Shown here: positions 1-64,000 of the stretch, one piece after another
How the letters are laid out: the number at the start of each line of letters is the position of its first letter
Position numbering within the stretch: the first letter of the stretch is position 1
Assembly (NCBI GenBank): GCA_902511575.1
Contig: CABXFU010000003.1
Location: 62,001 to 126,000 of the forward strand
Direction: 5' to 3'
DNA length: 64,000 nucleotides
From: an uncultured SAR86 cluster bacterium
GTDB taxonomy: Bacteria; Pseudomonadota; Gammaproteobacteria; Magnimaribacterales; D2472
Translations under genes and position numbers: made by a program
The notes under the pieces: generated by a model
The model's input: the letters and a program-made list of their open reading frames with translations, nothing else
The model's database searches: none
What the model was told of the DNA's origin: nothing

Positions 1-122
1 ACCTTGCTCTAGATGAATTTTCGGGCATTGACCTTACTATATTTAAAATTTGGAGATTTTTTATTAAATTTATCTCTCCGGTTCTGGTTGCAGCAGTTTT
101 CATTTACCAACTCGTAAGTTAA
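1..122 (+). CDS. Sodium-dependent transporter (SNF/NSS family), C-terminal fragment
   Basis: Reading codons from base 3 gives about 39 residues ending in TAA at 120-122, with no start inside the window. The fragment has a charged stretch followed by Trp-Arg and one hydrophobic helix (around SPVLVAAVFIYQL). This resembles the last transmembrane helix of neurotransmitter:sodium symporter family proteins, which often end with an aromatic/Arg motif before a final Pro-containing helix. The family assignment rests on a short segment and is tentative. The stop lies just before the ratA start, so the genes may be co-transcribed. Only the 3' end is present because the window begins inside the gene. 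Confidence 0.5.
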   Translation, partial: LALDEFSGIDLTIFKIWRFFIKFISPVLVAAVFIYQLVS

Positions 123-124
123 CA

Positions 125-550
125 ATGTCGAGCAGCTTTGAGGGTTCTGAAATATTTGAAGCACCTCCAGAAAGAATACTTGCATTGGTCAATAACTTTG
201 AGTCCTATAAAGACTTTTTACCTGGTTGCCTAGAATCGTCCCGTCTTGCAGATGATGAAGAGGGTTGCGTCATGGGCAGATTAGTTTTTTCATTGCTTAA
301 CAAAACCTATGCATTTGAATCGAACAATCAAACTAACGGTCAAGAGATTAGCATCACCCAATCCAAGGGCCCTTTTTTAGATTTTTATGCGCTATGGACT
401 TTAGAAGCAATTAATGAAAATCAGTCAAAGGTAGAATTTAAAACTAAATTTACCCTTCCATTTGTTCTGAAAATTATTGCTACTCAATCTATGATAGATA
501 ACATTGGCCACAAATTCATAAATGCTTTTGCAAATCAATTGTTAAAATGA
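125..550 (+). CDS. ratA: RatA-like START-domain protein (COQ10/ubiquinone-binding family)
   Basis: This 141-residue protein fits the polyketide cyclase/START family that includes E. coli RatA (YfjG) and mitochondrial Coq10. The N-terminal pattern of an apolar strand, then ALVNNFESYKDFLPGC, matches the family signature (ALVxDxExYPxFLPxC). COQ10-type members bind ubiquinone or related lipids; E. coli RatA was also reported to hinder 70S ribosome assembly. The stop overlaps the rnfH start (ATGA), and the ratA-rnfH pair beside divergent bamE is the standard gammaproteobacterial arrangement. The usual neighbour smpB is replaced upstream by a transporter. Identity is secure at family level; which role dominates here cannot be read from sequence. 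Confidence 0.85.
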   Translation: MSSSFEGSEIFEAPPERILALVNNFESYKDFLPGCLESSRLADDEEGCVMGRLVFSLLNKTYAFESNNQTNGQEISITQSKGPFLDFYALWTLEAINENQSKVEFKTKFTLPFVLKIIATQSMIDNIGHKFINAFANQLLK

Positions 551-843
551 AGATATATGTGTCTATTCAAAATGGAGCTGATTCTACTTTTTTAGAGCTT
601 GATGTTTCAGAAAGTATTACTGCAAAAGAAGTTCTAGAATTGTCAGAGGTGAAAGAGATTCATAAAGAAGAAATCAATTTATTAAGAGTTGGAATCAATG
701 GGGAGGAATTAGATGGAAAATATAAGGCCAAGCCAATTAATCATAGGATGTCTCAAGGGGAGAGATTAGAAATTTATAAATCACTTTTTCAAGACCCTAA
801 AGAAAGAAGAAAAAATAAAGCGAATTTAGAAAAAGATTCTTAG
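547..843 (+). CDS. rnfH: RnfH family ubiquitin-like protein
   Basis: The 98-residue product matches RnfH/RatB proteins, small beta-grasp (ubiquitin-like) proteins commonly encoded right after ratA. The visible core is an N-terminal beta strand (MKIYVSIQ), a helix containing ITAKEVLELS, and the late motif around MSQGERLEIYKSL, corresponding to the family's 'GDRVEIYRPL' strand, where the Pro is replaced here. The C-terminus is basic (DPKERRKNK), also typical of RnfH. It overlaps ratA by 4 bases and converges with bamE, whose stop overlaps its end by 4 bases. RnfH is named for association with rnf operons in some species, but its biochemical role is not established. Confidence 0.8.
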   Translation: MKIYVSIQNGADSTFLELDVSESITAKEVLELSEVKEIHKEEINLLRVGINGEELDGKYKAKPINHRMSQGERLEIYKSLFQDPKERRKNKANLEKDS

Positions 844-1181
844 TTATCTGCCAGGGTAGTTTCTTCAAGCACCCATGTATCTAGTCTCTGATTAATATCA
901 AATGACAATGACAATTTCTTTTCACCAACAACCATTTCACCAACTTTAACTGAATAAAAATAATCCCATCTATTTTGATGAATGGGACTGTTAAGAAGAG
1001 GAGTTCCTAGTAGATATTGCACCTGATCTTTTGAGAGACCTTTTACAAGTTGCTCTACGTCATCATCTTCAATAATATTGCCTTGCAGGACCGCAACTTT
1101 AAATGGGGCTAAAGATGAGCAGTTCGATACTCCACCAAGAGACAAAATAATGATTAAAAAGGCTTTTGTTAATTGCTTCAT
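840..1181 (-). CDS. bamE: Outer membrane assembly lipoprotein BamE (SmpA/OmlA)
   Basis: The 113-residue product is a small lipoprotein of the BAM complex, which inserts beta-barrel proteins into the outer membrane. It has a signal peptide with a hydrophobic core (AFLIIILSLGGVSNC) and a lipobox cysteine at about residue 21. The mature part carries the BamE signatures: PFKV..LQGN, the LSKDQVQYLLGTP helix, and NRWDYFYSV. It is divergent from fur and convergent with rnfH, as in many gammaproteobacteria. A TATAAT on the reverse strand (1193-1198) lies 11 bases before the ATG, predicting a very short leader. Its partner BamA is encoded at 13.2-15.7 kb. Confidence 0.92.
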   Translation of the reverse strand: MKQLTKAFLIIILSLGGVSNCSSLAPFKVAVLQGNIIEDDDVEQLVKGLSKDQVQYLLGTPLLNSPIHQNRWDYFYSVKVGEMVVGEKKLSLSFDINQRLDTWVLEETTLADN

Positions 1182-1200
1182 GAGATGATTTGATTATACT
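1173..1200 (+). promoter_or_regulatory. Putative sigma-70 promoter of fur
   Basis: TTGCTT (1173-1178) and TATACT (1195-1200) are separated by 16 bases, giving a start near 1207 and a leader of about 20 bases before the fur ATG at 1227. The -35 lies inside the start of the divergent bamE gene. No obvious inverted-repeat Fur box was seen here, so autoregulation cannot be claimed from the sequence. Confidence 0.45.
1193..1198 (-). promoter_or_regulatory. Putative -10 element of bamE
   Basis: The reverse strand reads TATAAT here, a perfect sigma-70 -10 hexamer, 11 bases before the bamE ATG. No good -35 was found 16-18 bases upstream (TTTCGA at spacing 17). It shares bases 1195-1198 with the -10 of the divergent fur promoter, so the two promoters probably compete for polymerase. 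Confidence 0.4.
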
Positions 1201-1226
1201 TTGAAAGAGGATACATCGAAAAGTTC

Positions 1227-1634
1227 ATGAGTAAAGAAAATACTGAATTAAAAAAAGCTGGCTTAAAAGCAACCCTTCCTAGAATACGAATTTTAGAAGC
1301 ACTGGAATCTAGCGATAATCGTCACTTAAGCGCTGAAGACATATACAAGCAGCTTATTACTTCTGGTGAAGACGTAGGCTTGGCGACTGTATACAGGGTG
1401 TTAACTCAGTTTGAATCTGCCGGAATAGTTATGCGGCATAACTTTGAAGAAGGACATGCAGTCTATGAGATTACTCCTGATGATCATCATGACCACATGG
1501 TATGTTTAGAAACTGGTAAGGTAATTGAGTTTCATGATGAGCTGATCGAAAAACGGCAAGAATCAATTGCTAATGAAATGGGCTATGAAATAGTTGATCA
1601 CAGCATGGTTTTATACGTAAAACCCATTAAATAA
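1227..1634 (+). CDS. fur: Ferric uptake regulator Fur
   Basis: The 135-residue protein is a Fur-family metalloregulator that uses Fe(II) as co-repressor to control iron genes. It has an N-terminal winged helix (LKATLPRIRILEALES, then LSAEDIYKQL and the recognition-helix region GLATVYRVLTQFESAGIV), and a C-terminal dimerisation domain with the metal-binding HHDHMVC motif and EIRQ-like segment ELIEKRQE. Placement next to bamE is typical of gammaproteobacteria. The first structural-zinc cysteine is present in HMVCLETGK, but the second of the usual CxxC is Thr and no C-terminal cysteines occur, so a structural Zn(Cys4) site appears absent. Fur is the best family fit; Zur or PerR are less likely from context. 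Confidence 0.93.
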   Translation: MSKENTELKKAGLKATLPRIRILEALESSDNRHLSAEDIYKQLITSGEDVGLATVYRVLTQFESAGIVMRHNFEEGHAVYEITPDDHHDHMVCLETGKVIEFHDELIEKRQESIANEMGYEIVDHSMVLYVKPIK

Positions 1635-1648
1635 ATTATCTTTTAACC

Positions 1649-1677
1649 CTTGAACTCATCATGGGTCATCCCAATAT
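1649..1677 (+). promoter_or_regulatory. Sigma-32 (heat-shock) type promoter upstream of grpE
   Basis: The sequence has CCCTTGAA (CTTGAA at 1649-1654) and, 14 bases later, TCCCAATA (1669-1676). These match the RpoH consensus (CTTGAA, spacer 13-15, CCCCATTT) closely. It sits immediately before grpE-dnaK-dnaJ, the canonical sigma-32 regulon, so function and position agree. Transcription would start about 15 bases before the grpE ATG at 1699. Confidence 0.78.
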
Positions 1678-1698
1678 ATTGATTAATTGGATATAAAG

Positions 1699-2268
1699 AT
1701 GGCTAAAAAACAAAAAGCAAAAGATAAAACTGATCTTAAAGATGAGTCTATTGATACAGAGGACACTTTAGAAGAGGATGAATCGATTGAAGAAGATATA
1801 GATTCTTTAGATCAAGAGGCTGATGAAAATCAGAATGCAGAGGAAAAAATTAAGGATCTTGAAGAGGCATTGCTTAGATCAAGAGCTGAACTTGATAATG
1901 CCTTCAAAAGGAATACTGCTGACATTGAAAAAGCTCATAAATACGGCGTAGAAAGACTGCTTAATGAATTATTGCCTGTTGTTGATAATCTAGAGCATGC
2001 ACTTAATAACTTCTCTAAAGATTCAACAAAAGAAGATAGAGAGGGGGTGGAGTTAACTCTGAAATCTTTTGAATCAGCCCTTGATAAATTTGGCATTAGA
2101 CCCATCTACCCAGTTAACGAACACTTTGATCCAGTAAAGCACGAGGCTGTAATGACCTCACAGGATCCAAAGAAAGAAAATAATGAAATTGAAAATATAT
2201 TTCAAAGGGGTTGGGAGCTTCATGATCGGGTTGTGAGACCTGCTAGAGTTTCCGTAATTAAAAATTAG
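1699..2268 (+). CDS. grpE: Nucleotide exchange factor GrpE
   Basis: GrpE releases ADP from DnaK to reset the chaperone cycle. I chose the ATG at 1699 (MAKKQKAKDK), which has a GGA 7 bases upstream; an in-frame TTG at 1687 would add four residues. The 189-residue product has a long acidic N-terminal tail (roughly residues 10-55), a coiled-coil segment (about 55-105: LEEALLRSRAELDNAFKR) and the C-terminal beta domain with the signature HEAVMT...IENIFQRGWELHDRVVRPARVSV. It leads the grpE-dnaK-dnaJ set, 9 bases before dnaK, behind a sigma-32-type promoter. Confidence 0.95.
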   Translation: MAKKQKAKDKTDLKDESIDTEDTLEEDESIEEDIDSLDQEADENQNAEEKIKDLEEALLRSRAELDNAFKRNTADIEKAHKYGVERLLNELLPVVDNLEHALNNFSKDSTKEDREGVELTLKSFESALDKFGIRPIYPVNEHFDPVKHEAVMTSQDPKKENNEIENIFQRGWELHDRVVRPARVSVIKN

Positions 2269-2277
2269 GAAAAGATT

Positions 2278-4188
2278 ATGTCAAAGATTATAGGAATTGA
2301 TTTAGGAACAACAAATAGTTGTTTAGCTGTCGTAGAAGGACAACAACCAAAGGTTATTGAGAATGCTGAGGGAGGTAGAACAACTCCATCAGTAATCGGT
2401 TATTCAGATGACAATGAGGTTTTGGTTGGCGCTCCTGCAAAAAGACAGGCTGTTACAAACCCAGAAAAGACTTTATATGCGATCAAAAGGCTTATTGGCA
2501 GAAGATTTGATGACGATATAGTAAAAAAAGATATGGATATGGTGCCTTATGAAATTATGAAGGCTGATAATGGAGATGCTTGGGTCAAAGTAGATGATAA
2601 AAAATTAGCCCCCCCTCAGATCTCAGCAGAAGTCTTAAAAAAACTTAAGAAAACTGCAGAAGAGTATTTAGGTCATGACGTCTCAGAGGCAGTCATAACT
2701 GTGCCAGCTTATTTTAATGATTCTCAAAGACAAGCAACAAAGGATGCTGGCAAGATAGCTGGTCTTGAAGTAAAAAGAATAATAAATGAGCCAACTGCTG
2801 CAGCATTAGCATATGGCTTAGATAAACATACTGGTGACTCGGTTGTTGCTGTATATGATCTTGGAGGCGGTACTTTTGATATCTCAATCATTGAGATCTC
2901 TGAGGTAGATGGCGAACATCAGTTTGAAGTATTATCCACAAATGGTGACACCTTTTTGGGCGGAGAAGACTTTGACCTTAAATTAATAGATTATTTTGTA
3001 GATGAATTTAAAAAAGAATCCGGGTTTGACTTAAAAAGCGATCCTATGGCTCTCCAGCGTTTAAAAGAGGCTGCAGAAAAAGCAAAAATTGAACTTTCTT
3101 CTTCCGATCAAACAGAAATTAATCTGCCATATATTACTGCTGATAGCTCAGGTCCAAAACATTTTGTTCATAAGATTACGCGAGCTAAGCTTGAATCTCT
3201 AGTTGAAGATTTAGTAGATAGAAGTATGGCTCCGCTGAAACTTGCATTAGAAGATGCCAAGCTTTCAATCAGTGATATTAATGATATTTTGCTTGTTGGC
3301 GGGCAAACTCGCATGCCAATGGTTCAGCAAAAAGTAAAAGATTTTTTTGGTAAAGAACCAAGAAAAGACCTTAATCCCGATGAAGCTGTTGCAGTAGGCG
3401 CTGCAATCCAGGGGTCAGTCCTATCTGGTGATACCAAAGATGTGCTCTTGCTTGATGTAACCCCTTTAACACTTGGGATTGAGACATTAGGAGGGATTGC
3501 TACACCATTAATTGAGAAAAATACAACCATACCTACACAGAAATCTCAGGTCTTCTCAACTGCCGAAGATAATCAATCTGCAGTGACGGTTCATGTAATT
3601 CAAGGCGAAAGAAAACAAGCAGCTCAAAATAAATCTTTGGGACAATTTAATTTAGCAGATATTCCCCCTGCAGCTAGAGGCACACCTCAAATTGAGGTAT
3701 CTTTTGACCTGGATGCTAATGGTATTCTTAATGTTGCAGCTAAAGATAAGAATACTGGAAAAGAACAGTCGATTGTTATCAAGGCTTCTAGTGGATTGTC
3801 TGATGATGATATTGATAAAATGGTAAAAGATGCTGAGGCTAATGCAGAGGACGATAAAAAATTTGAAAGTCTAGTTCAAGCAAAAAACAATGCAGACATG
3901 CTTGTTCATGCAACTAGAAAGTCTATTTCTGAAGCTGGAGAAAATCTTACTGATGAAGAAAAAGAGGCAGTGGAAGCGTCTACCGCGAAGCTAGAAGAAG
4001 CTATCAAGCAAGATAGTTTAGAAGCAATTGAAGAAGCTACTAAAAACCTTAATGAGGTTTTAACTCCATTAACTCAGAAACTTTATCCTCAAGCTGAGGA
4101 GGGCTCCTCAGATGCGGCAGAAGAGACTGCTAGCGATGAAAATACAGTTGATGCTGAGTTCGAAGAAGTTAAAGAAGAAGACAAATAA
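2278..4188 (+). CDS. dnaK: Molecular chaperone DnaK (Hsp70)
   Basis: A full-length 636-residue Hsp70. The N-terminal ATPase domain begins [11 protein letters not shown] and includes the phosphate-binding segments [13 protein letters not shown] and VGGQTRMP; the substrate-binding domain follows ([21 protein letters not shown]), then a helical lid and an acidic C-terminus ending EEVKEEDK, like the EEVKDKK-type tail of bacterial DnaK. It binds exposed hydrophobic segments of unfolded proteins in an ATP-driven cycle with DnaJ and GrpE, which flank it. The dnaJ start follows 3 bases after the stop. Likely heat-inducible from the promoter before grpE. Confidence 0.98.
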
Positions 4189-4191
4189 ACA

Positions 4192-5301
4192 ATGTCACAG
4201 AGAGACTATTATGAGGTCTTAGGGGTCTCTCGAACTGCATCAGATGCAGAATTAAAAAAAGCTTTTAAAAAACTAGCAATGAAATATCATCCAGATAGAA
4301 ATCCGGATGATCCCGCAGCTAATGAGAAATTTAAAGAAGCTGCAGAGGCATATGAAATCCTCTCTGATTCAGAAAAAAAATCAGCTTATGATCAATTTGG
4401 TCATGCGGGTGTTCAAGGCATGGGCGGAGGTCAAGGAGCTGGATTCCAAGATTTTAATTTTGGAGATATCTTTGGAGATATCTTTGGAGATGTCTTTGGA
4501 GGGCGGAGCTCTTCAGGTAGGACAGCGCGAGGCCAAGATCTCCAATACACACTAGAACTATCTCTCAAAGAGGCAATTCTAGGTGTCAAGAAAACAATAA
4601 AAATACCTGTAGATAAATCGTGTCATGATTGTTCTGGATCTGGGGCTAAACCTGGCTCATCTCCTGTTACCTGTAGTCAATGCAATGGCGTTGGTCAGGT
4701 AAGAATGCAACAAGGCTTTTTTTCAGTTCAACAACCCTGCAATGCATGTAGAGGTGAAGGAAGGATTATTCAGGATCACTGTAGTTCATGTAGGGGGGCT
4801 GGAGTTAAGCAAGAAACAAAATCCCTTTCTGTAAGTATTCCATCTGGCGTAGATAATGGAGACAAAGTTAGGCTCACAGGAGAAGGGGGCGCAGCAAGAG
4901 GGGGGCATACCGGCGATCTTTATGTTGCTATTCAGGTTACGAATAATGAAATTTTTGAGAGAGATGGAAGGGATTTATATTTTGAAGCCCCTATCCCATT
5001 TGAAATTGCTGTATTAGGAGGAACGATTAACGTTCCAGGTCTTGAATCAAAAATTGCCCTTAAAATACCTTCCTATACTCAAACAGGTAAGATTTTTAGA
5101 ATCAAAGGCAAAGGTGCGGCTTCAGTTCGAGACTCGCGAAGAGGTGATCTTTTATGCAGGGTGATTGTTGAAACACCAGTAAACCTTTCAAAGGCTCAGC
5201 TCAAGATTTTTGAGGAATTTTCTGAATCAATAGCTGGCGAAGAACATCATCCGATAAAACAATCTTTTAAAAAAGCTTCCGACCAATTTCATAATAAATA
5301 G
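4192..5301 (+). CDS. dnaJ: Molecular chaperone DnaJ (Hsp40)
   Basis: A 369-residue type I J-protein that stimulates DnaK ATPase and delivers substrates. Domains in order: J domain (about 1-70) with the HPD motif in [10 protein letters not shown]; a Gly/Phe-rich linker (about 75-105) with three exact GDxF repeats; four zinc-finger repeats CxxCxGxG ([32 protein letters not shown]); and the C-terminal substrate-binding domains. Length and order are standard. It is the last heat-shock gene; the dapB start follows 4 bases later, so dapB may be co-transcribed with the chaperones. Confidence 0.98.
4462..4497 (+). repeat. Three 12-bp tandem repeats in the dnaJ Gly/Phe linker
   Basis: GGAGATATCTTT occurs twice exactly (4462-4473, 4474-4485) and once with one change (4486-4497, GGAGATGTCTTT). 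It encodes [12 protein letters not shown] at about residues 91-102. In-frame period-12 repeats here could change copy number by slippage without a frameshift. Confidence 0.9.
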
Positions 5302-5305
5302 AATA

Positions 5306-5977
5306 TTGCATATTTTAATAAATGGCTTCAATGGAAATATGGGTCAGGCAATTCAAGCTCAATGCAAACAGTCTGACTTGAAAGCCGTGGATTTTCATTC
5401 TCAAGAAAAAGATTTAAATAATATCTCTGCTGTAATAGATTTTTCTTCTCCAGATGGCTTCATCGCTTGTGCCAATTATTGTATTGAGAATTCGATACCT
5501 TTAATATCAGGAACTACAGGCCTTTCAGATGAGCATTTAGAGATAGTCAGCACTGCAAAAAAATCTATACCCATATTACTTGCTTCAAATATGTCACTTG
5601 GAATTGCAAATTTGAAGAGCTCAATAGAGCAGTATCTATTATCAATTAGCGCTCCTTCAAAGTGTCAAATCATTGAGATTCATCATACAAATAAAAAAGA
5701 TTCTCCTTCTGGAACAGCGATAGAAATTCAAAGTTTCTTAAAAAATTTGCCTGGAAGTAAAATAGATGGCCCTATTGAAGTTCAATCTCACAGAATTGGC
5801 GATATCTTTGGAATTCATAGAATTGTTTTTAAAAATGTAGAGGGAGTTACAACTTTTCAACATATCGCAAACTCCAGAAATGTTTTTGCCAGAGGTGCTT
5901 TGCAAGCTGCCAAGTGGATTCCTGCCCAAGAAATTGGAGAGTATAGCTTTGCTGACTTCTTGAATAAAAAGCTTTAA
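5306..5977 (+). CDS. dapB: 4-hydroxy-tetrahydrodipicolinate reductase DapB
   Basis: DapB reduces (hydroxy)dihydrodipicolinate with NAD(P)H in the lysine/diaminopimelate pathway. The start is a TTG at 5306 giving MHILINGFNGNMGQ, a Rossmann GxxGxMG motif in the position expected for the family. Further signatures: SGTTGLS, ASNMSLGI and the catalytic EIHHTNKKDSPSGTA with the His-His pair and Lys, then SHRIGDIFGIHRI. At 223 residues it is about 50 shorter than E. coli DapB; the loss lies mainly in the N-terminal cofactor domain. Such short DapB forms exist in some bacteria. It follows dnaJ by 4 bases rather than preceding carAB as in many relatives. Confidence 0.93.
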   Translation: MHILINGFNGNMGQAIQAQCKQSDLKAVDFHSQEKDLNNISAVIDFSSPDGFIACANYCIENSIPLISGTTGLSDEHLEIVSTAKKSIPILLASNMSLGIANLKSSIEQYLLSISAPSKCQIIEIHHTNKKDSPSGTAIEIQSFLKNLPGSKIDGPIEVQSHRIGDIFGIHRIVFKNVEGVTTFQHIANSRNVFARGALQAAKWIPAQEIGEYSFADFLNKKL

Positions 5978-6007
5978 TCTATTCCAACTTTTCTATAGAA
6001 TACACGA

Positions 6008-6105
6008 ACTTTAAATCCCGAAGGTACCAAGAGAATTATTGTTGGGGTGCTCATGAAAATGAGTCAACATTATGAGGTACCGGAGTAATAACCCCGGAGG
6101 AAATT
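6008..6105 (+). promoter_or_regulatory. rpsB 5' leader, probable S2 autoregulatory RNA element
   Basis: A 128-base gap precedes rpsB. A -10-like TATAGAAT (5994-6001) would start RNA near 6008. The leader can form a hairpin CTCAT-GAAA-ATGAG (6050-6063) enclosed by GGGGT (6044-6048) pairing with ACCCC (6091-6095), which abuts the Shine-Dalgarno GGAGG (6096-6100). GGTACC occurs twice (6023-6028, 6076-6081) and is self-complementary, allowing a long-range helix. E. coli rpsB-tsf is repressed by S2 binding to its structured leader, so this is the expected location for such an element. A covariance-model match would be decisive. Confidence 0.6.
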
Positions 6106-7068
6106 GTGAGTATTGTTTCTATAAAAGACCTGTTAAATGCAGGCGTTCATTTTGGCCATCAGCAAAGGTTTTGGAATCCTAAAATGGAATCCTTTATTTT
6201 TGATACTAGAAAAAAAATTAGCATCATTGATCTTGAGATGACTCAAGAATGTCTTAATGCAGCTGCATCAAAGGCTGAAGAGATTTGTTCTAAAGGTAAC
6301 AGAATTTTATTTGTTGGCACTAAACGCTCTGCATCTAAAACCATAAAAGAGTCAGCTTCTTCTATCGGCTTACCTTATATTGATAAAAGATGGCTTGGCG
6401 GAACCTTAACCAACTGGAAAACGATAAGAGGCTCAATTAGACGTCTTTTAGATATTGAAGAGCTGCAGTCATCAGGAAGAATCAACAAACTTTCAAAAAA
6501 AGAAGCTGTAGATATCACAAAAGAATATGAAAAGTTAGATGCAAGTGTTGGTGGTATTAAAGATATGAAAGGTCTGCCAGATGCTTTATTTGTAGTCGAC
6601 GTTGCATATGAAAAAATAGCAGTTACAGAAGCTAAGAAAATGGGCATTCCAATCATTGCTCTTGTTGACACTAATTCAAATCCAGAAGGAATAGATCACA
6701 TTATTCCTGGTAATGATGATGCAATTAGATCCATTCGATTAATCACAAAAGTTATTAGTGAAGCTTGTGCCAGAGGTCTGGCGTCTTCTCAAGGCGGAGC
6801 TCTAAATATACAAACTGATGATGAGGCTCCAGCTGTGAAAGTTAAAAAGGCTGCAGTTACCTCTGGGAAAGCATTAAATCTTGTTGAAGAGGCTGAGTTA
6901 AGTGAGCCAGAAGAAGATTTGCCAATTGAAGCAGACGAAGCAATTGAGGAATCTACAGAGGAAACGGTTGAGAAAAGTGATGAATCAACGGGCGAACCTG
7001 ATGAAATATCTGCTGAAAAACCAAGCGCATCAGAGGATGCTGCCGAAGATTCTGAGGAAGAAAAATGA
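6106..7068 (+). CDS. rpsB: 30S ribosomal protein S2 with long acidic C-terminal extension
   Basis: Starts at GTG 6106 with a strong GGAGG five bases upstream. Residues 1 to about 228 are a normal S2: LLNAGVHFGHQQRFWNPKM, FVGTKRSA, DKRWLGGTLTNW, DALFVVDVAYEKIAVTEAKKMGIPIIALVDTNSNP and IPGNDDAIRSI. The family is usually about 240-260 residues, whereas this protein is 320. The extra tail (about 230-320) has a short basic/Ala part, then a Glu/Asp/Ser/Thr-rich segment that is probably disordered. tsf starts inside its stop (ATGA). S2 binds the 30S subunit late in assembly and usually represses its own operon through the leader. Confidence 0.96.
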   Translation: MSIVSIKDLLNAGVHFGHQQRFWNPKMESFIFDTRKKISIIDLEMTQECLNAAASKAEEICSKGNRILFVGTKRSASKTIKESASSIGLPYIDKRWLGGTLTNWKTIRGSIRRLLDIEELQSSGRINKLSKKEAVDITKEYEKLDASVGGIKDMKGLPDALFVVDVAYEKIAVTEAKKMGIPIIALVDTNSNPEGIDHIIPGNDDAIRSIRLITKVISEACARGLASSQGGALNIQTDDEAPAVKVKKAAVTSGKALNLVEEAELSEPEEDLPIEADEAIEESTEETVEKSDESTGEPDEISAEKPSASEDAAEDSEEEK

Positions 7069-7922
7069 GTATTACGGCAAGCCAAGTTAAAGAACTAAGA
7101 GAGATGACTGGCGTAGGCATGATGGAATGCAAAAAGGCACTTGTTGAAACAGATGGTGATCTAGAAATGGCTGTAGATCTTCTGAGAGCAAATAGCTCAC
7201 TAAAGGCCGAGAAAAAAGCTTCAAGAGTTGCTGCTGATGGCGAGGTAAAGATTGCAGAGAATTCTGAATACACCAGTCTTGTAGAAATTAATTCAGAAAC
7301 AGATTTTGCTGCTAAAGATTCTCAGTTCAAGGATTTTGCCAACGATGTTTCTGAGTATCTTGCTAGCAATCAAGTAAATGATATTGCTGATTTGAACTCG
7401 GCATTTGAAGAGAAGAGGCAATCATTAATTCAGTCTATTGGAGAGAATATCCAGTTAAGAAGACTTGAAACGCTTCAAGTTCCATCTGGTGGTTGTATTG
7501 GGTCATACGTTCATTCAGACGGAAGATTGGCCGCTTTAGTTTCTATTGATTCAGATAATAAAGAATTGGCAAAAGATTTAGCTATGCATGTATCTGCAAC
7601 AAATCCGAGCTGCTTGCAATCAGATGATATTGATCCTGAGCTACTTGAGAGAGAAAGATCAATATTTTTAGCCCAAGCAGAGGAATCTGGAAAAGACGCA
7701 TCCATTATGGAAAAAATGGTTGAAGGCAAGGTTAAGAGATTTCTGTCTGAGGTTACCTTAGTTTCTCAAGGCTTTGTAAAAAATCCAGATCAATCAATCG
7801 AAGAATTATTAAAAGAAAACAGCACATCAATTATATCTTTTGCTCGCTTTAAAGTTGGTGAAGGGATAGAGGTTGAGGTTAAAGATTTTGCAGCAGAGGT
7901 AGCTGAACAACTCCAACAATGA
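7065..7922 (+). CDS. tsf: Elongation factor Ts
   Basis: The 285-residue protein recharges EF-Tu by exchanging GDP for GTP. It has the N-terminal UBA-like domain with the family signature ([21 protein letters not shown]), the core signature ETDFAAKD (the TDF loop that contacts EF-Tu), and paired core subdomains with AMHVSATNP. Length is normal for gammaproteobacteria. It overlaps rpsB by 4 bases and pyrH by 4 bases (both ATGA), consistent with the conserved rpsB-tsf-pyrH-frr operon and translational coupling. Confidence 0.97.
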
Positions 7923-8632
7923 CATCACTCTCCTATAAGCGCCTTCTCGTAAAATTTAGCGGAGAGGCTGTTGCTGGAGATGATGATCATGGAATAGATC
8001 CTAAAATATTAGACCAAATGGCTCAATCTGTTAAAGATTGCAAAGAGCTTGGAGCGCAGATTGGAATTGTCATAGGAGGAGGAAATCTTTTTCGGGGTGA
8101 AAAATTAAGTAAAGCCGGAATGGATAGAGTCGCTGGTGATCATATGGGTATGCTAGCAACTGTTATGAATGGTATTGCTTTAAGAGATGCTTTAGAAAGG
8201 GCTGGAGTCAAGACTAGAGTTATGTCAGCCATTTCAATGTCTGGTGTTGCAGAGCACTATGACAGACGGCTAGCAATTCAACTTCTATCTAATGATTTCG
8301 TTGTTATTTTCACAGCCGGAACGGGCAATCCATTTTTTACCACTGATAGCGCAGGGTGTCTCAGAGCTATAGAAACAGAAGCAGACATTATGTTGAAAGC
8401 AACCAGGGTTGATGGAGTATATTCTGCTGATCCTGAAAAAGATTCAAATGCTACATTTTATTCATCTCTTTCTTTTGATGAAGCAATTCAAAAAAACCTC
8501 AAAGTTATGGATGCAACGGCTCTAACTCTAGCTAGAGATCACAGTCTACCCTTGAAAGTATTTAACTTAAATCATCCAGATGCTTTGAAAAGAATTGCTT
8601 GCGGTGAGGAAATTGGAACATTAATATCATAG
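7919..8632 (+). CDS. pyrH: UMP kinase PyrH
   Basis: The 237-residue enzyme phosphorylates UMP to UDP and belongs to the amino-acid-kinase fold, unlike eukaryotic UMP kinases. Visible signatures: [13 protein letters not shown] at the N-terminus (ATP phosphate loop with Lys), [47 protein letters not shown] (nucleotide binding) and [13 protein letters not shown]. The usual length is about 240. It overlaps tsf by 4 bases and is followed 2 bases later by frr. Confidence 0.97.
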
Positions 8633-8634
8633 TT

Positions 8635-9189
8635 ATGAAAGAAATTATTGATCAAATTAAACCTAAGATGCAGAAAGCTATTGATTCACTAGCTCATGAA
8701 TTTAATAAAATTAGAACAGGTAGAGCCAATCCCAGTATTCTTGATTCCGTTAAAATTGATTATTATGGAAATCCTACTCCAATCAATCAAGCTGCAAATA
8801 TTTCTGTAGAGGAAGGAAGAACTTTGGCTATTTCTCCGTGGGATAAATCTCTTATTGGAGAAATAGAAAAAGCAATTATGGCATCCGATTTAGGTTTAAA
8901 CCCAAGCACAAGTGGTGATTTGATTAGGCTGACAATGCCTGCTTTAACAGAAGAGACTCGTCAAGAGTACATCAAACAAGCAAGAAATGAAGCTGAGAAT
9001 TCTAGAATTTCTATAAGAAATACTCGAAGGGATGCAAACAATACTGCAAAAGATCAACAAAAAGCTGGAGATTTTTCTGAGGATGATCTCAAGCGGATCG
9101 AAGATCTAGTTCAAAAGGAAACTGATCATTTTATAGGCCTTGTTGATGCAGAGCTAAAACAAAAAGAAGAAGATTTAATAGAAATTTAG
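8635..9189 (+). CDS. frr: Ribosome recycling factor
   Basis: At 184 residues this has the standard RRF length. With EF-G it splits post-termination ribosomes. It shows the helical-bundle signatures KMQKAIDSLAHEFNKIRTGRANPSILD and, in the C-terminal arm, LTEETRQEYIKQARNEAENSRISIRNTRRD, plus the hinge segment INQAANISVEEGRTLAISPWD. It sits 2 bases after pyrH in the conserved order; uppS follows after a 20-base gap. Confidence 0.97.
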   Translation: MKEIIDQIKPKMQKAIDSLAHEFNKIRTGRANPSILDSVKIDYYGNPTPINQAANISVEEGRTLAISPWDKSLIGEIEKAIMASDLGLNPSTSGDLIRLTMPALTEETRQEYIKQARNEAENSRISIRNTRRDANNTAKDQQKAGDFSEDDLKRIEDLVQKETDHFIGLVDAELKQKEEDLIEI

Positions 9190-9209
9190 TTATTTCATAT
9201 CCAGCCAGA

Positions 9210-9941
9210 ATGGCAGAAAAGAAGCAATCATCACTCAAACTTCCAGGGATTAATGCTGCAATTATCATGGATGGCAACGGAAGATGGGCCAAAAAGAATG
9301 CTTTAAATGTTACTTCGGGACATGAAAAGGGTGTTGATGTTGTTAGAAAAATTGTTGAGTCTGCGGCAAAAGCTCAGTTGGAGTCTCTCAGTTTATATGC
9401 CTTTAGTACTGAAAACTGGTCGCGCCCTAAAAAAGAAATTCTTGGAATTAAAAAACTAATTATTAGCGCGATAGATTCCCAAGTTCCAGAATTAGTTAAT
9501 CAAGAGGTAAGATTAAATTTTTTTGGAGACTATTCCTCTTTTGGAGATAATGTTGTTGGTGCGATCGAAGAAGCTGAAAGAGCGACTGCATTTGAAGATC
9601 CAAGACTTAAATTAAATATTGCACTTGGCTATGGAGGCCGTGCAGATATAGTTGAAGCAACAAAATTAATCGCAAGCGATATTAAATCAGAAAAACTTTC
9701 TGAAGAAGATATTTCAAATGAGATTTTTTTTAGATACCTAAAAGCGCCTATTAGTGAACTAGATTTATTAATTAGAACTGGTGGAGATCACCGAATAAGT
9801 AATTTCTTGTTATATCATTTAGCTTATAGTGAGATTCAATTTACAAACACACTCTGGCCAGATTTTACGGAAGAGGAGTTTATAAAGTGCTTAGAAGCAT
9901 TTTCAAATACGGAGAGGCGTTTTGGCAAACGAACTTTATAA
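9210..9941 (+). CDS. uppS: Isoprenyl transferase (undecaprenyl diphosphate synthase)
   Basis: The 243-residue cis-prenyltransferase condenses isopentenyl diphosphate onto farnesyl diphosphate to make the C55 carrier for peptidoglycan and other envelope polymers. Family motifs are clear: AAIIMDGNGRWA (catalytic Asp in MDGNGRWA), SGHEKGVDVV, LSLYAFSTENWSRP, and LLIRTGGDHRISNFLLYHLAYSEIQFT. The usual Ser-Gly-Glu of the RTSGE motif is Gly-Gly-Asp here. It overlaps cdsA by 20 bases, as is common for uppS-cdsA. Confidence 0.96.
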   Translation: MAEKKQSSLKLPGINAAIIMDGNGRWAKKNALNVTSGHEKGVDVVRKIVESAAKAQLESLSLYAFSTENWSRPKKEILGIKKLIISAIDSQVPELVNQEVRLNFFGDYSSFGDNVVGAIEEAERATAFEDPRLKLNIALGYGGRADIVEATKLIASDIKSEKLSEEDISNEIFFRYLKAPISELDLLIRTGGDHRISNFLLYHLAYSEIQFTNTLWPDFTEEEFIKCLEAFSNTERRFGKRTL

Positions 9942-10734
9942 AAATATCCTTCAAAGATTGCCCGCTGCATTAAGTTTAGTTTTCTGTATATTTGGAGTCC
10001 TATACTTACAAAATATTTTCCTTATTTTGACCCTTGTAATGGCTGCTGGATTTCTGCTGATCAAAGAATGGCTTATGCTATCTGAGTTAAAAATAGATTT
10101 AAAGCAAATCATATTTTTTGTAACCCTTGTTCTGCTCTCTATTTTTTATACAAAAGGCTTTATAGATTTCTTTCTTTTGATTATCTCAATTTTCTGGTTT
10201 ATATACGGCTTTTATTTGATAACAAATAAAAGTTCAACATTCTTCAGTTTTGATAATAACTATTTAGGGTTTTTATTAGTACTTGGTTTTGTGTATGGCC
10301 TCTTATATTTAATAGTATTTTCAGAATTTAATAATATAAATAAATTTTTTGTACTTTTTGTAATCTTATTTAATACTGTTTTAGCTGATGTAGGGGCCTA
10401 TCTAGTTGGCAGCAGCATTGGTAAAACTCCATTATTTCCAGAAATTAGTCCAAACAAAACCATCGAAGGTTTGTTGGGTGGGATTGCATTTGTCGCAATC
10501 TTTGTATCAGTAATATTTTTCTTTAACTTAATTTCATTTGATTTAGTAGTAGCTTCATTAATTAGCCTGCCTTTTGCATTTATTGGTGACTATTTTGAAA
10601 GTCAGCTCAAAAGAGACAAGTCCTTAAAAGATAGTGGATCGTTAATTCCTGGTCATGGCGGTATTTGGGATCGTTTAGATTCACATATTGCCGTCGTGCC
10701 AATTTTTATTGTATTAACCAAGTTAATGGCATGA
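9922..10734 (+). CDS. cdsA: Phosphatidate cytidylyltransferase CdsA
   Basis: This integral membrane enzyme makes CDP-diacylglycerol from phosphatidic acid and CTP, the branch point for phospholipids. The 270-residue product has about seven or eight hydrophobic helices and the C-terminal family signature SLKDSGSLIPGHGGIWDRLDSH. The proposed start is TTG 9922 (MANELYKN), overlapping the end of uppS by 20 bases; no better in-frame ATG lies nearby. The end overlaps the dxr start (ATGA at 10731-10734). Confidence 0.95.
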   Translation: MANELYKNILQRLPAALSLVFCIFGVLYLQNIFLILTLVMAAGFLLIKEWLMLSELKIDLKQIIFFVTLVLLSIFYTKGFIDFFLLIISIFWFIYGFYLITNKSSTFFSFDNNYLGFLLVLGFVYGLLYLIVFSEFNNINKFFVLFVILFNTVLADVGAYLVGSSIGKTPLFPEISPNKTIEGLLGGIAFVAIFVSVIFFFNLISFDLVVASLISLPFAFIGDYFESQLKRDKSLKDSGSLIPGHGGIWDRLDSHIAVVPIFIVLTKLMA

Positions 10735-11882
10735 AGAATATTGTTTTATTGGGAGCAACGGGCAGCATTGGAGATAGCTGCCTAAATGTAATAAGGCAAA
10801 ATAAAGAACATTTTCATTTATTTGGTATTGGACTTGGAAGCAACCTTGATAAGGCTCACCAAATAGCAAAAGAGTTTAGTCCAGATCATATTTTTATATC
10901 TGAATCTCATCCTGATAAATCACATGATTTGTTGCAATCACATTCAAATATTCTTAATACTGAAAACGAATTACAAGCGCTCATTCAAGATCCAAGCGTT
11001 GACATCGTAATTTCAGCAATCTCTGGATTTGCTGGTTTGAAAGCAAGTTATTTTGCTATTGATGCTGGTAAAACTATTCTTATCGCAAACAAAGAAAGCA
11101 TAGTTGCCGCTGGTGATATTTTAATGCCGCTTGCTCAAACCAAAAATTCAGAAATCATTCCAGTTGACAGTGAGCATAATGCTATCCATCAATGTTTTCC
11201 TCCGCATAGAGATCTAAAAGAAATTTCTAAAATTATGATCACTGCGTCAGGAGGTCCATTCAGGGAAAAGACATTTAAGGAGTTGAGCGGGGTGACATTA
11301 CAAGATGCCTTAAAACATCCTACCTGGAGCATGGGCACCAAAATTACGATTGATTCCGCAACCTTAGTCAATAAATGTTTAGAATTAATTGAAGCTCATT
11401 ATCTTTTCCAAATTCCTGAATCTCAAATCGAGGTTGTGGTTCACCCCCAAAGCATTATTCATTCAATGGTTACATTTATTGATGGGTCTACCATAGCTCA
11501 GATGAGTAATCCAAATATGGAAGTGCCAATTGCAAATGCACTAGGTTTGGATCAAAGGCTACCCATTAATTTTGAAGCAATTAATTTTCCTGGATTAAAT
11601 TTATCATTTGAGCCAATTTTAGATGGAAGAGATGTTATTTTTGAGATGGCTAGAGAAGTCTGCAATAAGAAAGGAAACCTAGGGGTTATTTTCAATGCTT
11701 CCAATGAGATTGCGGTAGATGCCTTTCTGACTAAAAAGATTGATTTTGTTGATATATATCAAGTTATTCAACGAACTTTTAATCACTTTTCATGTTCTAA
11801 GGTGAACACATTAGACGATATATTCTATTATGATAAACAAGCACGCATTCAAGCAGAGAAGGTGATAAAATCCATACACTAA
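10731..11882 (+). CDS. dxr: 1-deoxy-D-xylulose 5-phosphate reductoisomerase
   Basis: Dxr (IspC) converts DXP to MEP in the non-mevalonate isoprenoid pathway using NADPH and a divalent metal. I start at ATG 10731 (MKNIVLLGATGSIG), which overlaps the cdsA stop; the open frame extends further upstream but that part lies within cdsA. Motifs: GATGSIG nucleotide-binding loop, LIANKES, PVDSEHNAIHQC (metal-binding Asp/Glu), TASGGPFR, HPTWSMGTKITIDSATLVNKCLE, and VHPQSIIHSMV. The 383-residue length is normal. It supplies precursors for uppS just upstream. Confidence 0.97.
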   Translation: MKNIVLLGATGSIGDSCLNVIRQNKEHFHLFGIGLGSNLDKAHQIAKEFSPDHIFISESHPDKSHDLLQSHSNILNTENELQALIQDPSVDIVISAISGFAGLKASYFAIDAGKTILIANKESIVAAGDILMPLAQTKNSEIIPVDSEHNAIHQCFPPHRDLKEISKIMITASGGPFREKTFKELSGVTLQDALKHPTWSMGTKITIDSATLVNKCLELIEAHYLFQIPESQIEVVVHPQSIIHSMVTFIDGSTIAQMSNPNMEVPIANALGLDQRLPINFEAINFPGLNLSFEPILDGRDVIFEMAREVCNKKGNLGVIFNASNEIAVDAFLTKKIDFVDIYQVIQRTFNHFSCSKVNTLDDIFYYDKQARIQAEKVIKSIH

Positions 11883-11894
11883 ATTTTCAATAAT

Positions 11895-13238
11895 ATGATT
11901 TATCTACTTTCAGCAATAGTATTACTAGGTGTTCTCATTGCCATACATGAATTTGGGCATTTTATTGTTGGAAGGATGTGTAACATTCATATCTATCGCT
12001 TCTCAATAGGTATGGGTCCAGTTATCTATAAAAAACTCGATAAGCATGGCACTGAATTTGCTCTATCTGCACTTCCCTTGGGCGGATATGTAGCATTTCA
12101 TACAGAGAAAGCGGCAGTAGAGGAATTAGAACTTCAGCAACCATTAACTCCTGAGCAAAATGAGAATACTTTTGAAAGCAAGCCGAAGTGGCAAAGGGCA
12201 CTCGTTATGCTGGCAGGACCAGTTGCAAATTTTATTCTTGCTATAGGTATTTTATCTGTAATCTTTGTTAATTCTGTTGAGCGTCAATTTATCCCGGAGG
12301 TATCTAATATTTCCTCTCAATACCTTCAGAGTAATTCTTCGCTCAAGGCGGGGGATATCCTCATTTCTATTAATGAAAAACAAGTTTCTAGCCTTCAGGA
12401 TATTAGACTAGAGTTGCTTTCATTATCAGGAACCAATGGAATGATTAATTTCAATTTTATCACTGGCTCACGCGCATCTGAATATACGGTGTCTGTTCCT
12501 GTAGAAAATTATCTTTCAAATCCAGACGAGCAAAATGCACCAGAAAATTTTATGGGTTTTGATTTATCCATGAAATTACAACCTACTGTAGGTGTAATCG
12601 CAAAAGATTCAGAAGCTGCCAAAAGCGGATTAATGGTTAATGATCGTATTTTGGCCGTGAATAGCCAGTCTATAAAGTCATTTGAGGATCTAAGACTATT
12701 TTTACAAGACTATCAAGGCTCAGATTTAGATTTAAAGATTCTTAGAGCTGAGCAAACTTTATACTTAAATGTACCGCTGAGCACGAGAACAAATACTGAC
12801 GGCAACGAAGAAAAATATATAGGCATAATGCCTGGCTTAAAAAGATCCTTTTTTGACTCTCTTTCAAAAGGAGCCTATGAAACATATAACCTGAGCATTA
12901 AAACATTAACCTTTGTTGGCAAAATGATTACCAGAGATTTAGGCACGCAAAATCTTAGTGGTCCAATTGGTATTGTTCAGATGGCTGGAGATACTGCTAA
13001 AGCTGGTTTTATGCCATTTTTATATCTCATGGCTCTGTTAAGTATTAGTTTGGGAGTATTAAACCTATTGCCAATTCCAGTTCTAGATGGCGGCCAACTT
13101 GTTATGCTGGGCATTGAGGCTGTTCGGGGTTCACCTATGCCGGAAAAGATGGAAAATCTATTTTATATGTCAGGTTGGGTGGCAGTTGGATTTCTTATGA
13201 TCTTTGCTGTATTTAACGATATCTCTAAATTTTTGTAA
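11895..13238 (+). CDS. rseP: Site-2 protease RseP
   Basis: An inner-membrane zinc metalloprotease of the S2P family. The catalytic HEFGH is at residues 18-22 inside the first transmembrane helix, and the third ligand motif LLPIPVLDGGQLV lies near the C-terminus. Between them are two PDZ-like domains (about 125-210 and 210-300). In E. coli RseP cleaves the anti-sigma-E factor RseA after DegS, and also remnant signal peptides. The 447-residue length matches. It precedes bamA by 8 bases, linking envelope-stress signalling to outer-membrane assembly in the usual gammaproteobacterial order. Confidence 0.96.
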   Translation: MIYLLSAIVLLGVLIAIHEFGHFIVGRMCNIHIYRFSIGMGPVIYKKLDKHGTEFALSALPLGGYVAFHTEKAAVEELELQQPLTPEQNENTFESKPKWQRALVMLAGPVANFILAIGILSVIFVNSVERQFIPEVSNISSQYLQSNSSLKAGDILISINEKQVSSLQDIRLELLSLSGTNGMINFNFITGSRASEYTVSVPVENYLSNPDEQNAPENFMGFDLSMKLQPTVGVIAKDSEAAKSGLMVNDRILAVNSQSIKSFEDLRLFLQDYQGSDLDLKILRAEQTLYLNVPLSTRTNTDGNEEKYIGIMPGLKRSFFDSLSKGAYETYNLSIKTLTFVGKMITRDLGTQNLSGPIGIVQMAGDTAKAGFMPFLYLMALLSISLGVLNLLPIPVLDGGQLVMLGIEAVRGSPMPEKMENLFYMSGWVAVGFLMIFAVFNDISKFL

Positions 13239-13246
13239 TCTTTCAA

Positions 13247-15658
13247 ATGAAAAAAATAGCGCTGTACTTTCTTGCTTTCATATCATTTTCAGCTGCCGCG
13301 TTTGATAAGTTTTTGATCACCGATATAAGGATAGTTGGCTTGCAAAGAGTCTCTATTGGAAGCATCTTCACTGCTATCCCAGTGAATGTTGGTGACACAA
13401 TGAATCAAGGAAAAGTTTCTGAAATTTCTAGAGCATTATTTGCCACTGCTCAATTTAATGATATTCAAATCGGCAAAGATGGAAACGCCTTAATTATAAG
13501 TGTCTTGGAAAGACCATCCATCTCTGCGATTGAGCTAGAGGGCAATAAAGCATTAAAATCAGAGGATTTGTTAACAGGGCTTGAGGGTGCTGGCATTGCA
13601 GAAGGCCAAGTATATAAGCGCTCTACTCTAAATGGTATGAAGAGTGAGCTGGTCAGACAGTATGCTTCCCAAGGCAGATATGGTGCAAATGTAGAGATTG
13701 AGACCGTTGACAAGCCAAGAAATACCATTGAGCTAAAGATCATCATTGATGAAGGTGAAAGCGCTAAAATAAAAAAAGTTAATATCATCGGCAATGAACT
13801 TTTTTCTGATGAAGATTTGATGACCGGTTTTGAGCTTAAGGAGGGTAAGTGGTACTCCTTTCTCTCGAATAAAAATAAATACTCAAAAGAAAAATTACAA
13901 GGTGACATAGAAAATTTAGAATCTTTTTATCTCGATAGAGGATATTTAAAATTTTCCATCGAATCTTCACAGGTTTCTGTCTCAAAAGATAAAAAGGATA
14001 TTTTTATTACCTTAAGTATTACTGAAGGGGAGCAATACACCATTGACGAAGTAACTGTTATAGGTGACATGCCTTTAAATGAGCAAATGTATATACCTGT
14101 GATTGATAGTCAAAAAGATCAAATTTACTCTCAAGCACAAATAACTCAAATTGAAGAATATTTTGTTAATCTCTTGGGTAATGAAGGCTATACGTTTGCT
14201 GAGGTCACTGGAAATCCTGAAATTAGCCAAGATGATAATACTGTATCTCTGTTCTTCCTTGTGCAACCTGGAAGTCGGACTTATGCAAGAAAGATTTTAT
14301 TTGCAGGCAACTATTTAACAAATGATGAAGTTCTGCGAAGAGAGATGCGCCAGTTTGAGGGTGCATGGGCTTCTGATAATTTAATTGAAGGATCAAAAGT
14401 TCGCTTAGAAAGGCTGGGTTTCTTTAAAGAAGTTAATGTAGAAACAATCCCAGTACCAGGCACAGAAGATCAAGTGGATATTGAGTTTACTGTTGAGGAA
14501 GAGAGCACTTCTAGCATTGGAGGCTCGATTGGCTACAGTGATTTTGGGATGAATTTAGGCTTAAATTTATCGGATAATAATTTTCTTGGTTCAGGTAATA
14601 GGTTTAATTTAGGCATCAATAAAAGCGTCTATCAAGAAGCCTATAACGTATCATTCTTTGATCCCTATTTCACAATGAATGGTGTCAGCAGGGGATATAG
14701 TCTCTATTATAGGGTGACCGATTATGGTGAGTATAATGTTGCAAATTATCTAACAAACTCCATGGGTGGGGGTGTCCAGTTTGGTTATCCTATTAGTGAT
14801 ACTCAAAGAATAGGATTAAATCTTAATTTTGATAATACCGATATCGATCCAGGCTCTCTTCCCTCTAGAGAGATAGCAGATTTTCTTGCATCGGAAGGAA
14901 CAGTATTTGATGTTTTTAAAGCTCAAGCTGTTTGGTCAAGAATTACTTTAAATAGAGGTATGTTTCCTACCTATGGTTCTTCAACAGATATCATGCTGCA
15001 AGCTACCATTCCTGGCAGTGACCTCACTTATTTTAAAACAAATATACGACAAAAATTTTATCGTCCTTTAGGCTTTGCCAATCTTGTTTTTGGATTTGAT
15101 GGAGAATTGGGATACACCGGAGCATACGGAGACACTGAGATAACTCCTTTCTTTGAAAATTTTTACTCAGGAGGTCCTCGTTCATTAAGAGGCTTTGAGT
15201 CTAATACTTTGGGACCTAGGGTGACGCCATCACCGTGCTACGAATTTGATGCAAAAACGGGGGAGTGCCCATTAATTATTGATACCGATGGTGACGGAGT
15301 CCCAGATTCCATTGCCCAAAATCCTTATGGTTTTCAGCAGCTAAGAGATCCAATTGGGGGTAACTTCTTAGTTGAAGGTAGTCTTCAGCTCATCTTCAAA
15401 CTTCCAATGATCGAAGACCAAAGATCTATGCGATCTGCATTCTTTTTAGATTTCGGCAATGTTTTCTCTACAGATTGTCAGGAATACCAGATTAATTGCT
15501 TTGAGCCATCTATCGAAGATTTAAGATATTCAATTGGGGTTGGAGTAACTTGGATAACAGGCTTTGGCCCAATGAGTTTTAGTTTTTCTCAGCCATTTAA
15601 CGATGGACCGTTTGATAGGACCGAAGAATTCCAGTTCACCATCGGACAAGTGTTTTAG
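13247..15658 (+). CDS. bamA: Outer membrane protein assembly factor BamA
   Basis: An 803-residue Omp85 protein, the core of the BAM complex. It has an N-terminal signal peptide (MKKIALYFLAFISFSAAA), five POTRA domains (about 22-425) and a 16-stranded beta-barrel ending in the C-terminal signature ...FTIGQVF. The conserved barrel loop L6 motif appears as GGPRSLRGFESNTLGPR (LRGF for the usual VRGF). Downstream in L6 are two cysteines ten residues apart (about 664 and 674), spaced as in E. coli BamA, then DTDGDGVPDS at about 679-688, a calcium-loop-like motif. skp follows after 63 bases. Confidence 0.97.
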   Translation: MKKIALYFLAFISFSAAAFDKFLITDIRIVGLQRVSIGSIFTAIPVNVGDTMNQGKVSEISRALFATAQFNDIQIGKDGNALIISVLERPSISAIELEGNKALKSEDLLTGLEGAGIAEGQVYKRSTLNGMKSELVRQYASQGRYGANVEIETVDKPRNTIELKIIIDEGESAKIKKVNIIGNELFSDEDLMTGFELKEGKWYSFLSNKNKYSKEKLQGDIENLESFYLDRGYLKFSIESSQVSVSKDKKDIFITLSITEGEQYTIDEVTVIGDMPLNEQMYIPVIDSQKDQIYSQAQITQIEEYFVNLLGNEGYTFAEVTGNPEISQDDNTVSLFFLVQPGSRTYARKILFAGNYLTNDEVLRREMRQFEGAWASDNLIEGSKVRLERLGFFKEVNVETIPVPGTEDQVDIEFTVEEESTSSIGGSIGYSDFGMNLGLNLSDNNFLGSGNRFNLGINKSVYQEAYNVSFFDPYFTMNGVSRGYSLYYRVTDYGEYNVANYLTNSMGGGVQFGYPISDTQRIGLNLNFDNTDIDPGSLPSREIADFLASEGTVFDVFKAQAVWSRITLNRGMFPTYGSSTDIMLQATIPGSDLTYFKTNIRQKFYRPLGFANLVFGFDGELGYTGAYGDTEITPFFENFYSGGPRSLRGFESNTLGPRVTPSPCYEFDAKTGECPLIIDTDGDGVPDSIAQNPYGFQQLRDPIGGNFLVEGSLQLIFKLPMIEDQRSMRSAFFLDFGNVFSTDCQEYQINCFEPSIEDLRYSIGVGVTWITGFGPMSFSFSQPFNDGPFDRTEEFQFTIGQVF

Positions 15659-15721
15659 AGATTAGTTAGTGTTTTTTATTTCAATTGATATAAAATGTAA
15701 CAACCATTTAAGGGGTTAAAG

Positions 15722-16255
15722 ATGAAAAAATTATTATTTGTACCATTATTAATTGCATCATTGCTTGCAGCCATCCCAGCTTTTGCTGCAGAGGGTATTG
15801 CTGTGATTGATATGCGTAATGCTGTGTTAGCTACTCAAGTTGCTCAAGATGCTTTCAAGGCTTTAGAAGAAGAAACTGAGTATGCTGCTAATATTGAAAG
15901 AGCTACCTTATTACAATCTGAGCGTCAGGCCATTGCTGAAAAACTCCAAAAAGATGCTGAAACTCTTTCACAGGAAGAAATTGCTGATATGCAAAGAGAT
16001 ATTCAAGAAAAAGGTAAAGACATAGAGTTTATTGTTGGAAAAGTTCAAGCAAAACAAAGTGAAACTGCCGACAAAGTATTTAGAGATCTCAATCCCTCTC
16101 TTCAAAAAATTCTCTCTGAATTAATTGCTGCTAAAGAGGTTAAGTTGCTTCTTGGAAGAGAGAATGTTTTATTTGCTGACACGGCCCTAGATCTTACTGA
16201 TGATGTAACATCAATGCTTGATGTCGCTGCGGCGAATGGCGAAGACAGCAATTAA
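15722..16255 (+). CDS. skp: Periplasmic chaperone Skp (OmpH family)
   Basis: The 177-residue protein has a clean Sec signal peptide (MKKLLFVPLLIASLLAAIPAFA, cleavage after AFA) and the OmpH/Skp pattern: IAVIDMRNAVLATQVAQ at the mature N-terminus followed by long Glu/Lys/Gln-rich helices. Skp trimers hold unfolded outer-membrane proteins in a tentacle-lined cavity in the periplasm and hand them to BAM. Position between bamA and lpxD is the standard order. An AT-rich 63-base gap upstream contains TATAAAAT (15689-15696) as a possible -10, without a convincing -35, so a separate promoter is possible but weakly supported. Confidence 0.92.
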   Translation: MKKLLFVPLLIASLLAAIPAFAAEGIAVIDMRNAVLATQVAQDAFKALEEETEYAANIERATLLQSERQAIAEKLQKDAETLSQEEIADMQRDIQEKGKDIEFIVGKVQAKQSETADKVFRDLNPSLQKILSELIAAKEVKLLLGRENVLFADTALDLTDDVTSMLDVAAANGEDSN

Positions 16256-16257
16256 GT

Positions 16258-17190
16258 TTGTCTGGGCCATCGTATAGCCTTAAAGACTTAGCTGATAAAG
16301 TTAAAGGTGAGCTGGTCGGTGATCCCGACCTAGTCATCAGCTCCATAGCTACAATTCAAAATGCATCCTCTGGATGCATTTCTTTTTTAGCTAATCCTAA
16401 ATACAAAAAATTTCTTAAAGAATCATCTGCCTCTGCAATTATTGTAAGCCCTGAGCTATCTAGTCGGCTTGAAACTCCTGGGATCATTGCTGAAGATCCA
16501 TATGCTGCGTACGCAATAATTTCTTCAATGTTTACAAAGCATCGCAACCCATACTCTGATAAATCTATTTCTTACTTTGTGCATGAAACAGCCGAAGTGC
16601 ATGATTCTGTGATAATCGGTCCCAATGTTTACATAGGTCCGGAATGTAAAATAGGTAGAAATTCTATTGTGCATGCAAATTCTTCTTTGGTGATGAATGT
16701 TGAATTAGGACAAAATACCATCATTCATTTTAATTCAATACTAGGCTCTGATGGCTTTGGGTATGCTCCTCAAAAGGATGGATACATTAAAATTGAGCAA
16801 TTAGGTAAGTTAATAATTGGTGACAATGTGGAAGTTGGAGCGGGGTGCACTATTGATCGAGGAGCTATAGACAATACTGAAATCCATAATGGAGTTAAAT
16901 TAGATAATCAGGTGCATATTGCTCATAATGTGATTTTGGGTGAGAACTCTGCAATTGCAGCATCTTGCGCAATAGCAGGCTCAACCACTATAGGAAAAAA
17001 TCTTCAAATGGGCGGTTTATCTGGAATCCTTGGTCATTTAAACATCGCTGATAATGTTCTAATTGGCGCTCATACCCTTATTACTAAAAGTATTGATAAG
17101 CCTGGAAATTATGTCGGTATAATGCCTGCACAGGAGCAAAAAAATTGGGCTAAATCTTCGGTCTTTATCAAGCAAAGGAAATCAAAATGA
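16258..17190 (+). CDS. lpxD: UDP-3-O-acylglucosamine N-acyltransferase LpxD
   Basis: LpxD adds the second 3-hydroxyacyl chain (N-linked) during lipid A synthesis. The start is TTG 16258, two bases after skp. Residues about 1-100 form the uridine-binding domain ([22 protein letters not shown]) and the rest is a left-handed beta-helix of hexapeptide repeats. The catalytic His lies in VHIAHNV and the motif GSDGFGYAP is conserved. The 310 residues are slightly short of E. coli (341). Codons 34-44 contain a perfect 10-bp hairpin followed by T6 (16359-16388), described separately. fabZ overlaps its stop (ATGA). Confidence 0.96.
16359..16388 (+). terminator. Terminator-like hairpin plus T-run inside lpxD
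   Basis: Arms 16359-16368 (AAATGCATCC) and 16372-16381 (GGATGCATTT) pair perfectly over 10 bp with a 3-base TCT loop, followed by C and six T (16383-16388). The form is that of a rho-independent terminator, but it lies about 100 bases inside lpxD. It could attenuate transcription between the rseP-bamA-skp genes and the lpx genes when translation is slow. The stem is only 40% GC and ribosomes would normally mask it. Confidence 0.4.
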
Positions 17191-17627
17191 GCTATGAATT
17201 TTCAGACATACTAAAACACTTACCTCACCGATATCCTTTCTTATTTGTGGATAAAATTGTTTCGGTTGAATTGGGTAAGAGTATTCATGCACAAAAGAAT
17301 GTTTCAATTAATGAAGATTTTTTTAATGGGCATTTTCCTAATAAGCCAGTCATGCCTGGAGTTTTAATTATTGAGGCTCTTGCTCAAGCTGCTGGCATTT
17401 TAGGATTTATGACTATGGACAAGACCCCGGAAGAGGGAAGCATTTATTATTTTGCTGGTGCTGATAAAGTGAGATTTAAAAATCCGGTAAGTCCTGGTGA
17501 AGTTATTAATTTATATGCAAGCATTCGATCTGAAAAAAGAGGGATTTGGAAATTTGATTGTAAGGCTGAAGTAGACGGAAAAAATGTTTGTGAGGCAACG
17601 ATACTTTGTGCAGACCGACCTAAGTAA
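17187..17627 (+). CDS. fabZ: 3-hydroxyacyl-[ACP] dehydratase FabZ
   Basis: A 146-residue hotdog-fold dehydratase of type II fatty acid synthesis. Signatures: [17 protein letters not shown] with the catalytic His (LPHRYPFL), then [29 protein letters not shown], containing the catalytic Glu and the conserved GHFPxxPVMPGVL. It overlaps lpxD by 4 bases and precedes lpxA by 2 bases. FabZ competes with LpxA for 3-hydroxyacyl-ACP, so their co-expression balances membrane phospholipid against lipid A. Confidence 0.97.
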
Positions 17628-17629
17628 GT

Positions 17630-18397
17630 ATGACTAATTCAGTTATAGACCCTTCTGCAAAAATTGATCAATCTGTAAAAATTGGTCCCTATTGCGTTAT
17701 AGGACCTGATGTAGAAATAGGCCCGGATTGCATTCTACACTCTCACGTTGTTATCAAGGGACCAACTAAGATTAAGGCTGGTAATATCTTTTATCAATTC
17801 TCTACTATTGGCGAGGACACTCCTGACAAAAAATACAATGGTGAAGCTACTACCTTAGAGATTGGTAAAAATAATATTTTTCGAGAGGGTGTCACAGTTC
17901 ATCGTGGGACTGTTCAGGATAAGTCTAAAACGGTTATAGGCGATGAAAATTTGTTTATGGCTTATTCGCATATTGCCCATGATTGTGTGGTTGGTAATCA
18001 CAACGTATTTGCAAATACTGCTGGTTTGGCTGGGCATGTCACGGTTGGAAATAATGTAATTCTTGGTGCTGTTACTTTGGTTCATCAATTTTGCTCATTA
18101 GGAGATTATTCTTTTACAGGTTTGAATACATTAATTACCATGGATGTGCCTGCATTTGTAAAAGTTGCCGCTAATCCAGCGAGGCCTATAGGCTTGAATA
18201 CCATTGGAATGCAGCGAAATAATTTTGATACTGATTCAGTAAACTTAGTAAAAAAAGCTTACAGAATTATCTATCGAAAAGGTTATTCTCTCGATGATGC
18301 AATTAAAAAATTGCATGCATTGAATAAAGAGAATAATCAGGCGCTAACGACTTTTATTTCTTCAGTTGAAAGATCTGAAAGAGGCTTACTTCGATAG
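17630..18397 (+). CDS. lpxA: UDP-N-acetylglucosamine acyltransferase LpxA
   Basis: LpxA catalyses the first step of lipid A synthesis, transferring a 3-hydroxyacyl chain from ACP to UDP-GlcNAc. The 255-residue protein is a trimeric left-handed beta-helix: hexapeptide repeats from IDPSAKIDQSVKIGPYCVIGP onward, with FREGVTVHRGT, the catalytic-His region MAYSHIAHDCVVGN, and ILGAVTLVHQF. The C-terminal helical domain includes GLNTIGMQRNNF. lpxB starts immediately after its stop with no spacer. Confidence 0.97.
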   Translation: MTNSVIDPSAKIDQSVKIGPYCVIGPDVEIGPDCILHSHVVIKGPTKIKAGNIFYQFSTIGEDTPDKKYNGEATTLEIGKNNIFREGVTVHRGTVQDKSKTVIGDENLFMAYSHIAHDCVVGNHNVFANTAGLAGHVTVGNNVILGAVTLVHQFCSLGDYSFTGLNTLITMDVPAFVKVAANPARPIGLNTIGMQRNNFDTDSVNLVKKAYRIIYRKGYSLDDAIKKLHALNKENNQALTTFISSVERSERGLLR

Positions 18398-19522
18398 GTG
18401 TCAAAAAAGAAGATAAAAGTAGGCATCATTGCTGCCGAACACTCAGGGGATAGGCTGGGATCAAAACTTGTCCAATCATTACAAAATATCTTTGATGTTG
18501 ATTTGTATGGTCTGGGTGGGCCTGAGTTGAATGCTGGAACTATTGTCACGCCTCCAGAAATTGATTATCAGGACCTTCATGTAATGGGTCTAATTGATCC
18601 ATTAATCAATCTTCCTAAAATTTTGTCAATTAGAAAAAAACTATTCAATCTCTTTATTTCAAATGATATCGATATTTTTATTGGCGTTGACTCACCAGAT
18701 TTCAATATGTTTTTTCATAAAAAGCTCAAACAAAAGAATATTAAGACAATTCAAGTAGTAAGTCCCTCAGTTTGGGGATGGAGAGAAAATAGAATTAAAG
18801 CCATCCAAGCATATGTGGATTTAACAATGTGCTTATTTAAATTTGAATGTGATTTTTATGATACAAAAAATATGCATAGCTTTTTTTTGGGCCATCCATT
18901 TAGTCAACTACAACCTAAAAACAAGCAAGAGCTCATTTCAAAATATAACCTAGATTTTTCAAAAGAATTGATTAGCATCTTGCCTGGAAGTAGAGCAAGC
19001 GAAATTTCTCAATTGATGCCAGTTTATGTTGCAGCAGCAAAAAAACTTCATAACTTGAATTCAAATAGATATTTTGTAATACCAGCTGCAAATCAAAAGT
19101 TAGCTGAGATGATTCAATCAACTAAAGGTATTAATGATATTCCTTATAAACTATCCATTGATTCCGCTCAAGATTTTCTTAGCTTATCTTCAATTTCAAT
19201 TGTTACATCGGGCACAGCTTCTTTAGAGGCAGCTGTTTTAGGCTCAGTTCCAATTATTTGCTATAAAACAAATAAACTAAATTATGCAATTTTAAGTCGA
19301 CTTGTTAGAACGCCATTTGTTGGGCTGCCAAATCTACTTCTTCAGAAGCATATTTTTCCTGAATTAATTCAATATGATTTAACGCCTGAATCAATTGTTA
19401 GTAGTTTTTCTAAAATATCTTCTGAGCCTGAACATTATCGATCTTACCTCTCAGAGATTAATGACTCTATGCGTGGAGAGGGTTTTGAAGTTGCTGCAAA
19501 CGCAATTAATGATCTATTGTGA
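18398..19522 (+). CDS. lpxB: Lipid-A-disaccharide synthase LpxB
   Basis: A GT-B glycosyltransferase (family GT19) that joins 2,3-diacylglucosamine-1-phosphate and its UDP form into the lipid A disaccharide. The start is GTG 18398, directly abutting the lpxA stop. Family motifs: GIIAAEHSGDRLG (usual GEASGDxLG), VDSPDFNMFF, SPSVWGWRENRIK, FLGHPF, ISILPGSRASEI, and the donor-site region VTSGTASLEAAVLGSVPIICYKTNKLNY. The 374 residues are normal in length. Its stop overlaps the rnhB GTG start (GTGA). Confidence 0.96.
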   Translation: MSKKKIKVGIIAAEHSGDRLGSKLVQSLQNIFDVDLYGLGGPELNAGTIVTPPEIDYQDLHVMGLIDPLINLPKILSIRKKLFNLFISNDIDIFIGVDSPDFNMFFHKKLKQKNIKTIQVVSPSVWGWRENRIKAIQAYVDLTMCLFKFECDFYDTKNMHSFFLGHPFSQLQPKNKQELISKYNLDFSKELISILPGSRASEISQLMPVYVAAAKKLHNLNSNRYFVIPAANQKLAEMIQSTKGINDIPYKLSIDSAQDFLSLSSISIVTSGTASLEAAVLGSVPIICYKTNKLNYAILSRLVRTPFVGLPNLLLQKHIFPELIQYDLTPESIVSSFSKISSEPEHYRSYLSEINDSMRGEGFEVAANAINDLL

Positions 19523-20061
19523 TTATTGCTGGGGTTGATGAAGTGGGAAGAGGGTGTTTGGCTGGTCCAGTGACAGCTGCAGCAGTAATTTTAAAAAATC
19601 CCATATCAGGACTAAGAGACTCGAAGGAAATTTCTTCCATCAAAAGAGAGACCTTAGCAAAAATAATTAAAGAACAATCTATTTATAGTTTTGCCAGTGT
19701 CTCAAATGATAAAATTGATGAGATAAATATTCATCAAGCAACATTGCTTGCCATGCAAGAAGCTATAATGAACTTATCCATTACACCAGATTTAGTTTAT
19801 GTTGATGGAAAATTTATCCCAAATATTAAGATAAATTGTAAGGCAGTGATTGGGGGTGATAAGCTAATTTCAGAAATTTCAGCAGCCTCAATTATCGCCA
19901 AAGTACATAGAGATGATTTCATGAAAGAGATAGATAAAAAATACCCAATTTATAATTTTGCAAAAAATAAAGGGTATGGAACTGCACATCACCTAACTAC
20001 TCTTAAGGAGTCAGGTTATTCATCCTTTCATCGCAAGTCATTCAAAGGAGTCATTGTTTAA
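19519..20061 (+). CDS. rnhB: Ribonuclease HII
   Basis: RNase HII removes ribonucleotides from DNA and RNA in hybrids. The 180-residue protein starts at GTG 19519, overlapping lpxB. The four acidic residues of the active site are visible: Asp and Glu in AGVDEVGRGCLAGPV, Asp in YVDGKF, and the later acidic residue near AKVHRDDFM. Further motifs are LRDSKEIS, the GG(D)K region of VIGGDK and FAKNKGYGTAHH. Position between lpxB and dnaE is conserved in gammaproteobacteria. Confidence 0.96.
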   Translation: MIIAGVDEVGRGCLAGPVTAAAVILKNPISGLRDSKEISSIKRETLAKIIKEQSIYSFASVSNDKIDEINIHQATLLAMQEAIMNLSITPDLVYVDGKFIPNIKINCKAVIGGDKLISEISAASIIAKVHRDDFMKEIDKKYPIYNFAKNKGYGTAHHLTTLKESGYSSFHRKSFKGVIV

Positions 20062-20065
20062 TTTT

Positions 20066-23000
20066 ATGCAAACTTCTTTTATTCATCTTAGAGTTTCATC
20101 TGAATTTAGTATTTCCAGGGGATTGCTTAGAATCAATGAGATTATTGAAAATGCTCAGAAGTTAAATATGCCTTCGGTCGCTCTGACTGATCTGAATAAT
20201 ATGTTTGGCATGGTGAAATTTTTTAAGAAGGCCGAGGCAGCAGGTATTAAGCCTATAGCAGGCACTACTCTTAACTTAAAATCACATGCTGGAGAATTTG
20301 GTGAAATTCTTTGCCTTGCAAAAAATAATGAAGGGTTAAAGTCTTTAATGGGTATTATCTCAAAATCTCAACTCCAGCAAGAAAATGGCTATATTTCTAT
20401 AACTTTTGAAGATTTAAGTAGTTGTGCTGGAAATATTATAGTAATTGCTGGGGGCTCCTCATCAACTATTTTTAATCTAGCTAAACTTAAAAAGAATCAA
20501 GATTTAAAAACAGAATTACTCTCTTTCAAGGAAACCTTTCAGGATGATTTTTGTATTGAACTTCAAAGGGTAGGTAAAAGCTTTGAGGAAGAATTTATAC
20601 AATGTATTTTGCCATTAGCGTCTGAATTTCTTATTCCAGTTATTGTATCCAATGACACTATGTTCTCTCAAAAAGAAGATTTTGATATTCATGAGACGAA
20701 AGTATGCATTAATACTGGTAAGACATTGAATGATGCAAATCGTGAGAGGCTGTTTAGTCCCGAGCAATTTTTTAAATCTTCAAAGGATATCTCTAACTTA
20801 TTTAGCGATTGTGATCCTGATACTTTAATAAATAATACTGTAGCCATTGCTCAAAAATGTAATGTAACACTAACAACAGATCAATATTTTTTGCCAGAAT
20901 ATCCAGTTCCAGAGGAACATGATTTTAATTCTTTTTTATCCGAGCTTTCTAAGAAGCAATTAAATGAAATTATAGAATCATATTCATCAGGGGAAAAAGA
21001 AATCTATCTAAAACGTTTGGATTATGAGTTAACGCAAATCCATGCAACTGGATTTTCAAGTTATTTTTTAATCGTAGCAGATTTTATTCAATGGTCTAAA
21101 GACAATGATGTTCCGGTTGGTCCAGGCAGAGGATCGGGAGCTGGTTCGCTAGTCGCATATGCTTTAGGGATAACGGCGCTAGATCCAATTGAACATAATC
21201 TTCTTTTTGAAAGATTTATCAATCCAGAAAGAATATCAATGCCAGATTTTGATATTGATTTTTGTATGGATAAAAGAGATATGGTTATTGATTATGTTGG
21301 ACAGAAATATGGAAAGTCTGCTGTATCTCAAATCGCAACATTTGGAACAATGGCAGCACGAGCTGTTGTCAGGGATGTCGCAAGAGCTCTAGGTAAACCT
21401 TATGCTTTAGGCGATCGAATTTCTAAAATGATACCGTTCATTCCAGGTATGACTCTAGAAAAAGCTATCAGCTCTCAGCCCATATTCAAGAAAATGATTC
21501 AGGATGAGGACGAAGTTTCTGAAATCATTGATTTGGCATATAAACTTGAGGGAATAGCTAGGAATGTTGGCAAGCATGCAGGAGGAATAGTAATAGCTCC
21601 TGGATCAATTGCAGATTTTTGTCCAACATACTTTGATCCACAATCTGACTCACTCATGACTCAGTTTGATAAAGATGATGTCGAGACTATTGGGCTGGTT
21701 AAATTTGATTTTTTAGGATTAAGGACTCTTACAGTAATAGATCGGGCAGTAAAAACCATTAATCAATCCCTAAGTGAAAAAAATGAAAAAACCTTAGATC
21801 TTAACTCTCTCACTCTAGATGACTCCAAGGTTTTTAATTTGCTTGCCTCTGGAAGAACCACCGCTGTATTTCAGTTAGAGTCAACGGGCATGCGAGAATT
21901 GATTCGAAGGTTGAAGCCTACTAAATTTGAAGAGATAGTCGCTCTACTTGCTTTGTATAGGCCCGGGCCCTTGGAATCAGGGATGCATGACGAATTTGTT
22001 GATAGAAAGCATGGGAAGAGTAAGGTAACTTTTCCTCACGAATTACTGGCGCCAGTATTATCAGAGACCTATGGGGTAATTTTATATCAAGAACAGGTTA
22101 TGCAAGCTGCACAGGTTTTAGCGGGCTATTCCCTTGGTCAGGCTGACATTTTACGCAGAGCTATGGGTAAAAAGAAAGTTGAAGAGATGGAGCAACAAAG
22201 GCAAATATTTGTAGATGGCTGTTCTCAAAATGATATTAAAAAAGCAACTGCTGAGAAAATATTTGATCTAATTGAAAAATTTGCAGGCTATGGTTTTAAT
22301 AAATCTCATTCTGCAGCTTATGCAATGCTGTCTTATCAAACTGCATATTTAAAGACATATTTTCCTGAGCACTTTATGGCAGCCGTTCTCTCAACAGAAT
22401 TGGGCAACACGGATAAGATCAGCACTTTGATTAATGAATGCAAGGAGATGAAAATAAAGGTATTAACTCCAGATATTAAAACCAGCAATAAGCACTTTAA
22501 TGTTAACGAAGATCTGCATATTAAATATGGATTGGGCGCAATTAAGGGAGTAGCAGATTCTTTCATTGATCATGTCATTGAAGTTAGAAAAAATCATTCT
22601 TTCAAGGATCTCTTTGATCTTACAAAAAAAGTAAATATTCGATTAGGCGGTAAAAAATCCATTGAGGCTTTGACTAAAGCTGGAGCATTTGATGAATTAG
22701 CACCATCTAGATCCATAGCACTGGCCTGTATGGAAGATATGCTAAGAGAAGGTCAAAAAAACAGTGCACAAATGGCAGGAACATCTGATCTTTTTGCTTC
22801 AATGGAAGAAATATTTGATCCTTATGAGAAATACGTAAATGTAAAAGATTTATCGAAAGAGGATTTACTTAATCATGAGAGAGATGCGCTTGGATATTAC
22901 TTTTCAGGACATCCAGTAATTGCAATAGAAGGTATGGTCGAAAATTTAAGATCTCATACGATCGGTGAAGTTACAGATGATGTTAGTAGAGTAAAAATAG

Positions 23001-23518
23001 TTGGCTTACTCAATTCATACAGACAAATTAGAGATCGCTCAAATAAACAAATTGCTTTTATTAGTTTTGATGATGGAACAGGCACCATGGAAGGAACAGT
23101 CAGCACCGATGTTTTAGAAAAACACCACTTATTACTAAAGGCAAATTCTATTCTTATTTTTGCTGGGTCGGTTGAAATTGATGATTACAAATCCAAAGAA
23201 TTAAACAGGAGGATGTATAAGATGAAAGTGGGGGCCGTGACTTCACTCGAATCGCAAATGAGCCAAGGCAATAAATCCATAATGATCGACGCAAGAAAAC
23301 TGCCAAATGATTCTATTCAATCCAATATGACCAGTTTAAAAAATTTAAATGGAGATTTCTGGAAGCATGGAAACTGTAAAATACATTTAAAAATTCTTCA
23401 TGAGGACTCTGAGGCTATAATAGAGCTTGGAGATGAATTTAAACTGATGCCTTCATCCGAAAATATCAAAATACTTAAAGATATGTTCGGTGATGAGGCA
23501 ATTAAATTAAACAAATGA
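20066..23518 (+). CDS. dnaE: DNA polymerase III alpha subunit
   Basis: The replicative polymerase catalytic subunit, about 1150 residues. I prefer ATG 20066 ([15 protein letters not shown]), which matches the family N-terminus. A TTG at 20054 lies only 3 bases after AAAGGAG and is the alternative, overlapping rnhB. Domains: N-terminal PHP (about 1-270), polymerase palm/fingers with [21 protein letters not shown] and the catalytic acidic motif [12 protein letters not shown], helix-hairpin-helix region and an OB fold near 960-1060. accA overlaps its stop by 4 bases. Confidence 0.97.
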
Positions 23519-24459
23519 GTATCAATATTTTAGAGTTCGAAAAACCAATTGCAGAAGTTGCAGAGAAGATAGAAGCTTTGCAATTGGCTGCCTCTGATAA
23601 TCCAGAACTTTTACCTCAGATTGATAAGCTCAAATCTGAACAAGCTACATTGACGAAGAAAATTTATTCTAAATTGTCTACATGGCAAAAAGTTCAGGTT
23701 GCAAGACATCCTAACAGGCCGCATACACTAGATTTTATTGAAAGAATCTTTGATGAGTTTGAAGAGCTTCATGGAGATCGTCAGTTTGGAGATGACGCTT
23801 CATTGGTTGGAGGCATCGCAAAATTAGAGAACATGCCGGTCATGATCATTGGGCACGAAAAAGGCAGAGATACTGAGGAAAAAGTTAAGAGAAACTTTGG
23901 AATGCCGCAGCCAGAAGGTTATAGAAAAGCTAAAAGATTAATGCAGCTTGCCGAGCGATTTAATATGCCAGTTATTACTTTCATTGATACAGCTGGGGCA
24001 TATCCAGGTGTGGAGGGCGAAGAAAGAGGGCAGAGTGAAGCAATTGCTAGAAATCTTGCTGTTATGTCTAGCCTAAAAACAAAAATCTTAGTCGTAGTTT
24101 CTGGGGAGGGGGGCTCAGGAGGTGCCTTGGCTCTGGGCGTGGGCGATCATATCGCTATATTAGAATATGGTACCTATTCTGTTGCTTCTCCCGAAGCATG
24201 TGCTTCAATAGTTTGGAGAGAATCTGAAAAGGCTCCAGAGGCTGCTGAAGCCATGAAGGTGGGAGCAAAAGACTTAAAAAATATAGACATCGTTGATGAG
24301 ATTATTGTTGAACCAATTGGTGGAGCGCATCGAGACTATGATGCGGTTTCAGCAAACATTAAATCATCTTTGTTAACAAACATAGCAGAGCTATCAAAAT
24401 TCTCTCAAGAGGAGTTACTTCAAAGACGCTATCAGCGCTTGCTTAAAATTGGTGCCTGA
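23515..24459 (+). CDS. accA: Acetyl-CoA carboxylase carboxyltransferase subunit alpha
   Basis: AccA with AccD transfers carboxyl from biotin to acetyl-CoA to form malonyl-CoA, the committed step of fatty acid synthesis. The 314-residue protein shows the N-terminal coiled-coil helices, then [38 protein letters not shown]-like [61 protein letters not shown] and [16 protein letters not shown]. It overlaps dnaE and is followed by tilS two bases after its stop; this order is conserved in E. coli and relatives. Confidence 0.97.
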
Positions 24460-24461
24460 TT

Positions 24462-25427
24462 TTGTTTGATTCAAAAGTTTTTTTTGATTTAGTTGATCCT
24501 AATAAAAATATAATTGTTGCCTTTAGTGGTGGCGGAGACTCTTCTGCACTTTTGCACTTTTGTTACGAGCTTAATCAGAGCAAACTTTTGTATGGCAATC
24601 TCTCTGCACTCCATATCAATCATTCACTTCATCAAGACTCAGATCAATGGGAAGAACACTGCAAAATATTTTGCGAGGAAAGAAATATTCCTTTTCAAAG
24701 TCATGGCGTGAATATAAATGTAAAAAAATCAGGTCTTGAATCGGCTGCAAGAAATGCTAGATATAAAATTTTTCAAGATACTCTTCAATCGCATGATCAA
24801 TTGTTGATGGCTCATCATGCAGATGATGTGGCTGAAACAATTTTATTTAGACTTTTTAGAGGCACAGGTATAGATGGCCTTCAAGGGCCGATAAAAAAAC
24901 GTACTTTGGGAGAAGGATTACTTTTAAGACCATGGCTTAGCTATCCCAAGTCTGATCTCACTCAATATCTGTCTGATAACAATATCAAATTTATCTCTGA
25001 CAACACTAACTTTGAAGATAACCAAGATCGAAACTTTATTCGCAATGAAGTTCTCAAAATAGCCTCAAATCGATGGCCTCAAGCAAGCATGCAAATTCAA
25101 CAAACAGCTTCGCTAGTTTCAAAACATAAAAAAGCTCATAATTTTCTGCTTGCTCAACAATTTGGGGAACATATTAGAGGTCCTAAACTACATAGAAAAT
25201 TTTTACTTGAGCTTGAGGAAGATACTTGTGTGGAAGTAATTAGATATTGGATAAAAATTAATAATGTGGCCATGCCAAATAAAAAAATTATCGGCGAAAT
25301 TTTAAAAGCATTTATTTATTCTAGTCCTAGCGCAAAAACAAAGGTAAATTGGTCAAGAGCAGATAATGATCAAAAGAGTGCTTTTTTAACTTTTTGTGAT
25401 GGTGATTTGATCTTAAATAAGAAATAA
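24462..25427 (+). CDS. tilS: tRNA(Ile)-lysidine synthase TilS, short form
   Basis: TilS modifies C34 of the CAU-anticodon tRNA-Ile to lysidine so that it reads AUA. The start is TTG 24462 (MFDSKVFFDL). The N-type ATP pyrophosphatase P-loop is visible as IIVAFSGGGDSSALLHF, followed by LHINHSLHQDS, GLESAARNARYKIF, HHADDVAETILFRLFRGTGIDGLQG and RPWLSYPKSDL...FISDNTNF. At 321 residues it is about 110 shorter than the E. coli enzyme and seems to lack much of the C-terminal tRNA-binding domain. It ends the long forward run that begins at rpsB. Confidence 0.93.
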   Translation: MFDSKVFFDLVDPNKNIIVAFSGGGDSSALLHFCYELNQSKLLYGNLSALHINHSLHQDSDQWEEHCKIFCEERNIPFQSHGVNINVKKSGLESAARNARYKIFQDTLQSHDQLLMAHHADDVAETILFRLFRGTGIDGLQGPIKKRTLGEGLLLRPWLSYPKSDLTQYLSDNNIKFISDNTNFEDNQDRNFIRNEVLKIASNRWPQASMQIQQTASLVSKHKKAHNFLLAQQFGEHIRGPKLHRKFLLELEEDTCVEVIRYWIKINNVAMPNKKIIGEILKAFIYSSPSAKTKVNWSRADNDQKSAFLTFCDGDLILNKK

Positions 25428-25448
25428 TCAATCAATTCGGAGAAAAAT

Positions 25449-26222
25449 ATGAGTTATGAAACTATAAGCTTAGATATTGAAAATAGGGTAGCTACTATAA
25501 CGATTAATCGTCCAAAAATGATGAATGCGTTTAATGAACAACTTATTTGGGATATGGGGGATGCAACTGAAAAAGTAAAAAATGATTCTCAAATCAGGGT
25601 GTTGGTAATAACAGGAGAGGGCAGAGGATTTTCTGCTGGCGCTGACTTAACTGAGAGAGATGCATCCTGGTCAGACACTAAAGATGCTTTACTAAGAGGC
25701 TATCATCCTTTTTTAAAGAATATTATTGAAATGCCAAAACCAGTTATTGGTTCAATTAATGGAGCCGCCGCTGGAATTGGCGCCGCATTGGCTATGGCAT
25801 GTGATTTAAGAATTATGGCCAAAGATGCATACATTATGTCTGTGTTTAGTAATATTGCCTTGGTACCAGATGGCGGACTTAGTTTTCTTTTAACAAGAGC
25901 CATAGGCTATGCTCGAGCTTTAGAATATGCAATTGAAGCGAAGAAAATTTCCTCTGCAGATTGCTTGAACATGGGTATCGCTAACAAAGTAGTAGAATTA
26001 GACGATTTAACCGCTGAAACCAAAAAATGGGCAGAGCATTTATCTAAGAGATCTCCCCAAGCCCTATCATTAACTAAAAAGCTAATGAATGATTCATTAA
26101 CTCAGTCTTATGATGAAACGTTTAATGCGGAAGCCGAAGCGCAAAATAATATTTTTGGCTCAACAGAAAACATGGAAGGGGTTACAGCCTTCTTAGAAAA
26201 GCGTCAGCCTGACTTTAAATAA
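25449..26222 (+). CDS. Enoyl-CoA hydratase/isomerase family protein
   Basis: A 257-residue crotonase-fold protein with GGAG nine bases upstream of the ATG. Motifs: ENRVATITINRPKMMNAFN, the oxyanion-hole loop GRGFSAGADL, and PKPVIGSINGAAAGIGAALAMACDLRI. The segment LVPDGGLSFLLTR has Asp where classic hydratases often place Glu, as in PaaG-like isomerases, so hydration, isomerisation or hydrolysis are all possible. No other beta-oxidation genes adjoin it. The 3' end overlaps the converging leuA by 8 bases. Confidence 0.85.
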   Translation: MSYETISLDIENRVATITINRPKMMNAFNEQLIWDMGDATEKVKNDSQIRVLVITGEGRGFSAGADLTERDASWSDTKDALLRGYHPFLKNIIEMPKPVIGSINGAAAGIGAALAMACDLRIMAKDAYIMSVFSNIALVPDGGLSFLLTRAIGYARALEYAIEAKKISSADCLNMGIANKVVELDDLTAETKKWAEHLSKRSPQALSLTKKLMNDSLTQSYDETFNAEAEAQNNIFGSTENMEGVTAFLEKRQPDFK

Positions 26223-27885
26223 TTATTTTATTTAGCCCAGCCACGATGGCTTGAAAAGAGGCCTTTACTGTATTGCCATCAATACCAGCGCCCCACTCAT
26301 TTTGACCCTCTTGAGTTAATTCAATGTATGCGGCAGCTTTTGCATCAGCGCCTGAGGTAACAGAATGTTGGTGATAATCAGAGACAGTGATTGATGTTGA
26401 GAAATGATTATTGACCGCAGATACAAAAGCCTCGATAGGACCTCCACCAACCCCAGAGAGAGTCACTTCATCCTTTTGATCTCTTAATGTAATTTCTACT
26501 TGATCTGATGTATTGCCTTCGGAATCTTCTGTTGAGGATAAGGCATAATTCATTAATTCAAGTTTGCCTTCAACAGCTATGTAGTTTTTTTCAAAAACTT
26601 TCCAAATATCTCGAGACATAACTTCTTTTCCAGTCTCGTCAGCAACCTTTTGAACTTTTTCGCTTAGATTAATTTGTAATCGTCTAGGTAGAGAAACACC
26701 ATGATCCTTTTCAAGTATAAATGCTATTCCGCCTTTACCTGATTGTGAATTGATTCTTACAACTGCCTCATATGATCTACCAAGATCTGCTGGATCAATA
26801 GGTAGATAGGGGACTTCCCATTCTGGGTTGTTTGACTTCGCAAGAGCATTAAGCCCTTTTTTGATTGCATCTTGATGAGACCCCGAAAAGGCAGTAAAAA
26901 CAAGATCTCCTGCATACGGATGTCTTGGATGAACTGGAAGTTGATTGCAGTACTCAACTTCTCTAATAACTGCATTAATATCAGAAAAATCAAGCTCTGG
27001 ATCTATTCCCTGAGTTAACAGATTGAGTGCAATGGTAACTATATCAACATTACCAGTTCTCTCTCCATTTCCGAATAAGGTCCCCTCAACTCTATCAGCG
27101 CCAGCCATTAGACCAAACTCAGAGGCTGCAACTGCTGTTCCGCGATCATTGTGCGGATGCAATGAAAGAGAAATACTTTCTCGATTCATTAAATTTTCAT
27201 TCATCCACTCTATTTGATCGCCATAGACATTAGGAGTTGCCATCTCCACAGTCGCAGGAAGATTGATGATGATTTTTTCAGAAGACACGTCTTTTAAAAT
27301 ATCTACTACAGCATCACAAACTTCTGCTGCGTATTCGAGTTCTGTGCCAGTAAAACTTTCAGGAGAGTATTCAAAAGACCATTTTGTTTCAGGATTAGCT
27401 AATGCAAGTTCTTTTACAAGTAATGCACCATCTGTTGCAATTTTTTTAATGCCTTCTTTGTCTTGATCAAAAACAACTTTTCTTTGCAGGGTAGAGGTTG
27501 AATTATAAAAATGAACAATAGCCTGCGAAGCACCTTTAAGAGACTCAAAAGTCCTTTCAATAATGTGATCACGCGCCTGAGTTAATACCTGGATTGTGAC
27601 GTCAGAGGGGATCTTTTTTTCTTCTATCAACCATCTAACAAACTCAAAATCAGTTTCAGAGGCTGCCGGGAAACCGACTTCAATATCTTTAAATCCAAGA
27701 TCACAAAGCAGTTTAAACATTCGTTTTTTTCTTTCATGTCCCATGGGCTCAATGAGAGCTTGATTTCCATCGCGCAGATCAACAGAGCACCACCTGGGTG
27801 CTGATTGAATAACTTTATTTGGCCAATTTCTTCCCTTCAAAGGAATAGGCTCAAAAGGTTTGTATTTTTTTATTAAATCTTTCAT
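26215..27885 (-). CDS. leuA: 2-isopropylmalate synthase (long, LeuA type 2)
   Basis: The enzyme condenses acetyl-CoA with 2-oxoisovalerate in the first committed step of leucine synthesis. The 556-residue protein belongs to the long LeuA2 subfamily best known from actinobacteria and fungi: N-terminal PRWCSVDLRDGNQAL (metal and substrate site), DIEVGFPAASETDFEF, LPATVEMATPNVYGDQIEWM, SLHPHNDRGTAVAASE, and GADRVEGTLFGNGERTGNVD. A C-terminal regulatory domain (about 430-556) is present. It is divergent from holD with only 13 bases between starts, so its promoter must lie inside holD. No other leu genes are in the window. Confidence 0.93.
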   Translation of the reverse strand: MKDLIKKYKPFEPIPLKGRNWPNKVIQSAPRWCSVDLRDGNQALIEPMGHERKKRMFKLLCDLGFKDIEVGFPAASETDFEFVRWLIEEKKIPSDVTIQVLTQARDHIIERTFESLKGASQAIVHFYNSTSTLQRKVVFDQDKEGIKKIATDGALLVKELALANPETKWSFEYSPESFTGTELEYAAEVCDAVVDILKDVSSEKIIINLPATVEMATPNVYGDQIEWMNENLMNRESISLSLHPHNDRGTAVAASEFGLMAGADRVEGTLFGNGERTGNVDIVTIALNLLTQGIDPELDFSDINAVIREVEYCNQLPVHPRHPYAGDLVFTAFSGSHQDAIKKGLNALAKSNNPEWEVPYLPIDPADLGRSYEAVVRINSQSGKGGIAFILEKDHGVSLPRRLQINLSEKVQKVADETGKEVMSRDIWKVFEKNYIAVEGKLELMNYALSSTEDSEGNTSDQVEITLRDQKDEVTLSGVGGGPIEAFVSAVNNHFSTSITVSDYHQHSVTSGADAKAAAYIELTQEGQNEWGAGIDGNTVKASFQAIVAGLNKIII

Positions 27886-27898
27886 GATTGCTTTTGTG

Positions 27899-28333
27899 AT
27901 GCTATCAAATAAATCTCAGTATATTCTTTCTAAAATTGGCATCCCTCTATTTGAGGATGCAAAAAATCCTTCTATAGATGATGAAATTAACATCCACTTC
28001 TTTCAAAAGGACAATATTCTAACATTACATGCTCATTCTGTAGATGAATACCCAGAAAAAGAGATAAAGTTACTTGAAGCCATTATTGAGGCAATTCATG
28101 GCCCAAACCAATCGGCCTCTCAAGGAGCTGTAACTTCTTCCTCTCGAGAACCCTTCAATACAAAAGATTTTAAAGTCTCTTCTGATCTTAAAGCTACTTT
28201 AGTCTTTTGTGAGTTAAATAATTTATTTGATGGGCTAGACTTCATTATTTCACCGACCTTAGAGGACATGCTATCTAATCCAGATCTAAAGAAAGACCTT
28301 TGGAGCAAACTCAAGCCTTTGCAATCAACCTAA
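27899..28333 (+). CDS. holD: Probable DNA polymerase III psi subunit (HolD)
   Basis: A 144-residue protein starting at ATG 27899 (MLSNKSQYILSKIGIPLFE). Two features point to HolD: the N-terminal pattern of a short helix with 'LxxxGIP.(W/F)', and the C-terminal motif SPTLEDMLSNPDLKKDLWSKL, cut here as SPTLEDMLSNP then DLW, which parallels the SPALTDLRANP...LW end of E. coli HolD. It lies directly before rimI, the same holD-rimI arrangement as in E. coli. Psi links the clamp loader to chi and SSB. The family is poorly conserved, so this is a recognition by motif plus synteny. The open frame extends upstream to 27860, inside leuA. Confidence 0.7.
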   Translation: MLSNKSQYILSKIGIPLFEDAKNPSIDDEINIHFFQKDNILTLHAHSVDEYPEKEIKLLEAIIEAIHGPNQSASQGAVTSSSREPFNTKDFKVSSDLKATLVFCELNNLFDGLDFIISPTLEDMLSNPDLKKDLWSKLKPLQST

Positions 28334-28774
28334 ATGATTACTTCGATTAGGCCTGCCAGCTTAGAAGATGTTTTAGCTATTGTGGAAATAGAAAAAAAGA
28401 CGAATCAAATGCCTTGGTCAAAAGCACAATTTCTTTCCTCAATGGAAGTCGGTCATTATTCAGCAGTTATGCATGAAGAGAATGAAATTTTAGGATTCGC
28501 TATCTATTCCCCAATTATCCCTGAATCACATTTATTAAACATTGCCATCGATCCAGCTCACCAAGGCAAGGGTCTTGGAGATAAGCTGCTGCAACAAATC
28601 ATTCTTCAAAATAAAACAATTGGAGTGAAGGTGATTTCGCTTGAGGTGAGAGTTTCTAATATACCAGCAATAACTTTATATGAAAAAAGAGGATTCCATA
28701 AAGATGCCATTCGACCAAATTATTATAGCGGCTCTCCAAAAGAAGATGCTTTGCTAATGAGTTTAAAGATTTAG
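28334..28774 (+). CDS. rimI: Ribosomal protein S18-alanine N-acetyltransferase RimI
   Basis: A 146-residue GNAT acetyltransferase that acetylates the N-terminal alanine of ribosomal protein S18 in E. coli. Motifs: IVEIEKKTNQMPWSKAQF at the N-terminus (RimI's 'PWS.xxF'), the acetyl-CoA loop IAIDPAHQGKGLGDKLL (Q/RxxGxG/A), LEVRVSNIPAITLYEKRGF and the C-terminal YY of PNYYSG. It abuts holD with no spacer and converges on the glutathione peroxidase with one base between stops. Substrate specificity is inferred from synteny and motif, since GNAT proteins are diverse. Confidence 0.85.
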   Translation: MITSIRPASLEDVLAIVEIEKKTNQMPWSKAQFLSSMEVGHYSAVMHEENEILGFAIYSPIIPESHLLNIAIDPAHQGKGLGDKLLQQIILQNKTIGVKVISLEVRVSNIPAITLYEKRGFHKDAIRPNYYSGSPKEDALLMSLKI

Positions 28775-28775
28775 T

Positions 28776-29255
28776 TTAGAGAATTTTTTCTAACTCAGAT
28801 TCGATTGCTGATTCCCCATCTTTGGGAGCAAATCTTTTAACAACTTGACCGTCTTTGTTAACAAGAAACTTAGTGAAATTCCATTTGACTGCCTCTGTGC
28901 CAAGAATCCCAGGAGACTCATGCTTGAGGTATTTAAATAAGGGGCTTGCATTTGAACCATTAACCTCAATTTTGTCAAACATCTTAAAGGAGACATTGAA
29001 TGTAAGATCGCAGAAAGATTGAATCTCTTCATTGGTTCCAGCTTCTTGGGCACCAAATTGATTGCAAGGAAAGCCCAGCACTTCTAAGCCTTGATCTTTA
29101 TATTTTTCATAGAGACTTTGAAGATCTTTATATTGAGGAGTAAATCCACATTTACTAGCAACATTCACGATTAATAGTGTTTTTCCTTGATAGTTGCTTA
29201 GATCCACTGAATTTAATTCAATGTCTTTAACGCTTATGTTATATAACTCACTCAT
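28776..29255 (-). CDS. Glutathione peroxidase family protein
   Basis: A 159-residue thioredoxin-fold peroxidase of the GPx family. The peroxidatic cysteine is in NVASKCGFTPQYKDLQ; the Gln of LGFPCNQFGAQE and the Trp/Asn of VKWNFTKFLV complete the family's tetrad. It has Cys rather than Sec, and a resolving-type Cys follows in IQSFCDLTF, so thioredoxin is a likely reductant, as in BtuE-like enzymes. On the reverse strand an AGGAG lies 7 bases before the ATG, and a TATAAT (29281-29286) further upstream. It detoxifies hydrogen or lipid peroxides. Confidence 0.92.
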   Translation of the reverse strand: MSELYNISVKDIELNSVDLSNYQGKTLLIVNVASKCGFTPQYKDLQSLYEKYKDQGLEVLGFPCNQFGAQEAGTNEEIQSFCDLTFNVSFKMFDKIEVNGSNASPLFKYLKHESPGILGTEAVKWNFTKFLVNKDGQVVKRFAPKDGESAIESELEKIL

Positions 29256-29276
29256 GCAGAACTCCTAATTTTGAAT

Positions 29277-29306
29277 TTAGATTATACGGAATAAAACAAA
29301 TATAAT
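29277..29306 (+). promoter_or_regulatory. Putative promoter producing a leaderless mRNA for the GNAT-parvulin gene
   Basis: TTAGAT (29277-29282), 18 bases, then a perfect TATAAT (29301-29306). With standard -10 to +1 spacing, RNA starts at 29313, the A of the ATG. No Shine-Dalgarno is present upstream of that ATG. Confidence 0.45.
29281..29286 (-). promoter_or_regulatory. Putative -10 of the glutathione peroxidase gene
   Basis: The reverse strand reads TATAAT, giving a predicted start about 18 bases before the ATG at 29255, with an AGGAG ribosome site between. No clear -35 at 16-18 bases was seen. Confidence 0.4.
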
Positions 29307-29312
29307 CATCGG

Positions 29313-30614
29313 ATGGAAATTAAATGGAAATCTTACTCTGCGCTCACAAAAGATGAATTATATGCATTGCTCAATCTTCGTCAGCAAGTTTTCGTTGTTG
29401 AACAAGATTGTCCATTTATTGATGCTGACTTTAAAGACCAAGATTGCGATCATCTGCTTGCCTATCAAAACAATGAGCTGGTGGGTTACCTAAGAGTTGC
29501 TAAGCCTGGAAAACGTTATGAAGGACCAGAAATTGGCAGAGTATTAACTGCTGAAAAGATTAGAAGAGAAGGTGCTGGAAAGATTTTAACTAAGGAGGCC
29601 ATTAAGTTTTGTGCATCTAAGTATGCAAATTTTGAGATAGGTTTATCTGCACAATACAGACTTCTAAATTTCTATCAGGGCTTTGGTTTTGTTCCTCAGG
29701 GAGAGGTATATCTAGAGGATGATATAGAACATATCAAGATGACCTTAACCCCAACATCAAATCATAAAAATATTTTTCAATGGAGGTTAGGAATTCATCC
29801 ATTGTTAATTTTAGGTGGAATCATTTCCATTGGAATTATAGGCTCAAGTTTTGTCAAAGAGATTGATGTCTCTCAGCTAAATTGGGTTGCTAAAATTGAT
29901 GAGAGAGCAATTTCAAAAGAAAAGTATGAGATTTATTTAGAATCAATTGCTCAATCAAGGAAAACCGGATTAATAGACTCAGATCCAGATAATATCCTCG
30001 AAAGAATGATCGATGAGGAGTTATTGATCCAGCGAGGCATTGATCTTGGAATGATTGAGAATGATACAGAGATTAGAAGCACAATTATTCAAAAAATGAT
30101 TGGCTCAATCATCGCTGAGACAAATGATTTACGCATTTCGAGGCAAGATCTTGAAGACTTCTATTCTGTTAACAAGGATTTGTTTACGCCCAGTCCTAAG
30201 TTGCAACTTTTAAAGCTAAGCTTTAGTGGCAATCAAAAGATCTCTGGCAATCAAGCAAGAGATTTGCTTATTGCAGGTGATCTTGTTGCTGCAAAGTTGC
30301 TTGCTGAAAATGAAGTTATTAGCCTGCCTAATGTTTTGTTGCCAGCAATGAAAATTAGGGAATACATTGGACCCTCTCTCACCCAGATTGCATTGAGTCT
30401 AGAGGAAGGTGAAGTAAGTGAGTTGATAGAGCTTGATGGAAATTTTCATTTATTAGTGCCTCTGCGAAAAATTATATCTAGCGCGCCTGAGTTTAATGAT
30501 GTCTATCAGCAGGTGGAGTCTGAATTTATTCGATTTAAGGGAGAGGAGTTATTAGACGAATATTTAGAAGATCTTAGAAATTGGTATGACGTTGTTAAAG
30601 CAAATGACCTCTAA
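29313..30614 (+). CDS. ElaA-type GNAT acetyltransferase fused to a membrane-anchored parvulin-like domain
   Basis: A 433-residue two-part protein. Residues 1 to about 150 are an ElaA-like GNAT domain (LRQQVFVVEQDCPFIDADFKDQD, GYLRVAKPG, RREGAGKIL, FYQGFGFVPQGEVYLEDDIEH). A single transmembrane helix follows (about 163-182, LLILGGIISIGIIGSSFV), then a SurA/parvulin-like region (about 200-430) with ERMIDEELLIQRGI, DLEDFYSVNKDLFTP and a degenerate rotamase segment (IALSLEEGEVSELIELDGNFHLL). Topology would put the acetyltransferase in the cytoplasm and the isomerase region in the periplasm. A stand-alone parvulin relative is at 50804-51604, also next to a HupE/UreJ gene. The next gene overlaps by 11 bases. 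Confidence 0.8.
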   Translation: MEIKWKSYSALTKDELYALLNLRQQVFVVEQDCPFIDADFKDQDCDHLLAYQNNELVGYLRVAKPGKRYEGPEIGRVLTAEKIRREGAGKILTKEAIKFCASKYANFEIGLSAQYRLLNFYQGFGFVPQGEVYLEDDIEHIKMTLTPTSNHKNIFQWRLGIHPLLILGGIISIGIIGSSFVKEIDVSQLNWVAKIDERAISKEKYEIYLESIAQSRKTGLIDSDPDNILERMIDEELLIQRGIDLGMIENDTEIRSTIIQKMIGSIIAETNDLRISRQDLEDFYSVNKDLFTPSPKLQLLKLSFSGNQKISGNQARDLLIAGDLVAAKLLAENEVISLPNVLLPAMKIREYIGPSLTQIALSLEEGEVSELIELDGNFHLLVPLRKIISSAPEFNDVYQQVESEFIRFKGEELLDEYLEDLRNWYDVVKANDL

Positions 30615-31791
30615 AAAACTTTTACTTTTATTTATCTTTCAGCTCTTGTTGCCGCTGGAAGCTCATAATCGTAGTGAATCTTATTCAAAGTTTCAGTTTC
30701 TCAATTTTGAAAGTGGAGTTGAGGTTAGGATCACGGGAACAATTAAGCGGGGTATTTTTGAAGCTTTAAATCCAGGTATAAAATTTCAATCATATGAAGA
30801 TTTTATAAATTATTTGGGCGACGCGATTTTCCTTGGAGATACATGCACGCTCAATCAACCAGTAGAGTTCAATGAAAACAATGCGGCTGGCGTTTTAAAA
30901 TTTTATTGGGATTTTCAGTGCTCAACATTGCCATCCAATGTCTCAATTTCTTTATTTCAAGACCTAGGCGTTACTCATACCCATATTGCAAGGGGGGTCA
31001 TAGATGGTCAAACCATTCCTGAATTTATGTTTGCAAGTCAAACCGATGTTTGGCAGATCAATTCTTTATCTCAACCCAACAGAAATCAAAGCTCCTATTG
31101 GGGTTATTTAGTTTCAGGTATCGAGCATATTCTCAGTGGCTGGGATCATTTAGCATTTTTGCTTGGCCTCATTCTGTTATATCAGGGTAGAAACCTCGTT
31201 ATTGCTATTACTGGATTTACCATCGGACACAGCTTAACCCTTGGTCTTGGTGCTATGAATGTTTTGAGAGTGCACTCAGAAATGGTTGAGATTTTAATAG
31301 GATTTTCAATATTGCTTTTAGCTGTTGAAAGGTTTTTTAAGCATCATTATGAATTTGATAAGGGGATCAAACATTTGATATTCGCATCTATTGCATTATT
31401 ACCATTAGCAATATTTGGAGTCCTAGAGCCTCTGCTAATATTAGGCTTAGCATTATTTTTGACAGTCTATTTGAGCTTAACGCATCATTATTCTTCTCCA
31501 TGGATTCCCTTGATGATTACTGTATTTTTTGGATTAATTCATGGGCTCGGATTTGCTTCCTCAATTGCAGAAGTAGGTATCCCTCAAGATCGATTGTGGC
31601 AGATAATCTTGAGTTTTAATCTTGGAGTTGAGTTGGGTCAGTTAGCCGTAGCTTTTGGAATACTCGGCTTGTTCGCATTAGCAAAACATTATTTTTCTCA
31701 GTCTTATTTCAGCTCTATTCATAATATTACGGGTGCTGTAGTATTCTCTATGGGAACTTTTTGGTTTGTTACCAGGGCTATGGGAATATGA
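30604..31791 (+). CDS. HupE/UreJ-like membrane protein with N-terminal periplasmic domain (copy 1)
   Basis: Start chosen at ATG 30604, giving a signal peptide (MTSKKLLLLFIFQLLLPLEA); an ATG at 30586 would add six residues. Residues about 22-165 are an extracytoplasmic beta-rich domain of unknown role. From about 170 the protein has six or seven transmembrane helices with HupE/UreJ_2-type His motifs: SGIEHILSGWDHLAFLLGL, FTIGHSLTLGLG and GLIHGLGFAS. HupE/UreJ proteins are linked to nickel or cobalt uptake in other bacteria, but no urease or hydrogenase is present here, so the substrate is unknown. A paralogue occurs at 49851-50804; both adjoin a parvulin gene. Confidence 0.82.
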   Translation: MTSKKLLLLFIFQLLLPLEAHNRSESYSKFQFLNFESGVEVRITGTIKRGIFEALNPGIKFQSYEDFINYLGDAIFLGDTCTLNQPVEFNENNAAGVLKFYWDFQCSTLPSNVSISLFQDLGVTHTHIARGVIDGQTIPEFMFASQTDVWQINSLSQPNRNQSSYWGYLVSGIEHILSGWDHLAFLLGLILLYQGRNLVIAITGFTIGHSLTLGLGAMNVLRVHSEMVEILIGFSILLLAVERFFKHHYEFDKGIKHLIFASIALLPLAIFGVLEPLLILGLALFLTVYLSLTHHYSSPWIPLMITVFFGLIHGLGFASSIAEVGIPQDRLWQIILSFNLGVELGQLAVAFGILGLFALAKHYFSQSYFSSIHNITGAVVFSMGTFWFVTRAMGI

Positions 31792-32657
31792 AATTTGCAA
31801 TACCTCTATCAATGTTACCAATGGATGAAATAAAACCATTGGGTATAGCCGCTGATGAGATTGGTTATGATTTCCTTGCTGTTTCAGATCATTTAATTCA
31901 TCCAGAAAATTTTTCAGTGCCTTACCCATACACAGACGATGGAAGTGTGAGATGGGAGCAAGGTACTGATTGGCCAGACCCCATAAACTCATTGTCTTTT
32001 CTTGCTGGAGCTACAAAAAATATTCGGTTTTATACAAGTGTCTATGTTCTTCCTGCTAGAAATCCACTCAGAGTAGCCAAAGAGGTATCCACTCTTGATG
32101 CAGTGTCTAATGGACGGTTTGATTTAGGAATTGGCATGGGGTGGATGCCAGAAGAATTTGAAGCAGGAGGTCAAGAGTTTCGACGCAGAGGAGCCCGAGC
32201 TGACGAAATGCTTGAAATTATGAAGTTACTTTGGTCAGGGGAGATGGTTGATTTTAAAGGCCAATTTTTTGATTTTAAAAAATTAGAGATGTTGCCAGCA
32301 CCAAAAACAGATATTCCTATTTATGTTGGTGGCTTTTCTGAGCCAGCTCTTAACAGAGCAGCAAAGCATGATGGTTGGATTTCAGATATGCACAGCTTGA
32401 ATGAGCTTGAAGTCTTAATGGCAAAATTAAATGGTAAAAGACAGGAGTTTCCTTCTAAAGAAAATTATGAGTATATTTGTTTTAGTTGCTGGGATGCTTT
32501 TAGCCTTGAGGGCTTTGGGCAAATGAAAGATCTAGGTGTGACGACCATGACTACATACCCATGGATGCTTTATGGGACGATGAATGATGCCCCTTTAGAG
32601 GAAAAGATCAAAGGCATGGAAAACTTTTATAATGAAATTGTTTGCCAGCTAAAGTAA
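31788..32657 (+). CDS. LLM-class (luciferase-like) flavin oxidoreductase
   Basis: A 289-residue TIM-barrel protein of the luciferase-like monooxygenase/F420-dependent superfamily; the TIGR03619-like subgroup is the best match by pattern. The start is ATG 31788, overlapping the previous stop (ATGA). Motifs: IPLSMLPMDEIKPLGIAADEIGYDFLAVSDHL, ATKNIRFYTSVYVLPARNPLRVAKEVSTLDAVSNGRFDLGIGMGW and DIPIYVGGFSEPALNRAAKHDGWI. Whether it uses F420 or FMN cannot be told from sequence alone, and the substrate is unknown. It ends the group beginning with the GNAT-parvulin gene. Confidence 0.85.
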   Translation: MKFAIPLSMLPMDEIKPLGIAADEIGYDFLAVSDHLIHPENFSVPYPYTDDGSVRWEQGTDWPDPINSLSFLAGATKNIRFYTSVYVLPARNPLRVAKEVSTLDAVSNGRFDLGIGMGWMPEEFEAGGQEFRRRGARADEMLEIMKLLWSGEMVDFKGQFFDFKKLEMLPAPKTDIPIYVGGFSEPALNRAAKHDGWISDMHSLNELEVLMAKLNGKRQEFPSKENYEYICFSCWDAFSLEGFGQMKDLGVTTMTTYPWMLYGTMNDAPLEEKIKGMENFYNEIVCQLK

Positions 32658-32697
32658 AGACCTTCCAATGCATTCGTCCCTTTCGAAATCCTAGACT

Positions 32698-32706
32698 TGC
32701 TATAAT
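32698..32706 (+). promoter_or_regulatory. Extended -10 promoter of astA, predicted leaderless
   Basis: TGCTATAAT is a perfect extended -10 (TGnTATAAT). Standard spacing puts the start of transcription at 32713, the A of the astA ATG, and no Shine-Dalgarno lies upstream. No convincing -35 was found, which extended -10 promoters can dispense with. Confidence 0.5.
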
Positions 32707-32712
32707 AAGCTC

Positions 32713-33717
32713 ATGAAAGTAGTCAGGCTGGTTAAGAACGCAGATTTCAAGAATGTTGAGCATTTGGTTAAGCATTCTGGCAAAGGCATGACGACAATGC
32801 CAAAGACTCCGCAAGAGATTAAAGAAAGAATTTCCTGGTCAGAAAGATCTCGTAATAAAAAAGCAAATAAACCTAATCAAGATAGCTATTTGTTTGTTCT
32901 TGAAGACAACGGCAGAATCGTAGGCTTGTCCGCTATTTATACTTCAGTTTCTTTAAAAAAACCTTCAGTGTTTTTTAAGAAATCTATCTCAAAACTTGAA
33001 TCAAAATCTTTAAATTTCACCAAAGATCTGGATGTATTAGCACTGCATTTATGCAAAAAACCTTATTCTGAATTAGGCACTCTATTTCTCAAGCCTGCTT
33101 TTCGGGGCAAGGGTAGAGGTTCATTGCTTTCTTTTTCTAGGTTTATATTTATGTCAGCTCATCAAAAAAGATTTGATCCCACTGCGTTTGTAGAGATTAG
33201 AGGTTTTAAAAATGCCAAGGATGAGTCTTATTTTTGGAATTCCTTTAGTAATACTTTTTTTAATCTTGATTTTTTTAAAGCCGATGAAATTAGCTATATT
33301 GATAATCATTTTATTATGGAATCAATTCCTAAATATCCATTCATTATTGAGCACATGCCAAGAAAAGTTCAAAGAGTGATAGGTAAACCTCATCCCAATG
33401 CCATGCCAGCATACTCTTTACTTAGGAAGCAAAATTTTAGACCTAATGGATTGATTGATGTCCTGGATGGGGGGCCTTGCTTGGAGGCGAAGATTAAAAA
33501 TATTCCTTTGGTTAAATCTGCAAAACTGTTTCCCATTGAGATTAAAAGAAATATTAACTTTGATCGGTTTGGTTTTATTGCCAACCCATCCATTGATGCT
33601 TTTGCGGTAGTTAAAGAAAATTATGCTTTTGATAAAGATAAGAAGGTGCTTTTCATCTCAGCCAAAGTAGCAAAGGCTTTGAATTTAAAACCAGGCTCTC
33701 AAGCGCAGGTCAACTAA
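32713..33717 (+). CDS. astA: Arginine N-succinyltransferase
   Basis: AstA transfers succinyl from succinyl-CoA to arginine, the first step of the ammonia-producing AST pathway of arginine catabolism. The 334-residue protein has the GNAT-like family patterns MKVVRLVKNADFKNVEHLVKHSGKGMTTMP, ELGTLFLKPAFRGKGRGSLLSFSRFIFMSAHQKRF and ESIPKYPFIIEHMPRKVQRVIGKPHPNAMPAYSLLRKQNF. Length is near the usual 340. astD overlaps its stop (TAATG). The promoter just upstream suggests a leaderless message. Confidence 0.93.
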   Translation: MKVVRLVKNADFKNVEHLVKHSGKGMTTMPKTPQEIKERISWSERSRNKKANKPNQDSYLFVLEDNGRIVGLSAIYTSVSLKKPSVFFKKSISKLESKSLNFTKDLDVLALHLCKKPYSELGTLFLKPAFRGKGRGSLLSFSRFIFMSAHQKRFDPTAFVEIRGFKNAKDESYFWNSFSNTFFNLDFFKADEISYIDNHFIMESIPKYPFIIEHMPRKVQRVIGKPHPNAMPAYSLLRKQNFRPNGLIDVLDGGPCLEAKIKNIPLVKSAKLFPIEIKRNINFDRFGFIANPSIDAFAVVKENYAFDKDKKVLFISAKVAKALNLKPGSQAQVN

Positions 33718-35126
33718 TGCTTTACATACACAATCAGTGGTCTTTGGGTAAAGGCAAGTTATTTAAATCAATGAACCCTCTAACAGGTGAAATTCTTTGG
33801 GAGGGCAATTTTGCCAATGCCACTCAATTAAATGCAGCAATGCATGCTGCCCATAAGAGTCATGATGAGTGGTCAGCTGAATCCATCCAAACAAGAATAA
33901 AGATTATTAGAAAATTTTATGCTTTGCTGGAAAAGAATAAATTGACAATGACTAAGCTCATCTCAGATGAAACGGGTAAAACTCATGCTGATGCCGCTTC
34001 TGAGGTTGCAGCCACACTAGCTAAATTAAATAACTCAATTCTCGCATTCAAAAAGCGAACAGGCTCTCAAAAGAATTCTATTGGAACTATGGAAGCCACT
34101 CTCCAACATTCATCACATGGTGTAATGTCAGTTGTGGGACCATTTAATTTCCCATTGCACCTACCCAATGGGCACATAACCCCAGCACTTATTGCTGGAA
34201 ATACGATTGTGTATAAGCCAAGTGAGTCGACCCCCATGGTTGCAGAGTACATGATGATGCTATGGGATAAAGCGGGATTGCCTGCCGGTGTTATCAATAT
34301 GATTCATGGCGGCAAAGACATAGTGCAAGGCCTTTGCAAACATTCCCTAAATAATGGATTGCTTTTCACTGGCAGCTACAAAGTTGGTAAACAAATTAAT
34401 AAAATCATGGCCGATTATCCGGAAAAAATTCTAGCTTTAGAATTGGGAGGCAATAATCCATTGGTGGTTTGGTCAACCAAAAAACTTAATGCAGCAGCAG
34501 ACCTTATTTTTGAATCCGCATTTATTTCTTCGGGTCAACGTTGCACCTGTGCGCGTCGGCTTATTCTTCCTAATAATAAAAATGGCAAGAAAATTTTAGC
34601 TAAATTAAAACAAAAAATTCAATCACTCTCATATGCTGACCCATTAGATCTTTACTATGGTCCATTAATCTCACTAAAAGCAACTGAGGGATTTTTAGCT
34701 TTTCAAGACAAGCTTATTCACTTAGGCGCTAAAACCATTCTTAAAGCAAGAAAAGTGAGGGGCTCATTCAACTTGGTAACGCCGAGTCTTATTAATATTA
34801 CCGGAATGACTAAATCTCATGATGAGGAAAATTTTGGTCCCATGCTGCAGGTATTTTTTGCTGACACCTTTGATGAGGCAGTGGCAGAAGCAAATAATAC
34901 AAAATATGGTTTAGCCGCAGGGCTCATCTCGGATAATGAAAAGTTGTTTGATGGATTTGTGCGAAGAATTAATGCCGGCGTCATTAATTTTAATTCAACT
35001 ACAACTGGTGCATCCGGAGCTTTTCCATTTGGTGGAATAGGCAGAAGTGGCAATCTTAGGCCTGCAGGTTTTTATGCTGCAGATTATTGTGCATGGCCCA
35101 AGGCCTCCATCATTAAAAAATTATAG
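33717..35126 (+). CDS. astD: N-succinylglutamate 5-semialdehyde dehydrogenase
   Basis: A 469-residue aldehyde dehydrogenase that oxidises succinylglutamate semialdehyde in step 4 of the AST pathway. Signatures: PFNFPLHLPNGHITPALIAGNTIVYKPSE, FTGSYKVGKQI, the general-base Glu in LALELGGNNPLVVW and the catalytic Cys in SSGQRCTCARRL. The family's usual HxAFTG-like NAD motif (LLFTGSY) is present. It sits between astA and astB with a 1-base overlap and zero spacing, so the three are one transcription unit. Confidence 0.94.
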   Translation: MLYIHNQWSLGKGKLFKSMNPLTGEILWEGNFANATQLNAAMHAAHKSHDEWSAESIQTRIKIIRKFYALLEKNKLTMTKLISDETGKTHADAASEVAATLAKLNNSILAFKKRTGSQKNSIGTMEATLQHSSHGVMSVVGPFNFPLHLPNGHITPALIAGNTIVYKPSESTPMVAEYMMMLWDKAGLPAGVINMIHGGKDIVQGLCKHSLNNGLLFTGSYKVGKQINKIMADYPEKILALELGGNNPLVVWSTKKLNAAADLIFESAFISSGQRCTCARRLILPNNKNGKKILAKLKQKIQSLSYADPLDLYYGPLISLKATEGFLAFQDKLIHLGAKTILKARKVRGSFNLVTPSLINITGMTKSHDEENFGPMLQVFFADTFDEAVAEANNTKYGLAAGLISDNEKLFDGFVRRINAGVINFNSTTTGASGAFPFGGIGRSGNLRPAGFYAADYCAWPKASIIKKL

Positions 35127-36452
35127 ATGACATATTCAGGGGAGATTAATTTTGATGGGCTAATTGGACCGACTCACAACTATGCTGGTTTATCTCAAGG
35201 CAATTTAGCCTCACAAAAATATTTCAATCAAACTTCCAACCCTCAAGCTGCGGCCTTACAGGGCTTAGATAAAATGAGGCTTATTATGGAGCAAGGTATC
35301 CCTCAGGGATTTTTCTTGCCACATGAGCGCCCGCATTTACACACCCTCAGAAAACTTGGATTTGGAGGCACTGATGAGGAGGTCATTAATCAAGCAGCAA
35401 AACAAAATCCTGCTTTATTAAAGAATGTTTATTCAGCCTCATCAATGTGGGCAGCCAATGCAGCTACTTTTTCTCCTAGCATTGATAGTTATGATCAAAA
35501 CATCCACATCACTCCAGCTAATTTAAACTCCATGTTTCATCGCTCTATTGAGCATGAATTTACAAAGGTTCAATTGGAGCTTATGTTTGGGGTAGCTGCC
35601 CAAGTGCATATTCCAATAAAAAATATCTCTGGATATGGTGATGAGGGTGCGGCTAATCACCTTAGAGTGAGTGCGCAGCATCTTACACCGGGCTTTCAGA
35701 TTTTTGTTTTCGGAAGCTCTGCATTTGAAGTTCATCAAGGCATCATTGCTCGCCAAGCAGAAGAAATCTCTCAAGCGGTTTCCTCTCAGCATCAACTTGA
35801 TCCAGATAGAGTGTTGTTTTTAAAACAAAACGAACAAGCCATTAATTCAGGTAGTTTTCATAATGATATTGTGAGCCTAGCCAACGAAGAGGTTTTTATT
35901 TTTCATCAAGAAGCATTTGCAGATAGAGTTGAATTAGAAAGAGCATTGCATCACCTCAAAGATCATGTAAAAGGCTTTCATCCTATTGAGATTCTCTCCG
36001 AAGATATCTCTCTCGATAACCTTGTATCAAGTTATTTGCTTAACTCGCAATTAATTACTGTTAAGAATAATGAGATGATGATGTTGTTGCCAGAAGAGGT
36101 TCAGAATCATCCTAACTGTATGAGATGGCTAGACGAAATTAAGACTTCATCACCCATCAAGCATCTTGAGTTTGTTGATATTCGTCAAAGCATGATGAAT
36201 GGAGGAGGTCCAGCCTGCTTAAGATTTAAAACTGTAGTAAACAATGATGAGTTTGATCAGATTAATAATAAATTTTTACTCAGTTCAAAAAAGCTGATGG
36301 ATTTAAGGGCACTAGTCAGCAAACATTACAGAGATAAGCTTTACCCTGAAGATTTATTAGATATTAAGCTCATGCAAGAGTCATATACATATTTAGATGA
36401 ATTGACGCAGTTATTAGACTTGGGTTCTATCTATAATTTCCAAAAAAATTAA
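35127..36452 (+). CDS. astB: N-succinylarginine dihydrolase
   Basis: AstB hydrolyses succinylarginine to succinylornithine, CO2 and two ammonia; it has a pentein (amidinotransferase) fold. The 441-residue protein begins NFDGLIGPTHNYAGLSQGNLAS, the family signature, with SSMWAANAATFSPS, HRSIEHEFT and the catalytic Cys in MNGGGPACLRFK. The acidic and His catalytic residues are expected in FHNDIV and nearby. It closes the astADB run; astC and astE are not in the window. The 144 bases that follow hold no gene or strong terminator. Confidence 0.95.
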   Translation: MTYSGEINFDGLIGPTHNYAGLSQGNLASQKYFNQTSNPQAAALQGLDKMRLIMEQGIPQGFFLPHERPHLHTLRKLGFGGTDEEVINQAAKQNPALLKNVYSASSMWAANAATFSPSIDSYDQNIHITPANLNSMFHRSIEHEFTKVQLELMFGVAAQVHIPIKNISGYGDEGAANHLRVSAQHLTPGFQIFVFGSSAFEVHQGIIARQAEEISQAVSSQHQLDPDRVLFLKQNEQAINSGSFHNDIVSLANEEVFIFHQEAFADRVELERALHHLKDHVKGFHPIEILSEDISLDNLVSSYLLNSQLITVKNNEMMMLLPEEVQNHPNCMRWLDEIKTSSPIKHLEFVDIRQSMMNGGGPACLRFKTVVNNDEFDQINNKFLLSSKKLMDLRALVSKHYRDKLYPEDLLDIKLMQESYTYLDELTQLLDLGSIYNFQKN

Positions 36453-36596
36453 ATTTAGATTAAGGCGCTTCAATGATTTATTGTCCTTATGTCAGTAATA
36501 GCCATTTTTTATTTATGACTAATAATGTTGTTATTTGATAGAATCCATTAACTACTTTTGATCTAATAAGTAGGTTGTATATTTAGGGGAAAAGAA

Positions 36597-38405
36597 TTGT
36601 TTAATAAAGTAATAGAATTTTTTAGGGTGCTAGGTGAGCTGAGATATTTAATCCCAGTCATGCGTTATAAATTTCCAGACCCTGAAGATCCAGGTTCATT
36701 AGCTCACTTGTTTCAAGCCACAACAGAGCAATTCTCTCAAAGACCTTTCTTGTATTTTGAAGATGAAATGTGGACATATGATCATACCAATAAAGCAGCT
36801 AATAGCTTGGCAAGGTACCTTGTATCAACTGGTGTAAAGCATGGGGATAGAGTGGTCTTATTTATGGAGAATCGCCCAAGTTTTCTAATTTCATTGTTGG
36901 CTTTAAATAAGATTGGTGCAATAGCTGTATTAATTAATACCAGCCTAACGGGCGACCCATTGGTTCATTGCATTAACTCATCTGATGCAGTGAAATGTAT
37001 AGTAGGCGCAGAACGAGCTGAACCTCTAGAAGGTGTCTTAAATCAAATTAACATTACAAAACAAGAAGACTTTTTATGGGCTGAAGATACTGATCAATAT
37101 TCCTTACCAGATTGGGCAATTGATCTAAAAGCTCAATTAGATCTTTCTGACGATAAGAATTTAGAAGAAACAAATGCAGTAAGGATAAAAGATGTGGCCT
37201 GCTATATATTTACCTCAGGAACCACGGGTGTTCCAAAGGCAGCAATTTGTCCTAATCAAAAACTGATGGCTGCTTCGGTGAATATTAAAATAGCTGGTTA
37301 CAGAATCAATGAAACAGACTGTATGCATAATAGCTTACCTCTATATCATTCAACTGGCTTGATGTTAGGTATATGTGCAGTTATTCAAGCAGGAGCATCA
37401 ACATTTATCAAAAGAAAATTTTCTGCTTCTTCATTTTGGGATGAAGTGCAGCAATACAATACAACTGCTCTTGTCTATATAGGAGAACTTTGCAGGTATT
37501 TAGCTAATACAGAGACAGTACCAGCAGAACAAAATAATCCTTTAAAGGTTATGGTTGGGAACGGTCTCAGACCAGATGTCTGGGATATTTTTAAAGATAG
37601 GTTTGGGGTTGATAGGATTGTTGAAATATATGGTGCAAGTGAGGGCAATGCTTTGTTCATGAATCTATTAAATAAGGATAAAACCATTGGCATGACCAAT
37701 GCCCAAGTAGCTTTAATTGAATACGATGTTGCTGAAGATAAAATTATTAAAAATGAAGATGGGACGTGCAAAAAAATAACAAATCATGATCCAGGATTAT
37801 TGATTGTTTTTATATCACCAAATTCTGTTTTTAATGGTTACACAGATGCTCAGGCCACTGAAAAGAAAATCTTGAGAGATGTTTTTGAAGAAGGAGATGC
37901 CTGGTTTAATACAGGAGACCTCATTAAAACAGTTGATGTGGGTTATGCATTGGGTAAAACTCACTATCAATTCGTCGATCGAGTTGGTGATACTTTTAGA
38001 TGGAAATCAGAGAATGTCTCAACGAATGAAGTTGGTGAGATTTTAAATGGTTTCAAAGATGTGAATATGTCCAATGTATACGGGGTAGAAATACCAGGTT
38101 GTGAGGGAAGAGCTGGCATGGCTGCTTTTAGTCTTGAAGATGCTAGTAGCTTTGACTGGAATGCCTTCTCTGAGCATGTGGATAATAGCCTCCCTAAATA
38201 TGCTCGCCCTCTTTTTATAAGGATTATTGAGGAAATGGATACCACAGGGACTTTTAAATTAAAGAAAAATGACCTTAGAAATGAGGCATTTAATATTGAT
38301 AAAGTGACTGATCAGATCTATTGCTTGAAACCTAACTCTAGCAATTATGAAGTTTTAGATAAGGAATGGTTGCAAACCATCAATTCTGAACAAGCTGGAT
38401 ATTAA
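36597..38405 (+). CDS. FATP/very-long-chain acyl-CoA synthetase-like protein
   Basis: A 602-residue AMP-forming ligase that would activate fatty or other carboxylic acids to CoA thioesters. The start is TTG 36597 with GGGG eight bases before it. Motifs: P-loop CYIFTSGTTGVPKAA, NSLPLYHSTGLMLG, the acyl-site region VEIYGASEGN, WFNTGDLIKT and the hinge region VDRVGDTFRWKSENVST characteristic of the FATP/VLACS (SLC27-like) branch rather than FadD. The upstream 144-base gap contains TTATGTCA (36487-36494), one arm of the palindrome found near the TetR gene. It is followed 26 bases later by a trans-acting-enoyl-reductase-like gene. Confidence 0.9.
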   Translation: MFNKVIEFFRVLGELRYLIPVMRYKFPDPEDPGSLAHLFQATTEQFSQRPFLYFEDEMWTYDHTNKAANSLARYLVSTGVKHGDRVVLFMENRPSFLISLLALNKIGAIAVLINTSLTGDPLVHCINSSDAVKCIVGAERAEPLEGVLNQINITKQEDFLWAEDTDQYSLPDWAIDLKAQLDLSDDKNLEETNAVRIKDVACYIFTSGTTGVPKAAICPNQKLMAASVNIKIAGYRINETDCMHNSLPLYHSTGLMLGICAVIQAGASTFIKRKFSASSFWDEVQQYNTTALVYIGELCRYLANTETVPAEQNNPLKVMVGNGLRPDVWDIFKDRFGVDRIVEIYGASEGNALFMNLLNKDKTIGMTNAQVALIEYDVAEDKIIKNEDGTCKKITNHDPGLLIVFISPNSVFNGYTDAQATEKKILRDVFEEGDAWFNTGDLIKTVDVGYALGKTHYQFVDRVGDTFRWKSENVSTNEVGEILNGFKDVNMSNVYGVEIPGCEGRAGMAAFSLEDASSFDWNAFSEHVDNSLPKYARPLFIRIIEEMDTTGTFKLKKNDLRNEAFNIDKVTDQIYCLKPNSSNYEVLDKEWLQTINSEQAGY

Positions 38406-38431
38406 TTAAATAATTTACAAAGGAGACTCTT

Positions 38432-39601
38432 ATGAGTGATAAGAATTTTGATGTTGTGGTTTATGGTGCAACAGGTTTTACTGGAAAGCTGGTTGTGGAA
38501 TACATGCTTAATCAATATGGGAATGATGAAAGCATTACTTGGGCCATGGCTGGAAGAAGTCATGAGAAATTAATTGCGGTCAGAGATGCTTTGGGCGTGT
38601 CCGATGATGTGGCTCTTTTAACAGTAGATAGTAATGATGAATCAAGCATTACAGAAATGGTTAAACAAACAAAATGCGTATTAACAACAGTTGGACCTTA
38701 CCAACTTTATGGCCCAAGCATTGTTAAACAATGTGCTGCTAATGGAACAGATTATGTTGATCTATGTGGTGAGCCAGGATGGATGCATGAAATGATCAAC
38801 GAGCATGCTGAGCAGGCCAAGGAGACTGGTGCAAGAATTGTCTTTTCTTGTGGCTTTGACAGCATACCTTTTGACTTAGGTGTTTACTTTTTGCAAAAAG
38901 AAGTTATGGCTCAACATGGTAAACCTGCTTCTAATATAAGAGGAAGGGTGCGGGCAATGAATGGTGAGTTTTCCGGTGGAACAGCGGCTTCATTAAGTGC
39001 GACCATGGCATCGTTAAAAGAAAAGCCAGAATTATTTGCAGTGCTGGCTAACCCATTTTCACTGTCGAATGGTTTTACTGGACCAGAGCAAGCTCCTGAC
39101 TCTAAACCTGTGTATGATGAAAAACTTGAAACCTGGGTCGCTCCATTTTTTATGGCGCCTATTAATACCAAAAATGTTCATAGATCTAATATCTTAATGG
39201 ACCATATGTATGGAGAAGATTTTTGCTATAACGAGATGTGGATTCAAGGACCAGGAGAGGAGGGTAAAGCTGCAGCAGAATTTGTTGGCAGCATGAATCC
39301 GTTGGCTGATGCACCAGCACCTGGTGAAGGTCCTTCTAAAGAATCAAGAGAGAATGGAAATTATGATGTACTCTTTTGTGCAGACTTGGCTGATGGATCG
39401 ACCATTCATGCAGCTGTTTCAGGAGATATGGATCCTGGATATGGCTCAACTTCTAAAATGATTGCTGAAAGTGCAATCTGTTTGGTTAAAGAATGTCCTG
39501 ATCTTGTTGGAGGTATTTATACTCCAGCACCAGCAATGGGCGAAAAACTTATTACAAGATTGCAAGCTAATGCTGGATTAGATTTTAGATTAGAGAAATA
39601 G
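38432..39601 (+). CDS. Saccharopine dehydrogenase-like / trans-acting enoyl reductase family protein
   Basis: A 389-residue NAD(P)-binding protein with GGAG nine bases before its ATG. The N-terminal Rossmann motif is VVVYGATGFTGKLVVEYM, followed by MAGRSHEKL, VLTTVGPYQLYGPSIVKQCAANGTDYVDLCGEP and FSCGFDSIPFDLGVYFLQ. This is the pattern of the family including the mycobacterial trans-acting enoyl reductase (Rv2953), which acts with polyketide synthases on lipids; most bacterial members are uncharacterised. Pairing with an acyl-CoA synthetase suggests an acyl-CoA substrate, an inference. It converges on the TetR gene. Confidence 0.85.
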   Translation: MSDKNFDVVVYGATGFTGKLVVEYMLNQYGNDESITWAMAGRSHEKLIAVRDALGVSDDVALLTVDSNDESSITEMVKQTKCVLTTVGPYQLYGPSIVKQCAANGTDYVDLCGEPGWMHEMINEHAEQAKETGARIVFSCGFDSIPFDLGVYFLQKEVMAQHGKPASNIRGRVRAMNGEFSGGTAASLSATMASLKEKPELFAVLANPFSLSNGFTGPEQAPDSKPVYDEKLETWVAPFFMAPINTKNVHRSNILMDHMYGEDFCYNEMWIQGPGEEGKAAAEFVGSMNPLADAPAPGEGPSKESRENGNYDVLFCADLADGSTIHAAVSGDMDPGYGSTSKMIAESAICLVKECPDLVGGIYTPAPAMGEKLITRLQANAGLDFRLEK

Positions 39602-39625
39602 CTCTAAGATACAAGTAATTCAATA

Positions 39626-40195
39626 TTACCTGTTATCGTTTGCAATCAAGAGGCATTGCCTGAGCATAGCCTTTTTAATCTGAGCGTTATTTAATTTTTG
39701 ACCTTGAAGCCTTGTCCACATTGCAAAGGATAGGCTTGCATGGAATAAATGCTTAGATTCAGCATCGAAACCTAAAACCTCGGGCAGGACTTCCTCGGTT
39801 TTATCTTTTATACGGTCTTGATACATTAAATAATTTTCTCGCAAAAATTCGTACTTCCACATTTTAGAAACAGTCATAAACATAATTAATTTATGTTTTT
39901 CATAGCCTGCATTCATTTGATTTGCGAGGGATTGGAGTCGAACCTCAAATGATGAGGAGGGGTCGTACTTTAAATTAAAATCATAATCCTTGCTTAAGTC
40001 TGCATCTACAGCCTTGAAGAGGTTTTCCATTTCATCAAATTGTCTGAAAACAGTTCTTATTCCAACCCCAGACTCATCAGCAACTTGTTGGGCAGTCGGT
40101 TCTAAATTACCTTCTTTGAATAATTTAATGCAAGCATCCACGATAAGTTTTTGACTATTGATGCTTCGTAGATTTCTTCCGTCTTGTTTTGCCAT
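39626..40195 (-). CDS. TetR/AcrR family transcriptional regulator
   Basis: A 189-residue regulator. The N-terminal helix-turn-helix is clear: LIVDACIKLFKEG, TAQQVADESGVGIRTVFRQFDEMENLFKAV. The C-terminal ligand/dimer domain is unspecific. It is divergent from the 12-gene operon starting at 40251, with a perfect 33-bp palindrome between the two starts covering both -35 elements, so it very probably represses itself and that operon. The effector is unknown; the operon content suggests a hydrophobic, electrophilic or halogenated compound. Confidence 0.88.
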   Translation of the reverse strand: MAKQDGRNLRSINSQKLIVDACIKLFKEGNLEPTAQQVADESGVGIRTVFRQFDEMENLFKAVDADLSKDYDFNLKYDPSSSFEVRLQSLANQMNAGYEKHKLIMFMTVSKMWKYEFLRENYLMYQDRIKDKTEEVLPEVLGFDAESKHLFHASLSFAMWTRLQGQKLNNAQIKKAMLRQCLLIANDNR

Positions 40196-40205
40196 TATTA
40201 TTCAG

Positions 40206-40234
40206 AATATATCTATTGACATAATTTATGTCAA
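40206..40234 (-). promoter_or_regulatory. Promoter of the TetR gene
   Basis: On the reverse strand, TTGACA (40234-40229), a 17-base spacer and TATATT (40211-40206) give a start near 40199, four bases before the ATG at 40195. It mirrors the forward promoter through the palindrome centre. Confidence 0.5.
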
Positions 40235-40241
40235 TAGATAT
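40209..40241. promoter_or_regulatory. Perfect 33-bp palindrome, putative TetR operator
   Basis: Sixteen-base arms (left arm 40209-40224, ATATCTATTGACATAA) are exact reverse complements around a single central T at 40225. It lies between the divergent TetR gene (start 40195) and the nitronate-monooxygenase-like gene (start 40251). The palindrome contains TTGACA on both strands, so protein bound here would block both promoters. Confidence 0.8.
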
Positions 40242-40244
40242 TGT
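40216..40244 (+). promoter_or_regulatory. Promoter of the 12-gene operon, predicted leaderless
   Basis: Perfect TTGACA (40216-40221), 17-base spacer, TATTGT (40239-40244); the predicted +1 is 40251, the A of the ATG. No ribosome-binding site precedes that ATG. The -35 and spacer are inside the palindrome. Confidence 0.55.
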
Positions 40245-40250
40245 TATTCT

Positions 40251-41174
40251 ATGAATAGAGTAACTGAAACCTTAGGGGTTAAGTATCCAATCATTCAAGC
40301 GCCCATGGGATGGATTGCCAGAAGTCAGCTAGCTTCTGCTGTTTCAAATGCAGGAGGATTTGGCATCATCGAAACTTCTTCTGGAGAGACTGAAAATTGC
40401 AAAGCTGAGATTTTAGCTATGTCAAAACTCACAGATAAACCCTTTGGTGTGAATTTGCCCTTAATGTTCTTAAGAGACGAGAGCATGATTGAATTGGTGT
40501 TAGAGCAGGGCATAAAGTTTGTCACTACTTCTGCTGGCGATCCTGGGAAATACATTCATATACTTAAAGATGCAGGTATTAAGGTCTTTCATGCTGTGCC
40601 CAGTGTTGCTGGAGCTGTAAAAGCTGCAAATGCAGGTGTGGATGGCTTGGTTGTTGAAGGCACGGAGGGTGGGGGTTTTAAAAGTCCTGAAGAGGTTGGC
40701 TTGATAGTGTTAATTCAAGCAATTAGACAACATACTGACTTGCCTATTGTTGCAGCGGGTGGAATTGTTGATGGAATTGGTATGGCTGCAGCTTTTGCAG
40801 CTGGAGCAGAAGGTATACAGATGGGAACTAGGTTTGTATCTTCTAAAGAAAGTCCAGTGCATGACAACTTTAAAAATTCAATTATTGATTCAGATGAGCA
40901 GGGAACATGGATTCTCAATAAAAAATCAAAACCTTGCATCAGAGCCCTAAAAACAGAATTTACCGAAAAAATACATGAAGCTGGTGTCATGGAGATGACT
41001 GACATGATGAAAATTCAAGATCTCTACTTTGGAGGAGATATGAATTCAGCGCCAGCGCTGACTGGCCAGTCAGCAGGATTGATTGATACAGTCAAACCAG
41101 TTGCTCAAATTATCGATGAAACCATTGACGAATTTAATGAGGCATGCAAAAGAATGTCTGCACAGAAATTCTAA
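40251..41174 (+). CDS. Nitronate monooxygenase-like flavoprotein (copy 1)
   Basis: Start chosen at ATG 40251 (MNRVTETLGVKYPIIQAPM); the open frame extends upstream into the TetR gene but that part is not expected to be coding. The 307-residue protein has the 2-nitropropane dioxygenase TIM-barrel pattern: IIQAPMGWIARSQLASAVSNAGGFGIIE, PFGVNLPLM, the FMN site DLPIVAAGGIVDGIGMAAAFAAGAEGIQMGTRFVSSKES. The loop that in nitronate monooxygenases carries a catalytic His (E-A/C-GGH) reads GTEGGGF here, so true nitronate oxidation is doubtful and an enoyl-reductase-like or other role is possible. First gene of the operon. Confidence 0.83.
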   Translation: MNRVTETLGVKYPIIQAPMGWIARSQLASAVSNAGGFGIIETSSGETENCKAEILAMSKLTDKPFGVNLPLMFLRDESMIELVLEQGIKFVTTSAGDPGKYIHILKDAGIKVFHAVPSVAGAVKAANAGVDGLVVEGTEGGGFKSPEEVGLIVLIQAIRQHTDLPIVAAGGIVDGIGMAAAFAAGAEGIQMGTRFVSSKESPVHDNFKNSIIDSDEQGTWILNKKSKPCIRALKTEFTEKIHEAGVMEMTDMMKIQDLYFGGDMNSAPALTGQSAGLIDTVKPVAQIIDETIDEFNEACKRMSAQKF

Positions 41175-41176
41175 TA

Positions 41177-42217
41177 ATGAAAAGTTTGAACCCTATCCCA
41201 GTTATCGGGGTACCCGCTTCACCCTATACAAGAAAGATGGTTGCCTTACTTCGTTATAGAAGAATTCCATACATTGTAGAGTGGGGCGATGCGAGAGAGT
41301 TAATTAAAAAACATAATCTTGAGGCGCCAAAACCTGTTTTACTTCCTGTGATGATTTTTAAAGTTGATGGTGCGCATAAAGCAATCACTGATTCCACTCC
41401 AATCATTCACCATTTAGAGAATGAATTTCCTGATCGAGGAGTGATTCCTCACGACCCAAAACTTGCTTTTTTGAATTTTGTTCTTGAAGATTTTGGGGAT
41501 GAGTGGGTCACAAAATATATGTTTCATTACAGATGGCACTTCAAAGAGGACATAGATAAAGCAGGCAACATTTTGCCATTATTGCACGATGTGAGTCTTG
41601 ATCATGAATCACATAAAGCTTTCAAACAGGGTATTACTGAATTACAGATAAGCCGACTTTGGGTTGTAGGTTCAAATGAAATAACGGCTCCAATTATTGA
41701 GTCAAGTTACAAGAGATTCCTGCAACAGCTTGAAGATTGCTTGTCAAAGAATGCATTTTTATTTGGCAGTCGTCCATCATCAGCCGATTATGCAATATTT
41801 GGTCAATTGTCAGCATTAATAGGCTTTGATCCAACATCTCGAACAATTGCTCATGAGATATCACCGCGAGTCATTGCATGGCAGGATCGTATGGAGGACA
41901 TGAGTGGCATAGATCCAGCGGATGAGGATTGGTTGAGTTATGAGGTTGCCCAAGAGGATTTAGCGGACATCTTTCAAGAGGTCGGCCAAGTTTATTTACC
42001 CGCACTCTTAGCAAATGCAAAAGCGATCGCTGCTGATGAGAAGACCTGGACCACTCAAATAGACGGTGCTCAATGGGAACAGCGCAGCTTCACCTATCAA
42101 GCAAAATGCTTGCAATGGATTAATGATGAATTTAATGCTTTAAATGATAATGATCAAAATCAAATTATGGCCTTTTTAAAGAAAACTGGTTGTGAGGATT
42201 TAATTCTTGGGAGATAG
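41177..42217 (+). CDS. Glutathione S-transferase-like protein with extended C-terminus
   Basis: Start at ATG 41177, two bases after the previous stop (an upstream ATG at 41144 would overlap). The 346-residue protein has a thioredoxin-fold GST N-terminus (PVIGVPASPYTRKMVALLRYRRIPYIVEW, then LPVMIF and a SNAIL-type DSTPIIHHLENEFP) and an all-helical C-terminal domain with SSADYAIFGQLSAL. It is over 100 residues longer than ordinary GSTs; the final ~80 residues include a Trp-rich segment (TWTTQIDGAQWEQRSF). The SPYT motif suggests a Ser or Cys-like active site. Substrate unknown. Confidence 0.8.
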   Translation: MKSLNPIPVIGVPASPYTRKMVALLRYRRIPYIVEWGDARELIKKHNLEAPKPVLLPVMIFKVDGAHKAITDSTPIIHHLENEFPDRGVIPHDPKLAFLNFVLEDFGDEWVTKYMFHYRWHFKEDIDKAGNILPLLHDVSLDHESHKAFKQGITELQISRLWVVGSNEITAPIIESSYKRFLQQLEDCLSKNAFLFGSRPSSADYAIFGQLSALIGFDPTSRTIAHEISPRVIAWQDRMEDMSGIDPADEDWLSYEVAQEDLADIFQEVGQVYLPALLANAKAIAADEKTWTTQIDGAQWEQRSFTYQAKCLQWINDEFNALNDNDQNQIMAFLKKTGCEDLILGR

Positions 42218-42219
42218 AG

Positions 42220-43305
42220 ATGGAGGTATTAAGAACACCTGATGAGAGGTTTAATGGTTTAAAGGAATATCCTTTTGAGCCTCATTACACAAACATTAAA
42301 ACTCATGATGGAACAACATTAAGAATTCATCATATAGATGAAGGGCCAAAGGATGGCCCAATTCTTTTAGCTATGCATGGGCAACCAGTTTGGAGTTATT
42401 TATATGCAAGAATGATTCCATTTTTAGTTAAAGCTGGTATTAGGGTAATAGCTCCAGACTTACCAGGCTATGGCAAATCAGACAAACCAGCTGCCAGAGA
42501 AGATTACAGCTATCAAAATCAAGTGGATTGGATGGGTGAATGGTTGAAAGAAAATAATTTTTTAAATTTAACTTTTTTTGGTCAGGACTGGGGAGGTTTG
42601 ATTGGGCTCAGAATGGTTGCACAAGATCCCGATAGATTTATTAAGGTATCCATGGGAAATACTGGATTACCATATAACCCAGATGTTCCTCAAGAAGTAA
42701 TTGAAAAGGTCAAACAGTTCAGAGCAAGTAATTTAAAGCTTACTCCAATGAGTATGCAAAAAGAGGTTATGCAGATGGATGGAAAAAACCTTTTAAAAGA
42801 TTCATCAACTGCATTTCATCCATCATTAAAGTTTATGTATTGGCAAAAATTTTGCTGGGATACAGAAAAGTTACCTGTAGGATTTATTAACTCAACCATG
42901 ATGGAAAAAAGATCAAAAATTTCTATGATGGGGCAGTATCTTTTTGAAAATTTAGGCTTAGCAAAGATCTCACCATTTACCTCTGACCTGGTGAAGGCTT
43001 ATGAAGCACCTTTTCCAGATCCATCTTACAAAATGGGTCCTCGTGCAATGCCCAGTCATGTTCCAACTCTTCCAGATCAATCTTTAGAAGCTCAGAAAAA
43101 GGCAAGAGAATTCTTTAAAACCTCAACCAAACCATTCTTAGCAGTTTTTGCTGGCGATGATCCGGTAACCAATGGCATTGAAAAAGACGTTCTAAAAATG
43201 GCACCAAATGCAAAAAGCGCACCTCATATTGGAGGAGGGCATTTTTATCAATGGACAAGACCAAAAAAATTATCTGATATTCTTATATCTTTTATAAAGG
43301 AATAA
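42220..43305 (+). CDS. Haloalkane dehalogenase-like alpha/beta hydrolase (subfamily I type)
   Basis: A 361-residue alpha/beta hydrolase. Motifs: oxyanion-hole [15 protein letters not shown] (about 53), [15 protein letters not shown], nucleophile elbow [14 protein letters not shown] with Asp at about 123 followed by Trp (halide-stabilising position), acid Asp in [10 protein letters not shown] (about 312) and His in GGGHFYQW (about 340). Length and layout fit haloalkane dehalogenase subfamily I (DhlA/DmbB-like). It would hydrolyse a carbon-halogen bond by an ester intermediate. The closely related fluoroacetate dehalogenases and epoxide hydrolases differ at the Trp/Tyr positions, so the halide role is likely but unproven. 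Confidence 0.8.
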
Positions 43306-43307
43306 AT

Positions 43308-43991
43308 ATGATTGATTTTTATACAGCCCCAACTCCTAACGGCCATAAAGTTTCTTGTAGTCTAGAAGCCATGGAATTAGATTATGAAACCCATGTAATT
43401 AATTTGTCTGAGAATGAGCAAAAGGAGCCTGATTTTCTTGCAATTAGCCCTAACGGAAGAATTCCCGCAATTGTAGACAGAGATGCCAATAATTTGGCTA
43501 TTTTTGAATCAGGAGCCATCATGATTTATCTTGCAGAAAAGACTGGGAAGCTGATGCCTAGAGATCTTAATGAGAAAGCAAAAGTTTTAGAATGGCTAAT
43601 GTTTCAGATGGGCGGAGTTGGACCCATGATGGGGCAAGCAAATGTCTTTTTTAGATATTTTCCAGAAAAAATTCAACCGGCCATTGATCGTTATCAAAAT
43701 GAAGGCAGAAGACTATTTGAGGTTTTGGATACTCATTTAGCTAAACAAGAATGGCTGGCAAAAGAATACTCAATAGCAGATATTGCTAACTGGTGCTGGG
43801 TGAGAACACATAAATGGTCAGGAATTTCAGTTGAGGGATTGAATCACCTTGAGCGATGGGTAAAAGCAATGTACGAACAGCCAGGAATGGTTGCAGGTAT
43901 AGCAGTCCCTGTAAAAATTGAGAGTCTGCTAAATGATGATAAAAAAATGAAAGAGTTTACAAAGAATGCTGAGAAAATGGTTAAAAAATAA
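43308..43991 (+). CDS. Glutathione S-transferase (Ure2p/YfcG-like)
   Basis: A 227-residue canonical GST. N-terminal thioredoxin-like domain: [32 protein letters not shown], with the TPNGHK pattern of nu-class/Ure2p-like enzymes such as YfcG, then [14 protein letters not shown] and [19 protein letters not shown] for gamma-glutamyl recognition. The C-terminal helical domain includes [18 protein letters not shown]. YfcG-type enzymes show glutathione-disulfide reductase activity rather than classic transferase activity. Spaced 2 bases from the dehalogenase-like gene and 13 from the next GST. Confidence 0.9.
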
Positions 43992-44004
43992 ATAGGAGAT
44001 AATT

Positions 44005-44619
44005 ATGTTGAAAGTTCACTTTGTTGCTGGCACTAGAGCAGGACGAATAGTCTGGCTTCTAGAGGAATTAGGATTGGAATATGAAGTTAATATTATGCCA
44101 TTTACAAAAGAAGGGTTGAAATCTGCAGAGCATAGATCAAGGCATGCTCTTGGTAGGGTGCCTGTATTAGAAGATGGAGATATTTCAATTTTTGAATCTG
44201 GCGCCATCATCGATTATGTTTTAGAAAGACATAAGAATGGAGGATTGAAGCCAAACTCAGATGCTCCTGAATTTCCTTTTTATCTCCAGTGGTACCATTA
44301 TTGTGAGGGAATGGTCATGCCTCCAATGAATCAAATAGTTGTGCAGACTATTTTATTGCCACCAGACCGAAGAGATGAGACTGTTTTAAATCAGGCAAAA
44401 AATTTACTCACAAAATCTTTAGCTCCAGTGAATGAGAATCTTGCTGATAAAGATTACCTAATTGGAGATTTCTCAGGTGCAGATCTTATGCTTGGACACT
44501 CATGTTTCATGGCTAATAGATTGGGGTGCGTGAATGACGAGATGCAAAACATTAAAGATTATGTTGCAAGAATAAATGCGAGACCTGCTTTTCAGAAAGC
44601 AATTACTTTGGGAGAGTAA
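44005..44619 (+). CDS. Glutathione S-transferase
   Basis: A 204-residue GST of a different subgroup from its neighbour: N-terminus LKVHFVAGTRAGRIVWLLEELGLEYEVNIMPF, RHALGRVPVLEDGDISIFESGAIIDYVLERH, then a helical C-terminal domain with DKDYLIGDFSGADLMLGHSCFMANRLG and INARPAFQKAI. The TRAGRIVW segment with Arg resembles the 'SRS/R..W.L.E' GST3-like group. AGGAG precedes the ATG by 8 bases. The acceptor compound is unknown; proximity to the dehalogenase-like gene suggests thiolytic handling of the same compound class. Confidence 0.9.
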   Translation: MLKVHFVAGTRAGRIVWLLEELGLEYEVNIMPFTKEGLKSAEHRSRHALGRVPVLEDGDISIFESGAIIDYVLERHKNGGLKPNSDAPEFPFYLQWYHYCEGMVMPPMNQIVVQTILLPPDRRDETVLNQAKNLLTKSLAPVNENLADKDYLIGDFSGADLMLGHSCFMANRLGCVNDEMQNIKDYVARINARPAFQKAITLGE

Positions 44620-44621
44620 AG

Positions 44622-45035
44622 ATGGAAGTTAAAAACATGGTCACACCAAATCAAACTCAAATGAATGAGTTTCTTGAGGGCGATATTGATTCACCAATTT
44701 CAATGGTTAATCTTCTTAAATTTAAAGAAAAAGCTGAATACGAGGATGGCAGAGATACTGAAATGTCAGGAAAAGAGGCCTATCAAATTTATGCTACTGA
44801 AGTTCAAGAGCATTTAAGAAAAGTTGGAGCAGAAATAGTTTTTGGAGGAGCTATCAGCCGCTTGATGCTTGGAGAGGTTGAGGATCTCTGGGATAGCGTT
44901 GCAATCGCTAGATATCCAAGTAGAAAAGCCATGCTTGAAATGATGATGAGCTCAGATTATCAAGAGAGTGAGAAACATAGATCTGCAGGACTACTTGGGC
45001 AATTAAATATAGAAACAAAAGAAGGAGCTATGTAG
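44622..45035 (+). CDS. DUF1330-like (dimeric alpha-beta barrel) protein
   Basis: A 137-residue soluble protein two bases after the GST. The segment DSPISMVNLLKFKEKAEY and the later DLWDSVAIARYPSRKAMLEMMMSSDYQESEKHRSAGL match the DUF1330/EthD-type ferredoxin-like fold (the typical 'VNLLKFK...VxIVRYPSxxAFLxM...Y' pattern). Such proteins are usually small dimers accompanying catabolic enzymes; some members are isomerases or monooxygenases but most are untested. The stop overlaps the next GTG start by one base, suggesting translational coupling. Confidence 0.8.
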   Translation: MEVKNMVTPNQTQMNEFLEGDIDSPISMVNLLKFKEKAEYEDGRDTEMSGKEAYQIYATEVQEHLRKVGAEIVFGGAISRLMLGEVEDLWDSVAIARYPSRKAMLEMMMSSDYQESEKHRSAGLLGQLNIETKEGAM

Positions 45036-45505
45036 TGCTCAATAAAATTTTCCCTTCCGTAGCTGATAATAATTTTAATGGTCAAAAGATTGCTCTGTGG
45101 GGATTCATTTTATTCACAATTCTAATGACATGGCGGTCAATCGTTCATATGTTTTTTGAGAAATACGGATTTCATGATATTGGAAATTTTTTAACTATCG
45201 AAGGTGATCCTGATCCTATGCTGCTGATCTACAGATTTTTTTCTCTTTGGGGTTTTGTGCAGTTAATATTTTGTTTGGTTTGCTGGGTTGTAATTTTTCG
45301 CTACAGAGCACTCATTCCATTAATGTATTTATTTTGGTTATTTGAGTGGAGCTTTAGAACATTTGGATACCCTTTGATTAGAGAAGACATAGTTATTCAA
45401 GGAATTTATACAGTTGGTGCTACACCTGGAGCAGTTGGTGCTCCGTATGTAACTTTTGTTTTAATCATTCTTTTTAGCCTTTCGGTGATACAAAAAAATA
45501 ATTAA
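45035..45505 (+). CDS. Small integral membrane protein of unknown function
   Basis: A 156-residue protein starting at GTG 45035 with GAAGGAG nine bases before it, overlapping the DUF1330 stop. It has four likely transmembrane helices (about 20-38, 70-90, 93-112 and 135-152; e.g. IALWGFILFTILMTWRSIVHMFF, LVCWVVIFRY, YVTFVLIILFSLSVI). It is rich in Trp and Phe. I do not recognise a family. Position in the operon and the adjacent DUF4345 membrane protein suggest a role in import, redox or membrane anchoring, but nothing in the sequence shows which. Confidence 0.75.
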   Translation: MLNKIFPSVADNNFNGQKIALWGFILFTILMTWRSIVHMFFEKYGFHDIGNFLTIEGDPDPMLLIYRFFSLWGFVQLIFCLVCWVVIFRYRALIPLMYLFWLFEWSFRTFGYPLIREDIVIQGIYTVGATPGAVGAPYVTFVLIILFSLSVIQKNN

Positions 45506-45515
45506 GGAAAATATT

Positions 45516-46631
45516 ATGAGTCAATTTCAAACTTTAAAGTCAGATTTAACCCAATCAAGGATTGTAGATTCTAATTCTGTTTCAATTCATGAAGATGAAA
45601 TTGCTGTGAGAATTGAAAGTTATGCATTTACAGCTAATAACGTCACTTATGGCGTCGCGGGAGATACAATCGGGTACTGGAAATTTTTTCCAGCTAAAAA
45701 TAATGCAGATAATGAATGGGGCTGCATACCTATGTGGGGATTTGCAGAAATCACCCACTCAAATATTGAGAGTTTGAATGTTGGAGAAAGACTCTTTGGC
45801 TATTTTCCAGCTGCTGACTCATTAACTTTAAGTCCAACCAAAGTCTCAGATCAAAGTTTCAGTGATGGCAAAGAACACCGAAAAGAACTCCCGCCTGTTT
45901 ACAATAATTATGTGAGGCTTAATGGAGATCAAAATTACGATCCATCCATGGATGCAGTCAGAGCTCTTTTATTCCCACTTCATATTACAGCATTTTGTTT
46001 ATGCGACTCTTTGGCTGAAGATTCATACCTTGGAGCATCTCAAGTAATTGTAGTTAGCGCTTCGAGTAAAACTGCCATTGGTCTGGCTCAAGGTTTAGCT
46101 GATACTGAAAATGCACCAAAAATAGTTGGGCTTACATCTCCATCAAACTTAAAGTTTGTGGAAAACCTTGGCTGCTATGATGAAGTGATCTCTTACGATG
46201 AGCTCGATAATATAGATTATTCAAAGGGTTCTGTGATGGTTGATATGGCTGGTAATCGAGAAATTCTTGGAACCCTTCATAGTGAGCTGGGAGATAATAT
46301 GCTCAAGTGTCTCACTGTGGGCATGACTCATTGGGATAATGAGACCACTGCAGAAGATGCTTTAGGCCAAGCAATGCTCAGAGATAGAACTGAATTCTTT
46401 TTTGCCCCAGCTCACATCCAAAAACGCATTGGAGATTGGGGGCACGATGGCTATGCTGAAAAAACAAATTCGTTCATGACTGCTAGAGCAATTCAAAGTA
46501 AAAATTGGATGCAGGTCAAAGAGATTCATGGTTTAGAAAATTTTACTGGCACCTATGAAGAGATGGTTTCTGGAAATATTAATCCAAACGAAGGAATCAT
46601 CGTTAATCTAATCAATCACAAGGAGAAATAA
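45516..46631 (+). CDS. DUF2855 family protein (MDR-like)
   Basis: A 371-residue soluble protein preceded by AAGGAA. It matches the DUF2855 family, distant relatives of medium-chain dehydrogenase/quinone oxidoreductases: AVRIESYAFTANNVTYGVAGDTIGYWKFFPA at the N-terminus, GCIPMWGFAEI, GERLFGYFPAADSL, and a Rossmann-like segment VIVVSASSKTAIGLAQGLAD. The typical glycine-rich NAD(P) loop is modified to SASSKTA, so cofactor use is uncertain. No member's reaction is well established. It is 10 bases after the membrane protein and directly abuts the next gene. Confidence 0.82.
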   Translation: MSQFQTLKSDLTQSRIVDSNSVSIHEDEIAVRIESYAFTANNVTYGVAGDTIGYWKFFPAKNNADNEWGCIPMWGFAEITHSNIESLNVGERLFGYFPAADSLTLSPTKVSDQSFSDGKEHRKELPPVYNNYVRLNGDQNYDPSMDAVRALLFPLHITAFCLCDSLAEDSYLGASQVIVVSASSKTAIGLAQGLADTENAPKIVGLTSPSNLKFVENLGCYDEVISYDELDNIDYSKGSVMVDMAGNREILGTLHSELGDNMLKCLTVGMTHWDNETTAEDALGQAMLRDRTEFFFAPAHIQKRIGDWGHDGYAEKTNSFMTARAIQSKNWMQVKEIHGLENFTGTYEEMVSGNINPNEGIIVNLINHKEK

Positions 46632-47009
46632 ATGAAAAATGTTTTAAGAATAGTCGCAGGCCTTTTTGGAGCCTTTTTTTTAATAAGTGGATTGCAGTGG
46701 ATTATTGCTCCTGCAAGTATTGCAGAGCAACTTGGCATGCCCTTGTTGGAGGGTGTTGGCTTGAGTGCTCAGATTGGTGACATGGGAAGTTTCTTTATAA
46801 CTGTAGGTGTCATGACATTAATTGGGGTCCTCACGCAAACTCGTCATTGGTTTTACGCGCCTTCAATGTTATTGCTGGTGGCAGCTTTATACAGAACTCT
46901 TTCAGCTGTCCTATACGGCGCACCATTTGTTATGTCAGCAATTATTGTTGAGGTGGTTGTAGGTTTATTTTTAATTTTTGCTGGCCCAAGAATTGCAACT
47001 GAGGATTGA
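46632..47009 (+). CDS. DUF4345-like small membrane protein
   Basis: A 125-residue membrane protein with four predicted helices: VLRIVAGLFGAFFLISGLQWII, ITVGVMTLIGVLTQ, PSMLLLVAALYRTLSAVL and IIVEVVVGLFLIFAGPRI. The layout (helix, amphipathic loop MPLLEGVGLSAQIGDMGSFF, then three helices) resembles DUF4345/DoxX-like proteins. It starts immediately after the DUF2855 stop, with AAGGAGAAA upstream. Function unknown. Confidence 0.72.
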   Translation: MKNVLRIVAGLFGAFFLISGLQWIIAPASIAEQLGMPLLEGVGLSAQIGDMGSFFITVGVMTLIGVLTQTRHWFYAPSMLLLVAALYRTLSAVLYGAPFVMSAIIVEVVVGLFLIFAGPRIATED

Positions 47010-47013
47010 AATA

Positions 47014-48066
47014 ATGAAGCTGCTTAAATATATCTTTATCATTGGTCTTGTTGGCTTTATTTTAGTATCAGTTTTAACAAGAGTTCCTGCTGTTCAAGAT
47101 CGGCTTATGTTTAGATTTGTTCAAACTCTTGGCGGCACCACTGCTGATCTAAATGACAATTCATTATCAGCTGTTGTATGTGGATCTAGATCTCCACTTC
47201 CATCTCCTGGAAGGGCGCAAACATGTGTTCTAATTAATGCAGGTGGCAATTATTATGTTGTAGATATTGGTGATGGCAGTGCAAATAATCTCAATAATTG
47301 GAGGATAGATGCAAATAAGATTCGCGGTACTCTTCTAACACATCTTCACTCAGATCACATATCAGATCTTGCGGATCTTCACTTAATGACTTGGGTTAAT
47401 TCTTCCCATACAAAGCCTATGGATGTTTATGGTCCTCAAGGAGTTGAGCTCGTAACTCAAGGTTTTGAGGATGCATATCAGTTGGACTACCAATTTAGAC
47501 ATGAGCATCATGGTGATGAAGTGGCGCCAAGGGATATCGCTGGGTTTAACGCCTTTCCAGTAGATTTATCAAACCCAGTTATCATTGATCAAGATGGTTT
47601 GAAGGTCACAGCGTTTAGGGTGCCTCATGATCCTGTTAAACCAGCTCTAGGCTATAGATTTGACTATAAGGGTAGGTCAATTGTTATTAGTGGTGATACT
47701 TCTTATAGTGAAAATCTTATCAAGCATTCTCAAGATGCTGACGTGCTATTTCATGAAGCTCAAGCCAATCATCAGCTAGCTATTATGAAAAAAGCTCTAG
47801 CTGATAATCAAGGGTTAGTAAAAATCTTAGATGATATTGAGACATATCATGCAACGCCCATTGAAGCAGCTAAAGCAGCTAACTTAGCAAATGTCGATCA
47901 TTTAATGTTTTATCATCTAACTCCTGCACCTAGAAATAATTTAACGGAAAGAATGTTTTTTCGAGGTGTTGATGAAATCAGAAAAGATTGGAGCTCATCA
48001 AAGGATGGCACTATGGTTGTTTTACCATTAGACTCAGATGAAATAATAATTACCGAGATAAATTAA
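47014..48066 (+). CDS. Membrane-anchored metallo-beta-lactamase-fold hydrolase
   Basis: Start at ATG 47014 (MKLLKYIFIIGLVGFILVSVL), giving a signal anchor; the upstream frame from 46978 lies in the previous gene. The 350-residue protein has the MBL zinc motif LLTHLHSDHISDLADLHLM (HxHxDH), a later GRSIVISGDTSYSENLI with the bridging Asp, a further His in LFHEAQANH and a C-terminal YHLTP. The RNase Z/arylsulfatase-like branch fits best. Presumably periplasmic or membrane-bound; lactone, ester or sulfate ester hydrolysis are candidate activities. The SDR start overlaps its stop (TAATG). Confidence 0.85.
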   Translation: MKLLKYIFIIGLVGFILVSVLTRVPAVQDRLMFRFVQTLGGTTADLNDNSLSAVVCGSRSPLPSPGRAQTCVLINAGGNYYVVDIGDGSANNLNNWRIDANKIRGTLLTHLHSDHISDLADLHLMTWVNSSHTKPMDVYGPQGVELVTQGFEDAYQLDYQFRHEHHGDEVAPRDIAGFNAFPVDLSNPVIIDQDGLKVTAFRVPHDPVKPALGYRFDYKGRSIVISGDTSYSENLIKHSQDADVLFHEAQANHQLAIMKKALADNQGLVKILDDIETYHATPIEAAKAANLANVDHLMFYHLTPAPRNNLTERMFFRGVDEIRKDWSSSKDGTMVVLPLDSDEIIITEIN

Positions 48067-48854
48067 TGGATGTAAAAAATAAAAGGGTTGTTGTAACTGG
48101 TGCTGCCAGTGGAATTGGAAAAGCTCTTTGTGAAGCTTTTCATGAGGCTGATGCTCAATCCATAGTAGCTGTAGATATGAATCTAGACGGAGCACAAGAA
48201 ACAGCCGATTCAGTTAATGGCATTGCTGTTCAAGCAAATGTTGGCAATGAAAAAGACATAATTAATGTTATCCAAAAAGCAGATGAACATGCTGGCGGCA
48301 CAGATATTTTCTGTTCCAATGCAGGAATTGGGGGTGTGCCAGGATTTTTTGAAGTTGAAGCCTCGGATTGGCAGAATATTTGGGATGTGAACGTTCAATC
48401 TCATATCTTTGCAGCCAAACATGTTTTACCTCAAATGATTGAAAGAGGAGAAGGTTATTTAGTCAACACTTCATCAGCAGCCGGGCTTTTAACTCAATTG
48501 GGAGCAGCAGGTTACTCAGTGACTAAAGCTGCTGCGGTAAGTTTTGCTGAATGGGTGAAGATTACTTATGGAGAAAAGGGTATTGGTGTTTCTTGTCTTT
48601 GTCCTCAAGCAGTTAGAACAGCTATGACTGCTCAAGGCCCTGGTGTTGCAGGTGTCGATGGAATGATGGAACCCGATGTGGTTGCACAAGAAGTTTTGAA
48701 ATGCATTGCTGAAGAAAAATTTTTAGTATTACCTCATACAGAAGTAGCTGAGTATGTTTCAAGAAAGGGTAATGACAGAGATAGATGGATATCAGGAATG
48801 CAGAGACTGCAAAAGCAATATGAAGATTTTTTAACCCCAGTCGATATGAAATAA
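48066..48854 (+). CDS. Short-chain dehydrogenase/reductase
   Basis: A 262-residue classical SDR. The cofactor loop is VVVTGAASGIGKALCEAFHEA, with the acidic residue in VAVDMN favouring NAD(H). NNAG is replaced by SNAGIGGVPG. The catalytic Ser/Tyr/Lys lie in NTSSAAGLLTQLGAAGYSVTKAAAVSFAEWV (Ser, then YSVTK). It overlaps the MBL stop by one base and precedes the second nitronate-monooxygenase-like gene by 11 bases with GGAG. The substrate is likely a secondary alcohol or ketone intermediate of the operon's pathway. Confidence 0.9.
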   Translation: MDVKNKRVVVTGAASGIGKALCEAFHEADAQSIVAVDMNLDGAQETADSVNGIAVQANVGNEKDIINVIQKADEHAGGTDIFCSNAGIGGVPGFFEVEASDWQNIWDVNVQSHIFAAKHVLPQMIERGEGYLVNTSSAAGLLTQLGAAGYSVTKAAAVSFAEWVKITYGEKGIGVSCLCPQAVRTAMTAQGPGVAGVDGMMEPDVVAQEVLKCIAEEKFLVLPHTEVAEYVSRKGNDRDRWISGMQRLQKQYEDFLTPVDMK

Positions 48855-48865
48855 AAGGAGAGAAT

Positions 48866-49834
48866 ATGAAAACTAAGATTACAGAATTATTTGGCATCGA
48901 GCATCCTATTATTCAAGGTGGCATGCATCATGTTGGTTTTGCAGAATTAGCTGCTGCAGTATCAAATGCTGGCGGGCTTGGAACAATTACTGGTTTAACG
49001 CAAGGAACCCCTGAAAAGCTTGCTAATGAAATAGCTCGTTGCAAGGAGATGACCGATAAGCCTTTTGCTGTGAACCTCACTTTTTTGCCTTCTTTGACTC
49101 CTCCAGATTATCCAGGGTTGGTAGATGTAATTATTGGTGGCGGTGTTCCAATTGTTGAGACAGCAGGCAGAAATCCTGCCGAGTATTTGCCAGCTCTTAA
49201 AGAAGCCGGTATTAAGGTGATTCACAAATGCACCTCAGTAAGACATTCTTTAAAAGCCCAATCAATCGGGTGTGACGCAGTTTCCGTGGATGGTTTTGAG
49301 TGTGGCGGACACCCTGGTGAAGATGACATACCTAATTTTATTCTTTTACCAAGAGCTGCTGATGAACTTGAAATTCCATTTGTTGCCTCAGGCGGTATGG
49401 CTGATGCGAGAAGTTTAGTTGCGGCAATGGCTCTTGGAGCAGAAGGCATGAATATGGGTACAAGGTTTATAGCTACCCAAGAAGCTCCTGTTCATCAAAA
49501 TGTTAAAGATTCAATTGTGAATGCGTCGGAATTAGATACCAGATTAATTATGCGTTCTCTCAGAAATACTGAAAGAGTATTAAACAATGAAGCTGTAGAG
49601 CGTCTTATGGAAAAAGAAGCTGCTTTAGGTGACCAGCTCACCTTTCAAGATATAGCCGATGAAGTTGCCGGCGTTTATCCAAAAATTATGCATGAGGGCA
49701 CAATGGAAGTTGGAGCTTGGTCTTGTGGCATGGTTGCTGGATTAGTCAATGATATCCCAACAGTAAAAGAGTTAATCGATGGGATTATGGGCGAAGCAGA
49801 TGCAATTATTGGCAAGAGACTGGGAAATTTCTAA
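48866..49834 (+). CDS. Nitronate monooxygenase-like flavoprotein (copy 2)
   Basis: The last gene of the operon, 322 residues, same family as the first gene. Motifs: LFGIEHPIIQGGMHHVGFAELAAAVSNAGGLGTITGL, KPFAVNLTFLPSL, SVDGFECGGHPGEDD (the catalytic-His motif, E-C-GGH, intact here), EIPFVASGGMADARSLVAAMALGAEGMNMGTRFIATQEAPVH. Unlike copy 1 it therefore keeps the residue expected for nitronate or nitroalkane oxidation, though many family members act on other substrates. It converges with the reverse-strand HupE/UreJ gene 17 bases away. Confidence 0.88.
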   Translation: MKTKITELFGIEHPIIQGGMHHVGFAELAAAVSNAGGLGTITGLTQGTPEKLANEIARCKEMTDKPFAVNLTFLPSLTPPDYPGLVDVIIGGGVPIVETAGRNPAEYLPALKEAGIKVIHKCTSVRHSLKAQSIGCDAVSVDGFECGGHPGEDDIPNFILLPRAADELEIPFVASGGMADARSLVAAMALGAEGMNMGTRFIATQEAPVHQNVKDSIVNASELDTRLIMRSLRNTERVLNNEAVERLMEKEAALGDQLTFQDIADEVAGVYPKIMHEGTMEVGAWSCGMVAGLVNDIPTVKELIDGIMGEADAIIGKRLGNF

Positions 49835-49843
49835 TTCTAAAAT

Positions 49844-49859
49844 TTGGGATTTATCCCAA
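49844..49859. terminator. Weak bidirectional hairpin between convergent genes
   Basis: TTGGGA (49844-49849), loop TTTA, TCCCAA (49854-49859) form a perfect 6-bp stem in the gap between the convergent operon end (49834) and the HupE/UreJ stop (49851). The T-run is poor on either strand (AATTTTAGAA on the reverse side), so termination is only plausible. Confidence 0.35.
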
Positions 49860-50804
49860 GATCCCAGTAACTCTATCGATGAGCCAGAAAAAACCCATGC
49901 CACCCAAAATCAATGAGGTGAGGGTGGCAGATTGTTTATATAAATTAAATTTGTGAGAAAGCCAGATCACAGATCCAAATATTGGGACTAACATAAGCTG
50001 ACCAGCTTCAATGCCCAAGTTAAAGAACAGCAAAGAAAGTAGTAGCTGTTCATTCCCAATACCAATACCCGTTAGGGCATTAGCAAAACCTAGCCCATGC
50101 AGCAATCCAAAGCCAAATGCTATGAGCCAAGGCGTAGCCTGATATTTTTTGCTTTCACTAACCTCTAATGCAAGGTAAATGATAGTAAGTGCAATAATAG
50201 CTTCTACAGTAGCTTGAGGTAGCGACACCAACTCAAATACTGATAAGCCCAAGGTAATACTGTGAGCAAAAGTGAAAGCTGTAATTGTTTTAACTGCATT
50301 TAAAAATCCAGTAATTAAAAAAAGTAATCCTAGTATGAAGAGGATATGATCATTACCACTTAACAAATGATCAATACCCAAGGTGAAATATCCAACTGGA
50401 TAAACCTGCTCTTTAAATGGGATCTCTATTGATGATCTTTTGAGGTTCATTAGCCCTTCAAACACCTCTCCATTAGAGTGAGTGATTGTTACCAATGCGT
50501 CTGTGAGCACACTCAGATTATTGACTGAAATTATTTGGCCTTTGAGAGAGTTTTCACAATTTAACAATATTTTTTCAACCAGATATTTTCCTTTTTGACT
50601 GGGTAATTCACTCTTTCTTTTACAACTTTCAGGAAAAAAAACTTCTGCTCTAGCACCGATATTTTTAATCGGGTACATCCAACTAACCTCGTATTCATGT
50701 TCATTTAGTTCATTTATAACTAGGTGGGCTGGATTAAACTCATGAGAGAATAATGCAGTTGAACAAAAAAGTAATACTAATGTTTTAGCAAGCTTATAAG
50801 TCAT
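49851..50804 (-). CDS. HupE/UreJ-like membrane protein (copy 2)
   Basis: A 317-residue relative of the protein at 30604-31791. It has an N-terminal signal peptide (LAKTLVLLFCSTALFS), a shorter extracytoplasmic domain (about 20-125) and then six or seven helices with the HupE/UreJ_2 His motifs: LGIDHLLSGNDHILFILGL, FTFAHSITLGLS and GLLHGLGFANAL. The intramembrane His/Asp pattern suggests metal-ion binding; nickel/cobalt is the precedent, but no nickel enzyme is nearby. The start overlaps the upstream parvulin stop by one base, giving a DUF3604-parvulin-HupE transcription unit. Confidence 0.83.
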   Translation of the reverse strand: MTYKLAKTLVLLFCSTALFSHEFNPAHLVINELNEHEYEVSWMYPIKNIGARAEVFFPESCKRKSELPSQKGKYLVEKILLNCENSLKGQIISVNNLSVLTDALVTITHSNGEVFEGLMNLKRSSIEIPFKEQVYPVGYFTLGIDHLLSGNDHILFILGLLFLITGFLNAVKTITAFTFAHSITLGLSVFELVSLPQATVEAIIALTIIYLALEVSESKKYQATPWLIAFGFGLLHGLGFANALTGIGIGNEQLLLSLLFFNLGIEAGQLMLVPIFGSVIWLSHKFNLYKQSATLTSLILGGMGFFWLIDRVTGILG

Positions 50805-51604
50805 TAGAACTTATAATCTGGATTGATTATGACTTTGTATTGAGATCTTATTTCATCGATATATTCAGCAATTGCTTTATCTTGTGACTGCGAAAGATAA
50901 TCTTGTTGAACTTTTAATAGCACTTGTTCTAGAGAAGGGTAAAACCCAGTTTTAACTTCTTTTAACTTAATGATGTGGTGCCCAAAAGCTGATTCATGAG
51001 GTCCAGACCACTCATTTAAAGTAAGGTTTTCAATAGCTAAAAAGAATAACTCACCAAAATTTTTCTTAACGTCATTTGCGCTATTTTGATAAAAGTTTTT
51101 TCCTAGAAAAAAGGGATCACCTGCTAATTCAACTTGATTAGTTTGGTAATCATTGAAAGCTTTAACTGCTCTTTCTTTGGCATTGGATTCTTTTGAAAAA
51201 TAGTGATGAGAAAAAGAGTAGGTTGCTGGCACGAAGTAATTATTTTTATTTTGCTTAAAGAATTTTTTAAGATCTTCTTGCGAAGGCTCATTAGGAATTG
51301 TTTCTTGTTTTAAAAAAGTAATTTTCTGAGCCAATCTTCTCTTGATAATCCGATCTTCTTGATCTAATTCTAAAAGCAATGCCTCTCTATATAGAATCTC
51401 TTCTTGAACAAAGTTATTAATAATATTTGCTATTTCTTCATCGCTTGGAGGTCTTCCAACTTGTGATTTCCACGCTGAAAGAAGACTGGTTAACTCTTGA
51501 TCTGAAATATAAATATCTTTTGAATCTTGCTCAGCATTAAATCCAATATCAAGAAAAAAAATTAATAGCCCAATTACAAAAAATACAAGTATTCTAAGGT
51601 TCAT
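50804..51604 (-). CDS. Membrane-anchored parvulin-type peptidyl-prolyl isomerase
   Basis: A 266-residue protein with one N-terminal transmembrane helix (ILVFFVIGLLIFFLDIGF). A SurA-like helical region follows (VGRPPSDEEIANIINNFVQEEILYREALLLELDQEDRIIKRRLAQK), then a rotamase-like domain (about 120-245) with AFGHHIIKLKEV as its terminal strand. It corresponds to the C-terminal two thirds of the fusion at 29313-30614 and, like it, neighbours a HupE/UreJ gene. It probably folds or chaperones a periplasmic partner, perhaps the DUF3604 protein encoded 15 bases upstream. Confidence 0.85.
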   Translation of the reverse strand: MNLRILVFFVIGLLIFFLDIGFNAEQDSKDIYISDQELTSLLSAWKSQVGRPPSDEEIANIINNFVQEEILYREALLLELDQEDRIIKRRLAQKITFLKQETIPNEPSQEDLKKFFKQNKNNYFVPATYSFSHHYFSKESNAKERAVKAFNDYQTNQVELAGDPFFLGKNFYQNSANDVKKNFGELFFLAIENLTLNEWSGPHESAFGHHIIKLKEVKTGFYPSLEQVLLKVQQDYLSQSQDKAIAEYIDEIRSQYKVIINPDYKF

Positions 51605-51619
51605 TGAACTTCCTTAAAT

Positions 51620-53695
51620 TTACAGTGGAATAATATCTAGCTCGCCAGACTCTGGTATATACCAGATAGGAGAAGACCATGCGCGTTCTTGTATCGTTTC
51701 ATCTAGATCAGGTCTGGGCTTGACTCCTGCTTTTAACGCATCCCATGTAGACCATCTGCATGTTGGATTTTCTAAAACTCGAACATAATAAAAAGCTTTA
51801 ATCGTTGGATCAAAATCAGGGTCCACCCATGTAGTTTTTAACTCTACCGCTCCGACATCACTTGAGATGGAGCAATCATTGATGTTTACCTTAGCGCCAT
51901 TATCAGGACAGCGATTAGTCACTGGGTCGACTGTTAGCCCATCTGAGCATGCAACATCATAAACTTTCTCCTTCGGGGTTCCAGAGGCACTTTCAACCCA
52001 TCCTTTGATGATTTGCACTCTTTGAAGTGGAGCTCCTAATTTATCACGCTGAGCCCAAACTAAGAATTGAGGTGTTTGATTATCTTGGCTAAATAGATCT
52101 GCACCCATGGTGACACCTTTTGCATAGGCATTTTTAACCATATCCTCAGAATCTATATCAATTGACTGCATGTCAAATCCAGCAAAGAATCTCACTGCCA
52201 TTCTGGTACCTGTTGTAGCGAATGTCTCTTTTCTTTTGAAGGCTTGAAAAATAGAATCTCGAGTATTTTCTTCTGCCCATGCAACTGCTAAGCCTGATGC
52301 ACTCCATTGATCAAATCCAACATCTGCATAAGTTCTTCCACCAATTTCTTGAACGCTTACAGGTTGATCATAAAGATCGGCATATTGATTCAGTAAATCA
52401 ATTCGATCTTGAGTTAGAGGTACGCTTCCTCTGCTCATATCAATTCCATCCAATACTCCAACTTTCGACCAATAATTGTTCTCATCGAATGCTCCAGCAC
52501 CAGTATGAGTATCACTTGATCCTATTAGACCAAATTTATAAGGATTACCTCGACCTTCCCATTCCAAAGTTAGACCTCTTAGATATGCATCTCTGACGTA
52601 GCCTCCTTGCGGCATACTATATGTTGGAGGTCTGCTTCCAACTCTTTTATCCATGATTTCAAAATCAGCCCATTCATCATCTGGAGAAAGTAGTGGGTGA
52701 GTATCAGAAGTACCTTTAACTTGTGTCACTTCAACAACAGGTTCATTTCGCATTCGTTTTTCAGCATATTCTATGCTTATTGGATCCCCTCTAAATGTTT
52801 CTACTTCAAACATTTGGCCATTAGAGCCATTACTATTGTGAGGCATTGCCAAAGAATCGACTCCTCTCTCTCTTAAACCATCCATCCACGTCCAAAGGTC
52901 TTCTGGATTTAGGGAGTCAATTCTTGTCCAAGGTCTTATGGGAGCTTTTGAAGAGTTAAAAATAACATTTCTGTGCAAATTACCACCCTCAACATCTGTT
53001 GAGGTTGTGAATTCATAGCCAATGAACGTAGTAAATTCTCCTGGCTTATTGAATTCTTCAGCAGCATTTGCAACATCAAACCATGCAGATTTATGCACAT
53101 CATAATCGAATGATTGAAGAGCTACTTGAATGTTATTAGTGAACCAAGCTTTCCAAAGTTTTGGATGCCAATATGGATAAGGTTGTACTATTGCTTGGCT
53201 TAAAACAGAGCTAAATAGATCTGCTCTTTCACCCAGAGACTCAACAGTTACATTCTCAGGTCTATTAATGTTGTGCATTGGCTTAGTCCATTCTTTTTTG
53301 GACATTTCTGATGATGTATCGGCATAATTTTCTATCATTCCCATGTAAAAACCATGATCAGTTACCGCATAAAAATCCAAAGGCTCTCTTAATTTCATAT
53401 CAAAACCCAATGGATGCTTGATGGTTTCACCAGTTGCATATTTGTAGGCATCATAGGGAGTAGCGGTTACCCCAAAAATATATGCATCAAATGAATACTT
53501 CGTATGAACATGCAAGTCACCATAAAGCGGAATTCGGTCTGGATTAGAGGGTGCAGCATTTTCCGTTTCCGGCTGATCTATTGAAAAGTCAACAATCTCC
53601 AAAGCTGAATCAGTTTGAAAGTTTGTATAAAACCCTGTCGCATATATCAAAAAAATTGTTGAAACAACCACTAGACCTATAAAAGATTTATTCAT
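51620..53695 (-). CDS. DUF3604 protein, membrane-anchored (copy 1)
   Basis: A 691-residue extracytoplasmic protein with an N-terminal signal anchor (FIGLVVVSTIFLIYATGF). The start of the domain has PHP-like metal motifs: PLYGDLHVHTKYSFDAYIFG (HVH) and DFYAVTDHGFYMG, with later MPHNSNGSNG and IGSSDTHTGAGAF, all His/Asp residues suited to a di- or trinuclear metal site. The C-terminal region has four cysteines shared with copy 2 (ACSDGL, NRCPDN, NDCSIS, PTCRWSTW). DUF3604 enzymes are uncharacterised; a metal-dependent phosphoesterase or hydrolase is inferred from the PHP-like motifs. First gene of a reverse operon with the parvulin and HupE/UreJ genes. Confidence 0.88.
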   Translation of the reverse strand: MNKSFIGLVVVSTIFLIYATGFYTNFQTDSALEIVDFSIDQPETENAAPSNPDRIPLYGDLHVHTKYSFDAYIFGVTATPYDAYKYATGETIKHPLGFDMKLREPLDFYAVTDHGFYMGMIENYADTSSEMSKKEWTKPMHNINRPENVTVESLGERADLFSSVLSQAIVQPYPYWHPKLWKAWFTNNIQVALQSFDYDVHKSAWFDVANAAEEFNKPGEFTTFIGYEFTTSTDVEGGNLHRNVIFNSSKAPIRPWTRIDSLNPEDLWTWMDGLRERGVDSLAMPHNSNGSNGQMFEVETFRGDPISIEYAEKRMRNEPVVEVTQVKGTSDTHPLLSPDDEWADFEIMDKRVGSRPPTYSMPQGGYVRDAYLRGLTLEWEGRGNPYKFGLIGSSDTHTGAGAFDENNYWSKVGVLDGIDMSRGSVPLTQDRIDLLNQYADLYDQPVSVQEIGGRTYADVGFDQWSASGLAVAWAEENTRDSIFQAFKRKETFATTGTRMAVRFFAGFDMQSIDIDSEDMVKNAYAKGVTMGADLFSQDNQTPQFLVWAQRDKLGAPLQRVQIIKGWVESASGTPKEKVYDVACSDGLTVDPVTNRCPDNGAKVNINDCSISSDVGAVELKTTWVDPDFDPTIKAFYYVRVLENPTCRWSTWDALKAGVKPRPDLDETIQERAWSSPIWYIPESGELDIIPL

Positions 53696-53761
53696 TTTTA
53701 TTTTATTCCCCTATATTTATCACAACTATTTTAACTTATTTTTTTCACTCATAGCGATAAA

Positions 53762-53780
53762 TTGACACAATATATGACAA
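53762..53780. promoter_or_regulatory. Putative second operator, similar to the TetR palindrome core
   Basis: TTGACACAATATATGACAA matches 16 of 19 positions of the TetR-linked palindrome core (TTGACATAATTTATGTCAA at 40216-40234) and keeps imperfect dyad symmetry. It lies in the 134-base gap between the divergent DUF3604 and yghU genes and contains the yghU -35. The outer arms of the palindrome are poorly conserved. Confidence 0.5.
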
Positions 53781-53789
53781 TACTATATA
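53762..53789 (+). promoter_or_regulatory. Sigma-70 promoter of yghU
   Basis: Perfect TTGACA (53762-53767), 16-base spacer, TATATA (53784-53789). Transcription would start near 53796, about 34 bases before the ATG at 53830, leaving room for the AAGGAG ribosome site at 53820-53825. Confidence 0.65.
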
Positions 53790-53829
53790 AAGACATTAGC
53801 GCTTAATCATATTTAATTTAAGGAGTGGC

Positions 53830-54672
53830 ATGAGCGATTCATCAACATACGTTCCCCCAAAAGTCTGGAAGTGGGAAAATCAAAGTGGCGGCAAGTTCAC
53901 CAATATTAATAGACCTATTTCAGGCTCTACACATGAAAAAGAGTTACCAATAGGCAAGCATCCTCTTCAGCTTTATTCTTTGGGCACGCCAAACGGAATT
54001 AAAATTACAGTTTTGCTAGAGGAGCTTCTAGCACTTGGTCATGAGGGAGCAGAATATGATGCATTTCTCATTAATATTGGTGAAGGAGCGCAGTTTGGAA
54101 GCGGCTTTGTTGAAATTAATCCAAATTCTAAAATCCCTGCATTATTAGATATGAGCACTAAACCTTCTACCCGTGTTTTTGAGTCCGGCGCAATTATGCT
54201 TTATTTAGCTGAAAAGTTTGGAGAGCTCATTCCAACTGATCAGTCTAAAAAAGCTGAATGTATGTCATGGTTTTTTTGGGGCATGGGCAGTTCTCCATAC
54301 CTAGGTGGTGGCTTTGGACATTTTTATGCTTACGCGCCTGAAAAATTTGAATATCCGATTAATCGTTTCGCTATGGAAGTAAAACGTCAGTTAGATGTTC
54401 TAGATAAGAACTTATCAAAAAGACAATATTTATCAGGAGACATATTTAATATTTCTGATATAGCTGTGCATTCTTGGTATGGCACTTTAATTTTAAGGAA
54501 TGCATATAACTCAGCAGAGTTTTTGGATTTAGCATCTTATAAAAATGTTGTTCGTTGGGCAGAAGAAATTGCAGAGCGACCTGCATACAAAAGAGGCTCA
54601 AGAGTAAACAGGGCGCCTAGTCCTGAAGACAATGCGATTGTTGAACGTCATGATGCAAGTGATCTAGACTAG
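53830..54672 (+). CDS. yghU: Glutathione S-transferase YghU-like (disulfide-bond oxidoreductase)
   Basis: A 280-residue protein very close in pattern to E. coli YghU along its whole length: YVPPKVWKWENQSGGKFTNINRPISG, THEKELPIGKHPLQLYSLGTPNGIKITVLLEELL, SGFVEINPNSKIPAL, RVFESGAIMLYLAEKFGELIP, LGGGFGHFYAYAPEKFEYPINRFAMEVKRQLDVLD and the C-terminal ERHDASD. YghU binds two glutathione molecules and reduces disulfides or organic hydroperoxides. It has a strong promoter and AAGGAG ribosome site and leads a forward operon with the HCCA-isomerase-like and DUF3604 copy 2 genes. Confidence 0.93.
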   Translation: MSDSSTYVPPKVWKWENQSGGKFTNINRPISGSTHEKELPIGKHPLQLYSLGTPNGIKITVLLEELLALGHEGAEYDAFLINIGEGAQFGSGFVEINPNSKIPALLDMSTKPSTRVFESGAIMLYLAEKFGELIPTDQSKKAECMSWFFWGMGSSPYLGGGFGHFYAYAPEKFEYPINRFAMEVKRQLDVLDKNLSKRQYLSGDIFNISDIAVHSWYGTLILRNAYNSAEFLDLASYKNVVRWAEEIAERPAYKRGSRVNRAPSPEDNAIVERHDASDLD

Positions 54673-54689
54673 TAATTGAGAATATTAAA

Positions 54690-56036
54690 ATGATAAAAGC
54701 TTTTAGAAATTTCATGTCCAGGCGGACCATAAGTGCAAAAGCTAGAAATCATATAATGAATACTTTCTCCAGTTATGAATTATTTCAAAAGATCAGAAGC
54801 GAAACAGAATCTGCAAGACAAGCAGCGAACAGACCGCATGAAGTTTTGTATTTTCATAAAGTAGATGACCCATACTCTCATTTAACCATTCAATGTTTAG
54901 AACAGTTAAAGTCTTCTTATGAAATAACTCTCAAGTTCATTTTGGTCGGAGAAGAAAATCTTGATGCAGTTCATGAACCTTCTTTGTACAACATATATTG
55001 TTTACAAGATGTAAAACGAATTGCACCTTTTTACAATATTAATTTTCAAGCCAATGAATATCCTGCAAAAGAGTTAGTAGATCTGGCAAACTCAATATTA
55101 ACTGCTGTCCAACCAGAAGATCTTATCGAAATATCAACTAAAATTAGCTCTGCTTTATGGCAAGGCGATGCTGCTGCATTGGATGCATTATCCTCTTCTT
55201 ATTTTGCTACCAAGGCTGAGGTCAAAGAACACTTAATTCAAGGCAATAAAATTAGAGACGATAAGGGTTATTATTTTGGCTCTGCATTTTATTATGAAAA
55301 AGAACTTTATTGGGGCGTTGATCGTTTGCCACATTTAGAGGAAAGGCTTGCTGATTTAGGCGCAAAGAAACCTCATGAAAATCAAAATATTTGCTCGCTA
55401 GAATTAAATGCTCCCAAGGGCTTTAAATCAGATCAAAAATTAAATTTATATTACTATCCATCTTTAAATAGCCCATACACTTTTGTAAGCACCAAAAGAG
55501 TTCAACAAATGCGAGAAGATTACCCAGTCAATCTTATTACAAAACCTGTATTACCCATGCTGATGCGCATGATGACCATTCCAGGCTTCAAAGCAAAATA
55601 TATTATTTCAGATGCTGCAAGAGAGGGCAGAAGACATAATCATGAAATGAAATCCATCTATTCACCCATCGGGAAACCAGCTCGAAAATCTTACTCATTG
55701 TTTCCAATTATTGATGAGGCAGGCAAAGGCTTTGAGTACATAGAAGCATTATTAAAGGCATCATTTCAAGATGGAATTAATATAGGCGATGAAAGTTTTT
55801 TGCAAAATGTGGTAACTGGTCTTGGCCTTGATTGGCAGGTAATAAAAAAAGATTTAAACACCAAGCGATGGAAAAAAATTCTCAATGATAATGTTGAAGA
55901 CATGTATGCAGGAAATTGTTGGGGGGTTCCAAGTTTTAAGATTACTGACCAAGATGGAGGTAATCCATTTTATGTCTGGGGACAGGATAGAATGTGGCTT
56001 TTAAAAGAAGAAATATTTAAACGTTTAGGAGAATAG
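54690..56036 (+). CDS. 2-hydroxychromene-2-carboxylate isomerase/DsbA-like protein, double thioredoxin-fold
   Basis: A 448-residue protein that seems to hold two kappa-class-GST/DsbA-like units. The N-terminal unit (about 45-200) starts HEVLYFHKVDDPYSHLTIQCLEQL; the second (about 245-445) starts LNLYYYPSLNSPYTFVSTKRVQQM and ends with the HCCA isomerase signature CWGVPSFKITDQ...FYVWGQDRMWLLKEEIFKRL. Single-unit family members are about 200 residues. HCCA isomerase is a glutathione-dependent enzyme of naphthalene breakdown, but related proteins do other thiol chemistry. The SPY(T) Ser of the second unit fits a kappa-class active site. It lies between yghU and DUF3604 copy 2, 2 bases from the latter. 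Confidence 0.8.
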   Translation: MIKAFRNFMSRRTISAKARNHIMNTFSSYELFQKIRSETESARQAANRPHEVLYFHKVDDPYSHLTIQCLEQLKSSYEITLKFILVGEENLDAVHEPSLYNIYCLQDVKRIAPFYNINFQANEYPAKELVDLANSILTAVQPEDLIEISTKISSALWQGDAAALDALSSSYFATKAEVKEHLIQGNKIRDDKGYYFGSAFYYEKELYWGVDRLPHLEERLADLGAKKPHENQNICSLELNAPKGFKSDQKLNLYYYPSLNSPYTFVSTKRVQQMREDYPVNLITKPVLPMLMRMMTIPGFKAKYIISDAAREGRRHNHEMKSIYSPIGKPARKSYSLFPIIDEAGKGFEYIEALLKASFQDGINIGDESFLQNVVTGLGLDWQVIKKDLNTKRWKKILNDNVEDMYAGNCWGVPSFKITDQDGGNPFYVWGQDRMWLLKEEIFKRLGE

Positions 56037-56038
56037 GT

Positions 56039-58009
56039 ATGAAAATTAAAAATAATTTGTTAGTCGTGTTTGTTTTGATTGTCGCATCATGCTCAGATTC
56101 AAATAAATCAACAAATTTAGAAGTATCTTTGCATGACAAGCCATTATTGGAAGTTCAAATTCAGCCTAGACCTTTGCCCAACCCAAATAAAAATGCTTAT
56201 TACGGAGATTTGCATGTCCATACAGAAAATTCATTTGATGCTTATACTTTTGGCACAATTAGTACACCTGCAGACGCATATAAGTATGCGCAAGGTTATC
56301 CAATACTGCATCCAAGCGGGTACCTCATTCAATTAAGTAAACCTTTAGATTTTTATGCCGTGACTGATCACGGTATATTTATGGGGTTGATGAAGGAGGC
56401 AGCCGATACAACTTCTAAGTTTTCTCAGTATGAATTTACGAAGCCACTCCATAATCTAAATGAATCCGCAGGTACGGGATTTTTTTCTCTTATTAAAAGG
56501 CAGGGTCTTTTTAAGCCTTTTGGTGAAGAAGTTAGAGCAGGGCTTGAAGATGGAAGTATTGATCTGTCTCTTATTTTAGAAGTTGGTAGAACGGTTTGGC
56601 AGAAAACCATTAAAGCTGCAGATGATGCATATGTACCAGGCACTTTTACTACTTTTGCTGCTTACGAATATACGCCCAGCTTAGATCTCTATAATAATTA
56701 TTTGCATCGAAACGTCATATTTAAGGATACTAAAAATTTGCCCGCCCAACTTTTCACAAGAAATAATAGTCAAGATCCTGAGGATTTGTGGGATTGGATG
56801 AATCAACTAAGATCAAATGGTGTTGAGAGTTTAGCCATTCCGCACAATACTAATATTTCAGGGGGAGCCGCATTTTCTTTAAATGATTACCACGGCGGAC
56901 CAATTGATGAGGAGTACGCGCAAAATCGCACTCTAAATGAACCTTTAGTTGAAATTACTCAGGTCAAAGGGACCTCAGAAACACATCCATTGCTTTCAAA
57001 GAATGATGAGTGGGCAGCCTTTGAAGCTAAAACCGGAGTGGAGGCAGAGAAACTGGTAAATAATCTAAGGGGTGGTTATGTCAGAGATGCATATCTTAGA
57101 GGCCTCACTCTTGCTGAAAAAGGCCTAACCAACCCATTTAAATTTGGTTTGATAGGGTCAAGTGACTCTCATGTTGGAGGACCTTCTGATAGTGAAGAAT
57201 TATACTTTTCTAAGGTTGGCATGTTAGATGGAACAGCTGAGCTAAGAGGCTCCATTCCATTTAATAGACTTTATGGAACTTTTTTAAAAATTATGAGACC
57301 AAATATACTCAAGGAAGTAGATGGAAAAGATTATTTTTCTGCCAGTGACAGACTTGTCCAATTTGCTGCATCGGGTCTTGCGGGAGTTTGGGCAGAAGAG
57401 AACACTCGTGAGGCTATTTATGATGCCTTTCGACGTAAGGAAACATTTGCAACCAGCGGACCTAGAATGAAAGTGAGATTCTTTGCTGGCTATGATTTGG
57501 AGAATTCAAATCTTGATGATCTTTCTCTCATCCAAGATGCTTATGCAAGAAGCATTCCAATGGGAGGGACTCTTAATATCGAAAAAAATAAAAATCCAAC
57601 TTTTTTAGTCTGGGCAATAGCTGACCCTCAAGGCGCACCATTGCAAAGAACTCAAATTATCAAAGGCTGGCTTGAAGATGGAGAGCAAAAAGAGCAAGTG
57701 TTTGATATTGCATGTTCTGATGGGCTAAGTGTTGATCCGAAAACTCATCGTTGTCCTGATAATAAAGCATGGGTAGATTTAAGTGATTGCTCTATAAGCG
57801 CAGATTCAGGGTCTATAGAAATGAAGGTTTTATGGCAGGACCCTGAATTTAAAGCAGATCAAGAGGCATTTTATTATTCTAGAGTTCTGGAGAATCCGGT
57901 GTGTAGATGGTCCACATGGGATGCAGTTAGAGCTGGTGAACAACCTAGATCAGATATACCAGCTACAATACAAGAAAGAGCTTGGTCTTCACCAATTTGG
58001 TTAAATTAA
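56039..58009 (+). CDS. DUF3604 lipoprotein (copy 2)
   Basis: A 656-residue paralogue of the protein at 51620-53695. The N-terminus is a lipoprotein signal (NLLVVFVLIVASC, lipobox Cys at about 19), so it is anchored by lipid rather than by a helix. Metal-site motifs repeat: AYYGDLHVHTENSFDAYTFG, DFYAVTDHGIFMG, IPHNTNISGG and IGSSDSHVGGPSD. The four C-terminal cysteines of copy 1 are conserved (ACSDGL, HRCPDN, SDCSIS, PVCRWSTW), as is the final QERAWSSPIW. The two paralogues are in opposite orientation on either side of yghU and the HCCA-isomerase-like gene. Catalytic function is unknown. Confidence 0.88.
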   Translation: MKIKNNLLVVFVLIVASCSDSNKSTNLEVSLHDKPLLEVQIQPRPLPNPNKNAYYGDLHVHTENSFDAYTFGTISTPADAYKYAQGYPILHPSGYLIQLSKPLDFYAVTDHGIFMGLMKEAADTTSKFSQYEFTKPLHNLNESAGTGFFSLIKRQGLFKPFGEEVRAGLEDGSIDLSLILEVGRTVWQKTIKAADDAYVPGTFTTFAAYEYTPSLDLYNNYLHRNVIFKDTKNLPAQLFTRNNSQDPEDLWDWMNQLRSNGVESLAIPHNTNISGGAAFSLNDYHGGPIDEEYAQNRTLNEPLVEITQVKGTSETHPLLSKNDEWAAFEAKTGVEAEKLVNNLRGGYVRDAYLRGLTLAEKGLTNPFKFGLIGSSDSHVGGPSDSEELYFSKVGMLDGTAELRGSIPFNRLYGTFLKIMRPNILKEVDGKDYFSASDRLVQFAASGLAGVWAEENTREAIYDAFRRKETFATSGPRMKVRFFAGYDLENSNLDDLSLIQDAYARSIPMGGTLNIEKNKNPTFLVWAIADPQGAPLQRTQIIKGWLEDGEQKEQVFDIACSDGLSVDPKTHRCPDNKAWVDLSDCSISADSGSIEMKVLWQDPEFKADQEAFYYSRVLENPVCRWSTWDAVRAGEQPRSDIPATIQERAWSSPIWLN

Positions 58010-58027
58010 AGTTAAGATAATTTCATA

Positions 58028-58831
58028 GTGAATACATCTAAAAATAATGTTGCATTAGTCACAGGAGCATCCGATGGAATAGGAGCTGAATTTGTCGAGA
58101 TCCTTGCAGGACGAGGCTATGATCTGATTCTTGTCGCTCGTCGTAAAGAAAAGCTTGATCAGTTGGCAGTTAAATTGAGTGATGAGTTTGGAGTTAATTG
58201 CACTGTTATGGCAGCTGATTTATCAGAACCCAAAGCAGCTCAAAATTTATTTCAACGCGTTGAAGATAGTGGATTGCAAGTAAATTTTTTAATCAATAAT
58301 GCTGGGCTTCTTCACAATGGATTTTTTACTAAACTCAGCCTTGAAGCCCAAGAAAAAATGATTCAAGTTAATGTAATGGCCCTTACCGCTTTGACTCACT
58401 TATATGCAGATAATATGTCAGCTAATGGAGGCGGGCATATCTTGAATGTGGCCTCACTGGCTGGTTGGATGGCTATTCCAAATCAGAATGTTTACGCTGC
58501 ATCAAAAGCTTATGTTGTGTCTTTCTCTCAAGCGTTATCTAATGAAATGATTGCTGCAAATAGCGGAGTTAAGGTAACTGCATTATGCCCTGGTTATACT
58601 GCTACAAAAATGATGGATAACCCTGATCAAGGTGCAACTCTTCGCATTCCATCTGGCATGATGATGTCAGCTAAAGATGTAGCTGAAATCGGTATAAAAG
58701 CATGTTTTGCTGGTAAGGATATTGTAGTCCCTGGCCTGGCTAATAAGTTCACTACAATCATTACGCGTCTCTTTTCAAGGTCATTAATAACAAAGATTTT
58801 TGGTTCTTTTTATAGAAAAAATATGGACTGA
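58028..58831 (+). CDS. SDR family oxidoreductase
   Basis: A 267-residue short-chain dehydrogenase starting at GTG 58028. Cofactor loop: VALVTGASDGIGAEFVEILAGRGYDLILVARRKEKL, where the Arg pair after the second strand favours NADPH. NNAG is intact (LINNAGLLHNG) and the catalytic residues are in NVASLAGWMAIPNQNVYAASKAYVVSFSQAL (Ser, YAASK). The C-terminal hydrophobic/basic segment (TTIITRLFSRSLITKIF) suggests membrane association, as in DltE/YqjQ-like acyl-chain or sterol SDRs. It follows DUF3604 copy 2 by 18 bases. Confidence 0.88.
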   Translation: MNTSKNNVALVTGASDGIGAEFVEILAGRGYDLILVARRKEKLDQLAVKLSDEFGVNCTVMAADLSEPKAAQNLFQRVEDSGLQVNFLINNAGLLHNGFFTKLSLEAQEKMIQVNVMALTALTHLYADNMSANGGGHILNVASLAGWMAIPNQNVYAASKAYVVSFSQALSNEMIAANSGVKVTALCPGYTATKMMDNPDQGATLRIPSGMMMSAKDVAEIGIKACFAGKDIVVPGLANKFTTIITRLFSRSLITKIFGSFYRKNMD

Positions 58832-58862
58832 AAAGTTAGCATTATTTTGTTAAGGTTTTCAT

Positions 58863-59843
58863 ATGAGCGAACAAGCTATTAAAAAGATACTTATAACTGG
58901 TGCGAATGGATTCATTGGTGGGTCATTGATGCGTTATTACCAAAATCAGGATCAAGATGTTGTAGGGGTTGATCTTGTTGGTAATGGTGATGATATTGTT
59001 GAAGGTGATATATCTCAACCAGATACAATCAGTCAGCAGCTACAAGAATGCGATGTGATTATTCACACAGCTGCACTGGTCTCTAATGCGATGCAAGATT
59101 CTGATATGTGGCGTGTTAATGTCTTAGCAACTCGCAATTTAATTCAAGCAGCAAAAGAGCACAAAGTTCGACGTTTCGTGCAAATTTCATCAATCGTGGC
59201 ATATGGAAATACAGCAGAGGGTGAGATAAATGAAACTCACCCTGTGCATGCCGATGGTGGAAGCTATGTGCTGACAAAACTAGCCTCAGAGCATGTTGTA
59301 TTAAGCGAGCAGACCAATGACGAAATAGAAGTGGTGATAATTCGTCCAGGAGATGCATATGGTCCGGGTAGCCGCCCTTGGATTATTGCTCCATTAGAAG
59401 CAATTGCTAAAAACCAGTTTATGCTTCCAGAAAAAGGAGAGGGTTTCTTTAGACCCATCTATATTGATGATTTAGTTCGAGGTATAGCAATGGCCTCTGG
59501 GCATCCAGATGCAGCTGGTGAAATTTTTAATTTATCTTGCGAGGGCTATATGCCTACCAAAGACTATTTCACTCCTCATTATAATTGGCTCGGTAAAAAA
59601 GGACCTATGCTCGTTTCCACAAAACTGGCTTTGAGGATATCTGCAATTGCATCAAAAGTGGCTGACCTTATGGGTAACCTAAATGAAGCCTCGCCATCGA
59701 CTGTAAAACAGCTTTCAACCAAGAGTTGGTTTTCAATTAAAAAAGCTGAACGGATTCTTGGGTGGAAGCCTGAAGTTTCATTCGAAGAGGGGATGAAAGT
59801 AACTTATGAATGGGCCAAGAGGCAAGGGTTGCTTGAAAAGTGA
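58863..59843 (+). CDS. NAD(P)-dependent epimerase/dehydrogenase (extended SDR)
   Basis: A 326-residue extended SDR. N-terminal Rossmann GxxGxxG in KILITGANGFIGGSLMRYY; catalytic region VQISSIVAYGNTAEG then GGSYVLTKLASEHVV (YxxxK). Motifs EVVIIRPGDAYGPGSRPWI and RPIYIDDLVRGIAMA are typical of the 3-beta-hydroxysteroid dehydrogenase/dihydroflavonol-reductase branch. A conserved AAGG ribosome site precedes the ATG. It is 27 bases before the AGPS-like gene and in the same direction, so it probably acts in that pathway. Confidence 0.87.
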   Translation: MSEQAIKKILITGANGFIGGSLMRYYQNQDQDVVGVDLVGNGDDIVEGDISQPDTISQQLQECDVIIHTAALVSNAMQDSDMWRVNVLATRNLIQAAKEHKVRRFVQISSIVAYGNTAEGEINETHPVHADGGSYVLTKLASEHVVLSEQTNDEIEVVIIRPGDAYGPGSRPWIIAPLEAIAKNQFMLPEKGEGFFRPIYIDDLVRGIAMASGHPDAAGEIFNLSCEGYMPTKDYFTPHYNWLGKKGPMLVSTKLALRISAIASKVADLMGNLNEASPSTVKQLSTKSWFSIKKAERILGWKPEVSFEEGMKVTYEWAKRQGLLEK

Positions 59844-59870
59844 TTAAGGCAATCTAATTAGGAGAAATCA

Positions 59871-61487
59871 ATGCGTTTATGGAATGGTTGGGGAAACGAA
59901 GATAGTGATCTGACTATGGAACTTAGTGATGGTCTTCGCGCTTTATTGGAGGCCCTTGTTGGATCAGGCACTGCGCTTAGTCAAGCAACCCTTAATGAGG
60001 TAATTGCTAAAGTTCCCAATACTCGTCTTGATGACCATCCGTTAATAAAAACCGATTCAGAAACAAGAGTTCGTCATGCGCGTGGCCAAAGTTTGCCTGA
60101 TTGGTTAGAAATGCATAGTGGTAATGTTGATACCTTTCCAGATGGCGTTGCATTCCCAGAATCATCAGAGCAGGTTCGAGAACTTCTAGCTCACGCTAAA
60201 GAAAATAATTTGATAGTTATCCCATATGGTGGAGGAACATCGGTGGTGGGTCATATTAATCCTGAGACAAGCGATAAGCCGGTATTGACGATAGATATGG
60301 CAAAAATGAATTCCATGTTGAGTATTGATACTGAAAGTCAGTTAGCCACCTTTGGAGCGGGAGCTCCAGGTCCTGTTGTGGAGGAAGAGCTAAAAAAACA
60401 TGGCTACACACTAGGCCACTTTCCCCAATCTTGGGAGCTATCTACTTTGGGCGGATGGGTGGCTAGTCGATCAAGCGGCCAACAATCTCTGCATTATGGG
60501 CGCATAGAAAATATGTTTGCAGGAGGTACTATCGAAACCCTCCATGGCACCATGAAAATTCCAACCATTCCAGCATCTTCAGCCGGCCCCGATGTTCGTG
60601 AGATGATTCTTGGCTCAGAGGGTCGCATGGGAATTATTACTGAAGTTACTGTGCGCATTACACCCTTGCCAGAGAAAGAAAAATTCCAAGTGGTCTTTTT
60701 TCCTTCTTGGGAAATTGGGATTAGTGCTGCTAGGGAATTGATTCAGCAGCGAGTAGCTTTGTCTATGGTGCGATTAAGCAACCCACTTGAGACAACCAGT
60801 CTTCTATACATGGGTGCGGGCAGTGAAAGCAGCGGGGTAGTTGCCTTAGAGGAATCACTATCTAAAAAAGGCATTGGAGAAGGAAAAGTTATGATGACAT
60901 TTGGAGTCACTGGCTCCGCTCGTCATTGTGATGCTGCCTATCAATTAGCGCTTGATCACTGTTTTGGTCTAGGTGGTGTTGCAGATGAATCTGGTCTTGG
61001 TGAGAATTGGGCTCATGGTCGATTCCGCGCTCCATATCTACGAGATCCGCTAGGCGCAGAAGGCTATGTTGTTGATACCATGGAGACAGCCGTTGATTGG
61101 TCAAAAGTTTCTGAAGCTGCAGAAAATATCGAGCAAGCAATTCGAACAGCTTTGGATGATGAGGGTGAGCAAGTGCATGCTTATACTCATTTATCTCACG
61201 TCTATGGTCAGGGATCGAGCATTTACACCACTTATTTATTTCGCATAGGTGAAAGTTATGAGCAGGGAATGAATCGATGGATGAAGTTAAAAAAAGCTGG
61301 AGCTAATCAGATTGTTGCTCATGGCGGTACTATCAGTCATCAGCATGGTGTAGGCAGTGACCACAAGAATTATTTAACAGCTGAAAAAGGCGAGCTTGGT
61401 ATCGCTGCAATTTATAGTTTATGTGAACAATTTGATCCCAAAGGTCAAATGAATCCAGGAAAGTTACTCCCTGATAATAAGCACTAA
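59871..61487 (+). CDS. FAD-binding oxidase resembling alkyl-DHAP synthase (AGPS)
   Basis: A 538-residue flavoprotein with FAD_binding_4 and FAD-oxidase C-terminal domains. Visible parts: VIPYGGGTSVVGHINP (FAD pyrophosphate loop), GYTLGHFPQSWELSTLGGWVASRSSGQQSLHYGRIENM, PDVREMILGSEGRMGIITEVTVRI, and C-terminal VAHGGTISHQHGVGSDH...FDPKGQMNPGKLL. The SxxGxxS/Y-G-xIExM and HQHGVG motifs match alkyldihydroxyacetonephosphate synthase, which forms the ether bond of ether lipids, and mycobacterial AGPS-like proteins. D-lactate/glycolate oxidases (GlcD) share the folds but lack these motifs. It adjoins a GlpD-like gene, as Rv2251 adjoins glpD1 in M. tuberculosis (from memory). Confidence 0.85.
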   Translation: MRLWNGWGNEDSDLTMELSDGLRALLEALVGSGTALSQATLNEVIAKVPNTRLDDHPLIKTDSETRVRHARGQSLPDWLEMHSGNVDTFPDGVAFPESSEQVRELLAHAKENNLIVIPYGGGTSVVGHINPETSDKPVLTIDMAKMNSMLSIDTESQLATFGAGAPGPVVEEELKKHGYTLGHFPQSWELSTLGGWVASRSSGQQSLHYGRIENMFAGGTIETLHGTMKIPTIPASSAGPDVREMILGSEGRMGIITEVTVRITPLPEKEKFQVVFFPSWEIGISAARELIQQRVALSMVRLSNPLETTSLLYMGAGSESSGVVALEESLSKKGIGEGKVMMTFGVTGSARHCDAAYQLALDHCFGLGGVADESGLGENWAHGRFRAPYLRDPLGAEGYVVDTMETAVDWSKVSEAAENIEQAIRTALDDEGEQVHAYTHLSHVYGQGSSIYTTYLFRIGESYEQGMNRWMKLKKAGANQIVAHGGTISHQHGVGSDHKNYLTAEKGELGIAAIYSLCEQFDPKGQMNPGKLLPDNKH

Positions 61488-61493
61488 TCAACT

Positions 61494-63086
61494 ATGACTG
61501 GATTTACTAATCGCGAAAAACTTTTATCTAAAATGCGTAATGGTGAGCATTTGGATTGGGATATTATCGTTATTGGTGGAGGTATTACTGGCGCCGGCGT
61601 TCTTCGTGAAGCGCGACGTCAAGGTTACAAAGCATTATTGCTTGAGCAACAAGATTTTTCATGGGGTACCTCAAGCCGATCATCGAAAATGGTTCATGGA
61701 GGCTTGCGCTATCTTGCTGCGGGCGATATAAAACTTACCAAAGAATCAGTTCAAGAAAGACAGCGGCTTTTAAAAGAAGCTCCAGGATTGGTTGACCCAA
61801 TTTCTTTTTACTTCACTTTTAGAAAAGGTAAATTTCCTGGCCGCATAGCTATGAAGATCATTTTAACTATCTATGACTTTTTTGCTGGTGCTCAAGATAA
61901 TAGATACTGCAATAACAAGGAATTATTGGAGCGTTTTAAGGGCCTAGATGACTACAAACTTCAGGGAGCAAGTTGTTATACAGATGCGATGGTGGATGAT
62001 TCTCGATTAGTACTTCGCGTATTACAAGATAGTATTGATGATGGTGGCTATGCCTTAAATTACACAAAAGTTGAGGATCTCTTATTAACAGATGGCCAGG
62101 TTTCTGGCGTGAGCATTCAAGACAGCGATCATTCTGGATTGATTCATTTAAATGCCCCAGTCGTAATTAATGCAACAGGTGCGTGGGCAGACAGACTTAG
62201 AAATGTTGTTAATAGCGAAACTCGAATTAGGCCGTTGCGTGGTAGTCACATTATTATTGCTAAATCCTTATTTCCTATTTCTGATGTCATGACTTTCCTG
62301 CATGTGGATGATAAGCGAGGTGTTTTTGTATACCCGTGGGAGGGAACAACAGTTATCGGAACTACAGATATAGATCATGATGATGATATAGATATTGAGG
62401 CTGGCATTTCTGATCAAGAGGTAGATTACTTGTTAAAAGCTTTCAATAGCCAGTTTCCTAGCAAGATATTAAATCGTAGTGATGTCCTATCAACTTGGGC
62501 TGGTGTTCGCCCCGTGATTGGTGCAGAAAAAAGTAAAGACCCTTCAAAAGAACGACGAGATCATGCTGTTTGGTCTGATAATGGATTGATCACTGTTAGC
62601 GGTGGCAAGCTTACTACCTTTCGATTGATCGCATTAGATGCTCTAGCAGCAGCCAAAGATAACCTTCCTCAAGCTAAAGAGATTTCCGACGATAGAGTGT
62701 TCTTAACTCCAACAATTACTGCCCAGTCTTTGTCACCTGAAAATACTAGTTGGGCTCAACGTTTGCTTGGTCGATATGGTGAAAAAGCAATTGAGCTGGT
62801 AAGCGAAAGCTCCTCAGAGGAACACCATAATCTTAATGAAACAGAATTCTCTCTAGCTGAATGCCGCTGGGCGATAAAATATGAAGCCGTGGAGCATCTT
62901 GATGATCTTTTGCTTAGAAGAACCCGTTTAGGTATGTGTCTACCCAATGGAGGCACTAATCTCTATCCAGCTCTAAAAGAACTATTTTTATCTAACCAAA
63001 ATTGGGATGATGAACGATGGCAACAAGAAGTCACTCGCTATGAAACAATTTGGACAAAGTATTACAGTCTTCCTAGCAATGCCTAA
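61494..63086 (+). CDS. GlpD-like FAD-dependent glycerol-3-phosphate dehydrogenase
   Basis: A 530-residue flavoenzyme. N-terminal FAD motif DIIVIGGGITGAGVLREARRQGYKALLLEQQDFSWGTSSRSSKMVHGGLRYLAAGDIKL; later VINATGAWADRLR, RGSHIIIAKSLFP, VFVYPWEGTTVIGTTDIDHD, TWAGVRPVIG and VSGGKLTTFR, all GlpA/GlpD signatures, then a C-terminal helical domain (about 400-525). It would oxidise sn-glycerol-3-phosphate to DHAP and pass electrons to quinone, or act on an alkylated or otherwise modified glycerol phosphate given its neighbours. It lies 6 bases after the AGPS-like gene and 12 before an FGGY kinase. Confidence 0.9.
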   Translation: MTGFTNREKLLSKMRNGEHLDWDIIVIGGGITGAGVLREARRQGYKALLLEQQDFSWGTSSRSSKMVHGGLRYLAAGDIKLTKESVQERQRLLKEAPGLVDPISFYFTFRKGKFPGRIAMKIILTIYDFFAGAQDNRYCNNKELLERFKGLDDYKLQGASCYTDAMVDDSRLVLRVLQDSIDDGGYALNYTKVEDLLLTDGQVSGVSIQDSDHSGLIHLNAPVVINATGAWADRLRNVVNSETRIRPLRGSHIIIAKSLFPISDVMTFLHVDDKRGVFVYPWEGTTVIGTTDIDHDDDIDIEAGISDQEVDYLLKAFNSQFPSKILNRSDVLSTWAGVRPVIGAEKSKDPSKERRDHAVWSDNGLITVSGGKLTTFRLIALDALAAAKDNLPQAKEISDDRVFLTPTITAQSLSPENTSWAQRLLGRYGEKAIELVSESSSEEHHNLNETEFSLAECRWAIKYEAVEHLDDLLLRRTRLGMCLPNGGTNLYPALKELFLSNQNWDDERWQQEVTRYETIWTKYYSLPSNA

Positions 63087-63098
63087 GAAGAGGTTCTT

Positions 63099-64000
63099 AT
63101 GAAAAACGAAAAGTATTTTCTGAGTATTGATAATGGAACTCAGAGTGTCCGAGCCATCGTTTTTGATGGAGAAGGCCAGCTTATTGCAAAAAGTAAAGTT
63201 GAAATTGAGCCTTATTTTTCTTCTCAGAAAGGGTGGGCAGAACAGCATGCAAATTATTTTTGGGATTCCTTATGTCAGGCTTGCCAAGAATTGTGGCCAC
63301 AGCTATCGATACCCAGAGAAGACATTGAAGCTGTTTCAGTCACCACTCAGCGTGCAACGGTTATTCCAATGGGGGAGGATAATCAACCCTTGCGTCCTGC
63401 CATTAGCTGGTTAGATCAGAGACAAGTAGAAACTAAGCCTAAATTAGGCAAAATAGAATCAACCCTAATGAGTCTAATTAGAGCTAAGCCACTTGTAGAT
63501 TTAATGCATGCAGAGGCTGAAGCCAATTGGATTGAGCAAAATGAGCCTGAGATCTGGAAGCAGGTTCATAAATTCTTACTCCTATCTGGCTATCATAATT
63601 ACAAACTCACTGGTCAATATAATGATGCCATCGCTAGCACTGTAGGGTTTGTGCCATTTGAATACAAGACTCAACAATGGGCGGAGCAAAAAGATTGGAA
63701 GTGGCGAGCTATGCCCATTCGTCCAGAAATGTTACCAGAGGTTTTACCAGCAGGATCAGTGCTGGGGAAAATTACTGAAGCTGCAGCTGAAGAAACTGGG
63801 ATTCCTCAAGGACTCCCATTGATTGCCAGTGGCTCAGATAAGGCCTGTGAAGTATTAGGAACTGGCTGTATCGATAATGAAACGGGTAGCTTGAGCTATG
63901 GGAGCCTAGCTACTCTTAATATCACTTCTGATAAATACCTTGAAGCTATTCCTTTTTATCCAGCATATCCTGGCGTCATACCCAACACTTTCAATATTGA
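63099..64000 (+). CDS. FGGY-family carbohydrate kinase, 5' part (runs off the window)
   Basis: An open frame from ATG 63099 continues to the window end (about 300 residues, no stop). It starts FLSIDNGTQSVRAIVFDGEGQLIAKSKVEIEPYF, the FGGY kinase phosphate-1 motif (D-x-G-T), and contains AEQHANYFWDSL, VSVTTQRATVIPMG, AISWLDQRQ and LPLIASGSDKACEVLGTG, the second-domain start. Glycerol, xylulose and erythritol kinases belong here; the match is general and differs from canonical GlpK, which reads DQGTTSSR. An AGAAGAGG ribosome site precedes it. Given the GlpD- and AGPS-like neighbours, a glycerol-type substrate is likely. Confidence 0.88.
   Translation, partial: MKNEKYFLSIDNGTQSVRAIVFDGEGQLIAKSKVEIEPYFSSQKGWAEQHANYFWDSLCQACQELWPQLSIPREDIEAVSVTTQRATVIPMGEDNQPLRPAISWLDQRQVETKPKLGKIESTLMSLIRAKPLVDLMHAEAEANWIEQNEPEIWKQVHKFLLLSGYHNYKLTGQYNDAIASTVGFVPFEYKTQQWAEQKDWKWRAMPIRPEMLPEVLPAGSVLGKITEAAAEETGIPQGLPLIASGSDKACEVLGTGCIDNETGSLSYGSLATLNITSDKYLEAIPFYPAYPGVIPNTFNI

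Follow-up and report, generated by a model that had tools for sequence, protein, structure and literature searches.

A conserved dehalogenase-like, glutathione transferase and reductase gene set in SAR86 resembles an undescribed pathway for halogenated or otherwise reactive lipid-like molecules

SAR86 bacteria are hard to grow, and their diet is poorly known. They are among the most abundant bacteria of the surface ocean, according to PMC11582366. The block considered here comprises twelve genes at 40251-49834 of the window (the whole 64,000-nucleotide stretch of SAR86 DNA analysed here). A sequence-only reading had proposed an undescribed catabolic or detoxification pathway, with all twelve genes running in one direction; they do lie on the + strand, and the families are as it named them. 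The block opens with NMOa (40251-41174, PF03060), a FabK/NMO-family flavoprotein without the conserved active-site His, followed by GSTa (41177-42217, PF13417), a large glutathione transferase-like protein of ~346 residues with an N-terminal SPYTxK motif, and HLD (42220-43305, NF002043), a haloalkane-dehalogenase-like alpha/beta hydrolase of long-cap form. Next come GSTb (43308-43991), a YfcG/YghU-like glutathione transferase that scores under the cut-off of both models, the small glutathione transferase GSTc (44005-44619), a DUF1330 protein (44622-45035; PF07045, 29.8 bits, cut-off 23) and TM1 (45035-45505), with four hydrophobic segments. The block is completed by DUF2855 (45516-46631, PF11017), with a modelled medium-chain reductase-like fold; TM2 (46632-47009), with four hydrophobic segments and a weak, below-cut-off match to DUF4345; MBL (47014-48066, PF12706), a metallo-beta-lactamase-fold hydrolase with one N-terminal hydrophobic segment; an SDR oxidoreductase (48066-48854, PF00106); and the flavoprotein NMOb (48866-49834). 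A TetR-family regulator (39626-40195, - strand, PF00440) is divergent from the operon, and a long-chain acyl-CoA synthetase (36597-38405, + strand; NF006134, 700.6 bits, cut-off 625) lies upstream as an accessory gene.

The genes are as closely packed as had been claimed, with intergenic gaps of -1 to 13 bases (in gene order -1, 2, 2, 13, 2, -1, 10, 0, 4, -1 and 11); the first value takes 41174 as the GSTa start, and the likely ATG is at 41177. Of the other same-strand gaps in the window, 27/41 are also 13 bases or shorter, a count in which ORFs run from their earliest possible start, so that some overlaps are overstated. Short gaps were rejected as operon evidence for this lack of specificity: packing by itself is not beyond chance in this window, and the conservation of the set is.

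That conservation was measured on loci fetched by HLD similarity, of which the best 80 of 199 were kept, giving 81 with the window; the best named matches are SAR86. Six loci (L041, L044, L070, L085, L088 and L099) carry other-taxon labels, may be mis-binned or transferred, and were retained in the counts, and L028 was assigned by hand to the near loci. Within this best-80-of-199 set, at least three other members share a run with HLD in 70/81 loci, so relatives do not scatter these genes singly and the proposed clustering stands. HLD is alone in 8/81 loci (two of these eight runs touch a contig end), accompanied by a sulfatase only in 1/81, and by just two other members in 2/81, both at contig ends. 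Member order varies widely among the same loci: the window's exact order occurs in 3/81, the window counted, and with an added sulfatase and second DUF1330 gene in three more, some other loci being interrupted by contig ends. The exact twelve-gene order is genus-level.

Forty-four of these loci (best 80 of 199) are distant; each was taken with 8 kb on both sides, and a match required at least 42% identity over half of the protein, anywhere in the locus. HLD is 44/44 by construction, because the loci were fetched through it. GSTa was found in 36, TM1 in 33, DUF1330 in 31, NMOb in 23, NMOa in 22, MBL in 19, GSTc in 15, DUF2855 in 14, GSTb in 8, SDR in 5 and TM2 in 3; GSTb, DUF2855, TM2 and SDR are therefore present in at most one third of the distant loci. 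Eight flanking genes (six at 32713-40195, two at 49851-51604) matched in 0/44 of them and the DUF3604 flank gene (51620-53695) in 3/44, and the upstream acyl-CoA synthetase is present in 9/9 near loci and 0/44 distant ones. Across 121 SAR86-order genomes, TM1 was matched in 91. HLD lies within 10 kb of GSTa in 68 of the 73 genomes having both, of TM1 in 66/74 and of the sulfatase in 36/55 (the other 19 not), adjacency being scored by start positions on one contig, so that contig breaks count as misses. Four SAR86 families were sampled: three have the cluster with these members, and the fourth has a smaller version; in family f4, neither GSTa nor the sulfatase lies within 10 kb of HLD. Gene families here are single-linkage clusters at 38% identity, which paralogues can enter (the GSTb cluster also includes the window GST at 53830), and the His, Cys and motif counts given below cover family members within fixed length limits.

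Conservation across the class, by contrast with that within SAR86, did not hold up: among 274 genomes, 3 of them SAR86, the cluster was seen within SAR86 only. DUF2855 exceeds its cut-off in 8/274 genomes, the window's own included, and a search at E 1e-6 that covered six of the seven other DUF2855 regions (G174 being the seventh) found no other cluster members in them. GSTa was matched in 18/274 genomes, the best non-SAR86 match, at 49% identity, being in G182, where its region contains an acyl-CoA synthetase match and no further member. HLD was matched at some level in 123/274 genomes, with near-full-length matches in the 3 SAR86 genomes only, among the matches listed best first.

HLD scores 320.6 bits against the haloalkane dehalogenase model NF002043, above its cut-off of 265. 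D123, W124, W208, D314 and H341 are invariant in 80/80 HLD orthologues; the D123-W124 pair (Asp nucleophile, DWG motif) is also kept in 9/9 paralogues, all nine of which have Glu at the position of D314. HMMER aligns W208 with the cap Trp of 5esr through a segment that scores weakly (2.7 bits), and we take W124 and W208 to be the halide-binding positions of DhlA, the second corresponding to DhlA W175. The HLD structure model is nearest to 5esr, with the dehalogenases DccA, DmrA and DpcA closest (38/88 sequences in the alignment used for structure and profile work). HLD shares with DccA/DmrA/DpcA/DhlA-type dehalogenases (5esr, 4mj3, 6f9o), presumably HLD-I, the fold, the nucleophilic Asp followed by Trp, the second Trp in the cap, and the catalytic Asp and His. 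It differs from them in length (361 residues vs ~308), in its cap inserts (152-204 vs 152-159 of 5esr, and 224-259 vs 179-193 of 5esr) and in Gln55, which is conserved in 80/80 orthologues, whereas 5esr, 6f9o, 4mj3 and 9/9 paralogues have Glu. HLD thus lacks the HGEP-motif Glu of HLD-I, and because Gln55 replaces it, we name the protein dehalogenase-like rather than a member of HLD-I; together with the cap inserts, Gln55 points to a possible shift in chemistry. Epoxides and esters are likewise among the substrates of alpha/beta hydrolases with this fold. The intact dehalogenase residues suit the halogenated or electrophilic substrate proposed earlier.

The S-P-Y-T-x-K motif of GSTa is present in 60/60 aligned sequences, and no PDB relative was found at E 0.001 with either the single sequence or a profile (21/60 sequences in the structure and profile alignment). 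Against the model of the isoprene-epoxide transferase IsoI (NF049950), GSTa scores 36.2 bits, below the cut-off of 300; LigE/LigF-type beta-ether cleavage was also considered as a possible role. The nearest PDB chains to GSTb are 4eci and 6tah.

The two flavoproteins bear on the suggestion of flavin oxygenases and a nitro compound. At the position that we take to be the active-site His of FabK/NMO, NMOa has Phe in 39/39 sequences, and the NMOb family keeps His in 35/35. NMOb resembles PA1024 (2gjl), the Pseudomonas aeruginosa NADH:quinone oxidoreductase, in its His and over its full length (362 bits across residues 2-319); it scores 92 bits against 4q4k, an entry named nitronate monooxygenase, and 6e2a, whose entry title is nitronate monooxygenase, ties its best score. 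Both proteins fall below the 453.1 cut-off of the FabK enoyl-ACP reductase model TIGR03151 (NMOa 269.8, NMOb 257.8 bits). With NMOb closest to a quinone reductase and NMOa without the conserved His, neither the label of flavin oxygenases nor the nitro substrate is supported, NMOb being far nearer PA1024 than 4q4k. On the same two features, nitro-compound catabolism was rejected as the main theme.

DUF2855 models as an MDR-fold, ene-reductase-like protein: its predicted structure (pLDDT 74; alignment input 24/31 listed sequences) is nearest to ene/double-bond reductases, with Z ~15-17 over ~300 residues. The modelled overall fold is that of prostaglandin reductase, CurA and plant double-bond reductases of the MDR superfamily, from which DUF2855 differs by an identity of only ~9-14% and by having its own Pfam family; no PDB sequence match was found for it, profile search included. 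TM1 matched no family in Pfam, NCBIfam or PHROGs, and TM2 nothing from PHROGs. MBL carries the motif H-[LN]-H-S-D-H in 37/37 sequences, with PNGM-1 the nearest PDB entry, followed by 8gyg and RNase Z.

In relatives, the cluster is joined by a sulfatase, a CurA-like reductase, an acyl-CoA dehydrogenase and a thiolase, none of which figured in the sequence-only reading. The sulfatase has the CxPSR motif in 39/42 sequences; the window's assembly (83% complete) contains only a distant relative, at 33% identity in part. The CurA-type, leukotriene-reductase-related family c13 occurs on the divergent side in 15 loci of other lineages (best 80 of 199), and acyl-CoA dehydrogenase, thiolase and long-chain acyl-CoA synthetase adjoin the cluster in different lineages. 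Some versions include a DSBA-family protein, presumably nahD-like, and in some lineages a desaturase/hydroxylase-type (fatty-acid-desaturase-like) protein, seen in 5 runs (best 80 of 199). A divergent TetR-like (c17) or LysR-like (c61, c113) gene precedes other versions of the cluster.

We tentatively favour, as a possibility that falls short of an assignment, a SAR86 catabolic locus that would deliver halogenated or electrophilic alkyl (lipid-like) compounds, a substrate class that we infer, to beta-oxidation. In the many relatives that carry the gene, a membrane-anchored, probably periplasmic sulfatase would take off a sulfate ester. The Asp nucleophile of HLD is predicted to displace halide, giving an alcohol, and the three GSTs may capture or scavenge electrophilic intermediates. 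SDR, DUF2855 and the two FabK-family flavoproteins could oxidize the alcohol and reduce enone- or quinone-like intermediates, after which the adjacent acyl-CoA synthetase, acyl-CoA dehydrogenase and thiolase would pass the product to beta-oxidation; the divergent TetR or LysR regulator is probably the substrate sensor. This catabolic reading is favoured by the conservation of the set across shuffled orders, the residues, NF002043 score and dehalogenase-nearest model of HLD, the ene-reductase-like model of DUF2855, the CurA-type and beta-oxidation neighbours, and the sulfatase. Against it stand Gln55 and the cap inserts of HLD, the loci where HLD is alone (8/81, best 80 of 199) or has just the sulfatase (1/81) or two other members (2/81), the 19/55 genomes whose sulfatase is not within 10 kb of HLD, the mere distant sulfatase relative in the window's assembly, the epoxide and ester cleavage by hydrolases of this fold, the lack of nearby GSTa and sulfatase in f4, and the fact that GSTs and reductases suit detoxification equally.

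A somewhat unlikely alternative is a locus that detoxifies oxylipins or reactive products of lipid oxidation (enals, enones, epoxides, quinones) of algal or photo-oxidative origin. HLD would then work as an esterase or as an epoxide hydrolase, conjugation would fall to the GSTs, and reduction to DUF2855/CurA and the flavoproteins. The three GSTs, the ene-reductase-like DUF2855, the CurA/leukotriene-reductase relative, the PA1024-like NMOb and the TetR gene all suit it, but the triad and both halide-binding Trp positions are invariant in HLD orthologues, and the sulfatase, acyl-CoA dehydrogenase and thiolase neighbours suit catabolism better. We consider it unlikely that the locus is part of a halogen-free steroid, terpenoid or aromatic catabolism, as generally proposed for SAR86 GSTs. 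PMC11582366 puts forward the degradation of steroids and aromatics by SAR86, with a part for GSTs, and the DSBA-family protein of some versions agrees with this; yet the annotated members include no ring-cleaving oxygenase (several small families carry no annotation), and the sole oxygenase-like companion is the desaturase/hydroxylase-type protein of 5 runs (best 80 of 199). A narrower form of the catabolic reading, the degradation of chlorosulfolipids or related halogenated alkyl sulfates, is decidedly improbable; it would combine membrane-level desulfation of polychlorinated alkyl sulfates from algae, C-Cl hydrolysis by the long-cap HLD, GST quenching and beta-oxidation. Chlorosulfolipids are reported from eastern Pacific coastal seawater in PMC13413282, and a literature search on their degradation by marine bacteria found nothing useful. 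A biosynthetic or membrane-lipid-modifying locus is very improbable, since the two small membrane proteins and the fatty-acid-desaturase-like protein of some lineages, which would suit it, are set against a complement dominated by hydrolases, GSTs and reductases, with no assembly synthase among annotated members. That the block is no functional unit, merely a run of tightly packed same-strand genes in a streamlined genome where short gaps are common (27/41 others at 13 bases or fewer), is scarcely credible, given eight flanking genes at 0/44 and operon genes conserved in rearranged orders (best 80 of 199).

No description of a pathway with this set was found among open-licence papers, in agreement with the earlier claim of novelty. 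The lipid, steroid and aromatic genes of PMC11582366 come from the same bacterial order, and the paper emphasises beta-oxidation, arylsulfatase and the number of GST copies; its main text, searched for the words 'dehalogenase', 'nitronate', 'gene cluster' and 'halogen', contains none of them. The conserved SAR86 set has the look of a pathway, so far undescribed, that breaks down lipid-like molecules which are halogenated or reactive in some other way. At the level of single families, DUF2855 gains a lead based on its modelled fold, and one NMO annotation is called into question. For SAR86 itself, a conserved dehalogenase-GST-reductase locus would narrow the search for substrates to a concrete class (natural organohalides or electrophilic lipids), and organohalogens made by algae might have a biological sink in it.

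Cluster-wide comparison places the twelve-gene block (40251 to 49834, forward strand) within a set of genes conserved across SAR86. Protein-family annotation agrees, in gene content and family assignments, with the sequence-only reading, which had proposed a TetR-linked operon for catabolism or detoxification. The genes are separated by gaps of -1 to 13 bases, a packing that is ordinary here (27 of the 41 other same-strand gaps in the window are ≤13 bases), and a TetR gene lies divergent from them. The host genome is 1.39 Mb in size and 83% complete, and SAR86 cluster genomes provide the best named matches to the haloalkane-dehalogenase-like hydrolase (HLD, 42220 to 43305; 99% and 96% identity). 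Beside the operon, two DUF3604 genes (51620 to 53695, reverse strand, and 56039 to 58009, forward strand; each >700 bits) lie on either side of genes for a GST and for a DSBA-family protein. Elsewhere in the window, one ORF (29313 to 30614) joins a GNAT acetyltransferase to weak PPIC-type rotamase and SurA-like matches, an unusual fusion, and arginine succinyltransferase pathway genes (AstA, aldehyde dehydrogenase, AstB; 32713 to 36452) lie immediately upstream of an acyl-CoA synthetase.

Conservation was assessed in the loci of the best 80 of 199 HLD matches, 81 with the window. HLD shares a run with at least three other core genes in 70/81 loci and is the sole core gene in 8/81. Gene order varies by lineage, with 40 distinct strings among the 81 loci, some arising merely from contig ends. 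Because the exact order of the window occurs in only 3/81 loci, the window among them, and in three more with a sulfatase and a second DUF1330 gene added, the twelve-gene form is the close-relative (genus-level) version of a wider, looser set. In the 44 loci whose HLD is more distant and whose sequence extends 8 kb to either side, recovery of the other operon genes ranged from 3 loci (TM2, a small membrane protein) to 36 (GSTa, the large GST, 41177 to 42217); eight flanking genes of the window were found in none, and the DUF3604 gene at 51620 to 53695 in three.

Across 121 genomes from four families of the SAR86 order, a near-full-length HLD is present in 81. Where both genes are carried, GSTa lies ≤10 kb from HLD in 68/73 genomes, the small membrane protein TM1 in 66/74, and a sulfatase in 36/55 (19/55 are without one nearby). 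The fourth family carries a smaller version of the cluster: TM1 is near HLD in 5/5 HLD-bearing genomes, GSTa or sulfatase in 0/5, and the two regions examined (L150, L151) contain HLD, DUF1330, TM1 and the MBL hydrolase, with an acyl-CoA dehydrogenase relative upstream. In one SAR86 genome (G088:C1:380644-385483), internal stops interrupt the HLD and GSTa matches, reflecting either a decaying copy or assembly errors.

In a class-wide survey of 274 genomes, three of them SAR86, no near-full-length HLD appeared outside SAR86 among the matches listed; the best non-SAR86 ones aligned as separate N- and C-terminal pieces. DUF2855 exceeded the cut-off in seven other genomes, and none of the six regions examined among these seven held another cluster member. 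HLD orthologues of 71-75% identity occur on contigs labelled K189A clade, Terriglobia, Woeseia, OCS116, Flavobacteriales and PS1 clade (L041, L044, L070, L085, L088 and L099), through either mis-binning or transfer.

The cluster also gains members in relatives. Many runs include a sulfatase, between DUF2855 and TM2 or elsewhere, whose nearest PDB entry is an exo-kappa-carrageenan S1 sulfatase; 39/42 carry the CxPSR motif, and the one member examined has a single N-terminal hydrophobic segment. The sole sulfatase relative in the genome of the window is a partial match (33% identity). The divergent regulator is TetR or LysR, and on the divergent side four loci (L055, L061, L080, L087) encode a CurA-type reductase, an acyl-CoA dehydrogenase, an MBL hydrolase and a thiolase, supplemented by a TPP enzyme (L055), a second HLD-like gene (L080) or DUF3604 (L087). 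Genes for a sodium:solute symporter, a desaturase-like protein or a member of the DSBA family appear in further lineages. At L069 (5462-6931), a single 489-aa ORF unites DUF1330 and a dehalogenase-like hydrolase (c89), which are two genes in L073 and L087, representing either a fusion or a sequencing error.

Residues 1-152 of HLD align to DccA (phmmer), and the cap region carries two insertions; among solved structures, the model (pLDDT 87) most closely resembles DccA, DmrA and DpcA. D123, W124, W208, D314 and H341 are invariant in 80/80 orthologues, the equivalence of W208 to the cap Trp of 5esr resting on a weak alignment segment. Gln55 is likewise invariant (80/80), and Glu occupies this position in 9/9 paralogues. 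Among the flavoproteins, NMOa has Phe in place of His at the FabK/NMO His position (39/39), and NMOb scores 362 bits against PA1024, described as an NADH:quinone oxidoreductase (PMC10033279), versus 193 for FabK and 92 for 4q4k; 6e2a, in the same PA1024 group, is still titled nitronate monooxygenase. GSTa (mean column identity 63%) returned no relative in a PDB search. DUF2855, a term not found in the open-licence literature searched, has no PDB match by sequence, and its model (pLDDT 74) adopts an MDR-like fold with ene-reductases nearest. In the PDB, MBL is nearest to PNGM-1, followed by a chain titled 'Arysulfatase' and by RNase Z.

We found no published description of the locus among the open-licence papers listed for SAR86 or bacterioplankton in combination with dehalogenases, GSTs, nitronate monooxygenase, DUF1330 or sulfatase; one may exist elsewhere. 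The chemistry that its parts would suit comprises desulfation, a dehalogenation or hydrolysis step, glutathione reactions, reduction of enones or quinones, and beta-oxidation. The genes, their clustering and the conserved residues are observed directly, and the chemistry and substrate are inferred from them. A halogenated lipid is our first choice of putative substrate, in view of the invariant halide-binding positions and of the acyl-CoA enzymes and sulfatase that accompany the cluster. Chlorosulfolipids have been reported in coastal seawater (PMC13413282); since a word search of that text returned none of 'dehalogenase', 'sulfatase' or 'degrad', their link to the locus is drawn in the present analysis alone. 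In its boldest version, the halogenated-lipid reading would make chlorosulfolipids the substrate of this SAR86 locus.
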